A stretch of DNA of 64,000 nucleotides. Origin: Dendrolimus kikuchii (taxonomy: Eukaryota > Arthropoda > Insecta > Lepidoptera > Lasiocampidae). Position 1 is the stretch's first letter. Every line of letters starts with the position of its first letter. Below the pieces are notes generated by a model. The model was not told where the DNA came from, searched no databases, and worked only from the letters and a program-made list of their open reading frames with translations. This document shows, piece after piece, positions 1 to 64,000 of this stretch. Location: positions 868,001 through 932,000 of the forward strand of contig CM034388.1 of assembly GCA_019925095.2 (NCBI GenBank), written 5' to 3'. Made by a program: the position numbers and the translations under genes.

Positions 1-325
1 CGTCGCATTTTTTCTATTGTATTAAAGTAAGACACATGTATTAATCAAAAGCACTTCCAAGGAGGTTCGATTATTCAGCTTATTTAATCTCGTAATGTGA
101 AACTCTTTGGTGGAATTCTTATTTTTTTCATCTTAGTACCTATTTCATCGCACTTTTCGTTGTAGGGTGCGTAATTTTTAACTTTCGAACAATATATACA
201 GGCTTTGTAAAATCATTTTTTGAGCAAATATGTTGAAAATGTTATTTAAAATTTGGAAATTGTCATCTCTAATGTAACGGAAACAATTTCGATAGTCGAA
301 TTTTCTCCGGCATTCGTTGACTCAG
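1..325 (+). other. intron upstream of the first visible exon
   Basis: AT-rich sequence with no coding signal. It ends in a good 3' splice site (GTTGACTCAG at 316-325), so the window opens inside an intron of the host gene and the true start codon lies further upstream. Confidence 0.7.
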
Positions 326-643
326 GCCACATTTATACAGAAAACATTCGTGAAACACCAGGAAACGTCACCACGCAAACATGTATGCACGGATAAATTT
401 GAGTGCAGCAGTCGACAGGGATTGGCTGATGACATGCAAGAGTTTTTTAATTTATTGAGAAGAATATTTAACTTTTCAGAGGCTGGAACTGACTATTACA
501 TAAATTTGGTCAGAAAAACGGGCAAAAAGGAGGTGACTCCCGAAGACCTGACGCAGAAGTTTGAGATGGGCGCAAACACTTTCTCCATAGAGCTAGAGGA
601 ACCGATGAGACTTCCGTTGCGACTTCCTGACGCACCTGAAGCG
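326..643 (+). CDS. host gene exon 1 of the window
   Basis: Starts after CTCAG and ends at GCG|GTAAGT, phase 0 on both sides. It encodes 106 residues with two cysteines (HVCTDKFEC) and the segment [19 protein letters not shown], which sits where module 4 has [13 protein letters not shown]. It is probably the helical half of module 1. Confidence 0.85.
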
Positions 644-3600
644 GTAAGTTGCTAAGAGTAAAAAATATTTTGGTCTTCTTGGATCACTTCACGAAAGATT
701 AATGAATTATAGGATTATAATTACGTAGCTACGTAGATTGTTACGAACACGTTACGGAGTACAAGTATTGAAAGGTATGTACCTTTCGGACAAGGGTTTA
801 GACCAGCCCCTCGAAGTTCTGGCTTACTGTGTAGATAATGACCACCAATAGGCTTTTTCATTTTAACAATAACCGCTACTATTGTTTTAGGCTGGAGGGA
901 TGCCCAGATTTGCAATTTTGATGTGTAGGCTTTGTGATATTTTCTTTTGGCGTTAGTAGGTGCTGATTGTAATAATAATGTATATCATTAAGTTTTAAGT
1001 TGTAAAACCAACTAAGATTTCAAATCTTGTCCGAAGAGAGATTTAAAGCTACAGGGATTTTTTGTAAATCGTTTTTTGGAATAAAACATTATTGTAGGAC
1101 TTTGCATTATATTTGTGGTCACAGACAGAATTGAAAATTGCGAGGCAACAAAAAGGTTATGATTAATTAATGTTGCTGTATTTTTATGTAGGAAGGAGAA
1201 GGCGGTGGGGAGAAAGAGATGGAGGAAGGCGCCGAAGAAGAAGAGGAAAAAATCAAAGGTGAGTGTAAAGTTCAAAGTTGTGAGGGCTATGGAGCGACTC
1301 ACCAGATTTATACGTTTCGAAGCGATGTACGTACATAGGATAGGAAATCGACTTAATTCTTAATTTAAACTTTCAAAATTGTTCTCAAATGGAACTTAAT
1401 GTTTTGAATATCCTGGAAACATTTTCGTAAATAGCACAGCATTTTTCATTATCCAGGACCTTACAATTCGTTTTATAGAAATAAGAGACGCGCTATTCAA
1501 GATGTGGTACGATCAGAGCAAGTCGAGTCACATCTCGTTGCTGGTCGGCGATTACCATCAGCTCGGCGTTTGGTTGTCACCTGGTGGGAAGGTCGTGGTC
1601 TTCGATCCAGCCCCCACTCTTGCGAAGGGCATGCTGACTCCGCAGAGGATTAAGAAAGGTATTGTTACGTTGTAGGAGGGTTTAATGAAATGCCAGCTGA
1701 AAGAATACAAGCTTTATTTACAGCACTTATAAATAGCCAGAGATATAAGTCGAGTCGATATTGTTCAAAATGCAGTTGCTAATATTTCTAACCGTGATGC
1801 AGATGCAACAACAACAGACAGACAGTATGACTCAGTTTCCAATGTAATTTACTTTGGATATAACTTGCATTTTTTTGACTTTTGTTGCTGGCATGTTTTT
1901 ATTTTTATTTTTAGGTGATGAGATTCGCCTTCAGCGCATCAAGGACGAGATGGCCGGCGAGGGCGGCGGTGGTGATGAGGAGGAGGAGGAAGAAGCTGGA
2001 GGCGGTGAGAATTCTCATCAACTTATCAGTTTTATGCAATTTAAATAAAAGTTCGAGTCTATCAGAATGGTGTTAGTCTGGATAGAGTGTTAGGTATATG
2101 GACTTAGTAGTTATAGATGCGAATAAAATGTACTGAGTTTCATGGTCTTACTTATAAACGTCTCTTAAGGTGGCTAAGTAATACTTAAATACCTGTAAAA
2201 AATAAACATGGTAAGTATTTAGTTTGAGCAATGACTAAGAAGCAATTTTGCGGTTTTTCTTTGAATCATTTGATTATAAAAAATATAGAAACTGAATATC
2301 AGCTGTCAACTTCTCGAGATATAGATTATTTTTGACAGCAATATTTATTAGGTTCGGTCTTTATTCAATCCTATTGGTTACAGTCTGTTTACTATGTAAG
2401 ATTTTGTTTGAATTAATAAATTAAAAAAAAAACTATACAGATTTCATTTATCTGTACGCCTTTGGAATGTGGGTAAACAACAGCTTAATCAAGTTTATAA
2501 GCGAAATAAAGATAAGTATTGTTGGGAATTTAAGAGCTTCTTAGTTAAGAGGTAGTTAAACATAGTTTAGCGAAATTTCAATAAGTAGTGCCCTAGATAT
2601 TTAACGAGTGTTTACTTTTGGCAGAGGGCGAGGAGCAGCCGGAGCCTGAGCCGGAGTTTGTGCCTCCGGAGGCTTGTCCGGCGTTAATGGTTTTCTCTAG
2701 TCCCGGAGAGTTTATTGACAGACTTAGTGAGTTATTTGAACAATACTTTTATACAACAGCAATAGCTGATGTGGGTTATTTAGTTTCTTTTTTTTTTCAC
2801 CATCTACCAATCATTTGGCGTCGGCACGATTGTTGTGTCTCTTTCCATACTTCTCTATTCTGGCATTAGTCTTCTGTCACATCACAAATCATCATGTTAT
2901 CCTTGAAAAAATACATGCGTCTCATTTTTAGGTCTACCTCTACATCTGTATCCATCAATCTTGCAGTTCAACATTATTTTGTCACAAGACTTATATTTTT
3001 CAATTACAAGGATATCATTTAGTGCCATCTCACAAAATTTTAAATCATCACCCATTAGCAACGATACAAATATCACAAATTACGATAATTAGTTATAGAC
3101 TTCGTAATACCGAAGTAAGAAAGAGAGTTGGTCTGAAAGAGAGAAAAGAATGCATGATGAAAGAATGACTAAACAGATATACAATGCAAAAGTGGATGGA
3201 TGCAGAAGTCGTGGAAGGCCACGACACACCTTTCATGATCAAATTGATCGTGTACTAGCAGAAGGTGATGTCAGGAGCCTTAAGAACAGACGAGCGTGCA
3301 TGACAAGAGCTATGAATGTCAAAGAAGCAAGTGAGGTGTGTAAGAATAAGCCTGAATGGCGCTCTGTTGTTCGTGCCTACCCCGCAAGGAAACTGGCGTA
3401 GGTATGTAGTTAAGGACATTTTTTTTTTCTGGTGTAATATCGCCTTGTTTTCAGCGAAGAAATCTTGTAGGTAAACTTAGAAAGCAAAATCTTTCCTGAA
3501 TACAAAAGATATAAGAGCTATAAGATTAACTCGTTTGTCTCTTATAGCTCTCCAAGGTCCTCTAGACAAGAAGCAATGCCTCGCTCCGTACAAACTGTAC

Positions 3601-6600
3601 CCTGTGAAGGTGACAAACGAACTCACCTCTGTGTTGAAGGAGAGAAAGGCACCACCTGCAAAGGCAGAAGGCGACGAGGGAGCTGCAGCCGAAGAAGGTA
3701 AAGACAGACAGATAGAGGTCAGGAGAGGAGATAAATAGAAGGCAGAGATAGATCTTGAACGATCTTAATACAATACAATCTGTAACAAATATGTAAGGGA
3801 TGTAGAGAGTTTATCAAGTTTGTATAATGCATTATAAACAAGTTACAGGGATTAATTCGGACCACCAGATTTTGAAAGTACAACTTTAGAATTTTGTTCT
3901 GCTTGTCTGTTTGTAAGTGCATCACGTGAGAACTAGTTTAAATTTAGGGTCTCTTGGCTTTTGACGGTTTATTGTTTGGATTCATATCGAAGATCTCTGT
4001 GATTGAGCGGGCTAATAAGCCTTTGACGGCTTACCTCACTGCAACGCAGAGGAACCGGGTTCGATTCCTAGTATAATAAAATTTTGGAAACGAATTTCCC
4101 TGTGTGTCGGGGATCGGCTCCAGAGTAGTTCGTTGTATTATCGATATATATAAAAAAAAAGCATATTCATCAGAGGAGGAAGTGCTGATCGAGCCTCTAG
4201 AGGATTCCGCCATTGGCAAATACTTCATACGGCTCGGCAGAGGATCGGCTTCGGTCAGAGGGAGAGTCGCTCAGCACGAGAATTACTTCATGGACCAAGC
4301 TAGGGATCGACAGGTATTAATGCTTTGCAGGTACTATCACATGACGCGATATATGTATTGAATAATGTTTATCACGGAAAATGGTCTAGTTTATTTACTG
4401 GGATAGTCGGAATTTTCCGCTTGCGAATAAGAAATAAAAGTCATAATATTATACTAAACTAACAGAATATATATGTCGGGTTCACGCCGGGAGCGAACGA
4501 ATGACGCTCCGAGAATATAATATCAGCCCATAAATGTCCCACTGCTGGGCTCGGGCCGCCCATGATACGGGAACGGACGTATACCCGCCACGCTTGCCCA
4601 AGGTGGCTTGGCAGGTTTGACACATCGGTTATCTCGATATGCAGGTTGCATCACGATGTTTTCCTTGACCGTTATTAGCACGTGATAATTGTAAGAATAT
4701 GCACGTTAGATCAGAAAACTGTCTAAGTGGTGCATGCGTTCCGGCCAGGATCGAACCCGCGCCCTTTGAGTTTGGGACGCGTGCACTAGCCATTACGCTA
4801 CCACGACTGATCCGAGAATAACACAATAATAATCTGAAATATTATAATCAAGTTTATTACACTAGAATTATTACAATTACGATATTAAATATTGCACACT
4901 AATACACAGAAATATTAGGACAACTCCAAGAGTTGCATCCACGCTTGTCAGGTGTCGAGCAGCAATTTGCCCTCCAAGAATACTGCGATTATCAAGCAGT
5001 AATTATCGACCACATTATATTATGTGCTCCTCGTCCAAGACTGTCAATGTAGACTGTCGGTCGTAGACTTGGTTGTAGACTCGTAGACTGTCGGTTTAAG
5101 ACTGCCCCTCCTCTGCCCGAACACCGCGTATTTAACAGTTCCTCGTAGCGCGCTAAATAAATGCTTCTACATTGACATCCGGTTAAACATCTTCCGAATA
5201 CTACATGAAAGAATGCTCTGTCCGGTTATTGACTACTTCCGTCATATGGTTATTTTATAATAACCAATACGATTCCTACATATAGGTATTCATAAAACAT
5301 AGCCATTAGAACTTTATGAAATATACAACTATTTGAAAAAGAAATGTACGTAATAAGGCTGGCAATAAGGCTTGTAACTCGGCATTATGATGTGTCAAGA
5401 TTTTTTTTTTTTTTTAGCCTGGGGAAATCCACTTGAGGACCATAAGCCGCGACAAGGGCAGAACCTTGGGGGGATAATTCGCGACCCGTGTGTAGGATTC
5501 GCCAGATCGAGGGTGGCACCAGCATGCCCAGTCAAAACTGGTGCCATGCTGTTGCCACCCCCGGTTAGGGATACCCACTAAAACCCCTGGGTGTTCCGTC
5601 CTTCGCCTTATGCCAGCGCTACGGGTATATGACCTAGCCTCTCCGCAGCCCTGGCAGGGGGACTCATCCCCCGGCATCATCATGCTCTCTAGGCGTGGGG
5701 CGGTCTATAACGCGCCCCACGGGAGGAGAGATGAGCGCGCGCGGAACACTCGCGCTCTCATCTCGACGGCATGTGCGGGTGAGTGAGAACCCCTATACCC
5801 CAAGGGGCCCCACCCGCGCCGCCCGCTTACGGTGGCCGAAGGTCGAAATCCGCCCTCCGGCGTCGGCGCGTCCTCCGTTGGCGGGAGCGGAGCAAGGACG
5901 TCCGCTCACGCTCCCGCTCCGCCTCCTCCTTCGCAAATGCTGTGTCAAGAACTGACACGGCGCTGATTTTCAGTACCAGCCTCCATCAAATCACATCTAA
6001 CCCAAACAAATAACTTCCTACTGCCCTTATAAAGGAAATTTAAAACAATTTTACTTAAATACTAACAACAAACAAACATGTCCTATATAGTCCAGATATT
6101 GTACTTTCGCATAATAAATACATACATACATACATACATAACTTCACGCCAGTTCCCTTGCGGGGTAGGCACGAACAACAGAGCGCCATTTAGGCTTATT
6201 CTTACACACCTCACTTGCTTCTTTGACATTCATAACTCTTGTCATGCACGCTCGTCTGTTCTTAAGGCTCCTAACATCACCTATTGCTAGTACACGATCA
6301 ATTTGATCATGGAAAGTGTGTCGTGGTCTTCCACGACTTCTGCATCCATCCACTTTTGCATTGTATATCTGTAATCTTAATATATATATAAATTACGTGT
6401 CACGTTGTTTGTCCGCGATGGACTCCCTAAACTACTTGACCGATTTTAATCAAATTTGCACACCGTTTGATCCGACTTGAAAGATAGGATAGCTTACATT
6501 TGGACCGGGTAGGTGGCGCTGGAATCGGGTTCTAAATTTTATTTCTTCAGGACAGAACAACGTCTGCCGGGACAGCTAGTACTAGTATAAGTTTATCTAC

Positions 6601-9600
6601 ACGGATACATTTTAAACAGAAATATAAATAAATGTAACAAATTTTAAAATGATATGTAATGATAAAAAATTGAGCTAATCAAAAGTATACTTAATATATA
6701 ACAGTATAGCGCCTAGATAAACATTTAATGCAATGTTTCTTGTGTGAATGATTGCTACCGAGATAAACAAGTGTTCCTTTAGTAACCTAAAATCCCAGTG
6801 CATTACATTTTATCAATTCACTCGTCTAATAACAAGACCTTTGACAAAATGTTTTTGAACATTTGTGCTTGTTCTTTTATATTCATCTAGCGGCCCCGGC
6901 AGACGTTGTCCTGCTCTGAAAAAATTAAAATCTATGACCTGATCCCAGCGCCACCTACCAGTTACAATTGTGGATTTAAACCATCCGGGGACCCACTCAA
7001 ACACAAAAACAAAATCACCAAAATTGGTCCAGGTGATTAGGAGGATTCTAGAACCCGATCTCAGCGCCATCTACCGGTTCCAACGGGATAAATAGTATCC
7101 TACGTCCATCTCCTGGGTCTAAGCTACCTCCCCACCAATTTTTAGCCAAATCGGTATAGCCGTTCCTGAGTTATAAATAGTGTAACTAACAAGACTTTCT
7201 TTTATATGTATATAGGTTTTTTTTTTATTGCAGGAGATCAGCAGACAGGCAGACGGCCTACTTGATGGAAAGCGATTACCATCGCCTATGGACATTTGCA
7301 ACAGCAAAGTTGCTACAAATGCGCTGCTGCTCTCTTAAGCGAGACTGGAACCTGGTCACTAATGCCGGAACACAACTCAAGGTTGTTATGGCGACATACT
7401 CTAGACCAGGGGTGGTAGCCATCCAGTCGGGCAAATGCCCTGCCACCTAGCTGTGGGTTGTTAAGTCGCCTCTTACGACAGGCCGCACCAACGCAGGTAA
7501 ATTGTATTCTTTCTCCGTTCCTGCACGGATAGAAACTCACTCATTTACCTTAGCATCGGTTGAATTTTGACATCACTTGTATGGATGAGAGAAAGGGAGA
7601 TGCCATGAGATGGGCGATATTTCTTTGTCTAATAATAATACATACATACATAACTTCACGCCAGTTCCCTTGCGGGGTAGGGACGAACAACAGAGCGCCA
7701 TTTAGGCCTATTCTTACACACCTCACTTGCTTCTTTGACATTCATAACTCTTGTCATGCACAGTCGTCTGTTCTTAAGGCTCCTGACATCACCCTCCGCT
7801 AGTACACGATCAATTTGATCATGGAAGGTGTGTCGTGGCCTTCCACGACTTCTGCATCCATCCACTTTTGCATTGTATATCTAATAATAATAATAAATAA
7901 ATAATAATAATAAATAAATAATAATAATAAATAAATAATAATAATAAATAAATAATAATAATAAATAAATAATAATAATAAATAAATAATAAAAGAATTT
8001 TTATTGTCACCAAAAATATAACAAATTTCGCCTTAAAATTAAGACTAGACACTAACACCTAGACTAGGCCAAGCCTGTATCCTAGGTGTTAGTTGGTCGC
8101 GTACTTCGAAGTTCTAACATTCTGTGTGTGACAGGACGCTGCCAACGCGATAATGGGCATAGTGGTGGAACACGTCGAGCCCTACGTTTACTGGAAACCC
8201 CAATTGATAGACGCGATATTGAAGTACGGCGACAGACTGTACACCATGTCGTTGCCGAAGGCTGCAGCGCCACCTGTCGTCACTCCGATGGAAATCGCCA
8301 CCGAGTTTCACGTCACCAATTTCAATGTAAGTCTTATCTCCTTCAACGCATTTAGGTTAATTGTTATGTACGAGCGACTCGATTTTTTTCATTTAAAATA
8401 TATTTTGAAGGTCTAGTCACAACCTAAAATGTTTCAGTATTTTTCCAATTCATAGTTCAACACTGAGCGGATGGTCTATGCTGAGAGGAGAGCATGATTT
8501 TTCCGACTTCCTATTTCCGGATCATATCTGGCCACCTATTAGCTTAAATAATTATCGTGAAAAGTCGTTACGATTTTTCAGTACAGTTTACATACATACG
8601 CAAGCATGAACAACAGCGCCATTTAGGCTTATTTTTACACACCTCACTTGCTTCTTTGACATTCATAACTCTTGTCATGCACGCTCGTCTGTTCTTAAGG
8701 CTCCTGACATCACCTTCTGCTAGTACACGATCGATTTGATCATGGAATGTGTGTCGTGGCCTTCCACGACCTCTGCATCCATCCACTTTTGCATTGTATA
8801 TCTGTTTAGTCATTCTTTCCACATGCCCGAACCACCGGAGCATTCCTTTCCTTCACCCCGACACTCTGTTTCAGACCAACCACGATACCAAACACGATCA
8901 AGTACATAGAATAAATTCAACCCTTTGTTCCATATATAGGGGCTACCCCTAAGCTTTATATGTCTAGAGGCTAGATTACATATCGGTACTAAATTTTATT
9001 CCTATAGACATACAGAAAACATTAGCTTATTTTGAGAGCTAAAATTCATATAGGTTACATTGCATGCATTTTTTGTCAAGGCGCTATTCGCTACAGAAGA
9101 ATTTCGATCTATCCCGCAATAATTATCCCATTTTCCATGATAAAATGGACGCGTTTCTTTAGTAGCTCACAGCGCCCAAAATGCTCCGTCTGCCGTTCCA
9201 CAAGGCGACCGCAGTCGTTGTGGTCGTGGCGAAAACTTCACTAATGACGTCATCGTTTTCGATCACACAGCGCTCACAACGACCTATTCCAATAGATGGG
9301 ACGAGGTGGGCTTTGACCACAGAGCATTGATTCTTTTTATCTCTTGACATTGAAAAAGGCGCGATTTTCAAATCAACCAATGACATTTATGTATTTCGTC
9401 GTTTATGACATCAACGTCCCATAATCCGTTCCGCTAGAGTTCAAATTCAAAAGTTTTTATTCAACTTAAGTTCAACTAGAGAATTTTAAGTTAAAATTTA
9501 GTTCTATCCGTGCAGGAACGGAGTAAGAATACAATTTCCTGCGTTGGGGCGGCCTGCCGTAAGAGGCGACTTAACAATCCACAGCAAGGTGGTAGGGCAT

Positions 9601-12600
9601 TTGCGCGACTGGATGGCTATCACCCCTGGTCTAATGTATGTCGCCATAACAACCTTGAGTTGTGTTCCGGCATTAGTGACCAGGTTCCAGTTTCCCTTAA
9701 GAGAGCAGCAGCGCATTTGTAGCAACTTTGCTGTTGCAAATGTCCATAGGCGATGGTAACCGCTTTCCATCAAGTGGGCCGTCTGCCTGTCTGCTGATCT
9801 CCTGCAATAAAAAATAAATAGTTTATGATTGTAACGTCCGCAAGCACGTGGAACGGGAAAAATCGCGGTTGTGAAAACGTGGTCGTTGTGAGCCCCTTCT
9901 AGAACGGAGGCAATGTACCTTGTATCTAGTGTCTAACATATACGTATTGGGCCCCAATTTTGCTATTGTAATATCCTCCTAGTGGTAGACCATTGGTGGC
10001 TAAAGGGTTGTTTTATCATACAAAAATAACCATTATGACGCTACCCTAGTAGCATTTTGGGTAGGCTGATTGATGGGCCTCTGTCTCAGTTTGGGTTGGC
10101 CAATAGATAGACTTGTCATCCCTAAAAATAGTTGTGCCTACCGTAGGTAAACTCCTTCAGGGGCCAACAAATTTTTCTTACAAAGGCCCTAGGAAAGAGT
10201 TCATATCATTTTTTTTTTCTTTTTGAGGCGAGGGAAAATGCTTAACCAATTTACTCATAAACTGGGCCGTTGCTAGGGGAACGTCACGCGTCGGTCGGGG
10301 CCGATAACACTGCAGCAATAGTATGCTCTTGGCAGTGCTCCGTCCGCGATCGACGTCACAGAATAGTGTGGAAGACTCCGAGCGTTGCTACACGAGCGAG
10401 CAACCCCAATACCCACTAAAAACCCCCTCCTCCCTGACGACCCTGCGCTTTGTATGTGTTGGAAAGGCTGAGATTTAGAACATAGTTACGCCCAGCCGAA
10501 GAGTTCATACCATATGCCAACATTGGTTAAGCGTTTATTTTGTTACAAAGGCCCTAAGAAAAAGTTCATACTGTATGCCAATGTTGGCTAAGAGTCCATT
10601 TTCTTACAAAGGCCCTAGGAATATCTTCAGAGTGATCGTCCACTATAGTGGACGATTCTGAACATATTCTAATAACAGCAGGACCCTGCTCACTTCCCTT
10701 GTAACTTTTCAACGCGCAGCCAGGAATGCGGTAAGACTGTAATAGAAGGTTTAACTTAGTGTTTCTTTTATATTGCTATCATGACATAAATTAAGCAAGA
10801 ATAAATTTGGTACCTACGCTCACGTATGGAAGCGAGAGTTGGGTATGGAAGAGAGAGCATGAAAGTAGACTAAACGCGGTTGAGATGCGAGTACTGCGCA
10901 AGATCTACGGAATGACGCTCGCGAACCGCGTTCGTAGTACCGAAGTAAGAAAGAGAGTTGGTCTGAAAGAGAGTGTCGGGGTGAAGGTAAGGAAGGGAAT
11001 GCTCCGGTGGTTCGGGCATGTGGAAAGAATGCATGATGAAATAATCACTAAACATATATACAATGCAAAAGTGGATGGATGCAGAAGTCGTGGAAGGCCT
11101 CGACACACCGTCTATGATCAAATTGATCGTGTACTAGCAGAAGGTGATGTCAGGGGCCTTAAGAACTGACGAGCGTGCATGACAAGAGCTATGAATGTCA
11201 AAGAAGCAAGTGAGGTGTATAAGAATAAGCCTGAATGGCGCTCTGTTGTTCGTGCCTACCCCGCAAGGGAACTGGCGTGAAGTTATGTATGTATGTAAGA
11301 ATAAATTTCAGGTTCGTTTGGAAATCGTAGGAGACACAGTAGACGGGGACATAAAAGCTGGAGAGACTGGGGGAGTTCTCAATGTGAGGAGGGGATTGCT
11401 CCAGTTCTTTGAATCTGTGAGTGATTTGCTTTATAGTTCAATCTCTTTAGTCGATATTACCAGTAGACTTCAGCTGCCATGAGTGGAGTTGGTTGTGGTG
11501 TCGAGTTGATAGTCTTTCCCCCCGGCCTTAGAGAGTAACGGCTCTTCAGTGATGTGGTCTTGGAGCTGTTGGAGACTTTCGAGTTTTGGTGTCTACACAA
11601 CGATTGACGTTGGCCAATTTGAATCTTTAAACCCTTATAAGCCCCCAAAATACTCCATCTATATAGGTAAATAAAATTATTGAAGTGTCTGTTTGTAATA
11701 TCAAAATAAAAAAATCGGGGAGGATAATCCCTAACAGGAGATTTAGTAAATACAACCGATTTTGACGGGACTATCACTGGCAGAGAGCTGATGTTATAAG
11801 GCTGCTTTTAGGGTTCAGAGAGAAAAAAAATACCACTGAACTTTTGCATGATTGGATGTAAAAATTATTTCTGGTGGTGTAACATTCAAAGATTGCCGTC
11901 AGCATAGTGCAGTCCACTGCTGCACTTAGCCCTCCTCATGTATTCCTGTCCGACATTTTCCTCATTTAGCGCCCCTCGGTGACCTTAAGCAGGACATCAA
12001 TCTATCCGGCGGGAGTGAATCTTACACTCTGTTTACCAAGATGCAGCCAGTTCCATTCAAAGAGACTCTGAACTAATTTACTTGTATAATCCCCTTTAGA
12101 ACAAGTACGGCGTCCTCTGCTCTAAGAACTATTGTGTGGCTGTTTGGAAGGCAGCTGATGATAAGTCGTTTGTGCTATGGGAGCCACATTCGGTAGGACC
12201 TGGTGGGAAGAGTTCCCCAGTGGGAAGTGCTGCTTGTGTGCTCTATTCTACTATAGAAGAAGTGGCCGATGTCTTCAGAAGTAATGTAGAAGGACTGGCA
12301 AGAGGAGGTACTAATAGGCGAGTAAAGAAATTTGTATACCTGATCCCATTTATCCGTGCAGAAACGGAGAAAGAATACAATTTCCTGCGTTGGGGAGGCC
12401 TGTCGTAAGAGGTGACAAAACAACCCACAGCCAGATGGTAAGGTATTTGCTCATCTAGACTGCTACCACCCCTGATCTAGAGTATGCCGCCATAACAACC
12501 TTGAGTTGTGTTCCGGCCGGCATCAGTGACCAGGTTCCAGTTTCCCTTAAGAGAGCAGCAGCGCATTTGTAGCACTTTTGATGTTGCAAATATTCGTAGG

Positions 12601-15600
12601 CGACGGTAATCATTTTGCATCACACGGGCCGTCTGCCTGTCTCATGCAAAAAGAAAAAAAAAATTTTTTGAAAATTTAGTATTTTGTAAAATCAGTGGAT
12701 GTATTCAGATTTTCAATGGCATCGGTGAAGGTGTTTTGGGAGTTTTCGAAGATCGCCAATGCTGTGTCGCCGCAGGGGGCGGTTCCCGACGAAGGTTACG
12801 AGTGGAAAGTGCTTACGGCGTACGTGGAGACTGCGAGGGGGCGGACCATATTGAGGGGCTCCCGACCACCTGATCTGGTCAAGTGAGTGTTTCTCAATAC
12901 TGTTAACCCTTAAGACAATTATCGATACACCAAAAAGCCGCAAGACTAACACTAGCACCATCTCGTAATATATACCAAGAAAATATACCCATTTCATACA
13001 AATCATACAACTCCTATATAAACAGAGCGAGACAACAACACAATGGGGATTGTTCACTTTTTTTCAATTTAGCTTTTTGAAAAACCATTTCGAGGAATAG
13101 TGTTCCTAATCATTTCTGTCTAGTTAAAATTCCAAAAAACGTACAATCCCCTTGTATTTTAAAAGAAATGCGTTTGACCTTTATTTGACCTTACTAAATC
13201 CTATGACGTCATTTACGTCTGGTGAAATGCATATGAATACCGTAGCCATTCAGTTTCAAAATACAAAAGGACCGACATTTTCCTTTTTATGTCATTGTTA
13301 TGTCATACAACATCAACATAAACAAACATTTTATTCGACGTACTCCAGAATTAAATTATGTATATATTATCTCTTCAGACCAATATTTCTTAAATATCTG
13401 TAAAAAGAATACTTACATATGGTCTCTAACTAAAAGTCAAAGAAAAGTGTATTTATTATATAAACGAGCGTCTTCGTAAATGGTGATTGGAGCGATATCG
13501 AAATCTTTTCAAGAGATACGATCCAAAAAATAACCTGTTTAGTGATGAGAACATCATCACGGTGGAAGAAAATTTAACTGGCAAAACAATACACCTTGCG
13601 CCAGAAGTTAGAAGGACGTCCAAAATCACATATTGGAAACAATGATTTAAGCATTAAGTGATACTTTATTCGCTGGATAGCAGTGGATTTTCCAACAAGG
13701 CCCTGTACCCTCCCATGAAGCTAATTCAATCCAACATTAGTTGCAAGCCAATTTGTCAGACTTTGTTCAGAGGATAGGTTGGCCTTCGTCGAGTTCTAAC
13801 TTGAATTCTTTGGAGTATTCTTTATGAACTGCATTGGAGCTAATGGCATACAAAAAGTTCACCAGAACCTGAATTTATTTCAAGCGAGCCCAAATCATTA
13901 AATGGAAACTGATTGAAAAGATTAGTACCACCATAGAAGAATGGCCTATATCTTTAAAGCTTAATTAATTGAAAACAAGGATGGCTATTTTAAATAACTT
14001 ATTTTTATATATACATAAATCTAGATGTTATTAGTTATAATTCATGTAAACAATATATGAATATTTAACATTCCTCTAAAAATATTTTAGCTTTACTTTG
14101 ACTGATGTCTTAAGAGTTCACATTACGAGTTATAAGAATAAGATGGTTTCTATACTGAAAGCAAACTATTGTGAGTTATAAATTTGTATGTGCCATATAT
14201 TTATATGAATTGATTAATAAAATATATCTTTTGACTTATTATTTTGCAAGATGAAATAATAAATAACTTTTAGCAGTTAAACTTGTTTATTTACTTAAAC
14301 ACTTATTAATAATAATTTAGGACATATTATATAATCTTTTCAGAAATGTTCAGTTTTATCTTTTTCTTTTTTCTGCAGGCTAGCATTTGGTTTTTTCTAT
14401 ACATAAAGTTTTCATGTAAACTGCAGTGGATAAGTCATAAAATTCTATGATCAAGCATAACCCTTGCTTATGCAGAAAAGTTGTTGCTAATTTTTTCTGA
14501 ACCTGAAAAAAAAAGATATAAAGTGTCTATTTAATTACTCGCATAGTCCTTAGTTAACTCATAATTTTTCATATTAGTAACTATGTTACACATCAAAATC
14601 ATATTATTAAGAGATTTACAATCATTAAGGTATTTGTCACAAATCTTCATATTCCATGAAATCCTTCAAGCCATAGATGTGCTTAATTAATCACTTTTAA
14701 GCCGGCAAGTGAATATATTTAAAACTACTGGAGAGTTTCATATTTTCCGGTAATTTGTTGTATAAGATCAGATCCATAACATACATTAGCAATCTAACCG
14801 CCAGGGCAGTGGTGCAATGTCTGTTCCTTTATTTGTATGTATTTATATGAGATACTTTACTTGTATTATAGATTATTAAGAAAGTAATATAGGTTGCTGA
14901 TTTATTGATTGTACCAAATTATCAAATAAGTAATTAATATTATTTTAATCAGTTTCTAATTAATGAGTAAGACATGTAGCTATTTTTCTATAAATAGGTG
15001 CACATTTTAGATGAATTTTGACTTCAACACAAAGTATACTTACATCAATCATATATTAACTAATAATTAACATTACTGATTTCTTATATGGATGAAATTT
15101 ACAGACAGGAATAGTAATATACTACACAGGTTATAAAAGGAAAGAAGGAAGGAAGATCTATGGACGAACATGTTTAATTTAGAAACCTTCACAAAACTAC
15201 TTACATCAGGATTTTAGCTCCTCTTATTTCTCCAATATGTACATACGAGTATAGCTATGTACTCTAATAACATTACATGTTAGGTAGGTTTAGCGTATCA
15301 GCCTTTACAAAATTAACACTCCTATTTGAAGATCCGGCATGTTTAGAAAGAGAAAATATTTAATACATTTTCATTAATAAAACAGTTCACTTTTTTGTCG
15401 GATGACTTTAGAAGATTTTTCTAAGGACGAAATTAATTGTAATGAATAATATTAGAATTTAGAAATGCTGCATTAACCGCCGATCTAAAGCCTAAATACC
15501 CAATGTTGCCAGGTTGATAATAGTGAAATTACTAAAATTTGTAATTCTTGTAGGTACACACGTGTGTGTAGGAAAGTAACTCCCAACATATTGACTTAAA

Positions 15601-18600
15601 AAAAGACCTTATCGAACATCGCCATGATTTTTAAATTGAAAACTTCGGTAGATACTTCTAGGATGGGGAAAATGCACTGAATTCGCACGACCGTCACGCT
15701 CAGATACCAAGTTTTTATCTCTGAAGTGCAGTCCTAACGACTGATATTTTTTTTAAAGGTCTGACTAATAATACTCCCCCCCCCCCCTCCCCCTCAATTG
15801 AAACTGACAATACAACCTTTTTATTTTAACTGGATTGACAACATCATTGGATAATGAGACTATGTCTAGGTATCAGACATTAAAAATGATAACCCAAATG
15901 TGATACCAAATCAAAGTATTTTAGTGGTCGAATGAGCTTTATCTGTTGCAATCGCCGAAAGAATACTTTATTACAAATTAAGAAAAGTAATGACATCGCA
16001 ATGGTGTCTAATAGGTAATTTATGCCTGAATATCAATTAATGGTATTCAGTCTAACTGTACATTATTCAGTTTAAGTTATATTATATTGATTTTTCACTA
16101 AAGGTCACTCACTTTAAATAACTTAACGGTAACTTTAGAAAATAATAAATGTTGAACACCAAAATATATAAAATAAATCTACCGATAAAATTGCTAAGCT
16201 GGCCACACTAAAATAATTACGATGTGTCATAATGAATAATGACAGTAACATTTAAATAGTAGCACAGATTAATATGATTATTTTCTTTTTATAGGCAAAG
16301 GAATTAATGTAAAGTTGTCCCCAATGACGTCATCGGATAATTTGTTTAAAAATCGAATTAAAAAAAAACTAACTCTTAAAACACAAAAATATTCAAATTA
16401 GTATCTTAAAATACCCTATTTTACATAATAAAAATATAAAATCAGAGGGTAATTTTTTTTGAACAATCCCCATTGACGATCACGTGCACAAACGCGATCT
16501 GCACTCTCGTCTTAATCGGATTTAGGGCACTTGAATTTATGAATGAATCACTCTTTACATACATACATACATACATAACTTCACGCCAGTTCCCTTGCGG
16601 GGTAGGCACGAACAACAGAGTGCCATTTAGGCTTATTCTTACACACCTCACTTGCCTCTTTGACATTCATAACTCTTGTCATGCAAGCTCGTCTGTTCTT
16701 AAGGCTCCTGACATCACCTTCTGCTAGTACACGATCAATTTGATCATGGAAGGTGTGTCGTGGCCTTCCACGACTTCTGCATCCATCCACTTTTGCATTG
16801 TATATCTGTTTAGTCATTCTTTCATCATGCATTCTTTCCACATGCCCGAACCACTGGAGCATTCCTTTCCTTACCTTCACCCCGACACTCTCTTTCAGAC
16901 CAACTCTCTTTCTTACTTCGGTATTACGAACGCGGTCAATCTTTATTTATAGAAATACAGGTAATAGTTATGAATAGGATGGTAACAAAGTCAGTGCTGT
17001 CATACAAATAATTAAGTGCACGTCAATACATAAACAAAAAATCACAACAATTCCAAAATTATAAAATTAATTGATTCGTTATATTAAAAAACAGAGTTAT
17101 TATTCACTAGCTGTGTCCGCGGCGTCGTTCGCGTGGAATTTGTTTTCAAAACCCCCCGATTTTGAAACATTCTTAATTGGTTCTCCGCTCCTATTGGTCT
17201 TATCGTGATGATATATAACCTATAGCCTTCCCCAATAAATGGGCTATCTAACACTGGAAGAATTTTTCAAATCAGACCAATAGTTACTGAGATTAGCGCG
17301 TTCAAACAAACAAATAAATAAACTCTTCAGCTTTATATATTGGTATAAGATTGAGTGAGAAGCAGAAGGTGATGTCAGGAGCCTTAAGAACAGACGAGCG
17401 TGCATGACAAGCGTTATGAATGTCAAAGAAGCAAGTGAGGTGTGTAAGAATAAGCCTAAATGGCGCTCTGTTGTTCGTGCCTACCCCGCAAGGGAACTGG
17501 CGTGAAGTAATGTATGTATGTAAGATTGAGTATTTTTGTTTCTTGTGATCTGGATCTGGTCGAGTGAGTTTTATGTAATATTTAGGGGTCTAAATGAATT
17601 TTTTTCCTGACGAATACAATCTAGGAGTCTTCAAGTCACTAGTGAATAGGTGTTTTCTAGGCAGTCGTGCTCCATCCTAGATCACGTCGTCACTCGAATA
17701 TCTAGTAAGACAGCGGTCAAACGTGTACCTCACCTCAGGTACATTTTTTTCTAAAGCAATTGCAATAAACAGAATGTTTTAATCTATACTAATATTATAA
17801 AGAGGTGAAGTTTGTGAGTTTGTGACGTTGTAATCTCCGAAACTACTGAACCGATTTAAAAAATCTTTCACTGTAGGCAAGTTTTTTTTAATTTTTTTAT
17901 TTTGAGGCGAGGGAAAATGCTTAACCGATTTACGCACAAACTGGGTCGTTGCTAGGGGAACGACACGCGTCGGTCGGGGGCGATAACACTGCAGCAATAG
18001 TATGCTCTTGGCAGCGCTCCGCCCGCGATCGACGTCACAATAGTGTGGAAGTCTCCGAGCGTTGCTGCACGAGCGAGCAACCCCAATACCCACTAAAAAA
18101 CCCCTCCTCCCTGACGACCCTGCGCTTTTGTTTGTGTTGGAAAGGCTGAGATTTAGAACATAGTTACGCCCAGCCGACTGTTGGCAAGCTACACTATCCC
18201 GGGTTGACATGGCTATATTTTCAAAAAAATTAGGCGTCCTTACTAAAACTCCAATAGTCTATACTATCTGTAGGGACACACATACCCATACGGTTATGTA
18301 AGTAAAACACTTACGTAACTGTATCGAGTGGGCGTGCATCTTTCCCATTTCCCGTCCAGTAATTGTATAGAGTCAGTCCGCGCCGGCACTCCGCTGGCCC
18401 ATTGGTGTACACGATAACTAATAAATTATATCAAGAGTACACCGTGTTTGCCTTGTATACCGGAAGCCACATTTGGCGGCACATACACTTGCCCCACAAT
18501 AACCCCACACTATCTATACTAATATTATAAAGAGGCGACTAAATAACCCACAGCCAGGTGGTAGGGCATTTGCCCGACTGGATGGCTACCACCCCTGGTC

Positions 18601-21600
18601 TAAAGCATGTCGCCATAACAACCTTGAGTTGTGTTCCGGCATTAGTGACCAGGTTCCAGTCTCCCTTAAGAGAGCAGCAGCGCATCTGTAGCAACTTTGG
18701 TGTTGCAAATGTCCATAGGCGATGGTAACCGCTTTCCATTAAGTGGGCCGTCTGCCTGTCTGCTTAACTCCTGCAATAAAAAAATATAAAAAAATCTTTT
18801 ACTCTTGGAAGGCTACGTTAATAGGGAGTGTCATAGGCTATATAATATACATACATAACTTCACGCCAGTTCCCTTGCGGGGTAGGCACGAACAACAGAG
18901 TGTCATTTAGGCTTATTCTTACACACCTCACTTGCCTCTTTGACATTCATAACTCTTGTCATGCAAGCTCGTCTGTTCTTAAGGCTCCTGACATCACCTT
19001 CTGCTAGTACACGATCAATTTGATCATGGAAGGTGTGTCGTGGCCTTCCACGACTTCTGCATCCATCCATTTTTGCATTGTATATCTGTTTAGTCATTCT
19101 TTCATTATGCATTCTTTCCACATGCCCGAACCACCGGGGCATTCCTTTCCTTACCTTCACCCCGAGACTCTCTTTCAGACCAACTCTCTTTCTTACTTCG
19201 GTATTACGAACGCGGTTCGCATCCATACGTAAGCGTAGGTACCAGCACCGCGTTGTGTATGGCGGGCTGGGCCTTCTGGCCGAGGTTCTTGGCGCCTAAA
19301 AGTTTACCTAACGCTCCATTCACACTATTCCCCAAATTCACTCTTCTTTCTATATCAGCGGTGTACCTTCCATCCCTGCTAAAAGCACATCCAAGATATA
19401 CAAACTCATTCACTTGCTCTAGCATAACATCATCGACCATTATCCTTATAGGCTATATAACATGACGCTATATACCACGGGAGCGGAACAGTCATTACTA
19501 ATTTAGATACGTTTGTTCAGGTTCACTCGAGACGCTCTGTTGCAGTCGTCCTGTGGCGCTATAGTAGGTGCTTGCATGTCGCACGTGCGAAGACCACAGC
19601 TGTGGACCAGGTAAGCAATTTGAAATTTGGAAAATTGCTAATTAATATTCGCCTGCTAAAAACGGCATCCACATTGTTACAACTCAGGTCCCGACAAACA
19701 CAAAATCCACCTGCATATCTGAAACAAAGCACATTTATTACCCGTCGGCATTTGAACTAATCACATTGAAATTCTTTTATGGTCGTCTTCTTTTGTTTAC
19801 TTATTGGCATACGGCCTATTGTTGTGTTGTAATCATTAGACTGGTGTTATGGATTTAAAGTACAAGCTGATTCTAGGAAATTCGGTCCACGCTGCCTGGC
19901 GAACATATTGCATTTGTGCAGTATAAAGCAACTATCTAGGTAAGCGTGATCGTCCGGCATTGGATGTGATCGTGGTCAAACGCAAACCTATTTAATATAA
20001 AAAAGGCCCGATTGAGGGAGGAGTTAGTCGAGCGAGAACTACCAGCGAAGCGAGACGTGTGTACTACAATCGGGAATCTAATAAGTGACGGACTATGCGC
20101 GTTTTATTCAATTACGACCTTTTGCATTACGTTTGAATTTGTTGTGTTCGGTTATATTTGTACCTGTGTTATAAGTGTTTGTATAGTTCTTATAAACTCT
20201 ATAATAATTCCAACGGCATTTTAATTCGAGTCTTGCAAACCGTAACAATATTAAATTTTACTTTGTTACTACGATTTCAGTTTGTTTCGAATCACTGGAT
20301 GCGACCTATACTCAAAAAGCTAACTTTGTCTGACTTGAAGTACGAGGTGAAAAATTTTGGCAAAGAGCTTAAGATTATCGAGAAAGAAAATTAGTTTAAA
20401 CAAAATCAATTCGATGGTTTAATATAAGAGCTATTTTGGATTAAATGTTTTAGGATTTCTTAGCCAAATGACAGCAGAGTTATACATACATAACTTCACG
20501 CCAGTTCCCTTGCGGGGTAGGCACGAACAACAGAGTGCCATTTAGGCTTATTCTTACACACCTCACTTGCTTCTTTGACATTCATAACTCTTGTCATGCA
20601 CGCTCGTCTGTTATTAAGGCTCCTGACATCACCTTCGGCTAGTACACGATCAATTTGATCATGGAAGGTGTGTCGTGGCCTTCCACGACTTCTGCATCCA
20701 TCCACTTTTGCATTGTATATCTGTTTAGTCATTCTTTCCACATGACCTAACCACCTGAGCATTCCTTTCCTTACCTTCACCCCGACACCTTCTGCTAGTA
20801 CACGATCAATTTTGGCCTAGAAGTTTACCTAACGCTCCATTCACACTATTCCCCAAGTAGTTACAATACACAACAGCAGAGTTATGCACATCAAAATTGT
20901 CTACGCATAATATGTGCCTATTGATTTGTCAACAAAGCATAATAATTTGCAGATTTTTATAATTGTTTATTTTGATGACTAATAAATTGTTATCTATCTA
21001 TCCATTTACGGAATTAAAATATACATACATACATACATACATAACTTCACGCCAGTTCCCTTGCGGGGTAGGCACGAACGACAGAGTGCCATTTAGGCTT
21101 ATTCTTACACACCTCACTTGCCTCTTTGACATTCATAACTCTTGTCATGCAAGCTCGTCTGTTCTTAAGGCTCCTGACATCACATCACAATTAAAATATA
21201 CATATAAATATTAAAGTCTTGGGACTCGGACAAAAGACAAGTATGTATTCTGTTCATGAATAGTTCAATATGGCGAGTAAAAAGAGTTTTGGAATACGCT
21301 ATTCCAGAAAAACCGTGGATGAGGTGATGTCAGTGGCGTGCCAGTTGTTCGCGGCGTCTTTGGGCTCTTTGGGATACGAGTTTAGGCCTGGAGAAGACGT
21401 CCTTTTGCCACTTCAGGTGAGATATATGAATAAAATGTATAATTCTAGTTGTTACCTGCTGCTATGCTTTGCTTTCTTGCTTTCTGAACGAAGTCGAAGT
21501 AGGACAGCGACGATGGATGAAAAATGTACTTCTTTATTTCTCACAATAGTTTAAACATGTAACTTACATATCCATAAATTGAGAAGTTATTTGCTTTCTG

Positions 21601-24600
21601 AACGAAGTCGAAGTAGGACAGCGACGATGGATGAAAAATGTACTTCTTTATTTCTCACAATAGTTTAAACATGTAACTTACATATCCATAAATTGAGAAG
21701 TTATTTGCTTTCTGAACGAAGTCGAAGTAGGACAGCGACGATGGATGAAAAATGTACTTCTTTATTTCTCAGAATAGTTTAAACATGTAACTTACATATC
21801 CATAAATTGAGAAGTTATTTGCTTTCTGAACGAAGTCGAAGTAGGACAGCGACGATGGATGAAAAATGTACTTCTTTATTTCTCACAATAGTTTAAACAT
21901 GTAACTTATCTATAAATGGAGAAGTTATTTGCTTTCTGAACGAAGTCGAAGTAGGACAGCGACGATGGATGAAAAATGTACTTCTTTATTTCTCACAATA
22001 GTTTAAACATGTAACTTACGTATCCATAAATTGAGAAGTTGTTTGCTTTCTGAACGAAGTCGAAGTAGGACAGCGACGATGGATGAAAAATGTACTTCTT
22101 TATTTCTCACAATAGTTTAAACATGTAACTTACATATCCATAAATTGAGAAGTTGTTTGCTTTCTGAACGAAGTCGAAGTAGGACAGTGACGATGGATGA
22201 AAAATGTACTTCTTTATTTCTCACAGTAGTTTAAACATGTAACTTACATATCCATAAATTGAGAAGTTATTTGCTTTCTGAACGAAGTCGAAGTAGGACA
22301 GCGACGATGGATGAAAAATGTACTTCTTTATTTCTCACAATAGTTTAAACATGTAACTTACATATCCATAAATTGAGATGTTATTTGCTTTCTGAACGAA
22401 GTCGAAGTAGGACAGCGACGATGGATGAAAAATGTACTTCTTTATTTCTCACAATAGTTTAAAGATGTAACTTACATAGCCCTAAATTGAGAAGTTATGG
22501 TTTGCCACATAAACAATAAACGACGTCATGATTGTTTTGAAAGCCGAATGGTAGCATAATTATATCCTTCTCCAGGATGCAATCAATTGCTATATTTCAT
22601 CACGATCCGTTTAGTTTATATCAAATATTTACCTCTCTTTCTCTTTCCCTAATCATAAAATGTCTTCTTTTCGGGTTGGCACAAATAAGACTTCTCTTTC
22701 TCTCTCTCCTGTATTACTCCGCCATTTTGGCACATGTCATAAACCATCTGTGGTATATTTGAATTTTATTAGTTGTTGTGGGGAGAGATATATTATAAAG
22801 TAGCGGCCCCGGCAAATGTTGTCCTGCTCTGAAAAACAAATCTAGAAGCCGAACCCAGCGCCACCTACCGGTTCCAATTGTGGATTTAAACCATCCGGGG
22901 ACCCACTCAAACACACAAAAACAAAATCACCAAAATCGGTCCAGGTGATTAGGAGGATTCTAGAACCCGATCTCAGCGCCTACCGGTTCCAACGGGATAA
23001 AAAGTATTCTACGTCCGTCTCCTGGTTCTAAGCTACCTCCCCACCAATATTCAGCCGAATCGGTACTGCCGTTCTTGAGTTATAAATAGTTTAACTAACT
23101 CGACTTTCATTTTATATATATAGAAGATATTAATTAATATACTGACTGACTTCAGAGTGTTTATTTTAATTTTAAAAAGAGATACAATACGCGTATAATA
23201 CGAGTAATCGACATATGACACAGACAAAGAGAAGAACAAAAACATAGACAATATAAACTTACTAACTAGTGATGTGGATATACCACATCATCATCACGTC
23301 ACTCATCCTTCACATTTGAATTCATTTATCTCTTTTTGGTCCACCTTTTACTTAACTATTACTAGCTTTAATTTTTACTTGTATTCATCAACCTCCCAGT
23401 CTATAATCTATTTTCAAGGTTTAAGAACTATATAGAACATGATTCACTACAAACTGAAAACTAATGTACAATTTGTTTTTCGCGTTCTATATTCTATGTA
23501 TTTATACTAATAATCAGGTGTTGAAGAGGTTCGTCCTTGGCGTCAACTATGTCCGCTATGATCTTGAATCTGTCTTCTCTGGGAGGCTGGAACAGAAGGA
23601 CCCCACCGGAATGACTGTCAGGTCCATTTAATGTTATTTCATGACAATTTTCAACGTCGAAGGCCACGACACACCTTCCATGATCAAATTGATCGTGTAC
23701 TAGCAGAAGGTGACGTCAGGAGCCTTGAGAACAGACGAGCTTGCATGACAAGAGTTATGAATGTCAAAGAGGCAAGTGAGGTGTGTAAGAATAAGCCTGA
23801 ATGGCGCTCTGTTGTTCGTGCCTACCCCGCAAGGAAACTGGCGTAAGTATGTAGTTAAGGACATTTTTTTTTGGTGTAATATCGCCTTGTGTTCAGCGAA
23901 GAAATCTTGTAGGTAAACTTAGAAAGCAAAATCTTTCCTGAATACAAAAGATATAAGAGCTATAAGATTAACTCGTTTGTCTCTTATAGCTCTCCAAGGT
24001 CCTCTAGACAAGAAGCAATGCCTCGCTCCGTACAAACTGTACCCTGTGAAGGTGACAAACGAACTCACCTCTGTATTGAAGGAGAGAAAGGCACCACCTG
24101 CAAAGGCAGAAGGCGACGAGCACAGACGAGCAGAACAGACGAGCGTGCATGACAAGAGTTATGAATGTCAAAGAGGCAAGTGAGGTGTGTAAGAATAAGC
24201 CTGAATAGCGCTCTGTTGGTCGTGCCTACCCCGCAAGGGAACTGGCGTGAAGTTATGTATGTATGTAATTTTCAACGTAGCCTAAACTGCTTCGATTGCA
24301 TTAATCTTGAATATCTTCATCTCTTACATGAAAAGCATTAACAAAAATTTCATAATCTGTCAATTCTCGAAAGCTGAGACAAACAAAAAACATGCAAAAG
24401 ATGTCGTTGCTACTTTTCTGTGGTAGCTAATTATCAGATGACAAGACCTACAAGAGGCCGTGCAAAATACCTTAACACTCAACACGTAGCCAGGTGGTAG
24501 GGCATTTGCTCGACTGGATGGCGACCACCCCTGGTGTAGAGTATGCCGCCATAACAACCTTGAGTTGTGTTCCGGCATTAGTGACCAGGTTCCAGTCTCC

Positions 24601-27600
24601 TTTAAGAGAGCAGCAGCGCATTTGTAGCACCTTTGGTGTTGCAAATGTCCATAGGCGATGGTAACCGCTTTCCATCGAGTGGGCCGTCTGCCTGTCTGCT
24701 GAACTCCTGCAATAAAAAAAAAACACTGGCACTTGGAGGTTGAACCTTAGTTCTTTCGAATTTTGCTCTGGCTATGGCAACGTCTTTAGACTTGACGAGA
24801 ATTTTTTTATTTTTTATTGTAGGAGATCAGCAGACAGGCAGACGGCCCACTTGATGGAAAGCGGTTAGACATTTGCAACAGCAAAGTTGCTACAAATGAG
24901 ACTGGAACCTGGTCACTAATGCCGGAACATACCTCAAGGTTGTTATGGCGACATACTTTAGACCAGCGGTGGTAGCCATCCAGTCGGACAAATGCCCTAC
25001 CACCTGGCTGTGGGTTGTTTTGTCGCCTCTTACGACAGGCCGCCCCAACGCAGGAAATTGTATTCTTTCTCCGTTCCTGCACGGATAGAAGATAACTTGA
25101 CCGATGTCCATCCAGATGTGCGTTGGAGCGTTTCTTCGAGGCGCACACCCACGGGATACTGTGGTCGGTGCCGCACGCAGTGGCCGTGTGGCGCGTGGCG
25201 GGCGCGCCCGCCTTTTATATGATGAAGCCGCACGCCTGCGGACCCACCGGGCTGAGGATCGATGCTCAGGTTGGGTACACTTATTTATGTTAAGTTAAGT
25301 AGCCATTTTTTTTTTTTTTTTATCGTAGTATAGGTTCGCGTTTGACCACAATCTTGCCTTATGTGGGGCGAAGATATGGTCTAGGATGGAGCACGCTTGC
25401 CTAGAAGGTACCTATTCACACGTGACTTGAAGACACCCAGGTTATATGTATCCGGAAAGACAGACTCCGGCAATGAGTTCCACTCCTTTGCGGCGCGTAT
25501 GATGAAGCGAGATGCAAAGCGCTTCGTTCTAATAGGTGGAATATCCACCATATATCGATGCCGCATGCCGGTTCGTCTGGTTGTCCGATGATGGAAGGGA
25601 GATGGCGGGATCAGATTGAAGCGCTCAGCTGCACACTCTCCATAGTGAATCCGATAGAAAACCGACAAGCTGGCAACGCTGCGCCGATGTTCGAGACTTT
25701 GCATTTTGTCATCGAAAAGCTGGTCGTTGCCAACCGGCCTCCTGGCTCTCCGCTCAATCAACTCAAGTGCTTCGAGTTGGTATTTGGCTGAGCCATCCCA
25801 AAGCTGAGAGCAGTACTCCATACATGCTCGTACTTGTGTTTTGTACAATACTAGCAGTTGTTCAGGTGTGAAGTACCGTCTCACCTTCGAGAGTATGCCT
25901 AGTTTTTTTGCCGCAGTTTGTGCGATACGCTCGATACATGAGCCAAAGTTGATAGTCGACGTCAAGGGAACGCCAAGAAGCTGAAGTTCGTCGGTCATCG
26001 GAACGGGTACTCCTTTTCCATTTTCACAGAGTCGAAAGCTGTGAGGTTGCCAAAAAGAGATTTTATTTTTATTCTCCTCTTTACCATTTATATTTGGTTT
26101 GCGCTAATATGACCACGTTGCCGAATATCGTGAGAAGCTTAAATGGTTACCTATTCGCCTTCGCCGGAACGTTCACTTGCTCTCTCTTTTGTACAACCTC
26201 CTTTTGGATCCTCGTACTCCTCCTTATTTAAAGGAACGCTTTGACTTCCTACGTCTTTCTCATTCCCGTTATTTGCGCTCTAGTCATAATCTCTCCTTAA
26301 TGACACCTGTACACACTTCTTCCTTCGTTGACAACTCTTTCACAGTACTGGCTGTCCGTTTATGGAACTCGCTGCCACTCAACATCAGACAAGCTAAGTC
26401 GGTATCCTCTTTTAAAATCATGGTTTTTAATTATTTTTGGTCCTCTCAGGTATAATAGTGCTGTATGTATTACGATATGTACTGTGTTTATACATACATA
26501 CATACATAACTTCACGCCAGTTCCCTTGCGGGGTAGGCACGAACAACAGAGCGCCATTTAGGCTTATTCTTAGACACCTCACTTGCTTCTTTGACATTCA
26601 TAACTCTTGTCATGCACGCTCGTCTGTTCTTAAGGCTCCTGACATCACCTTCTGCTAGTACACGAACAATTTGATCGTGGAAGGTGTGTCGTGGCCTTCT
26701 TACTGTGTTTATATAGTATATAATAAAGATTTTTATTTATTTTATATATTTTGATCATTTTATATTATTTATTGTCTACACCGCCACTGTCATGTTGTAA
26801 TATTTCCCTTAGTTTGGGGGGTTGCCTGGAAGAGATCGCTTTAAGCGATAAGGCCGCCCTTTGTTCAACATTTATTGTATCTAGTTTTTAAGTTTAAATT
26901 TTGGTGAACAATAAAGTGTTTTCATTCATTCATACCATTCCCTTCCGACCTTTCTCTTTCTTCTCCTCCCCTTTTTCTCACCTCTCTCCGCTTTACTCCA
27001 CATCCCTCCCCAACCACACCCCACAAATAATCCAAATCTACCTATGACAATTGCAGGATGACGGCGCACCTTGTGTGATGACATTCTCATCAGCAAAATT
27101 GATGGCCTTTTCGTAAGTTTTCATTTTCATATTATTCATAAATTACCCAAGTAGTTGTTATAATTAGGTCTTTTGCAATGTCGTTATTAGATATTCTTCA
27201 GCTAGATGTAAGACTCCCCTAGTTTACGCCACGTATACCGGTCCTGTCCTTTGCTCATCCAGCTTCTTTATGTTTTATCTGTGCAGGAACGGAGAAAGAA
27301 TACAATTTCCTGCATTGGGGCAATCTGTCATAAGAGGCGACAAAACAACCCACAACCAGGTGGTACAGTATTAGTCCGTTTGGATGGCTATCACCCCTGG
27401 TCTAGAGTATGTCGCCATAACAACCTTGAGTTGTGTTCCGGCATGAGTGACCAGGTTCCAGTTTCCCTTAAGAGAGCAGCAGCGCATTTGTAGCGCCTTT
27501 GGTGTTGCAAATATCCATAGGCGATGGTAACCGCTTTCCATCCAGTGGGCCTGTCTGCTGAACTCCTGCTATAAAAATAAAATGGACATTTGCAAAACCA

Positions 27601-30600
27601 AAGTTATAAACATTTGCAAACACAACTCAAGGTTGTTATGGCGGCATACTCTACACCAGGGGTGGTAGCCATCCAGTCGGGCAAATGCCCTACCACCTGG
27701 CTGTGGGTTGTTTAGTCGACCATAGGCGATGGTAACCGCTTTTCATCTGCCTGTCTGCTGAACTCCTGCAATAAGAAAAAATAAAAATGTTTGCCGGGAT
27801 GTCTCTCACTTCAGGACTCGTATGTTCCATCGGCTATCAGTTCTGCGACAAAAGTGACCAACTCGCTGCAAAGTTAAGCTTAGGAATTTTGCGAGCTATT
27901 TCGGTAACCCTGATACTCTTACGGGTTTCTTCGTTTATGATTGAGTCCATAAGGGACATAACCGATTTGTGATCGAGTTTCTTTGTATACGTATAACAGC
28001 CGTTAAACAACAGGTACCTCCAGAACGTGCCGGTCGCGGAGCGTATTAAGCACGAGTTCCAACTGTACGCGATGGCGGTGACCGTGCAACCGATCAAGAA
28101 GCTGGGGGGCGTCGAGCCCCCGCTGGTGAGGGCGCCCCCGGGGGCGAAGCTGGTCCCGGCCACCAGTAAGGTAAAGTTGTCGTCTACACCAAGTCTGCTA
28201 CTTGTGATGTCACGCCTCATTATAAATGATCGTTTTCAGAATACTACTAATCGTATACTAGCAGAAGGTGATGTCAGGAGCCTTAAGAACGGACGGGCGT
28301 GCATGATAAGAGCTATGAATGTCAAAGAAGCGAGTGAGGTGTGTAAGAATAAGTCTGAATGGCGCTCTGTTGTTCGTGCCTACCCCGCAAGGGAACTGGC
28401 GTGAAGTTATGTATGTATGTATGTATGTAATTTAGAAAGTCTTACCAATATGCAAGTGTACCTAAATAGAAGGGTATTCCAAATTTCAGCCTTATACAAT
28501 CAACTACATACATAACTTCACGCCAGTTCCCTTGCGGGGTAGGCACGAACAACAGAGCGCCATTCAGGCTTATTCTTACACACCTCACTCGCTTCTTTGA
28601 CATTCATAACTCTTGCCATGCACGCTCGTCTGTTCTTAAGGCTCCTGACATCACCTTCTGCTAGTACACGATCAATTTGATCAATCAACTAGTTTTGTTT
28701 TATTCACATTTTTGTCCCTTGTGTAACACTGCACTCTTGTCTGTTTGCCCATTTGTTATGAAGCCCACGATATCTCTGTCTATAACTGCAAAATTATGGA
28801 CGATGTTTGCGTGCATTAACGATATTTTGGTGGGTTCTTGAACCATTTATTTCTGCTCAACGCTGCACACTTTAACCTACATAAAAATCCTTCTTATTTC
28901 TATGATCATCTTCTTTATCGTTGGTTGCAGTAAGAATTCTTGACCGGACCTTGATGGGTGAATATTATCCTAATGTGTTATATATAGGTTGCAATCGATG
29001 GCAGCAAGCGTCGCGCGGACGAAAAGGATCGCAAGCATCCGCCAGGTAGCGCCACGTGCTTGGACGCGCAGCGCGCAGCCGACAAGAAGGACAAAGAAGA
29101 GAAGAAACTTAAAGGTATGTACTGACAGTTACATTTTTGAGTAGTAGACGTTATACCTTTTTTGCTATGAGGAGAAATCAGTTTTCGGACACCCCGCTAG
29201 TCGGGGCTGGCAGCAGTGGTAGTTTGGGATTCGCTGGTCTTACGGTCGCTGGAATACCCACTAAAATTTCTCAGGTGTTTCTCCTGTTGCCATAAGCCGG
29301 AGCCACAACCCAGGCTCCCCTCTTTGGCAGTATCCAAAAGACCAATATATCCCCTTCTCGGCGGTTTGGTGTCCCCGTGGGCTACCATCCGCATCTCGAG
29401 GAAACCTTATGCCTGCCACATTTGTCCAAGATCAACGTGCATGAAGATATAGGTCCACAGGATATTTTCAGCGTTTGGCAATTGAAACAATATGCTCAAT
29501 TAGGCCAGAAGATATTACTGCATCCCGTTTGGGTATCCCTATAAATCTATCACAGAGGGACTTGATGATTTTATAAGGGGTTCGGTGTTTACCCGAATGG
29601 CTATGAAAACCCAAAAACGGACGCAACTAGCACTTATTTAATTTGATTTGAAGGTCAAAGGAATACAAGCGGCTGGTTGGTGTTGAACGACGGCACTCAG
29701 TTCTTGTCGGCACAACATTCGATGGCCTGCAGGAAGTTCCCCTTCGCTTCGAGAGGGAATCAGGTGAGTTTGGAGGCCGATTCCTTAATGTAAAAAGGGA
29801 CCTTTCTAGTTTCTGTCTCGACGACTGCTATAAATAAATTCTTTTGAAAGCGAATCAGGTAAAATTAAATCTCTTAGCTGATAGTCCAGTGCTGTTGCTT
29901 GCGAATTTATTATTTAAGCTTTCTATATCTAAAGGTAAAAAGGAAGAATTTTATCTCACTACTGTGTCTGAGTGTCTCACAAATGACTATCCCAAGAACA
30001 TCAACATGAATCAGTTCAATTTAGAGGCCTTGACGACGGGTTATCTCAGTGTGGTACTTGTGAAATTATTTGTTGCGGACAGAATCACCCCCCTGACCTC
30101 TCCCTCGTAAATCCCGTACCCCCACGCCCCGCTTACTTCAGATACGTAGTCCGCTCCGTTAGCTGCTAAGCGTCTGTATTTTTGTAGTACCTTAGTAAGC
30201 ACGGGGCGAGCCTGCGGCAACCTAATCTGCCTCGGTCGAATATATGCACACAAGTAAAAGTATATACACACAAGGAAGACTAAGAAGATCAAGGAGCATT
30301 CGGAAGACTCTACAGCTAACGGACTCTCAGCGTGACTACGTGGATCTTGTGAACCACCAGTGATTGTGATTAGTGCCACTCGTATTGATCGGTGTAATCG
30401 ATATAATTAGTGCTATCTACGTTCAGTGTAACGTCCGGAGCTAGTGCTAAGTTGTGTCGGTTAAACTCGAACGTGCCGTTTGATACAGTTGTGCTGATCG
30501 CACCTGTTGCTGTTGTGGCGCCTATAAATAAATACAGTTAACTTGCTAAGGTTTGTTTCATTTAGGGCGACCCCTGCGCCCGCACGCCCAACATTGTTCT

Positions 30601-33600
30601 TTAGAGTTCCAATATCTAAAAGCAAATTTCGGATGAGTGCCAGGCTGTCCACGAATTATGAAGGGCTCTGTAGATGTGACAAACGTTCACTACCTAATCG
30701 AAAATATCCTACTAGGTTTGTCCAACAAGTAATATCAGGAGTCCGTTTAAAAAAATAAATCCTATCAATACAAAACATTAATAATTTTTCAAAGTAAGCT
30801 CCTCCCATATCGATGCATTGATTCTAGCAAGAATTTTAAGGAACGAAGGCGCTATGAGTAAGTTTCCTCCGGATTTTATCGGCTGCTCCAAAATTATGCT
30901 CTTTCATGGGAATTTCCCAGTAGGGGCAGAAATAGAAAGAACTGGATGAAGAATGTAGTGGAACACTTACAAGACAATGGATAGGGTTATACAATAATTG
31001 AGATCGCAAACGATTGCCGAGACGTACAAAGAATATATACAAATTTCCGACAGTAATAGATGAGCATAGGCCTGCGAGGAACAACAATAACCTCGCTGGA
31101 AGATCTCCCTTTGAGACTGAGGAGCATTCCATCTCGCTCTTCCATCCTATACGGGGCACTCTCTTCTACAGTTGGGTAGGACATGATTTTAAAATGATCT
31201 TGTAAAAGTAACATGACATTTTGTACTGAACTGATGATGAGGCCAGTGTGGCGGTGACCGTCATTCCCTCATTTATCCCGTACAAAACTTCTAGTTCGGA
31301 AATGTTCGTTAAGAATCGGATGTGATCGGCCTCGGTGACCTCATTTTACTAGCAGTCGTACATGTCATGTTGCCCCTCTTTGTCATGTGAATATCCGTAG
31401 AGGCGTTATTGTACAATTGTAGCATAAACCTCGCTCCGTCTGTCCCCTTACATTTGAAGCGCGAGTGGTACACTGAATAGTAGCGCGACAGAATATTTGA
31501 AGCATTACTTTTTTAGATTTTGTACCGTATCAGTACAAATGGATTTTACATACATACATACATACATAACTTCACGCCAGTTCCCTTGCGGGGTAGGCAC
31601 GAACAACAGAGCGCTATTTAGGCCCATTCTTACATACCTCACTTGCTTCTTTGACATTCATAACTCTTGTCATGCACGCTCGTCTGTTCTTAAGGCTCCT
31701 GACATCACCCTCCGCTAGTACACGATCAATTTGATCATGGAAGGTGTGTCGTGGCCTTCCACGACTTCTGCATCCATCCACTTTTGCATTGTATATCTGT
31801 TTAGTCATTCTTTCATCATGCATTCTTTCCGCATGCCCGAACCACCAGAGCATTCCTTTCCTTACCTTCACCCCGACACTTTCTTTCAGACCAACACTCT
31901 TTTTTACTTCGGTATTACGAACGCGGTCCGCGAGCGTCACTCCGCAGATTTTGCGCAGTGCTTGCATCTCAACCGCGTTTACTCTACTTTCATGCTCTCT
32001 CTTCCATATCCAACTCTCGCTTCCGTACAAATGGATTTTGTACGGGACAAATGTACCGGATCGTACGTGTTCGACGCAACTCTACTCTCTTCAGTCCGAA
32101 GAAGCCAGTTAAGGACTCTGGGCTGCTGGGGAGCCGTTATTATTTTTGATTCGGCCAGGATGCTAGTTACAAGTGCCGCATGTTCCGGCATTGTCATGGT
32201 GGAGATTCTAATCGTCCGTGATTACGACTTGGTTGCTATTAACCAACCAATTCAATCTTTTCAAAATATCTCACCAGTTTCGCAAGTTAACTAACATTAA
32301 TTCGTAACTTTACAAGTATCCATGCAAAAGTGGATGGATGCACAAGTCGTGGAAGGCCACGACACACCTTCCATGATCAAATTGATCGTGTACTAGCAGA
32401 AGGTGATGTCAGGAGCCTTAAGAACACACGAGCGTGCATGACAAGAGCTATGAATGTCAAAGAAGCAAATGAGGTGTGTAAGAATAAACCTAAATGGCGC
32501 TCTGTGGTTCGTGCCTACCCCGCAAGGGAATTGGCATGAAGTTATGTATGTATGTATGTATGTATGTATGTATGTACAAGTATCCACCTAAACCTGCGCC
32601 CCATTTATGGCGCTTTTACGGGGCGTCATGGGATCTTGTACAGACTAACTGCACCATGACGCCCCTACACCCTGTAACTGGGTCAGCCCGGAGAGCAGAG
32701 TGACCCACTTCGTACAGCGGTGGGGGGGGGGGGGGAAGTCCGCTGTCGCCCCCGTGACAGCGGCCCCTGTGACGGTAATTATGGGAGGAAAAGATGCGCG
32801 TAGCGGCGCCTGCGACCGCCGGTCCGCTATGTACAAGTATCCACCGCTAACACTTACCAACTTCATTCATAATTTGCGGTCACTTCTCTGTTCTTACGAG
32901 CGCTCACTGATCTAACATCTTTTGGACAAATGCTGTATATCTCGAAAACTATTCAACGGATAATGTTCACACCTCCGATGTTGTGGTCCACCAGGCCCTA
33001 GCGTGTTCCGTGATGGCCGTGGCTATGTCGAGGGTCGAGGACGTGTGCCGGTGGTGCTCGTCGACCCTGGACGAGATACTGGAAAGCGGGGACCAGCTTT
33101 ATCAAGACAGCTACTTGCACTTTAGACCTGACACCAAGATATTGATGATCGAACAGGTGATTTTGATGACTTATAAATAGTAGCCCATCGGCATCCCAAC
33201 TGTTGGGCTAGAGGTTCTCCATTCGTTGAGAAAATGGATAGTACGCCCGCCACGCATGTCCAAGGTGGATTGGCGGTATTGACACATCGGCTATCTTGAT
33301 GTGCAGGTTTCGTCATGATGTTTTTCTTCGCCGTCAACACTCTTGAAGATGTTTTTTTGACTCTTTTTGTAGATCAAAAGAACTTAATCCGTTTAAAAAA
33401 GAATGGGTGTCTGGGATCGGCCCCAGAGTAGTCCGTTGTATATTACCCATAACACAAGCGTAACTTGCTTAATTTGGGGATATACAATATGTGTGTTTGT
33501 TTGCCGATTATTATTATACTGTATGTCTTTCAAGACCACGGGCCATAAAAATGGCCCGGACTTTTGGGGGGCTTGCGTGGGGCCATGGGAAGTCCAACAC

Positions 33601-36600
33601 GTAGAGGCCCCTTGACAAATTTAATGTAAATGTGGCGTGACACTGACCGGCGATTATCCCTGTCCACACCATATAGTAATGCACCCAAGGACAAGCCCCG
33701 GCCAGTGCAGGACTATTGTGGGAAATGAGGACAAAAAGTACCGGGCTATTGTGGTGAATTGCTAATGGTACTAGGGGTCTGGGAATATGGGGACTATGGC
33801 GTCTGCCCGTCGCAATGTTCAGGCCCCAAAAAATGCCATAAAGACAGGGGCAACATGGGTGTGAGTGGCTAAGGGGTGTCGAGAGGTGGGCTGCAGGTTC
33901 ACCGAAGCTACTTCCGACGTTAGACCATTTATCACTTCCACCCCTGGAGCTTGAGTCTTAGCTCTAGCGACCTCCACTCCGTGCCGGCACCATTATTATT
34001 ATTATTATTAACGGTGCTTAGTTTAGAAAATATAAAAACTACTAATGAAGTTATGTTAAATGTTTATGTTAATGCGTTTGCCTACAAAAGTGCTGACCAC
34101 GCAGAGCTTGGTCATCGTTTAGGCTAATAATTAGATATAAAGTTCAAGTAGTTCATAACAATTTTTTTTTTATTGCAGGAGATCAGCAGAAAGGCAGATG
34201 GCCCACTTGATGGAAAGCGGTTACCATCGCCTATAGACATTTGCAATACCAAAGGTGCTACAAATGCGCTGCTGCTCTCTTAAGGAAAACTGAAACCTGA
34301 TCACTAATGCCGTAACACAACTCGAAGGTTGTTATGGCGACATACTTTAGACCAGGGGTGGTAGCCATCCAGTCGGGCAAATGCCCTACCCACCTGGCTG
34401 TGGGTTGTTAAGTCGCCTCTTAGGACAGGCCGCCCCAACGCAGGAAATTGTATTCTTTCTCCGTTCCTGCACGGATAAAAAATTACAGTTCAGTTGGTCT
34501 TCTAAGAACTGTTGGTGCGGCGGCGCTGGGTTTAGCGGGAAGCGAACTGTGTCAAATTTGCGGGAAAAGAAGTGTGGGACAATTTTGATGGGAATCGGAA
34601 GATAAGCACGCATTTACCTGGTTAATGGGAATGAAATGCGGCTGCTCCTCTGCCCTAAGTCCACTTCACTTCACTTTATTTGTTATAATTTATATTATAT
34701 TTTACAATTTGATGCGGAGCGGGTTATTTATATAATACACATATTAATGAGTTGCGGGGGCGATATATTTTATGGTATTTTATTTATTTACAATATATTT
34801 GTATTTGCGGAGCGATGTAATTTATTTTATTTTATGATGACATGAGATGAATGATTGACGTGACGTGCGAAAGGGGACGCGCCGTCAGATTTAAAGGAAG
34901 AATTTAAATATGTCGAAGAAAAGTATGAATAGGTCGAAAGGAGGTTTCCATGGCGGTACCAACTGTCGAGCAATAAACTTGTCTTAAAAATTTGACACTA
35001 ATTCTCCGCGCCACCCTACTTATCTAATATTTTCATTAGAAACGTGTTCATACTCTCGTCTGTTTGAATGTCATTGCCATAATTTATTCAATGTTGATTT
35101 TAATATCTTAGATTTCAAGTCAATTAACTAATCGACTAGTTTCGAGTTCTGCATCCACAAACGTACGTACGATTATTATTATATTTTTCTCTCTAGATCT
35201 TGCGCAAGTTCTACACGCCGGGCAACTGTGTGTGTCGCGTTGTCGTCTACAAGGCCCGCCAGAAGGGATCCGTAGACACCGATTTAGTGCAACAGGTAGC
35301 AAAATTAATTTTATTAAGAAATAAAACTGAATTGTGTGTCTGTGATTTTGCCAGAATTACCAGAATTTATTATACTTGGTGAAAACCGTTTTTTTTATGC
35401 GATGGTTAATTATAATATATCAGCCTAATTATAATATACCAGTCTAATTATAATATATGAGCCTAATTATAATCTATCATAGTAATTATAATATATCAGC
35501 CTGATTATAATAATATAGGTTGGGGAAAAAGTCTTTTCGCATATAGTATGTATGAACTTGTAATAAGATCTCTTTGGCTATACCATTTGTATCTGGCTGG
35601 TTTTGGTATCATTAAAAAGTTTTAATTTTAAAGAAGACAATTCCAAATTCAAATTGGGAAAATTTGTGTTTTCATTTGTTTTTCTTATTGTTAAAATGAG
35701 TGAATCTAATGAGGAAATTCGATACATTTTAAAATTTTACTACAAAAAAGGTAAAAATGTAACACAAGCCGCGAAAAAAAAAATTGTGATGTTTATGGAC
35801 CTAATGCAGTATCTGTGAGAGTAGCGCAAATTTGGTTTAAGCGTTTTCAATCCGGAAATTTTGATTTCAAAGATGCACGTCGCTGTGGTCGCCCTGTTAC
35901 GAACAAAATTGATGCCATTTTTTGAAAAAGTGGAGCGAGTTCGGCATATTAGTAGTTACGATGTAGCTGGAGAATTGGGAATTGACCACAAAACGGTTTT
36001 GGCGCATTTGGTAAAAGCTGGGTACACAAAAAAGCTCGATATTTGGGTGCCTCATGAGCTCACTGAAAGAAACCTAATGAACCGTGTACTCATTTGTGAT
36101 TCTTTATTACGACATAATGAAACCGAACCATTTTTGAAGAAGCTGATAACTGGTGATGAAAAGTGGATCACGTACGACAACAACGTGCGAAAAAGATCGT
36201 AGTCAAAGGCCGGTCAGGCTTCACAGACTGTGGCGAAACCCGGGTTAACTCGCAACAAGATGATGCTGTGTGTATGGTGAGATTGGAAGGGCATTATTCA
36301 TTATGAGCTGTTACCGCCAGGTAGGACCATCGATTCTGAACTGTACTACGAACAACTGATGAGATTAAAGCAAAAAGTTGAGAGAAAGCGGCCGGAATTA
36401 ATTAACAGAAGGAGTGTGGTTTTTCACCATGATAACGATAGACCTCACACATCTTTAGCCACTCAGCAAGAATTACGAGAGTTTGGCTGGGAGGTGTTAA
36501 TGCATCCCCCGTATAGTCCTGACCTTGCACCTTCAGATTTTCACCTCTTTCGGTCTCTGCACAATTCCTCAGGCAGTGTCAGGTTAACATCACGAGAGGA

Positions 36601-39600
36601 CCGCTAAAATCACTTGTCGCAGTTTTTTGATCAGAAGCCCCAAAATTTTTATAGCAATGGGATCATGTCCCTACCTAGAAGATGGTAAAAAGTTATCCAA
36701 CAAAATGGTATCTACATACTTTAGTCAAATGTAAATAAACTTTATAAAAAAACCTTTTGAAGTTTTATATAAAATGCGAAGAAACTTTTTCCCCAACCTA
36801 ATATATCAGCCTATTTGTAATATAGCAGTTTAATTATAATATATCAGCCTGATTATAATATATCAGCCTAATTGTAATATACACCAGCCTAATTGTAATA
36901 TGCCAGCCTAATTATATACAATATTTCATCAGGTATCAGAGTTCTTCCGCGAGGAGAGGTCTGGTGTGTTTGTCGCTGGGAAAGGCGACTTTGCTGTGGC
37001 TCTCTTCAGGACACCTAGAGGTATGAACATTGTATAAAAAAATCATAGAGCAATGCGATCGGAGAGTACCTGGCGGCGGCGCCTAAAGCATTGAAGGACT
37101 GCTGACCTACTTTGCGACATTCACAAACCCACAACACAAATTACGACATACGGATAATAAGAACGTAATGTAATAAATTGATTAAATTATATAAAATTGT
37201 TAATGACATTATTTTAAATTCAATTGTTTTATGAATAATATATAACTGAAAGAGACATTATAAATTGTATATTAAATATTTGTTGTAATTCTAATAGCAT
37301 CATAATCAGTGACATAATCAATAATGTAATCATAATATCTATATGTCATAAGGACTACAAACGGCTTGTAACCAAAGCCACAATAAAAATTTGTATGCCC
37401 GTCCTGGCGAAACATGTAACTTGACGCTTAGTATAACATCTGCAAAAATGTCCGTGTTTCAAACAAATAAATTAATTTTCAACACACTTGCTCATAAAGT
37501 GGCTCTATGGTCACCGCAATGGGGATTGTTCACTTTTTTTCAATTTAGCTTTATGAAAAACCATTTCGAGGAATAGTGTTCCTAATCATTTCTGTCTAGT
37601 TAAAATTCCAAAAAACGTACAATCCCCTTGTATTTTGAAAGAAATGCGTTTGACCTTTATTTGACCTTACTAAATCCTATGACGTCATTTACGTCTGGTG
37701 AAATGCATATGAATACCGTAGCCATTCAGTTTCAAAATACAAAAGGACCGACATTTTCCTTTTTATGTCATTGTTATGTCATACAACATCAACATAAACA
37801 AACATTTTATTCGACGTACTCCAGAATAAAATTATGTATATATTATCTCTTCAGACCAATATTTCTTAAATATCTGTAAAGAGAATACTTACATATGATC
37901 TCTAACTAAAAGTCAAAGAAAAGTGCATTATATAAACGAGCGTCTTCGTAAATGGCGATTGGAACGATGTCGAAATCTTTTCAAGAGATACGATCCAAAA
38001 AATAACCGGTTTACTGATGAGAAGATCATCACGGTGGAAGAAAATTTAACTGGCAAAACAATACACCTTGCGCCAGAAGTTATAAGGACGTCCAAAATCA
38101 CATATTGGAAACAATGATTTAAGCATTAAGTGTTACTTTATTCGCTGGATAGCAGTGGATTTTCCAACAGGACTCTGTACCCTCCCATGAAGCTAATTCA
38201 ATCCAACTTTGGTTGCAAGCCAATTTGTGTTCTGACTTGAATTCTTTGGAGTATTCTTTATGAACTGCATTGAAGCTAATGGCATACAAAAATTCACCAG
38301 AACCTGAATTTATCTCAAGCGAGCCCAAATCAATAAATGGAAACTGATTGAAAAGATTAGTACCACCATAGAAGAATGGCCTATATCTTTAAAGCTTAAT
38401 TAATTGAAAACAAGGATGGCTATTTTAAATAACTTATTTTTATATATACATAAATCTAGATGTTATTAGTTATAATTCATGTAAACGATATATGAATATT
38501 TAACATTCCTCCAAAAATATTTTAGCTTTACTTTGACTGATGTCTTAAGAGTTCACATTACGAGTTATAAGAATAAGATGGTTTCTATACTGAAAGCAAA
38601 CTATTGTGAGTTATAAATTTGTATGTGCCCTATATTTATATGAATTGATTAATAAAATATATCTTTTGACTTATTGTTTTGCAAGATGAAATAATAAATA
38701 ACTTTTAGCAGTTAAACTTGTTTATTTACTTAAACACTTATTAATAATAATTTAGGACATATTATATAATCTTTTCAGAAATGTTCAGTTTTATCTTTTT
38801 CTTTTTTCTGCAGGCTAGCATTTGGTTTTTTCTATACATAAAGTTTTCATGTAAACTGCAGTGGATAAGTCATAAAATTCTATGATCAAGCATAACCCTT
38901 GCTTATGCAGAAAAGTTGTTGCTAATTTTTTCTGAACCTGAAAAAAAAAATATAGTGTCTATTTAATTACTCGCATAGTCCTTATTTAACTCATAATTTT
39001 TCATATTAGTAACTATGTTACACATCAAAATCATATTATTAAGAGATTTACAATCATTAAGTTATTTGTCACAAATCTTCATATTCCATGAAATTCTTCA
39101 AGCCATAGATGTGCTTAATTAATCACTTTTAAGCTGGCAAGTGAATATATTTAAAACTACTGGAGAGTTTCATATTTTCTGGTAATTGGTTGTATAAGAT
39201 CAGATCCATAACATACATTAGCAATCAAACACACTATCTAACCGCCAGGGCAGTGGGACAATGTCTGTTCCTTTATTTGTATGTATTTATATGAGATACT
39301 TTACTTGTATTATAGATTATTAAGAAAGTAATATAGGTTGCTGATTTATTGATTGTACCAAATTATCAAATAAGTAATTAATATTATTTTAAACAGTTTC
39401 TAATGAATGAGTGAGACATGTAGCTATTTTTCTATAAATAGGTGCACATTTTAGATGAATTTTGACTTCAACACAAAGTATACTTACATCAATCATATAT
39501 TAACTAATAATTAACATTACTGATTTCTTATATGGATGAAATTTACAGACAGGAATAGTAATATACTACACAGGTTCTAAAAGGAAAGAAGGAAGGAAGA

Positions 39601-42600
39601 TCTATGGACGAACATGTTGAATTTAGAAACCTTCACAAAACTACTTACATCAGGATTTTAGCTCCTCTTATTTCTCCAATATGTACTACGAGTATAGCTA
39701 TGTACTCTAATAACATTACATGTTAGGTAGGTTTAGCGTATCAGCCTTTACAAAATTAACACTCCTATTTGAAGATCCGGCCATGTTTAGAAAGAGAAAA
39801 TATTTAATACATTTTCATTAATAAAACAGTTCACTTTTTTGTCGGATGACTTTAGAAGATTTTTCTAAGGACGAAATTAATTGTAATGAATAATATTAGA
39901 ATTTAGAAATGCTGCATTAACTGCCGATCTAAAGCCTAAATACCCAATGTTGCCAGGTTGCTAATAGTGAAATTACTAAAATTTGTAATTCTTGTAGGTA
40001 CACACGTGTGTGTAGGAAAGTAACTCCCAACATATTGACTTAAAAAAGACCTTATCGAACATCGCCATGATTTTTAAATTGAAAACTTCGGTAGATACTT
40101 CTAGGATGGGGAAATGCACCGAATTCGCACGACCGTCACGCTCAAATACCAAGTTTTTATCTCTGAAGTGCAGTCCTAACGGCTGATTTTTTTTAAAGGT
40201 CTGACTAATAATACTCCCCCCGCCCCCCCTCAATTGAAACTGACAATACAACCTTTTTATTTTAACTGGATTGACAACATCATTGGATAATGAGACTATG
40301 TCTATGTATCAGACATTAAAAATGATAACACAAATGTGATACCAAATCAAAGTATTTTAGTGGTCGAATGAGCTTTATCTGTTGTAATCGCCGAAAGAAT
40401 ACTTTATTACAAATTAAGAAAAGTAATGACATCGCAATGGTGTCTAATAGGTAATTTATGCCTGATTATCAATTAATGGTATTCAGTCTAACTGTACATT
40501 ATTCAGTTTAAGTTATATTATATTGATTTTTCACTAAAGGTCACTTTAAATAACTTAACGGTAACTTTAGAAAATAATAAATGTTGAACACCAAAATATA
40601 TAAAATAAATCTACCGATAAAATTGCTAAGCTGGCCACACTAAAATGATTACGATGTGTCATAATGAATAATGACAGTAACATTTAAATAGTAGCACAGA
40701 TTAATATGATTATTTTCTTTTTATAGGCAAAGGAATTAATGTAAAGTTGTCCCCAATGACGTCATCGGATAATTTGTTTAAAAATCGAATTTAAAAAAAA
40801 CTAACTCTTAAAACACAAAAATATTCAAATTAGTATCTTAAAATACCCTATTTTACATAATAAAAATATAAAATCAGAGGGTAATTTTTTTTGAACAATC
40901 CCCATTAGGCACAGAATGACACCCATTATCAAACTGTGAGTAAAAAACATTATAACTCACTAGTGAGTTATAGATTTTTTGTAAAATTTTATTGGTTGAG
41001 TTGCTTTGTTCTTAAAAAAGGTTTTATTCAAAAAAAAAGATCGTGTTCTATAGAACAAATAAATTAATGTTCCCATTGCTTGCTCATTTCATGCAACTTC
41101 TTATTTAAATAGATAATTTTAACTCGTACGTGTTTAATAAATAAAATTTTCACTCATATATAACTTTTTTTTATCTACTAAATAAAATGAGTTTTTGTTG
41201 TTATTTTATTCACAAGTGTGTTGAAAAACGTCGTATGATACACGTGTGTATTGATGATTACCGTCCTCGGCTCTCTTAAGGCCTTCGCCTACGGCTCGAG
41301 TCTCAATGGCGCCTCGGCGGTAATCACCAATGTTACACACTAGTACCATAATGTACTATTGTCTTTGACTTTGACAAATATTTTATTTAACTCAATTCCC
41401 TCGCAATTTACTAGACTAGACCCCTTCCTCTCTCCAAAGTAAGATCAGGTACAAACACACACCCCCTTGAACCCAACGGACGCCCCCTTACGGGACCGGA
41501 AGGACGACATTAAGCTCCTCGCAAATAACCCATGGCAAATGACGCTTGTATGGTTGTATGGCAGGATACTACATGTTCGATCCGGCCGACAGGGACCGCT
41601 ATGGCAGGGCGGTGGCGCCCCCTTGCAGAGGGAGGGCGAGGGCTTGCTTCAGCCAATACCCCAATGTGAGTTGAATATATACATCTTTTGTCCCTTTCGA
41701 TTAGCTTCGGACGGTTTTGCTTTCGTTGCGTAATAATTTTGGCAGGTGGTGGGGCAGTTTCCCGACTGGATGGCTACCGCCCCTGGTCTAGAGCATGCGG
41801 CCAGAACAACCTTGAGTCCCATCTATGAGTCCAGCAACACATTGGTAGCACCTTTAGTGTTGCAAATGTTCATAGGCGACGGTAACCATTTTCCATTACA
41901 GTTGGGCCGTCAGCAGTCAAGTAAGGAAATAGGACAGAAGCAAGTGTATTAAGAGAAGTAAAAGAAAAATGTAATAATATATAAGGACCTTTGTAAGATT
42001 TTTGAAAAGAATAATAAAGAAGACAACAAGAAAGAATAATCTCATATTTATTTTTATTTCTGAAACACAGCAGACCAGCTCATGACTAAACTGTGATGGA
42101 AAGTGGTTACCGTTGACTCCATGGACATTAGCGCAATACCAGAGATGCTGCCAATGTGCTGCCGGTCTTGAAGGAGAAACTGGAACCTGGCCACTGATGC
42201 CGGAACACAACTCAAGGTTGCTATGGCGACATACTTTAGAGCAGCGGTGGTAGCCATCCAGTCGGGCGAATGCCCTACCAGCTGGCTGTGGGTTTTTTTG
42301 TCGCCTCTTACGACAGGCCGCCCCAACGCAGGGAATTGTATTCTTTCTCCGTTCCTGCGCGAATATAAAAAAAAAATACGGAAATAAATATATATATATA
42401 TGTGTGGGGGTGGTGGTGCGTTGATAAAAATTGGCTCGTCTTCAATAAAACACCTTCTTTGAAATGAAACACTTTTTAATCTTCTTTTAATTAAATACAC
42501 CTTTAGAACAACAACTTCGTCTTACACGCACCCTACCACCCTCTTTCGCTTCCGACTCACGACCCCGCTCTGTTCATTCCAAAAATCAATCAAACCTTTC

Positions 42601-45291
42601 ATTCGTTCATCTCATTCGATCTACACTTGCGTTCCGTTACGCATCAAACATCCTTAACATTCCTACATATATAACATATTACAGATAAATATTAACGGAA
42701 TGCTAGTGTCAAACTGTCAAAATATTACATTATTATATAGGTACAAACGCTAGCAGAGAAATTGGGCCCCAACATTCCGCCCGTGGTCAGAGAAACCGAC
42801 GAGCCCGACGGCAAAGAGGTATTTATTGACGAGAATTTTAGAAAGACAAACTTTAATTTGAAGAAAATTACTTACATCTTAATATATATAAATTGCGTGT
42901 CACGTTGTTTGTCCGCGATGGACTCCCAAACTACTGGACCGATTTTAATCAAATTTGCACACCGTGCGCAGTTTGATCCGACTTGAAAGATAGGATAGCT
43001 TAAATTTGGACCCGGTAGGTGGCGCTGGAATCGGGTTCTAAATTTTATTTCTTCAGGGCAGAACAACGTTTGCCGGGACAGCTATCTTAATATATATAAA
43101 TTACGTGTCACGTTGTTTGTCCGCGATGGACTCGTAAACTACTTGACCGATTTTAATCAAATTTGCACACCGTGTGCAGTTTGATCCGACTTGAAAGATA
43201 GGATAGCTTACATTTGGACCCGGTAGGTGGCACTGGAATCGGGTTCTAAATTTTATTTCTTCAGAGCAGAACAACGTCTGCCGGGACAGCTATCTTAATA
43301 TATATAAATTACGTGTCACGTTGTTTGTCCGCGATGGACCCCTAAACTACTTGACCGATTTTAATCAATATTTGCGCACCGTGTACAGTTTGATCCGACT
43401 TGAAAGATAGGATAGCTTAAATTTGGACCCGTAGGTGGCGCTGGAATCGGGTTCTAAATTTTATTTCTTCAGGGCAGAACAACGTCTGCCGGGACAGCTA
43501 GTATTATTATATTATATAGAGCACGTTTTGAGAATTTGTAAGCTGCATTTCCAGCAGACGAGGTTTTCGCTCGGCATATTGCTGTGCCGGAATTATATCC
43601 GACACAACGCTGAGTTTTAGTGTAAACCTTCTTTTTGATGCGAGACCAAAACGACTCAATTTTGTTAAAGTAATTTTACTTATGAAATATTTTAATAGTT
43701 AATCAAATAAATATATTTGAGTATGTAAATAAAATCCAATAATAAAATATTGTTACTTTTAAATTCGAATAAGTAAATAATCATATAATTATTTAAACCT
43801 ATTAACATACACGCGTGTGTATTCCATGTAACGACTGTAATGATTTAAATTGTATGAAAGAATATCATATTTGTGAGTTTGTATGTATGCCGCATTTTTG
43901 GCAATTAAGGTTTGTATGCTGCTGTGTTGTGTTAGAAGCTTTCGGAAAAAAGTCTTTTTTTTTTAAACATTATTTTGAACTGAAACATGTATACTTGGAC
44001 ACTAATACGTATAGCCTCTGTGGTGTAATGGTCATTTGGTTCTTGGAAGGGTAAATTTTATAAACGCACTTTCCCTTATTTACTCTAGTCTGGGTGTACT
44101 AGAATTGTTGATTATGTATATATCCATAATCACGGAAGAAGAAAATCAAATGACAATCTCTACTACAAACTACTCTACTAGTAAAAAGTACATACATACA
44201 TACATAACTTCACGCCAGTTCCCTTGCGGGGTCGGTACGAACAACAGTAAAAAGTACTCTAGTAAAAAATCAATCTAAATTCAGTATCTAAATGCCAGAG
44301 GACTTTGGTGTTTTTTTTATTTAAAAAATAATTTAAACATATGTTTTATTTATTTATTTGGTGAACATGCAATAAATTAAATGATAATAACATTTTTTTA
44401 TTATTATTATATTATCGCCTATGGACATTTGCAACACAAAAGGTGCTAGAAATGCGCTGCTGCTCTCTTAAGGGAGACTGGAACCTGGTCACTAATGCCG
44501 GAACACAACTCAAGGTTGTTATGGCGGCATACTCTAGACCAGGGTTGGTAGCGATCCAGTCGGGCAAATGCCCTACCTGGCTGTGAGTTGTTTTGTCGCC
44601 TCTTACGACATGCCGCCCCAATGCAGGAAATTGTATTCTCCGTTCCTGCACGGATAACACGATACTATAGAATTAATAATATTTTCGTTGATACCAATTT
44701 TATTTGGCCATGAGTGTATTTATCTGTTTTTTTTTCAGGTTGAAATAATAGCTGACAAAACGAAAGATGATTTCGACAAAGCTGGAACGAGTAAAGACGA
44801 AAAGGAGGTACGTTTGTAATATGTAACAACAAAAATACATTTATACCTGTTTGTACAACAACAAAGTACTCAAAACATCGGCTTAGCAATGTAAAAAGCA
44901 AATAAAAACATACGTAAATCGGTTATTAAGGTAAGCAAGAGAATATTCGTTTTCTTGTAATTGCGAATATTGTATTAAAATACAAGATTATCACGCGATG
45001 TCGCGTGCCGATTGAGATTTCGACTCATTGCGGGCACTTGGCAACGCGTCACGTATTGAAACGCTGTTTTAATTAAGCTGTGGAACGTTCAGCAACGAAT
45101 CAACACGCGACGTCGCGTGTCGCGTCGAATCGAGGCGCTTACGACACTCGACGTCGCGTGAATGGCACTTGGCCGTGTGTCCTGACATGTTTTAATTTGA
45201 ATAACAGGTACACTTTGAGGAGCCGGCTGCATTCGCGATATACGGAATGGACGTCACGAGTCTACGGAGATTGAACAAGCATGAACGATGA
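326..45291 (+). CDS. large multi-exon host gene, repeated-module protein of unknown function (5' partial)
   Basis: Twenty-five exons with GT-AG introns join in frame: 326-643, 1192-1258, 1479-1658, 1915-2004, 2625-2726, 3548-3697, 4174-4313, 8135-8326, 11312-11416, 12100-12307, 12696-12882, 21278-21416, 23518-23621, 25116-25269, 27057-27112, 28014-28170, 28988-29114, 29654-29763, 32995-33156, 35197-35295, 36933-37020, 41565-41665, 42741-42818, 44739-44807, 45208-45291. The sum is 3,267 nt, 1,088 codons plus TGA. No signal peptide or membrane segment is visible in this part. About four modules repeat (roughly residues 1-270, 305-560, 560-760, 785-1040), each ending in a core with FFE/FFR, AVW/ALF and a DP/EPH/KPH turn. 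Acidic linkers (residues 107-130, 190-235) and a lysine-rich linker (about 790-825) lie between or within modules. I do not recognise the gene. A degenerate papain-like/tegument-protease-like fold is a guess; no catalytic Cys-His pair is convincing. Exon phases all agree, which is strong support for the model; the least certain joins are 10-11 and 11-12. Confidence 0.85.
1192..1258 (+). CDS. host gene exon 2, acidic linker
   Basis: Small 67-nt exon after TATGTAG, ending AAAG|GTGAGT. It enters in phase 0 and leaves in phase 1. It encodes a Glu/Gly-rich low-complexity stretch ([19 protein letters not shown]), a likely disordered linker. Confidence 0.82.
1479..1658 (+). CDS. host gene exon 3, core of module 1
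   Basis: 180 nt after TTTTATAG, ending AAAG|GTATTG, phase 1 on both sides, so it could be skipped without a frame change. It encodes FKMWYDQ, then [15 protein letters not shown], then VVVFDPAPT, matching the cores of modules 2-4. Confidence 0.87.
1915..2004 (+). CDS. host gene exon 4, acidic linker
   Basis: 90 nt after TTTTTAG, ending GGCG|GTGAGA, phase 1 on both sides. It encodes a basic-to-acidic helix ([12 protein letters not shown]) followed by a Gly/Glu run. Its length is a multiple of three, so skipping would keep the frame. Confidence 0.8.
2625..2726 (+). CDS. host gene exon 5, end of module 1 core
   Basis: 102 nt after TTTTGGCAG, ending CTTA|GTGAGT, phase 1 on both sides. It encodes EQPEPEPEF followed by [18 protein letters not shown]. 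The A-C-x-x-(M/L)-x-(F/Y)-S pattern recurs in exons 10 and 15. Confidence 0.84.
3101..3410 (+). mobile_element. RTE-like LINE, 3' fragment
   Basis: Carries the C-terminal reading frame typical of this family ([19 protein letters not shown] ... AYPARKLA) and a short TATGTAG tail. About 50 bp of the usual frame (the GMLRWFGH part) are missing near 3140. It is in an intron, sense to the host gene, 138 bp before exon 6, and is the source copy of the chimera at 23658-24266. Confidence 0.8.
3548..3697 (+). CDS. host gene exon 6
   Basis: 150 nt after GTCTCTTATAG, ending GAAG|GTAAAG, phase 1 on both sides. It encodes [21 protein letters not shown], then a Lys/Ala/Glu-rich linker. The first 130 bp and the upstream intron are present again at 23853-24119 as part of a retrotransposed chimera. 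Confidence 0.87.
3988..4150 (+). mobile_element. tRNA-derived SINE type 2, 5' part
   Basis: Contains a tRNA-like head (TGTGATTGAGCGGGC) and a B-box-like GGTTCGATTCC at 4058-4068. It matches the reverse strand of 62840-63089. It stops about 25 bp before exon 7, so the exon 7 acceptor region lies next to SINE sequence. Confidence 0.75.
4174..4313 (+). CDS. host gene exon 7
   Basis: 140 nt ending CAG|GTATTA; enters in phase 1, leaves in phase 0. The acceptor TTCATCAG has almost no pyrimidine tract. It encodes [20 protein letters not shown] and ends ...ARDRQ. The exon break immediately after this Gln is repeated at the end of exon 18, supporting module duplication. Confidence 0.82.
4518..4810 (-). 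mobile_element. tRNA-derived SINE type 1, near full length
   Basis: The reverse strand begins GTCGTGGTAGCGTAATGGC (A-box-like) and has GGTTCGATCC (B-box). It is flanked by an exact direct repeat TCCGAGAATA at 4508-4517 and 4811-4820, the target-site duplication. It matches 60989-61269 on the other strand. Confidence 0.85.
4821..5405. other. intronic AT-rich DNA, nothing recognised
   Basis: No exon-like frame or repeat family that I recognise, apart from short direct repeats of GTAGACTG around 5040-5100. Confidence 0.5.
5406..5700 (-). mobile_element. GC-rich A-tailed retroelement 3' end
   Basis: A run of T at 5401-5415 is the tail of an element read on the reverse strand. Its body (TAGTGGGTATCCCTAAC, the CTGGTGCCACCC block, CGCGACAGG-like terminus) matches 54905-55097 in the opposite orientation. 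The GC-rich block up to about 5955 may be the rest of the same element. Confidence 0.6.
6119..6371 (-). mobile_element. RTE-like LINE, 3' fragment
   Basis: Starts with (CATA)n, the reverse of the TGTA tail, then the reverse of the ARELA...[13 protein letters not shown] frame. It ends abruptly next to a Helitron (6375). Confidence 0.82.
6375..6580 (+). mobile_element. Helitron-like element, family A
   Basis: Runs from TCTTAATATATATAAATT to GCCGGGACAGCTAGT. It is non-coding, with the TC start and CTAGT end expected of short Helitrons. The same unit occurs three times in tandem at 42877-43502. Confidence 0.7.
6888..7216 (-). mobile_element. Helitron-like element, family B
   Basis: On the reverse strand it runs from a TATATATA-type start to CAACGTCTGCCGGGGCCGCT. 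It matches 22800-23122 nearly end to end. An A-tailed 310-bp repeat abuts its 5' end at 7217. Confidence 0.65.
7217..7530 (-). mobile_element. 310-bp A-tailed repeat, full length
   Basis: T-run at 7217-7226, then CTCCTGCAAT-type tail region and the opposite terminus ATCCGTGCAGGAACGG. Many copies in the window share this exact 5' start, which suggests a SINE or a fixed-length LINE-derived unit. No convincing pol III boxes are seen. Confidence 0.75.
7641..7879 (-). mobile_element. RTE-like LINE, 3' fragment with duplication
   Basis: Flanked by exact TCTAATAATAATA at 7628-7640 and 7880-7892, the target-site duplication. The downstream copy runs into the microsatellite at 7880-7990. Confidence 0.88.
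7880..7991. repeat. AAT/AAAT microsatellite
   Basis: An 18-base higher-order pattern, (AATAATAATAAATAAAT)-like, repeated about six times. It begins at the duplicated target of an RTE insertion. Confidence 0.9.
8135..8326 (+). CDS. host gene exon 8, helical half of module 2
   Basis: 192 nt after GTGACAG, ending AAT|GTAAGT, phase 0 on both sides. It encodes [14 protein letters not shown], then [18 protein letters not shown], then [22 protein letters not shown] aligns with [12 protein letters not shown] in exon 19. Confidence 0.88.
8591..8882 (-). mobile_element. RTE-like LINE, 3' fragment
   Basis: Reverse-strand frame [24 protein letters not shown]... is readable in part. The tail end is damaged (CATACATACG followed by a small deletion). 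Confidence 0.78.
9157..9905 (-). mobile_element. MITE-like element split by a 310-bp repeat
   Basis: 9157-9300 and 9821-9905 match, on the reverse strand, the right and left parts of the element at 50074-50336. The 310-bp repeat at 9506-9820 sits between the halves, so it arrived later. Confidence 0.6.
9506..9820 (+). mobile_element. 310-bp A-tailed repeat, full length
   Basis: Starts ATCCGTGCAGGAACGG and ends CTCCTGCAATAAAAAATAAA. It is inserted in the MITE-like element. Confidence 0.75.
10209..10498 (-). mobile_element. A-tailed GC-rich retroelement (305-bp family)
   Basis: T-run at 10210-10219, then GAGGCGAGGGAAAATGCTTA ... CGCCCAGCCG. AAGAGTTCATA before and after it is a likely target-site duplication. 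It matches 17880-18177. The host DNA around it carries repeats of ACAAAGGCCCTAGGAA. Confidence 0.65.
10809..11296 (+). mobile_element. RTE-like LINE, 3' fragment at a splice acceptor
   Basis: Encodes the end of the RT-C-terminal region ([29 protein letters not shown]) and ends in GTATGTATGT. It is flanked by exact AAGAATAAATTT at 10797-10808 and 11297-11308. The downstream duplication is followed directly by CAG, the exon 9 acceptor. Confidence 0.9.
11312..11416 (+). CDS. host gene exon 9
   Basis: 105 nt, phase 0 on both sides, ending TCT|GTGAGT. It encodes [13 protein letters not shown] and [15 protein letters not shown]; the final FFES starts the module 2 core. Only 15 bp (AAGAATAAATTTCAG) separate it from an RTE insertion. 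Confidence 0.87.
11417..12099 (+). other. intron, nothing recognised
   Basis: No repeat family identified; the intron ends in a good acceptor (CCCCTTTAG). Confidence 0.5.
12100..12307 (+). CDS. host gene exon 10, core of module 2
   Basis: Starts phase 0 after CCTTTAG. It encodes [32 protein letters not shown] and [16 protein letters not shown]. The chosen donor GGAG|GTACTA leaves phase 1, which fits exon 11 and gives [17 protein letters not shown], parallel to PYKLYPVKV in exon 6. Donors at 12281 or 12322 are possible alternatives. Confidence 0.8.
12352..12663 (+). mobile_element. 310-bp A-tailed repeat filling intron 10
   Basis: ATCCGTGCAGAAACGG at the start and an A-rich tail at the end. 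It makes up about four fifths of the 388-bp intron between exons 10 and 11. Confidence 0.75.
12696..12882 (+). CDS. host gene exon 11
   Basis: Acceptor AAATCAG|TG, donor GTCAA|GTGAGT, in phase 1, out phase 2. It encodes [19 protein letters not shown] and a Gly/Arg-rich end ([16 protein letters not shown]). A second AG at 12707-12708 would break the frame with the chosen exon 10 end. Confidence 0.8.
13042..16474 (+). mobile_element. 3.4-kb TIR element, copy 1
   Basis: Bounded by inverted repeats AATGGGGATTGTTCA (13042) and its complement ending CCCCATT (16474). A second copy at 37518-40914 is nearly identical through the whole length but has different flanks, so both are insertions. The interior is AT-rich apart from a decayed transposase at about 13460-13975. 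No clear target duplication is seen. Confidence 0.8.
13460..13975 (+). pseudogene. decayed Tc1/mariner-type transposase in copy 1
   Basis: Interrupted frames still show a DEN(I/F)[14 protein letters not shown] block, a WIFQQ...PSHEANSIQ block (the second catalytic Asp region; here QQGPVPSH, the Asp is lost) and [11 protein letters not shown] near the end. Stops and frameshifts rule out function. Confidence 0.7.
16557..16938 (-). mobile_element. RTE-like LINE, 3' fragment
   Basis: (CATA)n start, then the reverse of ARELA ... [11 protein letters not shown]; a 99-codon frame is still open. It follows the 3.4-kb element. Confidence 0.82.
17109..17346 (-). mobile_element. Helitron-like element, family C
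   Basis: Starts ACTAGCTGTG (reverse of a CTAGT-type end) and contains the CTCCGCTCCTATTGG and TAAATGGGCTATC blocks seen at 60216 and 61409. It ends at the ATATTGGTATAAGA side, where an RTE copy is inserted. Confidence 0.7.
17357..17521 (+). mobile_element. RTE-like LINE, short 3' fragment
   Basis: Flanked by exact AAGATTGAGT at 17347-17356 and 17522-17531. The insertion lies at the edge of a family C Helitron. Confidence 0.86.
17596..17772 (+). mobile_element. Jockey-like LINE, 3' end
   Basis: Codes for the last residues ([13 protein letters not shown], then LGSRAPS and stop), matching the end of the reverse-strand frame at 25381-25998, followed by a short 3' UTR. Confidence 0.65.
17791..18245 (+). 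mobile_element. Helitron-like element, family D, interrupted
   Basis: Starts TCTATACTAATATTATAAAG and continues GAACCGATTTAAAAAATCTT. It is interrupted at 17880-18177 by a 305-bp A-tailed element and resumes at CTACACTATCCCGG. Confidence 0.65.
17880..18177 (-). mobile_element. A-tailed GC-rich retroelement (305-bp family), nested
   Basis: T-run then GAGGCGAGGGAAAATGCTTA ... CGCCCAGCCGA. CTGTAGGCAAG before and CTGTTGGCAAG after it form the target duplication (one mismatch). It matches 10209-10498. Confidence 0.7.
18533..18787 (+). mobile_element. 310-bp A-tailed repeat, 5' truncated
   Basis: Begins AGAGGCGACT, missing the usual first 50 bp, and ends with CTCCTGCAATAAAAAAATA. The Helitron and the repeat share AAGAGGCGA at the junction. 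Confidence 0.7.
18846..19447 (-). mobile_element. RTE-like LINE, longest copy in the window
   Basis: 602 bp with exact ATAGGCTATATAA at 18833-18845 and 19448-19460. Reverse-strand reading includes the RT thumb-like part ([29 protein letters not shown]) upstream of the usual TLTYG and GRPRHTF blocks, which supports the assignment to an RTE-type LINE. Confidence 0.9.
19501..20470. other. unassigned intronic DNA
   Basis: Contains a 78-codon open frame at 20158-20394 (ending [18 protein letters not shown]) preceded by TACGATTTCAG at 20271-20279. It could be a retroelement exon or chance; I see no family match. Confidence 0.35.
20484..20872 (-). mobile_element. RTE-like LINE, rearranged copy
   Basis: Exact ACAGCAGAGTTAT at 20471-20483 and 20873-20885. 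Its 5' part is scrambled: after CACCCCGACAC a second TTCTGCTAGTACACGATCAA occurs, then a distant upstream segment (TTTACCTAACGCTCCATTC). Confidence 0.88.
21023..21188 (-). mobile_element. RTE-like LINE, short 3' fragment
   Basis: AATTAAAATATACATA at 21012-21027 and 21189-21204 brackets it; the duplication overlaps the CATA tail. Confidence 0.85.
21278..21416 (+). CDS. host gene exon 12, start of module 3
   Basis: Acceptor AATATGGCGAG|T keeps phase 2 from exon 11; donor CAG|GTGAGA, phase 0. It encodes [18 protein letters not shown] and [12 protein letters not shown]. An ATG at 21270 in the same frame is a tempting start, but the upstream exons continue into this one. The acceptor is weak, so an extra small exon upstream is possible. 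Confidence 0.78.
21481..22497 (+). repeat. 114-bp tandem repeat, about nine copies
   Basis: TTTCTGAACGAAGTCGAAGT recurs at 21481, 21595, 21709, 21823, 21933, 22047, 22161, 22275 and 22389. Copies are almost identical; the fourth has a 4-bp deletion, giving a 110-bp step. It begins 65 bp after exon 12. Confidence 0.95.
22800..23122 (-). mobile_element. Helitron-like element, family B
   Basis: Starts TAGCGGCCCCGGCAAATGTT and ends ATTTTATATATATAG; it matches 6888-7216 with small indels. Confidence 0.65.
23123..23517 (+). other. intron end, nothing recognised
   Basis: AT-rich with a short CATCATCATCAC run near 23287. It ends in the exon 13 acceptor ACTAATAATCAG. Confidence 0.5.
23518..23621 (+). 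CDS. host gene exon 13
   Basis: 104 nt, phase 0 in and 2 out, donor GTCAG|GTCCAT. It encodes [20 protein letters not shown] and [17 protein letters not shown] parallels ILRKF at the start of exon 20. Confidence 0.82.
23658..24266 (+). mobile_element. chimeric retrocopy: RTE piece + unspliced host exon 6 + RTE 3' end
   Basis: Bounded by exact AATTTTCAACGT at 23646-23657 and 24267-24278 and ending in GTATGTATGT. From 23658 to 24119 it matches about 3213-3678 of the window: part of the intronic RTE copy, the rest of that intron with its 3' splice site, and 130 bp of exon 6. At GACGAG it switches to an RTE 3' end. One duplication and one tail mean one insertion. Confidence 0.9.
23987..24119 (+). 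pseudogene. partial retrocopy of host exon 6
   Basis: Keeps the acceptor TCTTATAG and the exon text, with a G-to-A change in the TCTGTGTTGAAG block, but loses the last 20 bp and the donor. Splicing it after exon 13 would put it in the wrong frame and meet a stop in the RTE part. Confidence 0.85.
24484..24722 (+). mobile_element. 310-bp A-tailed repeat, 5' truncated
   Basis: Starts at CCAGGTGGTAGGGCATTTGC and ends CTCCTGCAATAAAAAAAAAA. Confidence 0.72.
24802..25086 (-). mobile_element. 310-bp A-tailed repeat
   Basis: T-rich start, ends at CCGTTCCTGCACGGAT, 29 bp before exon 14. About 30 bp are missing inside. Confidence 0.74.
25116..25269 (+). CDS. host gene exon 14, core of module 3
   Basis: Phase 2 in, phase 0 out, donor CAG|GTTGGG. 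The frame that fits gives [36 protein letters not shown] and [12 protein letters not shown]. The other two frames are open here too, but only this one matches the other modules and the phases. Confidence 0.84.
25303..26045 (-). mobile_element. Jockey-like LINE, 3' end
   Basis: The T-run at 25303-25321 is the A-tail. The reverse strand holds an open frame at 25381-25998 for the C-terminal end of a LINE reverse-transcriptase protein: [18 protein letters not shown], then [14 protein letters not shown], then LGKRAPS and stop. It is 5' truncated. Confidence 0.82.
26110..26935 (+). mobile_element. Jockey/CR1-like LINE, 3' end, interrupted
   Basis: Encodes [36 protein letters not shown] and a stop near 26455. 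The 3' UTR continues with GGAAGAGATCGCTTTAAGCG and ends in (CATT)n. An RTE copy is nested at 26493-26700. Confidence 0.78.
26493..26700 (-). mobile_element. RTE-like LINE, nested 3' fragment
   Basis: Exact TACTGTGTTTATA at 26480-26492 and 26701-26713. It is inserted into the 3' UTR of the LINE at 26110-26935. Confidence 0.88.
27057..27112 (+). CDS. host gene exon 15
   Basis: Only 56 nt, after AATTGCAG, donor TTTTC|GTAAGT, phase 0 in, 2 out. It encodes [27 protein letters not shown] is the A-C-x-x-F-S element of the module core. Confidence 0.84.
27287..27785. mobile_element. cluster of three 310-bp repeat pieces
   Basis: 27287-27582 is a nearly complete + copy, 27583-27718 a reverse piece and 27721-27785 a + tail piece. 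Recombination or repeated insertion made a mixed-orientation cluster. Confidence 0.65.
28014..28170 (+). CDS. host gene exon 16, end of module 3
   Basis: 157 nt, phase 2 in, 0 out, acceptor AACAACAG, donor AAG|GTAAAG. It encodes [20 protein letters not shown], then [19 protein letters not shown] parallels YKLYPVKV and [10 protein letters not shown]. Locally GC-rich. Confidence 0.87.
28253..28430 (+). mobile_element. RTE-like LINE, short 3' fragment
   Basis: Starts within ACTAGCAGAAGGTGATGTCA and ends in (TATG)n. No exact target duplication found. Confidence 0.78.
28507..28681 (-). mobile_element. RTE-like LINE, short 3' fragment
   Basis: Exact CAATCAACTA at 28497-28506 and 28682-28691. Confidence 0.86.
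28988..29114 (+). CDS. host gene exon 17, lysine-rich linker
   Basis: 127 nt, phase 0 in, 1 out, donor AAAG|GTATGT. It encodes [20 protein letters not shown], then [19 protein letters not shown], a highly charged segment between modules 3 and 4. Confidence 0.84.
29180..29470 (+). other. possible A-tailed retroelement remnant
   Basis: ACCCCGCTAGTCGGGGCTGG and AATACCCACTAAAATTTCTC resemble parts of the GC-rich element at 5406 and 54905. The match is partial. Confidence 0.35.
29654..29763 (+). CDS. host gene exon 18
   Basis: 110 nt, phase 1 in, 0 out, donor CAG|GTGAGT. It encodes [20 protein letters not shown] and ends FASRGNQ. The exon ends exactly after this Gln, as exon 7 does. Confidence 0.85.
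29764..31532. other. unassigned part of intron 18
   Basis: Long gene-free stretch. A block at 30100-30560 (cytosine-rich start, repeated AGTGCTA motifs, TATAAATAAATACAG near its end) looks like retroelement or LTR debris, but I cannot define borders. Confidence 0.35.
31548..32024 (-). mobile_element. RTE-like LINE, 3' fragment
   Basis: Exact GTACAAATGGATTTT at 31533-31547 and 32025-32039. The reverse strand has a 138-codon open frame from [15 protein letters not shown] to the tail. The long + strand frame here is its shadow. Confidence 0.9.
32323..32574 (+). mobile_element. RTE-like LINE, 3' fragment
   Basis: Exact TACAAGTATCCA at 32311-32322 and 32575-32586, with a long (TATG)n tail. Confidence 0.88.
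32589..32831. mobile_element. 243-bp GC-rich insertion at the same target
   Basis: Bounded by TACAAGTATCCACC at 32575-32588 and 32832-32845. It contains a run of 14 G near 32727. I see no tail and no family match. Confidence 0.6.
32995..33156 (+). CDS. host gene exon 19, helical half of module 4
   Basis: 162 nt, phase 0 on both sides, acceptor GTCCACCAG, donor CAG|GTGATT. It encodes [36 protein letters not shown] and [11 protein letters not shown]. With exon 18 it gives [13 protein letters not shown], where related folds would have Cys two residues after the Gln region; here that place is Ala-Leu. Confidence 0.88.
33181..33350 (-). mobile_element. tRNA-derived SINE type 1, 3' part
   Basis: Shares GACACATCGG, CACGCATGTCCAAGGTGG and the AACTGTTGGGCTAGAGG end with 4518-4810; the tRNA head is missing. 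Confidence 0.7.
33404..33517 (+). mobile_element. tRNA-derived SINE type 2, 3' half
   Basis: GGGTGTCTGGGATCGGCCCC to TTTGCCGATTATTATTATA matches the reverse strand of 62860-62965. Confidence 0.72.
33518..34011 (+). mobile_element. LINE 3' UTR with (ATT)n tail
   Basis: TGTATGTCTTTCAAGACCAC to CTCCACTCCGTGCCGGCACC then (ATT)n. It matches 56213-56765; part of it matches 51457-51605. Non-coding, typical of a non-LTR element ending in a microsatellite. Confidence 0.7.
34162..34476 (-). mobile_element. 310-bp A-tailed repeat, full length
   Basis: T-run at 34162 to CCGTTCCTGCACGGAT at 34476. Confidence 0.75.
34477..35196 (+). other. intron end, nothing recognised
   Basis: AT-rich, no family match. 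Ends in a strong acceptor, TATTTTTCTCTCTAG, for exon 20. Confidence 0.5.
35197..35295 (+). CDS. host gene exon 20
   Basis: 99 nt, phase 0 on both sides, donor CAG|GTAGCA. It encodes [20 protein letters not shown] and ends TDLVQQ. Confidence 0.85.
35403..35516 (+). repeat. 19-bp minisatellite, left part
   Basis: About six degenerate copies of TAATTATAATATATCAGCC. The array resumes at 36799-36925 after a mariner insertion. Confidence 0.8.
35518..36798 (+). mobile_element. mariner element, near full length
   Basis: 1,281 bp between TA dinucleotides. The ends are inverted repeats GGTTGGGGAAAAAGTCTTTT and the complement of AAACTTTTTCCCCAACC. Size, TA target and protein text fit a cecropia-type mariner. 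Confidence 0.92.
35696..36738 (+). pseudogene. mariner transposase, frameshifted
   Basis: Begins [19 protein letters not shown]. Catalytic blocks are visible: [11 protein letters not shown] (first Asp), [11 protein letters not shown] (second Asp) and [13 protein letters not shown] (third Asp, D34D spacing), with [10 protein letters not shown] upstream. A frameshift near 35785, another near 35915, a stop/frameshift near 36200 and others near 36600 and 36690 make it inactive. Confidence 0.9.
36799..36925 (+). repeat. 19-bp minisatellite, right part
   Basis: ATATATCAGCCTAATT-type units continue after the mariner up to the exon 21 acceptor. Confidence 0.78.
36933..37020 (+). CDS. host gene exon 21, core of module 4
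   Basis: 88 nt, phase 0 in, 1 out, acceptor ATTTCATCAG, donor AGAG|GTATGA. It encodes [20 protein letters not shown] then AVALFRTPR, the FFE...GVxx...AVW element. Confidence 0.86.
37021..37517 (+). other. intron, nothing recognised
   Basis: AT-rich DNA between exon 21 and the second 3.4-kb element. Confidence 0.5.
37518..40914 (+). mobile_element. 3.4-kb TIR element, copy 2
   Basis: Same ends as 13042-16474 (AATGGGGATTGTTCA and complement) and the same body, with scattered substitutions and a deletion of about 36 bp near 38228 in the transposase remnant. It lies in the intron between exons 21 and 22. Confidence 0.8.
37925..38405 (+). pseudogene. decayed Tc1/mariner-type transposase in copy 2
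   Basis: [40 protein letters not shown] and [20 protein letters not shown] are readable; here the second Asp region keeps its Asp (QQDS). The frame breaks after LQANL at the internal deletion. Confidence 0.72.
40915..41564 (+). other. intron end
   Basis: AT-rich DNA plus a GC-rich block near 41260-41330 (CCTCGGCTCTCTTAAGGCCT) with no family match. Ends at TTGTATGGCAG. Confidence 0.45.
41565..41665 (+). CDS. host gene exon 22
   Basis: 101 nt, phase 1 in, 0 out, donor AAT|GTGAGT. It encodes [20 protein letters not shown] and [17 protein letters not shown] aligns with VFDPAPT of module 1. Confidence 0.86.
41745..41925 (+). mobile_element. 310-bp repeat, diverged piece
   Basis: CCCGACTGGATGGCTACC and GTTGCAAATGTTCATAGGCG are recognisable; the rest has drifted. 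Confidence 0.6.
42068..42365 (-). mobile_element. 310-bp A-tailed repeat, diverged
   Basis: From GCAGACCAGCTCATGACTAA to CCGTTCCTGCGCGAAT on the + strand. Confidence 0.68.
42741..42818 (+). CDS. host gene exon 23
   Basis: 78 nt, phase 0 on both sides, acceptor TTATATAG, donor GAG|GTATTT. It encodes [14 protein letters not shown] and a charged end ([10 protein letters not shown]). Confidence 0.84.
42877..43502 (+). mobile_element. three Helitron-like units in head-to-tail tandem (family A)
   Basis: Units about 42877-43084, 43085-43292 and 43293-43502 each start TCTTAATATATATAAATT and end GCCGGGACAGCTA; the last has the full CTAGT. They differ by a few substitutions. The family A copy at 6375 is single. 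Confidence 0.8.
43503..44179 (+). other. intron, mostly unassigned
   Basis: AT-rich. A SINE-like head (GCCTCTGTGGTGTAATGGTC) occurs near 44013 without a recognisable body. Confidence 0.4.
44191..44245 (-). mobile_element. RTE-like LINE, 55-bp fragment
   Basis: Exact AGTAAAAAGTA at 44180-44190 and 44246-44256 brackets only the tail and last 40 bp of the element. Confidence 0.85.
44414..44656 (-). mobile_element. 310-bp repeat, tail lost
   Basis: From CGCCTATGGACATTTGCAAC to CGTTCCTGCACGGAT. Confidence 0.7.
44739..44807 (+). CDS. host gene exon 24
   Basis: 69 nt, phase 0 on both sides, acceptor TTTTTTTCAG, donor GAG|GTACGT. It encodes a charged [20 protein letters not shown] segment. Confidence 0.82.
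44992..45160. repeat. CACGCGACGTCGCGTG palindromes
   Basis: A 16-bp palindrome occurs perfectly at 45104-45119 and with one or two changes at 44992-45007 and 45145-45160, all in the last intron. Confidence 0.7.
45208..45291 (+). CDS. host gene last exon (25)
   Basis: After TTTGAATAACAG. It encodes [20 protein letters not shown], then RLNKHER and TGA at 45289-45291. No standard AATAAA lies in the first few hundred bases; the first exact one I see is near 45947. Confidence 0.82.
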   Translation, partial: VHFEEPAAFAIYGMDVTSLRRLNKHER

Positions 45292-45449
45292 ACAAAGCAA
45301 ATAACAAAATGGTAATCCATTTTGTTTAAAGCTCTATACTGTTTACAAGCATTTATTTTACTTGTGACGTTTGCACGTCTATCAAGTTACATATTTCTTG
45401 ACAGTAAAGCCCACATGAATCGAATGACATAATTGTCGTACTTTATTTA

Positions 45450-45648
45450 CATACATAACTTCACGCCAGTTCCCTTGCGGGGTAGGCACGAACAACAGAG
45501 CGTCACTTAGGCTTATTCTTACACACTTCACTCGCTTCTTTGACATTCATAACTCTTGTCAGGCACGCCTCGTCTGTTCTGAGGCTCCTGACATCGCCTT
45601 CTGCTAGTACACGATCGATTTGATCATGGAAGGTGTGTCGTGGCCTTA
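45450..45648 (-). mobile_element. RTE-like LINE, 3' fragment
   Basis: Exact GTCGTACTTTATTTA at 45435-45449 and 45649-45663. Confidence 0.88.
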
Positions 45649-45676
45649 GTCGTACTTTATTTATTATTATTATTTA

Positions 45677-46409
45677 GGTTTGTGGCTTGGCAGCTAGGCC
45701 TTTAAGCCAGATCATAGATTACAATATAGTTTCTTCATTTTCTTAAGCCTATATATATAGCTCAGCTGAACTGTAGGTTATCAACCGACGCCATTCAACG
45801 GAGTTCCTGTGACAACTCGAAAGGCCACATTTGACTATACAGTTCACATTTCTCGCAAAAACACATAATTACTACTCAAAAACTATCAATATCCTACAAC
45901 TACTGTTCATTTTAGAGTAATTTTACACGTTTTTAGAAAATAAAACTGCACAGCACAACATCTCCTTTCAGTTCCCGCCAAAAACTCTTGTACTTTATTG
46001 CCGTGGGTGACGTAATAGTGATGTTCTATTTTATTTTAAAGTTTATGGCTTGGCAACTAGGCCTTTAAGCCAGGCGCAGTTGTATTGTAGGCTACAATCC
46101 ACACCATTCAACGGAGTTCTTGTGAAAACTCGAACGGCCACATTTGACTATACAGTTCACATTTCTCACAAAAAAGCATAATTACTACTCAAAAACTATC
46201 AATATACATACATACATACATACATAACTTCACGCCAGTTCCCTCGCGGGGTAGGCACGAACAACAGAGTGCCATTTAGGCTTATTCTTACTATCAATAT
46301 CCTACAACTATTGTTCATTTTAGAGTGATTTTACACATTTTTAGAAAATAAAACTGCACAGCGCCACATCTCCTTTCAGTTCCCGCCAAAAACTCCAGTG
46401 ATGTTCTAT
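45677..46409 (+). repeat. tandem duplication, two units of about 360 bp
   Basis: Units start at TTTGTGGCTTGGCAGCTAGG (45677) and TTTATGGCTTGGCAACTAGG (46041) and share CCATTCAACGGAGTTC and CATTTGACTATACAGTTCAC. The second unit is broken by an RTE insertion. Confidence 0.78.
46206..46289 (-). mobile_element. RTE-like LINE, 84-bp fragment
   Basis: Exact ACTATCAATAT at 46195-46205 and 46290-46300. The unbroken first unit of the tandem duplication shows the empty site. Confidence 0.9.
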
Positions 46410-47040
46410 GAGTCGTGTAACACACAGACTATCAACACTATACGTAAATAAATCGAAATTAATCATTAGAGTTTATTAGTTTATTACAAAAATGGTGTAA
46501 AATATGTTAATTGAAATGTTATTATAGTTATTACGTGATATAGTATTTTTAATCAAAATATATAGATAACTTAAATTGATTAAAACTTATATATAAATAA
46601 AGTTATGACATTACTAATTGATCCGTCATCGAGCTGTCAAAAAATAAATGCTTGGAAAGGGTATAGAGCCTAAACTATTTGCACTCTGGTGTTAAAATCA
46701 ATATTAATCAATGAAATTCTATAAGGATATAATAATAAGAGCCTAGGTTTCCAACGTCTGTTTTGTAATGTTATAAAATTTACTTTATTTGGTGGTAATG
46801 AACAGTGAATTTCACTTTGAGGAAACGAATTTTTGACACTTTAAAAGAGTTTTGGAAGTTATTTTTTTAATAAAATGTATTAAGAAAATCTTGCACGTTA
46901 GGGTTATACATTACGTAGACTGGTTTGTGATTTGTATTAAAACGCTTTAAGTCGGTTCAAGAAGAGTGCATGGATCACCAATCTTCCTAAAGCCCATACG
47001 GATAGATGGCGCCACGTTCTTATCTCGCTTTTGACGTTAG
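46410..47040. other. intergenic AT-rich DNA
   Basis: No gene or known repeat seen. Confidence 0.5.
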
Positions 47041-47590
47041 CATTTATGTTAATATACTGTTACGTGCGAGCGGAGTACGCACTTGAAACACCACTTCTTT
47101 TAACTAAACGCTTCTATTAACTTCGCCGTGATTCTTCTCTGCAGGGTTGCCTCTACACGCACAACTAATGACGCACTGTCCCGACGATGAGACGTCTCAC
47201 TCGCAATACTGTCGCTGATGATGTTGCGTAGACCACCCCCTGCTAATGCAGTGCTCACCTCCGAATTTACTGCGAGTTGCTCGCTTCTAGATCTCCTCTT
47301 GAACTACGCTACACTACTCCTTCACTGAACTTCACCTCCACTAAGCTCGACACTGTCTTCTATTAAACTTCTCTTCCAACTCTTCCGTATTGCACTTGTC
47401 GCTTCGCTGTCTTGAACTGAACTCTCTGGTTGGCGCGCCTGGCGCTGCTCTACACCCGGAAGAATCTTCTGAAACTCTCTTCGTAATTCTTTTATGTACT
47501 GTCTGTCCCTTTCTAAACATCTATCTATCTCTATCTTTTCCTTTCTGAACCTTCTATTGTCTATTATATATTGTCTATTGACTTGAACTG
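47041..47590 (-). other. possible retroelement remnant
   Basis: The reverse strand has a 92-codon open frame (47322-47600) with a coiled-coil-like charged text, NRRFRKEKIEIDRCLERDRQ. A related text (NRRFRKAKTEIDRYSE) is at about 48205-48260 on the same strand. It may be a gag-like or ORF1-like piece; no firm match. Confidence 0.4.
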
Positions 47591-47594
47591 ACAA

Positions 47595-47840
47595 CAACAA
47601 CCCACAGCCAGGTGGTAGGGCACTTGCCCGACTGGATGGCTACCACCCCTGGTCTAAAGTATGCCGCCATAACAACCTTGAATTGTGTTCCGGCATTAGT
47701 GTCCAGGTTCCAGTCTCCTTTAAGAGAGCAGCAGCGCATTTGTAGCACCTTTGTTGTTGCAAATGGCCATAGGCGATGGTAACCGCTTTCCATCAAGTGG
47801 GCCGTCTGCTTGTCTACTGATCTCCTGCAATAAAAAAAAA
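47595..47840 (+). mobile_element. 310-bp A-tailed repeat, 5' truncated
   Basis: AACAACCCACAGCCAGGTGG to CTCCTGCAATAAAAAAAAA. Confidence 0.73.
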
Positions 47841-47920
47841 CAGAAATCTCTATTTGGCGAAGAATAAGAGGAACCCATAATTTCGATCTTCTTTTCGTTA
47901 TTCTTGTATTTACTATCTAT

Positions 47921-48205
47921 ACATACATACATACATACATAACTTCACGCCAGTTCCCTGGCGTGGGAGGCACGAACAACAGAGCGCCATTCAGGCTTAA
48001 TCTTATACACCTAACTTGCTTCTTTGACATTCATAGCTCTTGTCATGCACGCTCGTCTGTTCTTAAGGCTCCTGACATCACCCTCCGCTAGTACACGATC
48101 AATTTGATCATGGCAGGTGTGTCGTGGCCTTCCACGACTTCTGCATCCATCCACTTGCCCGAACCACCGGAGCATTCCTTTCCTTACCTTCACCCCGACA
48201 CTCTG
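47921..48205 (-). mobile_element. RTE-like LINE, internally deleted
   Basis: (CATA)n start; the reverse frame runs through [19 protein letters not shown], then a deletion joins it to MLRWFGQ. Confidence 0.8.
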
Positions 48206-49065
48206 AATATCTATCTATCTCAGTCTTTGCCTTCCTGAACCTTCTATTCAAGAATTTTTGTTCGTCATCTATCCTTTTATAAAATATATCAGCCCTTGCC
48301 TTCTTCTTCCAGAACATTCTTACCTTTTTCTAAAAGTTTTCAGACCGGCTTACGCTGTCCGAAAGTTCTACCCTCGGTTGCCGCAATACTTTTTGCACGA
48401 AATCAGTCAGAATTTGAAAACGTTGATGTTGTTTTTTCTTTCAAAATTAAACATGTGAAAGTAATTCGCAATTTTTTGACTAAAAATTAGTCTATAGAGA
48501 CTAATGACTAATATAAATAATTATACAAAACATTTATAAATATTATCTAAGAATGTGGCACATTTATTATGGTTGGTCTCTTTCTATGCATTTGTTTGAA
48601 TAATTGCAATTGAGTAACTTTAATGTGCGAGATTAAAAAAAAAATGTAAAATATTTTTTGTATTAGTAACAGCGTTTCGCGTGTTACGTGTTTTGTTTTT
48701 AAATATAATAAATTATAAAAAAAAAATTTTTTCTTTTTCGCCATTTTTCTGCTGGCTACCCTGGCAAATTAGTAAACAGGCAAAAAATTTACACTTTGTA
48801 ACAGGTATTTCCGGTTTCATGAAAAACGGTTCATCGGCCGTCTAGAGGAAAAACACCGGTGATTGCATCAATTTAATAGTATATATAGCTTGAGATATTT
48901 AATAACGGGTAAACACGTATGCTGCTCTGACGTAAGCAAACTTGATTTAGCCTGACAATACACTTGAAGCTATACTATATTTATGCTAACAAAATACGTA
49001 CCACTAATGTTTACTATTGCAACACTGGAGCGACGCAACAGCGGCGCCACCTATCGACTTAGGTG
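48206..49065. other. intergenic, mostly unassigned
   Basis: 48206-48330 resembles 47520-47590 (see that entry). The remainder is AT-rich with no recognisable gene. Confidence 0.4.
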
Positions 49066-49286
49066 CCAGGTGGTAGGGCATTTGCCCGACTGGATGGCTA
49101 CCACCCCTATTATAAAGTATGTCGCCATAACAACCTTGTGTTGTGTTCCGGCATTAGTGACCAGGTTCCAGTTTCCCTTAAGAGAGCAGCAGCGCATTTG
49201 TAGCAACTTTGGTGTTGCAAATGTCCATAGGCGATGGTAACCGCTTTCCAACAAGTGGGCTGTCTGCCTGTCTGCTGATCTCCTGC
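49066..49286 (+). mobile_element. 310-bp repeat, both ends lost
   Basis: CCAGGTGGTAGGGCATTTGC to GCTGATCTCCTGC without an A tail. Confidence 0.7.
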
Positions 49287-49520
49287 CCTTATGCCTAATA
49301 AATCAAATTTAATATCAAAAAGCAAGTGTGTGTCATGAAACCTCTCACAACAAAAGCCTACAACTAATATGCAACGTACACTAACAAACCACTATGATAT
49401 CACTCTGTTCGTTTGGTTGTTTTTCTGTCTTTATATGTCATTTGAAGCTGCATAAAAAACCACTGGGATGGTATATATGAACGATCTCCCAGTAATTCAT
49501 CAATATATTTCAGTAATTAT

Positions 49521-49737
49521 TACATACATACATAACTTCACGCCAGTTCCCTTGCGTGGGAGGCACGAACAACAGAGCGCCATTCAGGCTTAATCTTATA
49601 CACCTCACTTGCTTCTTTGACATTCATAGCTCTTGTCATGCACGCTCGTCTGTTCTTAAGGCTCCTGACATCACCTTCTGCTTGTACACGATCGATTTGA
49701 TCATGGAAGGTGTGTCGTGGCCTTCCACGAATTCTGT
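49521..49737 (-). mobile_element. RTE-like LINE, 3' fragment
   Basis: (CATA)n start, reverse frame [20 protein letters not shown]...; ends at CACGAATTCTG. Confidence 0.82.
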
Positions 49738-50073
49738 TCATCTGTCATTCTGTCATTGAGGTTTTAAGTTTAGACAAAAATTGCTGGTAAATTGGTATAT
49801 ACAACTCATTTTTGACCACAATGTGTTTCTGCTAAACTACGTCCAATTTAGAAACAGTTCAACTCAGTCAAGTCGTTCTCAAGTAATGAGCTTACCATTA
49901 AGGATTATTTGCAATAGAATTAAGTGTTTTTCAAAATATAGAAGAAAAAGTAAAAAGAAGAGAAACAATAAGAAAATAAAAATATACAAAAACTTCAAAA
50001 CATAAAAAGGCCGTCCGTCCGGAAGAAGAGATATGCTTTTACCAACTGACAGCATTTAATTTTTATCTACTAA

Positions 50074-50336
50074 GGCTACGTTCCATTAGGGACTCACAAC
50101 GACCACGTTCACGACCGCTATTTGACTCGTTCCACTTGCTTGCCAGCGTTACAATCGTAAACCCAAGTGGAGCAGCTATTCGACGAACCTCTTGACATGG
50201 GTCGTTGTGAGCGTTGTGTGATCGAAAATGGTGACGTCATTAGTGACGTTTTCGCCACGATCACAACGATCGCGGTCGCCTTGTGGAACGGCTAATTGAG
50301 CATTTTGGGCGTTATGAGCTACTAATGGAACACCCT
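50074..50336 (+). mobile_element. MITE-like element
   Basis: Imperfect inverted ends GTTCCATTAGGGACTC and GAGCTACTAATGGAAC, non-coding interior rich in ACAACGACC/GGTCGTTGT. It is related to the split copy at 9157-9905. Confidence 0.65.
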
Positions 50337-50605
50337 GATAGAGATACTGGACAACAATCTTTAAATTTGGGAATATTCCGATGCGTATTAGTGCTCTGCA
50401 GTAGTGGTGAGTAAAAAATAGTCGAAGGTTTTTGCTGCAAGTGTTTATTTGAAAGAAGCTTGATTTATTTATTAGTTTATAACGAAGGTTTCTAATGACG
50501 TCAGTACATTGCCTGTGGTGGCTTGGCTCAATGAAGATGGGCTTCCCGCAACGTAATTTCGATGAGGTTGATTTTGAAAAATTGTATATATAATATAATA
50601 CAATA

Positions 50606-51136
50606 ACCTCAGCCAGAAGGCCCAGCTCGCCGTACACAACGCGGTGCTGGTACCTACGCTCACGTATGGAAGCGAGAGTTGGGTATGGAAGAAAGAGCAT
50701 GAAAGTAGAATAAACGCGGTCGAGATGCGAGCACTGCGCAAAATCTGCGGAGTGACGCTCGCGGACCGCGTTCGTAATACCGAAGTAAGAAAGAGAGTTG
50801 GTCTGAAAGAGAGTGTCGGGGTGAAGGTAAGGAAAGGAATGCTCCGGTGGTTCGGGCATGTGGAAAGAATGCATGATGAAAGAATGACTAAACAGATATA
50901 CAATGCAAAAGTGGATGGATGCAGAAGTCGTGGAAGGCCACGACACACCTTCCATGATCAAATTGATCGTGTACTAGCAGAAGGTGATGTCAGGAGCCTT
51001 AAGAACAGACGAGCTTGCATGACAAGAGTTATGAATGTCAGAGGCAAGTGAGGTGTGTAAGAATAAGCCTAAATGGCACTCTGTTGTTCGTGCCTACCCC
51101 GCGAGGGAACTAGCGTGAAGTTATGTATGTATGTAT
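50606..51136 (+). mobile_element. RTE-like LINE, 3' fragment
   Basis: A 135-codon frame ([18 protein letters not shown] ... [10 protein letters not shown]) is open, then a 2-bp deletion breaks it; it ends in (TATG)n. Two long reverse-strand frames here are antisense shadows. Confidence 0.86.
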
Positions 51137-51456
51137 GAATATATCGCTCATTTGGTAGAACATCGACGTAATTAACACTTTTGCAATTTTTCAGAAGAGC
51201 ATTTAATGTGTTTTTTTTTGGAGTTCTTGAATTAATTTGTAAGCAACTGGTGGTAGAGTTATGATTATACTATATATATAGTATAGATACAACACCGTCA
51301 TGTTGCTCCAAATGGATGGAGACACTTATTACGGATGTTTTGACATATTAAACTCATTTTTAATAAAATGACAATAACGTCCTTGTTCCACCAAATGAAC
51401 GATATGTGTGTAAGTATTGTGTGGGATTATTTGGAGGTTTGGTCGGTTGCTTGAAG

Positions 51457-51605
51457 GGAGGTGGGCTGCAGGTTCACCGAAGCTACTCTTCCGACGTTAT
51501 ACCATTTATCACTTCCACCCCTGAAGCTCGAGTCTTAGCTCTAGCGATCTCCACTCCGTGCCGACTGGCTAAGGCAAGCACGGAGATAACCTGCGGATTA
51601 TAATT
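51457..51605 (+). mobile_element. LINE 3' UTR piece, (ATT)-tail family
   Basis: GGTGGGCTGCAGGTTCACCG to CTCCACTCCGTGCCGACTGG matches 33870-33990. Confidence 0.62.
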
Positions 51606-51644
51606 AGTGTAATTTCACATGTATATTTAGTTATTAATTTTTAT

Positions 51645-52098
51645 GTATTTTAACCGACTTCAAAAAATGGAGCAGGTTCTCAATTCGTCGGGATCATTTT
51701 TTTTATGTACGTTCACCGATTGCTCCGAGATTTATGATCCGATTTACGCGATTTTTTTTTTGTTCGACGCGGAATAGCTTCCATTTGGTCCCCTAAAAAT
51801 TTGACATAGTTTGGCCCGGTAGTTTTCATTTTATGAATACTTTTAATGAAAATTTTTCCATTCCGTTCCATATGTACACCGATTACGCTAAGATTTATGA
51901 TTCGATTTACGTGATTCTTATTTAGTTTGATGCGGAATAGTTGCCATTTGGTCCCCTAAAAATTTAACATAGTTTGGCCCAGTAGTTTTCATTTTACGAA
52001 TTTTTTTTTTGTTCCCGTTTCTTGGGACCTATATTTTTTAAGGAGCCATAGCCATACATAGCTAGACACTAACAAGTAACAAATAAAATAAAAAAAAC
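51645..52098 (+). repeat. ACCGACTTCAAAAA-type dispersed repeat
   Basis: AACCGACTTCAAAAAATGGA then two diverged copies of a 170-bp unit containing ATTTGGTCCCCTAAAAATTT. It adjoins the palindrome at 52099. Confidence 0.6.
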
Positions 52099-52361
52099 TT
52101 CGTTTAAAAAACCGACTTCAAAAACTAAAAGACTTAAAAGTATAAAATAACTTATTTCTAAAGCTATTATTATTATTATTAATATATATTATCTAAAACA
52201 TCTTGAAGTCGGTACAAAGTAAAACATAAAAATTAGTATATTTTTTTGAAAATTACTAAGCACCGACTTTAAGATGTTTTAGATAATATATATTAATAAT
52301 AGCTTTAGAAATAAGTTATTTTATACTTTTTAGTTTTTGAAGTCGGTTTTTTTAAACGAAT
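52099..52361. repeat. large inverted repeat (fold-back element)
   Basis: Arms 52099-52213 and 52262-52361 are near-perfect complements (AAAAACCGACTTCAAAAAC / GTTTTTGAAGTCGGTTTTT outermost, ATTATCTAAAACATCTT innermost) around a loop of about 50 bp. Small length differences in a TTATTATTA run. Confidence 0.88.
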
Positions 52362-52577
52362 TTTTTTTTATTTTTTAACACATGGGCCCTGGGGTCCATG
52401 CTACCGGTGGTTAAGGCTTCAGAGACAGGCACTTCCTCACAATGCGAGCCGTGCTTAGGAGAACTGCTTTCTGTATCTCGCCCTTACCCATTTACCGAGC
52501 GAGAGCCTCTGTAGTTAGTGAAATTTTTTTTATTTTGTTTATTTGAACAAAAAAACAGTATTGTACAGAATTTAGTA

Positions 52578-53020
52578 TTATGGAAGCGGGAGTTGGGTAT
52601 GGAAGAGACAGCATGAAAGTAGAGTAAATGCGGTCGAGATGCGAGCACTGCGCAAAATCTGCGGAGTGACGCTCGCGGACCGCGTTCGTAATACCGAAGT
52701 AAGAAAGAGAGTTGGTCTGAAAGAGAGTGTCGGGCATGTGGAAAGAATGCACGATGAAAGAATGACTAAACAGATATACAATGCAAAAGTGGATGGATGC
52801 AGAAGTCGTGGAAGGCCACGACACACCTTCCATGATCAAATTGATCGTGTACTAGCAGAAGGTGATGTCAGGAGCCTTAAGAACAGACGACTGTGCATGA
52901 CAAGAGCTATGAATGTCAAAGAAGCAAGTGAGGTGTGTAAGAATAAGCCTGAATGGCGCTCTGTTGTTCGTGCCTACCCCGCAACGGAACTGGCGTGAAG
53001 TTATGTATGTATGTATGTAT
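52578..53020 (+). mobile_element. RTE-like LINE, internally deleted
   Basis: 119-codon frame; about 40 bp between GAGAGTGTCGGG and CATGTGG are missing. Ends in (TATG)n. Confidence 0.84.
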
Positions 53021-53229
53021 CATTTGCCACATATTGAGTAATTGAAATTATACTAGCTACCGTAAGTAAAAGCAAAAGAGAGGAACAAAAACAAAGTTTG
53101 GTATACAATATCTAAAAAGAAGAAAAGAAGAAGAAGAAAAGAAGAAGAAAGGGAGACCTCACCGGACGCAGAGCCGGGGCCTAATTATTATTAGTTTTAT
53201 TATAGGTGCTTTGAATTTTGCGTACGTCG

Positions 53230-53840
53230 TAAATACATGTTACAATGGTTCCGAGTGATATGTTAGATCTGCCTTTTACTAAATTTAAAACCAAATTAAA
53301 AAACATCTTGCTAAAAAGAGGATACTACACTATTGAAGAATACTTAAATGACAAAAATTCATTTACATAGCAGCTCGCTCCAACCTCTTATACTATATTT
53401 TGTATAACATTTTTATCTTGCCAAGCTTGTAAGGTATTTATGGGAGACATATTGCAGCATAAAATTTTAGTACGTCATGTCATTATTATAACTATAACAT
53501 TATTTTTCTTTCCTTTTATTGTCTTGGTCTTATTGAGTATGCACTGTTTGCTACAACTCCATTAATTCTTCAAAAGTAATTCTGTAACATACTTCTGTAC
53601 AAAACTTATAAAAAAAAGAAACCTTCAGATATAAATAGAATAAGAAATATAAAGAAAAACAATTTGTAGCTAGACGTGTTGCTGGGGAGTTTCTTGCCGC
53701 TTCTTCTTAACAGCAATAACACGTTGCGAAGCGGTGTACATAGACTAGGAAGTAAAGTTAAATTTTAACGTAATTTAAAAAATGTATGACCTTCTTCAAA
53801 AAGTGTTCTCCAGTGGAACTTGTTTTGTTTTCGTAATTTG
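53230..53840 (+). mobile_element. LINE 3' end
   Basis: A short frame from 53245 (VPSDMLDLPFTKFKTKLKN, ending NDKNSFT) resembles the last residues of LINE ORF2 proteins. The following GCTGGGGAGTTTCTTGCCGC block is also seen, reversed, near 59900. Confidence 0.55.
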
Positions 53841-54179
53841 GCTACGTAATCATAAAAAACGCATTTAATCGCAGTCTTCCCATAACTCGTAGTTTTTGAA
53901 ATATGAGTTAATTTAGTTGGTATAGTTTAACAACATAACTGAGTTCAATTAAGACTACAGTTTTGGCCTTAAGTTATATACTTGAACTCTTAAATACAAA
54001 TATAATAAAACAACCTTGCAGCTTCTGATCTTTAGACAACATCATCGATCAAAGGCGGTAAATAGATTGGTCTACGTAATCTGTTTACATGACATGATTA
54101 ATGGCCAGTTTCTATATCTCACTAACCGCTCACTTACCTTGCTATCGGTTAGAATTTGATATGTGCTATATAATGAATG

Positions 54180-54452
54180 TGTGGAAAGAATGCATGATGA
54201 AAGAATGACTAAACAGATATACAATGCAAAAGTGGATGGATGCAGAAGTCGTGGAAGGCTACGACACACCTTCCATGATCAAATTGATCGTGTATTAGCA
54301 GAAGGTGATGTCAGGAGCCTTAAGAACAGACGAGCGTGCATGACAAGAGTTATGAATGTCAAAGAATCAAGTGAGGTGTGTAAGAATAAGCCTAAATGGC
54401 GCTCTGTTGTTCGTGCCTACCCCGCAAGGGAACTGGCGTGAAGTTATGTATG
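54180..54452 (+). mobile_element. RTE-like LINE, 3' fragment
   Basis: TATAATGAATGT before and TATAATTAATGT after it are a probable duplication with one mismatch. Confidence 0.84.
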
Positions 54453-54456
54453 TATA

Positions 54457-54904
54457 ATTAATGTTAAAATTTAACCGATGATAAGGCATGAATGTATAGT
54501 AGGTAAAAAACCCTGCTGCGTACGCTTCGGAGCCTCAGATCCGTTTATCAAATTTATTGGATTCCGTGATAATTTTGGCAAATCATTACAAATCGACATG
54601 TTTGTTCGTAGATGCGTTTGTCTGTGTCTGCGATAAACAGAACTTTTTCAATCATTACAACCTCATTTCATTACTGCATAGTGTTATTATAAACCATACA
54701 TGTCACTCGCCTTACATACGTCTAACATAAATATTACTCATAAATAATATATTATTATATAAATTATAAACATAAAAAGCTGTAAAACACAAAATATACC
54801 TCTGAAATCGACACAGCCTTTTAAATTTACTATATTAACAAACAGTCTGTATCTCATAGTCGTTTGCCTCAGAAACTACAAAGTTTATATAGATAGCATT
54901 AAGT
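54457..54904. other. intergenic AT-rich DNA
   Basis: Nothing recognised. Confidence 0.5.
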
Positions 54905-55100
54905 CCCAGGGGTTTTAGTGGGTATCCCTAACTGGGGCGTGGCAATAGCGTGGCACCGGTTCTGACCGGGCACGCTAGTGCCACCCCCGATCTGGCGAAT
55001 CCCACACACTCAGACCGGTCGCGAACATCCCCCCAGGCTTCTGTGCCTGTCGCGGCTTAGTCCTCAAACGGATTTCCCCTGGCCAAAAAAAAAAAAAAAA
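54905..55100 (+). mobile_element. GC-rich A-tailed retroelement 3' end
   Basis: CAGGGGTTTTAGTGGGTATC to GATTTCCCCTGGCC followed by 16 A. Opposite orientation to 5406-5700. Confidence 0.68.
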
Positions 55101-55253
55101 GTACTTAGTCTGTATGCCACTATTCTATTCTTGTTAATGTTGGCCCCAACGCCTTTGGCATTGATTTTGCCAATGTCACAGTGAAAAATTGTATATACAT
55201 ATATAAAAATGACAGGTGAACATAAAAAATCCTAAAATCCTAAAAAAAATTTC

Positions 55254-55560
55254 ATCCGCGCAGGAACGGAGAAAGAATACAGTTTGCGGCCGGGCGGCCT
55301 GTCGTAAGAGGCGACTTAACAACCCACAGCCAGGTGGTAGGGTATTTGCCCGACGGATGGCTACCACCCCTGGTCTAGAGTATGTCGCCATAACAACTTT
55401 GAGTTGTGTTCCGGCATTGGTGACCGGGTTTCAGTCTCCCTTAAGAGAGCAGCAGCGCATTTGTAGCAACTTGGTGTTGCATATGTCCATAGGCGATGGT
55501 AACCGCTTTCCGTCAAGTGGGCCGTCTGCCTGTCTGCTGATCTCCTGCAATAAAAAAAAA
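55254..55560 (+). mobile_element. 310-bp A-tailed repeat, full length
   Basis: ATCCGCGCAGGAACGGAG to CTCCTGCAATAAAAAAAAA. Confidence 0.75.
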
Positions 55561-55924
55561 GTAAATTAAGCTATTTGTAAAAAGAAAAATTAATCGGTAT
55601 GATATTATAGTCAAGGTTTTCTGTATACCTGTGGACAAAACAGACCACATAGGTTAGACTATCTAGACTAAAGATAATTAGTGTTAGTTGATATGAATTT
55701 ACTTAATATATATACATGAGTTTTGTTAGCCAAGGTGAGGAGAAAGTTCAAGTTAATAGGGCGAGGGAAACTGTATGCCACTGGAAAAATACGTAGTGAA
55801 ATAATTAAAAAAAAAATAGCGTAAATAAAGGTAGTGTAAATAAAGCTTCAAAAATTTTATTATTAATGTTTGACATATGAGATTCTGCGAAAGAGATGCG
55901 AAGAAGAGAAGTACAGTAGAGTAT

Positions 55925-56098
55925 CTGACGGGCCACCAGATGGTAATCGGTTACCGTCGTCTATGCACATTCGCAACACCACGGGCCCAATTCTGCTGTT
56001 ACTATTACGTCAAAAGTGTCTACTGCATGGGGCCCTTCGTATACAATAAGCTTCCGAAATATCTTAGAAAAAAAATTAAATTTGCTACTGACCACTAA
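55925..56098. mobile_element. mixed repeat debris
   Basis: 55930-55985 is a diverged piece of the 310-bp repeat. 56020-56098 reads GPFVYNKLPKYLRKKIKF and stop, similar to a LINE ORF2 end. Confidence 0.45.
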
Positions 56099-56212
56099 AT
56101 GCTATTATAATATAAACATGTTTATGGACGACGAAACACTATGAACTGACATAAATATGTTTGACATGCTTTAATAGTAGACATTTTATTATTTAGATTA
56201 ATTATATAACTG

Positions 56213-56765
56213 TATGTCTTTCAAGACCACGGGCCATAAAAATGGCCCGGACTTTTGGGGGGCTTGCGTGGGGCCATGGGAAGGCCAACACGTAGAGGCC
56301 CCTTGACAAATTTAGTGTAAATGTGGCGTGACACTGATCGGCGATTATCACTGTCTACACCATATAGTAATGCACCCAAGGACAAGCCCCGGCCAGTGTA
56401 GGACTATTGTGGGAAATGAGGACAAAAAGTACCGGGCTATTGTGGCGAACTGCAAATGGTACTAGGGGTCTGGGAATATGGGGACTATGGCGTCTGCCCG
56501 TCGCAATGTTCGGGGAACATGGAACAATGGGCAGACGGTGACTCGCCACTCCCTGCATGGGCCCCAAAAAAATGCCATAAATACAGGGGCAACATGGGTG
56601 TGAGTGGTTAAGGGGTGTAGAGAGGTGGGCTGCAGCTCTAGCCATCTCCACTCCGTGCCGGCTGATTAAGGCAAGCACGGAGGCGGGGGCCTTTCCTTGG
56701 CCCCCGGAGTCAGGTACGAGGTGTCGCTACTCACCTAAGGCTTCGCCACAAAGCCCCCCTGCGGG
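56213..56765 (+). mobile_element. LINE 3' UTR, (ATT)-tail family
   Basis: Matches 33518-33990 and carries an extra block (AACAATGGGCAGACGGTGAC) absent there. Confidence 0.7.
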
Positions 56766-56874
56766 ATAATTATATAATATTATTATATTGTATATCTTTG
56801 ATTATTATTATTAATTTTTAATTTTAATTGTATTGATTCATTGTAAAGTTAATTTTGCACAGCTAATTATGGGC

Positions 56875-56952
56875 TGTAAGAATAAGCCTAAATGGCACTC
56901 TGTTGTTCGTGCCTACCCCGCAAGGGAACTGGCGTGAAGTTATGTATGTATG
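56875..56952 (+). mobile_element. RTE-like LINE, 78-bp fragment
   Basis: Exact TAATTATGGGC at 56864-56874 and 56953-56963 encloses only the last codons and the (TATG)n tail. Confidence 0.9.
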
Positions 56953-57029
56953 TAATTATGGGCCGAATGCATTGATACTGTAAAAACCGTAACATCTTTG
57001 TACATGCATTACGCAATAAATATATACTA

Positions 57030-57240
57030 TTCTAAAATCGCCGAATATCTTCTTAATCGTAGGTTTGGCTGATTTCGGTATTCTGTTAATCTCAATGGTG
57101 TTCCCATGGCAACTCTTATATAAAGTGGAAACTCGCGAAACAAATGTTTAGGTAGCTTATCAATATTCATTTCGGCTAACAACATTTCTGATAATGGTAA
57201 TAATACCAATTTATTTATAATATTATTTCGCTGCCACGAT
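57030..57240 (-). other. open-frame fragment, not identified
   Basis: The reverse strand reads LPLSEMLLAEMNIDKLPKHL and FREFPLYIRVAMGTPLRL without stops up to the 310-bp repeat. It looks coding-like but I cannot assign it; transposon origin is likely from context. Confidence 0.35.
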
Positions 57241-57243
57241 CTT

Positions 57244-57555
57244 ATCCGTGCAGGAACGTAGAGAGAATACAATTTCCTGCATTGGGGCAATCTGTCGTAA
57301 GAGGCGACAAAACAACCCACAGCCAGGTGGTAGGGCATTTGCCCAACTGGATGGCTATCACCCCTGGTCTAAAGTATGTCGCCATAACAACCTTGCGTTG
57401 TGTTCCGGCATTAGTGACCAGGTTCCAGTCTCCTTTAAGAGAGCAGCAGCGCATTTGTAGCACTTTTGGTGTTGCCAATGTCCATAGGCGATGGTAACCG
57501 CTTTCCACCAAGTGGGTCGTCTGCCTGTCTGCTGAACTCCTGCAATAAAAAAAAA
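57244..57555 (+). mobile_element. 310-bp A-tailed repeat, full length
   Basis: ATCCGTGCAGGAACGTAG to CTCCTGCAATAAAAAAAAAG. Confidence 0.75.
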
Positions 57556-57719
57556 GAAAAAGACGATATCGATGAGCTACTGCGGATTTAGTAGAATACA
57601 ATTCTTTTGAATATCATCACAACGTTGCAATGATATTAAAGTACGATTCCAGTGCGATAGTGTTGAAAAAAATTCATAATATTGAAATAGCAGAATTGGG
57701 TTCTTGATGTTACCAATGC

Positions 57720-58640
57720 GTTGTTAGCCTTAAAATAATTATAACACCCTTTTTTAAAAAAACCCGATTTCGTAGCGCTGTAGGCAAACCTCAGCTCAAT
57801 GCCAATCCCCAGGGTGAGAAAGAGAAACGTTTTAGGGAACCGTTGCATACATGAGCGAAGCGGCTCAAGGAAGCAGGGATGAATGGTGATGTGGTAGAAA
57901 GAAGACGAAGGCACCATTCTCGGAAGATTCACCGTTATACAGTCGGTAGAATAGGCAAAGAGACGGTCTCTCCGAAGGCAAGTCTATCCGTGCAGTAACG
58001 GAGAAAGAATACAATTTCCTGCGTTGGGGCGGCCTGTCGTAAGAGGCGACTTAACAACCCATATCCAGGTGGTAGGGCATTTGCCCGACTGGATGGTTAC
58101 CACCCCTGGTCTAAAGTATGTCGCCATAACAACTTTGAGTTGAGTTCCGGCATTAGTGACCAGGTTCCAGTTTCCCTTAAGAGAGCAGCAGCGCATTTGT
58201 AGCAACTTTGCTGTTGCAAATGTCCATAGGCGATGGTAACCGCTTTCCATCAAGTGGGCCGTCTGCCTGTATGCTGATCTCCTGCAATAAAAAAAAAGGC
58301 CAAGCGTATCTAACGTCTGTAAGTATGGGCTCGTTGACAACGCTACGTTGAATAGAGCTCAGAGGATTACGCTGGTAGGCGAGGGCTACAGCCCACAGGT
58401 GTGAGCAGTAGTCAATATGCGGCCTCACCTGGGCTTTATAAAGCACAAGGCGTTACCGCGTAGTGAAGTACCACTGCTACTGTACTAGCACTTCCAGCTT
58501 CTTGGAGGCAAGTCTTGCCAACTTCGTTTGCAACGTCGACACCAAGGATCTCAATATCCTTGGAGGTAGTAACGACAGTTCCTTGTAACTGAAGCGTATG
58601 CATTTTATAGTTTTGTGCCAAATAAAGAAGATTGGACTGT
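57720..58640 (-). mobile_element. Jockey-like LINE remnant, interrupted
   Basis: On the reverse strand 58310-58640 gives LYKAQVRPHIDYCSHLWA and an upstream EILGVDVA block, and 57720-57984 gives KTFLFLTLGIGIELR after further decay. The 310-bp repeat at 57986 splits the two parts. Confidence 0.65.
57986..58298 (+). mobile_element. 310-bp A-tailed repeat, nested in a LINE
   Basis: ATCCGTGCAGTAACGGAG to CTCCTGCAATAAAAAAAA, inside a decayed LINE on the other strand. Confidence 0.75.
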
Positions 58641-58811
58641 GGAGAGTTTACGCGACTCTATATTTCATGGGCTGTCGCTCGCATGGCCGATTTTATTGTA
58701 TCAATAATTAGAGGTTGGAATTTATTCTCGGCCACCTTAAGCTGCATACAAGTTCGATGCTCTTATTAAGTCCTCTTGTATATACCTAGTCCGGTCATAA
58801 GTCCTGTCACA

Positions 58812-59375
58812 TAGGGATGCAAACAAAACATCGATGTTTCCAAACATCGATGTATCGTTCATAAAAATCGACGTTTTAACATCGATGTTGAAACCAAAAC
58901 ATCGACGATTCATTGTTGTTCAAGAACGATGTTTCATCGTACGTAGACATAATGCGCCATGTTGCGCTCTATTTTTAATATTTTTTTCCTATTGCCAGTA
59001 ATAATTTATAATATAAAAGTTGATTATTATACCTATTTCTTTCATTTCTATTAAAAATAACCATTTTTCTTAGATGTACATTTATTTTAAATGGTGATCG
59101 GGATGTGTTAGTTTGTGCCCACGCTGTTGAATAGTAAGTACGGTAATGAATGTGGGTAAGGTAAAAGACATATAAATAGAATAAACATAGTATTTAGTAG
59201 GATGAGAGCATTGAGAAGTGCATCGCAGCAACAAGCGTCAAAAGCTTATGTAAATGGTGATAAAAAACATCGATATATCGTTCATAAACGTCGATATTTT
59301 TAACATCGATATTTCACTTTTGAAAACATCGATATCCTAATATCGATGTTTTTTATGAGCGATGTTGCATCCCTA
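58812..59375. mobile_element. hAT-type MITE
   Basis: Terminal inverted repeat TAGGGATGCAA / TTGCATCCCTA and an exact 8-bp duplication CTGTCACA at 58804-58811 and 59376-59383, both hAT hallmarks. 564 bp, no transposase. Both subterminal regions are dense in CATCGATG/ACATCGAT motifs in both orientations. Confidence 0.9.
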
Positions 59376-59682
59376 CTGTCACATGCTTATTTAATTTAGA
59401 AGAAAGAATAGATTTATTATATATATAGTAGTAATAGCATAACATAGTATTTAGCTGATATGGCTTGCAAGAACATAAAAACATTTCAAATATTCCTTAA
59501 CAAGTATTAAAACAACTGCGTATAACCAAACATATTATTTTCTTTCATTTGGTGTTTAATTTGAGAACAGTGACATCTACTGGATTAAGTACTAACTAAT
59601 AAAACGCAAAATATCTCTAAGAAAAAATAATTGTACTGACTGTTATGACACTGCTCTCAGTGTTGTACGAAATACATGTACA

Positions 59683-59830
59683 TGCATACATACATAACTT
59701 CACGCCAGTTCCCTTGCGGGGTAGGCACGAACAACAGAGCGCCATTTAGGCCCATTCTTACACACCTCACTTGCTTCTTTCACATTCATAACTCTTGTCA
59801 TGCACGCTCGTCTGTTCTTAAGGCTCCTGA
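59683..59830 (-). mobile_element. RTE-like LINE, short 3' fragment
   Basis: GAAATACATG before and GAAATACACG after suggest the duplication (one mismatch). Confidence 0.78.
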
Positions 59831-60215
59831 CACAGAAATACACGTAATAAGCTATTTTTGAGTTTTTCATTCCAATATTACCAGAAGAGTATATCATATT
59901 CAGAAGCGGTAAGAAACTCGCCAGCAACACGCCTTAATTCGCCGTACAATCTATTCAACGTTTGTAACAGAACTTATCACCCGACTGTGATACGTTCAAG
60001 AACATCAAGTGCGTCGAACTTTTAGATGGGGAAATACCCACTTGCAAAGATATAAATAATGGCAAGTCTGTTGATTTTTTTATTGTTTTTATAAAACTAA
60101 GGCTATAAGGTAATAAAAATCTTTGGTTATTATACATGTATGAAGGTCACCTCTATTTTTAGATTTTTGACCGTTTCACTATACTATTGTTTAGTAGCAC
60201 ATATAATTCCTGACA
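59831..60215. other. intergenic, one small repeat match
   Basis: 59900-59935 is the reverse of the TTTCTTGCCGCTTCT block at 53705; the rest is unassigned. Confidence 0.4.
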
Positions 60216-60913
60216 ATTTGTATTCAAAGCCCCCCCGATTTTGAATCATTTTTCATTGCTGCTCCGCTCCTATTGGTCCTAGCGTGATGATAGATAGATA
60301 GATAACACTTTATTGTACACTATTACAGAAAAACTTACGAACTAGTATTAGTCTAGTTGGGTACAAAGGGCGGTCTTATCGCTAAAAAGAGATCTCTTCC
60401 AGACAACCCGTGGCAAGAATATTGCTGATTAGGAGTGGCGACGGTGGTATACATAATTATTGTACGATTACTTACATTTTAATAATAAATATATAACTAT
60501 ACTATATATACAAATATACACATATACAAGATATGGTGATAATATGCAACTATTTAAACATAATAAACATATAACTATATGCAATATAATATCTACTAAT
60601 TATATAAAATTACATATCATTATATTGCAAATAGAATTTCCTGACTAAGTTCTTAAATGTTATTAGAGATTTTGCTTGTCTGACAGCAACAGGCAATGAA
60701 TTCCAAAGTTGGACAGCCTAAACCGTGAAAGAATTATTGAAGAAGGTTGTATTATGAATAGGAGTAATAAGTCTTTGTTGATGATATATAGCCTATAGCC
60801 TTCCTCGATAAATGGGCTATCCAACACTGAAAGAATTTTTCAAATCAGACCAGTAGTTGCTGAGATTAGCGCGTTTAAACAAACAAACTCTTCAGCTTTA
60901 TATATTAGTATAA
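60216..60913 (-). mobile_element. Helitron-like element, family C, split by a LINE
   Basis: 60216-60286 (CCCCGATTTTGAATCATTTT, GCTCCTATTGG) and 60780-60913 (TATAGCCTATAGCC, AAATGGGCTATCC, TTTATATATTAGTATAAG) join to give the same order as 17109-17346. Confidence 0.72.
60287..60779 (-). mobile_element. Jockey/CR1-like LINE 3' end, nested
   Basis: (GATA)n tail on the + strand start, then the reverse of a 3' UTR shared with 26110-26935 (AAGAGATCTC, GGCGGTCTTATCGC) and an ORF2 end (FFNNSFTV, LWNSLPVAVRQAKS). GATGATA flanks both sides. Confidence 0.75.
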
Positions 60914-60927
60914 GATATAAGATTTAA

Positions 60928-61400
60928 CTAGATGGATAACACTTTATTATATACCATATACAAAAATTATGTCTAGTTATGCACAAAGGTAAGTCGTGGT
61001 AGCGTAACGGCTAGCGCACCCGTCCCAAACTCAAAGGGCGCGGGTTCGATCCTGGCCGGAACGCATGCACCGCTTAGGCAGTTTTCTGACCTAATGTGCA
61101 TATTGGTACAATTACCACGTGCTAACAACTGTGAAGGAAAACATCGTGATGCAACCTGCACATCGAGATAACCGATGTGTCAAACCTGCCAAGCCGCCTT
61201 GGACAAGCGTGGTCTGAACTGGGAGGCCCGAGCCTAGTAGTGGGACAGTTACGAGCTGTTATATTTATATATGCACAAAGGGCGGTCTTATTGCTAAAAA
61301 GCGATATCTTCCAGACAAGCCCAGGAATGAATTGAGATTATAATGGCGATGGTGGTATATGTAACATATAGTACGAACTACTTACTTTTTAATAATAACT
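60928..61400 (-). mobile_element. LINE 3' UTR split by a SINE
   Basis: 60928-60988 and 61270-61380 together repeat the 3' UTR of the 60287-60779 element (AACACTTTATT, GCACAAAGGGCGGTCTTATT). Confidence 0.65.
60989..61269 (+). mobile_element. tRNA-derived SINE type 1, full length
   Basis: TAGCGTAACGGC (A-box-like) and GGTTCGATCC (B-box, 61043-61052). Exact TATGCACAAAG at 60978-60988 and 61270-61280 is the target duplication; it interrupts a LINE 3' UTR. Confidence 0.9.
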
Positions 61401-61408
61401 ACATAAAT

Positions 61409-61646
61409 CTTATACTAATATATAAAGCTGAAGAGTTGTTGTTTGTTTGAACGCGCTAATCTCAGGAACTACTGGTCTTATTTGAAAAATTCTTTCAGTG
61501 TTGGATAGCCCATTTATCGAGGAAGGCTATAGGCCATATGTCATTACGCTAAGACCAATAGGAGCGGAGCAGCAATGAAAAATGTTTCAAAATCGGGAGG
61601 TTGAAAACAAATTCCACGCGGACGGCCACGCGGGCACAGTTAGTGA
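61409..61646 (+). mobile_element. Helitron-like element, family C, complete
   Basis: From TCTTATACTAATATATAAAG to GGCACAGTTAGT, with all internal blocks in the order seen reversed at 17109-17346. Confidence 0.72.
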
Positions 61647-61964
61647 TATATATGTATATATAGAAGTTGAAAATTTCAGTTCAAAATTTGAAGTTTAAAA
61701 GGTCTTTCATATTTTTGTAATGTTCTAGTGCATTGCTTTAGATTAGATTAGATTTTCGAGCGGGTAATGGACTACAACAGTGGTCGGCAAAGTGCGGCTC
61801 TTTGGGTTCTTAAGTGCAGCTCTGGCGATATTCACGGAAGGCGCAATAACAAATGTTATTGATGAGAACTTGGAATCATGCCTAAAATTAAAAACAACAA
61901 CATACAAACCTGACTTACTCAAATTTTCTAAGGTGATGCAAGCACATTGTTATTAAGTATGAAT
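61647..61964. other. intergenic, unassigned
   Basis: AGTGGTCGGCAAAGTGCGGC near 61782 looks like debris of a dispersed repeat; no gene. Confidence 0.4.
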
Positions 61965-61979
61965 TTAGTTTTATTTAGT

Positions 61980-62238
61980 ACATACATACATACATAACTT
62001 CACGCCAGTTCCCTTGTGGGGTAGGCACGAACAACAGAGTGCCATTTAGGCTTATTCTTACACACCTCACTTGCTTCTTTGACATTCATAGCTCTTGTCA
62101 TGCACACTCGTCTGTTCTTAAGGCTCCTAACATCACCTTCTGCTAGTACACGATCAATTTGATCATGGAAGGTGTGTCGTGGCCTTCCACGACTTCTGCA
62201 TCCATCCACTTTTGCATTGTATATCTGTTTAGTCATTC
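61980..62238 (-). mobile_element. RTE-like LINE, 3' fragment
   Basis: TTAGTTTTATTTAGT at 61965-61979 and 62248-62262; about 9 bp of filler lie between the element and the second copy. Confidence 0.85.
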
Positions 62239-62299
62239 TTAGTTTAGTTAGTTTTATTTAGTGTACTATTTATTTAGTGCAATAAAAGTTTACTAAACA

Positions 62300-62506
62300 A
62301 TGGCTACCACCCCTGGTCAAAAGCATGTCGCCATAACAACCTTGAGTTGTGTTCCGGCATTAGTGACCGGGTTCCAGTGATTCTTAAGAGAGCAGCAGCG
62401 CATTTGTAGCACCTTTGGTGTTGCAAATGTGTATAGGCGATGGTAACCGCTTTCCATTATGCGGGCCGTCTGCCTGTCTGCTGAACTCCTGCAATGAAAA
62501 AAAAAA
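62300..62506 (+). mobile_element. 310-bp A-tailed repeat, 5' truncated
   Basis: ATGGCTACCACCCCTGG to CTCCTGCAATGAAAAAAAA. Confidence 0.72.
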
Positions 62507-62839
62507 CAAGCAGATTTGGCTCCCAATTTTTTTTTAAATTGTTGTAATGTTCATATTTGGCTCTTTGGCTAATAAAAATTATGAGTGATCTTGTAAACTT
62601 CAACGTTTGAACTGAAACTTTCAGAAACTTCCGTGACGAGAAAAGTAATTTGAATAAAATAAAAACGGTTTTTGGCAATTTTTTAAATGTTAAAAAATTT
62701 GAAGCGACCTCTTAAATTTTTTTTTGAGCTGTTCTCTTCTTTAAACATCAAAAACTAACCATATTTGCACTCGGGACTCAAATAAAAAATAATCGGTTTT
62801 TTTGAGCCACCCTATTGTATAACTAGCTCAGAAGAATGT

Positions 62840-63089
62840 ATTTTTTTTTTTAGTAGTAATCGGCAGACAAACACACACATTGTATATCCCCAAATTAAGC
62901 AAGTTACGCTTGTGTTATGGGTAATATACAACGGACTACTCTGGGGCCGATCCCAGACACCCAGACCATAGTAAATAATGGAGAAAATACGTTTCCGAAA
63001 TTTACTATACCAGGAATCGAACCCGGAACCTCTGCGTTGCAGTGAGGTACGCCGGCAAAGGCTTAGCCCGCTCAACCACAGAGGCCGTC
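62840..63089 (-). mobile_element. tRNA-derived SINE type 2, full length
   Basis: On the reverse strand: GGCCTCTGTGGTTGAGCGGG head, GGTTCGATTCC B-box, body GGGTGTCTGGGATCGGCCCC and an A-tail (T-run 62840-62851). Copies at 3988 and 33404. Confidence 0.82.
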
Positions 63090-63480
63090 AAATGTCAATG
63101 TATTACAATTGTTGTGGTCGTTGAAGAGAGGTATAATTATCTTAAATAGAAATATCCTGCTTTTTTGTAATTTAAAAAAAAATAAAGTCAATAAACACAA
63201 CAATGGATATTTCTACGTGTATTCCTCTCAATAATTTTCACTCGACAAAAAACAGTTTGAAATAAAAAGTAAAATCACACTCAAAATTATATTGTATGAG
63301 AAAAATAGGTTTTAAACTAATGAGTCTGCAACAACAATGTAAGGACATTCTGTAAATTTGAGGAGAAAACACAAAACAAAAATAAAGCAATAGAGAAAAG
63401 AAATATAAAATTAAATAAGCTTTTTAAAAAAAGGTATTTAAATACAAGCTTTTTAGATCCTGCATATCATGTAGCAGCAG
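63090..63480. other. intergenic AT-rich DNA
   Basis: Nothing recognised. Confidence 0.5.
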
Positions 63481-63740
63481 AGTGCTAGCCAAGACAAGTA
63501 ATACGAGCCCAAACACGACGGGTCTATCTTGTTTAGTACAGGAGTTCCTATGGCCACCTTCCGAATCCATCATCAGATCAGCTCCATATTATTGCATTGT
63601 CACGCGATATACATATGTATGCAAAATTTCAGCTCGATCGGAAACCGGGAAGTTGGTCAAATTTAACTTGCAAGATTCCACCCGAACTTACATACATACA
63701 TAGGTACATCCATTGCAAGTTAAATAAAAGCTTGTAAAAA
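63481..63740 (+). mobile_element. dispersed repeat, possible LINE or DNA-element end
   Basis: TAGTACAGGAGTTCC, ATCATCAGATCAGCTCC and TTTCAGCTCGATCGGAAACC followed by ACTTGCAAGATT look like a common dispersed insect repeat; no copy elsewhere in the window to confirm. Confidence 0.35.
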
Positions 63741-63973
63741 AATCTTGAACACAACTAATGTTGTAATAACAGTACAATATTCATTCCAGATAATGCCATT
63801 TCTGCTGATGGTTATACCAATTTTTTTCTACTGTTATACCGCAGCGACGATATCTAGAAGATATTGTGGATTTAGTAGAATACAAATTCTTGACAGTATA
63901 GAGCCGTTGGTTCCCTGCCAACAGTAACCCATTAAGTGGGCTACCCGTCTGATTACGAGCTTCGCCGAAAAAA

Positions 63974-64000
63974 AACATACATACATAACTTCACGCCAGT
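63974..64000 (-). mobile_element. RTE-like LINE, start of a copy cut by the window end
   Basis: ACATACATACATAACTTCAC matches the 3' terminus of the family in reverse. Confidence 0.8.

Follow-up and report, generated by a model that had tools for sequence, protein, structure and literature searches.

By what route can the end of an intron, together with most of a predicted exon, come to lie inside a retrotransposon insertion 20 kb downstream of the original, in the same orientation and likely within the same gene? The question is raised by positions 23646-24278 of the window, that is, the whole 64,000-bp stretch of Dendrolimus kikuchii DNA analyzed here. At this site, 609 bp lie between two exact 12-bp target-site duplications (AATTTTCAACGT), both of which abut the insertion and which occur in the window only at 23646 and 24267; the duplication encloses the whole composite, as the first-pass annotation had claimed. 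The composite is a bounded structure with two switch points, in which RTE sequence of a lineage other than that of the source locus flanks the host patch, and in which host patch, RTE parts, and gene all have the same (+) sense. The coordinates of the parts and of the source locus are collected in Table 1.

Table 1. Features of the composite insertion and of its source locus (positions in the window).
Feature	Positions	Strand	Basis or remark
Source-locus RTE copy	3101-3408	+	Own internal deletion of ~50 bp
Source intron segment	3409-3547	+	
Source predicted exon ("exon 6")	3548-3697	+	Open frame; AG/GT borders; donor GTAAAG; between homologous exons 2642-2761 and 4260-4313
5' target-site duplication AATTTTCAACGT	23646-23657	+	Exact match to 24267-24278
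5'-truncated RTE piece, non-source lineage	23658-23771	+	T, T, G at 23741, 23755, 23771; alignment of 28 RTE sequences
Interval with the homologous switch from non-source RTE lineage to source-locus sequence	23772-23835	+	Last non-source base 23771; first source-private base 23835
RTE 3' end and altered tail from source locus (3391-3408)	23836-23853	+	Tail GTAAGTATGTA
Copy of host intron end including 3' splice site (source 3409-3547)	23854-23989	+	Pairwise alignment; acceptor TTATAG
Copy of first 131 bp of predicted 150-bp host exon (source 3548-3678)	23990-24120	+	Pairwise alignment
Exit junction, GACGAGC three times	24115-24144	+	24121-24131 (C + ACAGACGAGC) is repeated filler
Second RTE half: RTE 3' end and (TGTA)n tail	24132-24266	+	blastn; alignment with other RTE copies
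3' target-site duplication AATTTTCAACGT	24267-24278	+	Exact match to 23646-23657

The derivation of the patch was established by direct comparison with the source. BLAST aligned 23655-24120 with 3210-3678 at 97.2% identity over 469 columns, and a base-by-base comparison, which showed 10 substitutions (7 of them in the first 114 bp) and one 3-nt indel, confirmed the match of the first 460 bp to 3213-3678 described in the first-pass annotation. The 140 bp of intron with its 3' splice site and the 130 bp of exon described there were measured as 136 bp (139 bp in the source) and 131 bp, respectively. The copied part of the exon has a translation identical to that of the source, its sole substitution being synonymous. 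Homology extending past the 12-bp repeats had been named as an observation that would speak against such an insertion; in BLAST, no match of 23401-24500 runs past them by more than a few bases, and the other matches of this region are RTE copies. No Rfam match was found in 23000-25000, the RTE pattern gave 0 matches in viral contigs, and a scan of 23600-24300 for bacterial promoters returned nothing, its bacterial model not being informative for this DNA.

Exons on the + strand were predicted by homology at 530-637, 1478-1660, 2642-2761, 4260-4313, 8132-8332, 12103-12309, and 25114-25263, with an additional weak protein match (E = 0.049) at 21300-21395. The homologues, from Choristoneura fumiferana (P0001) and Leptidea sinapis (P0002) together with P0003, came from two database searches yielding one and then three homologues, the scores in the latter covering the 7998 candidates sharing most words. 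The status of the source exon as "exon 6" is based on its open frame, its AG/GT borders, and its position between homologous exons, none of the three homologues covering 3548-3697; a protein search limited to this exon and its neighbors also found no homologue. The partial Choristoneura protein joins the neighboring exons without it, which counts slightly against its being an exon. Database annotation assigns PF04843 (Herpes_teg_N) to all three homologues, and a Pfam scan of P0001 and P0002 found this domain in P0002 alone, under the cut-off.

With protein matches on either side, the source exon and the insertion site likely belong to one gene, as had been proposed. One gene is not proven, however, because the domain matched at 25114 occurs repeatedly in P0003, and it is possible that source and insertion lie in neighboring genes of one family. 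The region 530-33162 (+) as a whole has the appearance of a long gene or of neighboring same-family genes with repeated domains, with lepidopteran homologues listed under PF04843 (Herpes_teg_N).

Twenty-six other RTE copies were counted in the window, with borders set by hand from BLAST and with a 26-bp end piece (63975-64000) left out. The RTE reading frame ends in ...PARELA*, followed directly by a simple-repeat tail (consensus of the copies, TGAAGTTATGTATGTATG); four C-terminal RTE pieces gave no Pfam match above cut-offs. The second half of the composite is mostly 92-97% identical to other RTE copies by blastn and terminates in TATGTATGTATGTA, in agreement with the earlier description of an RTE 3' end with a (TGTA)n tail closing the insertion. 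With a script for exact repeats, 13 of the 26 other copies proved to have a repeat of 10 bp or longer close to each end (some of low complexity), and neither RTE half of the composite was found to have a duplication of its own, so the 12-bp duplication around the composite corresponds to that of one normal insertion of the family. Two adjacent RTE insertions were rejected on the same ground, that is, the lack of a separate duplication for either half. Splicing as the origin of the joint was likewise rejected, since the exon part lacks a donor where it meets the junction and the 19 bp of exon preceding the native donor are missing. For the source RTE (3101-3408), a degenerate flanking repeat (TAGTTATAGAC/TAGTTAAGGAC), missed by the script, was recognized by eye.

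Several further repeats were noted in the window. RTE copies with internal deletions lie at 3101-3408, 8604-8880, 18847-19291, 47928-48204, and 52579-53015, with a 4-7 bp overlap in three of the four larger deletions. Another dispersed repeat, also abundant, of ~318 bp, roughly 84-95% identical among copies, occurs at 7217-7536 and at least ten other places (for example, 9502-9818, 34162-34481, and 57983-58297), and 42876-43511 consists of three tandem copies of a 208-bp unit, with a further copy at 6374-6578. An open frame of 240 aa at 25381-26103 (-), without a Pfam match, resembles the C-terminal part of another LINE reverse transcriptase.

More detailed information on the origin of the RTE parts was obtained from an alignment of 28 RTE sequences, comprising the source, both halves of the insertion, and 25 other copies of this window. 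The left half has T, T, and G at 23741, 23755, and 23771, where the source has G, C, and A; of the 22 other copies with all three sites, 4 (16810-, 19090-, 21190-, and 50890+) have this T, T, G haplotype. Differences between insertion and source number 7 in the 114 bp up to 23771 versus 3 in the 352 bp after it (Fisher p = 0.003, or p = 0.008 without the base adjoining the duplication), and 3 of those 7 hit the seven subfamily-informative sites of the stretch (p = 0.005). From 23835 onward, by contrast with this non-source stretch, the insertion contains a source-private base and the altered tail (GTAAGTATGTA, one substitution apart from GTAGGTATGTA in the source), which none of the 24 other copies spanning this part of the alignment has. 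Judged from these diagnostic bases, the insertion switches RTE lineage between 23771 and 23835. The presence in the copy of the private base 3390A and the altered tail indicates that the source RTE (3101-3408) is older than the event, as the first-pass annotation had concluded. The single jump from RTE RNA to pre-mRNA proposed in that annotation does not by itself account for the 5' RTE piece, because the bases of another lineage at 23741, 23755, and 23771 call for a second switch or a later conversion.

The two RTE halves share the common state 212T and the rarer 228G (4 of 22 others), and the only diagnostic site separating them is column 198, at which the left half has T and the right half has G, the state of the source. 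The alignment, by these lineage bases, shows the host patch embedded in non-source RTE to its left and right, which implies an out-and-back excursion with homologous entry and microhomology exit. The left half is non-source to at least column 228 and the right half begins at column 185; the recipient RTE is doubled around the patch over columns 185-228 (44 bp) by sequence, but over only columns 212-228 (17 bp, non-source on both sides) by lineage, because columns 185-211 could derive from the source.

The exit junction lies at GACGAG, which is common to the exon and the RTE as reported in the first-pass annotation, and which can be described more precisely as GACGAGC occurring three times, at 24115, 24125, and 24138. 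From the exon side, the run reads GGCGACGAGC-ACAGACGAGC-AGAACAGACGAGCG, with the 11-bp filler being a piece of the RTE's own ACAGACGAGC. From their sequence, the GACGAGC repeats are identified as stuttering or templated filler. A filler inherited from an RTE variant was rejected, since CACAGACGAG occurs in the window at this junction only; copy 45647, which is poorly aligned there, contains ACAGACGAG once only. Inspection by eye found no microhomology for the repeats themselves in either direction of synthesis, and the junction consequently does not tell a reverse transcriptase from polymerase theta.

The reading favored here, although tentatively, is one retrotransposition with two template switches, from RTE RNA to unspliced pre-mRNA and back to RTE RNA. 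Target-primed synthesis would begin at the (TGTA)n end of an RTE RNA (24266), and the reverse transcriptase would reach the ACAGACGAG stretch, stutter, and switch at GACGAG onto the sense-strand unspliced host pre-mRNA. The exon and intron pieces would then be copied and the RTE copy within that intron entered, with a return to RTE RNA taking place inside homologous sequence between 23771 and 23835, and synthesis would end at 23658 as an ordinary 5' truncation. We infer RNA templates, a common origin of both outer halves in one event, and a pre-mRNA that was nascent near the target site. A more specific version, in which the RTE reverse transcriptase used the nascent unspliced transcript of the recipient gene as a side template, entered by a 6-nt match and left via the intronic RTE copy, is proposed with greater reserve.

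Retrotransposition with RNA template switches is consistent with the single 12-bp duplication around a composite of which neither RTE half has its own, with the 5' clustering of differences from the source, three of which carry the base of another lineage, and with the sharing of 212T and the rarer 228G by the two halves. The common sense of patch, RTE, and gene is what RNA templates require. Furthermore, the whole structure fits one event, and a re-copied RTE stretch is easily produced by a returning reverse transcriptase. The differing bases of the two halves at site 198 (T versus G) speak against it, as do the restarts of the stutter, at which no separate microhomology was seen by eye. The RNA would also have to be unspliced and to come from the very gene that received the insertion. 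In addition, sequence no more than 300-500 bp 3' of a sense RTE makes up only ~4-7% of the window, so that random pre-mRNA capture there would be a coincidence, which a DNA mechanism avoids.

Internal junctions in the other RTE copies bear on the same reading. Such junctions, counted with one copy as reference, are present in 6 of the 26 other copies, all 6 being among the 11 whose 5' extent suffices, and four of the five larger junctions show 3-7 bp shared by the two pieces. Six of the seven junctions lie in the 5' part of the RTE and the seventh in the 3' end of copy 8880; that not all are 5' reflects the lack of part of the 3' end in copy 8604-8880. The 5' clustering has p = 0.004 at a cut picked post hoc and p = 0.065 at a later cut. 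A mostly 5' distribution suits jumping by a reverse transcriptase, but only one of the seven junctions falls in the 3' part of the RTE, where the proposed jump began, and the junctions could instead be DNA events. Copy 20484-20872 (-) lies inside a 13-bp duplication (ACAGCAGAGTTAT at 20471 and 20873), and the 16 bp at its 5' end have no match. It contains an out-and-back excursion as well, a 27-bp piece of its own 3' region replacing at least 128 bp, and is in line with the RNA route.

Reverse transcription of unspliced pre-mRNA, as advanced in the first-pass annotation, fits the structure, but a DNA-level ectopic template switch into an older, 5'-truncated RTE copy already present at 23646 predicts almost the same product; with the intron retained, the insertion carries no mark specific to RNA. 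This DNA-level switch is regarded as a serious possibility, though a less probable one than the RNA route. A broken or stalled strand would invade the homologous, like-oriented RTE 20 kb upstream, copy beyond its end into the intron and exon, and rejoin at GACGAG, by synthesis-dependent strand annealing (SDSA) plus alternative end joining or by a replication template switch, and reverse transcription of host RNA would be unneeded. It fits nearly as well as the RNA route because homologous entry from a donor in cis is natural there, as is a start inside the RTE. Seamless entry via 114-178 bp of homology, an exit with microhomology and 11 bp of repeated filler, and the 228G shared by the outer halves (4 of 22 other copies) are all accommodated, and the 198G of the right half, being the source's base, looks as if the filler had been copied from the source. 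Work on Drosophila records both templated insertions and end joining where SDSA was aborted, and SDSA finished there by polymerase-theta end joining has a homologous start, a microhomology exit, and templated filler near the exit, as at this locus (PMC2895639). In contrast to those Drosophila events, some of the recipient sequence beside the patch is doubled here and not lost (PMC2895639). Simple gap repair predicts loss or no change, and the doubling of the recipient RTE by 17-44 bp therefore speaks mildly against the simplest repair model. Two events are also needed, and the private changes in the flanks (3/244) are not clearly above those in the patch (at most 2/352; p = 0.40), a dating of patch against flanks that was set aside as having no power. 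The relative weights given to the RNA and DNA routes are a judgement.

A third explanation, considered improbable, is 5' transduction, in which an RTE once resided in exon 6 at GACGAG, the read-through pre-mRNA was retrotransposed whole, and the exonic copy was lost by selection. The exit junction does also resemble the 5' junction of a truncated insertion, and lost source copies have been proposed for human L1/mRNA chimeras (PMC13174262). On the other hand, exon 6 of this assembly contains no RTE, and the non-source 5' RTE piece is left unexplained unless an extra switch or a conversion is added. Still less credible is the single jump of the first-pass annotation with the 5' RTE piece, or alternatively the source RTE, converted afterwards by a different RTE copy: four copies with T, T, G are at hand in the window, but a second, unrelated event confined to about 30-115 bp would be required. 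An assembly artefact, through a chimeric contig or collapsed haplotypes, is the least probable of all, the exact duplication at both ends and the 10 substitutions being unlike a mis-join.

Template switching with retrotransposition, the favored reading, has counterparts in known systems. It is one proposed route for LINE-1 chimeras with mRNAs and small RNAs (PMC13174262), which, like the insertion described here, have a LINE 3' end and a second RNA inside one duplication. According to the sections of PMC13174262 drawn upon here, splicing largely accounts for their sense mRNA partners, which are found 5' of the LINE, contain the first exon, and in many cases meet it at splice sites; the present patch, in contrast, is internal, keeps an intron end, probably originates in the recipient gene, and is flanked by RTE at either end. 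Another non-LTR element of insects, R2, jumps in vivo to other RNAs, namely tRNA and U12 snRNA in Drosophila, its reverse transcriptase joining its own RNA to another RNA during target-primed reverse transcription (PMC3414825), a likeness that favors the RNA route. Unlike here, the small-RNA partner of R2 is found at the 5' end, with no return to the element described in the corresponding part of that paper, whose authors favor another route over template jumps for R2 internal deletions (PMC3414825). By analogy, LINE-1 chimeras and R2 jumps thus illustrate the proposed mechanism in kind.

Among Lepidoptera, 3'-terminal RTE copies share with those of this window the C-terminal frame, a stop followed by a simple-repeat tail, 5' truncation, and target-site duplications, whereas the tail here is TGTA and no host patch is mentioned in the passages on those copies (PMC2887409). 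Among the matches listed in a search of titles and abstract beginnings of open-licence literature, there was no LINE insertion enclosing an intron-retaining stretch of the gene that hosts it. An RTE insertion with an internal host-gene patch looks like an unusual accident, but not one unprecedented in kind.

The acceptor of the copied exon is preserved, but the native donor is missing. Continued in frame, the exon runs into a stop at 24181; a donor-like GTGAGG at 24180 would avoid this stop, giving a frame-shifting exon of 190 bp in place of the native 150 bp. On these grounds, a protein made with the copied exon spliced in would probably be impaired.

If the templates were DNA, a duplication enclosing a LINE would be no proof that all of its contents arrived by retrotransposition, and a lineage test inside the repeat would offer a simple way to detect composites made by DNA. 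If they were RNA, old intronic LINE copies could act as re-entry points, and a LINE could duplicate an exon and its splice acceptor within one gene without a spliced transcript. The more specific version, with the nascent transcript as side template, would, if true, provide an RNA-based means of placing a copy of a gene's acceptor and exon in one of that gene's later introns, sense intronic RTE copies serving as docking sites.
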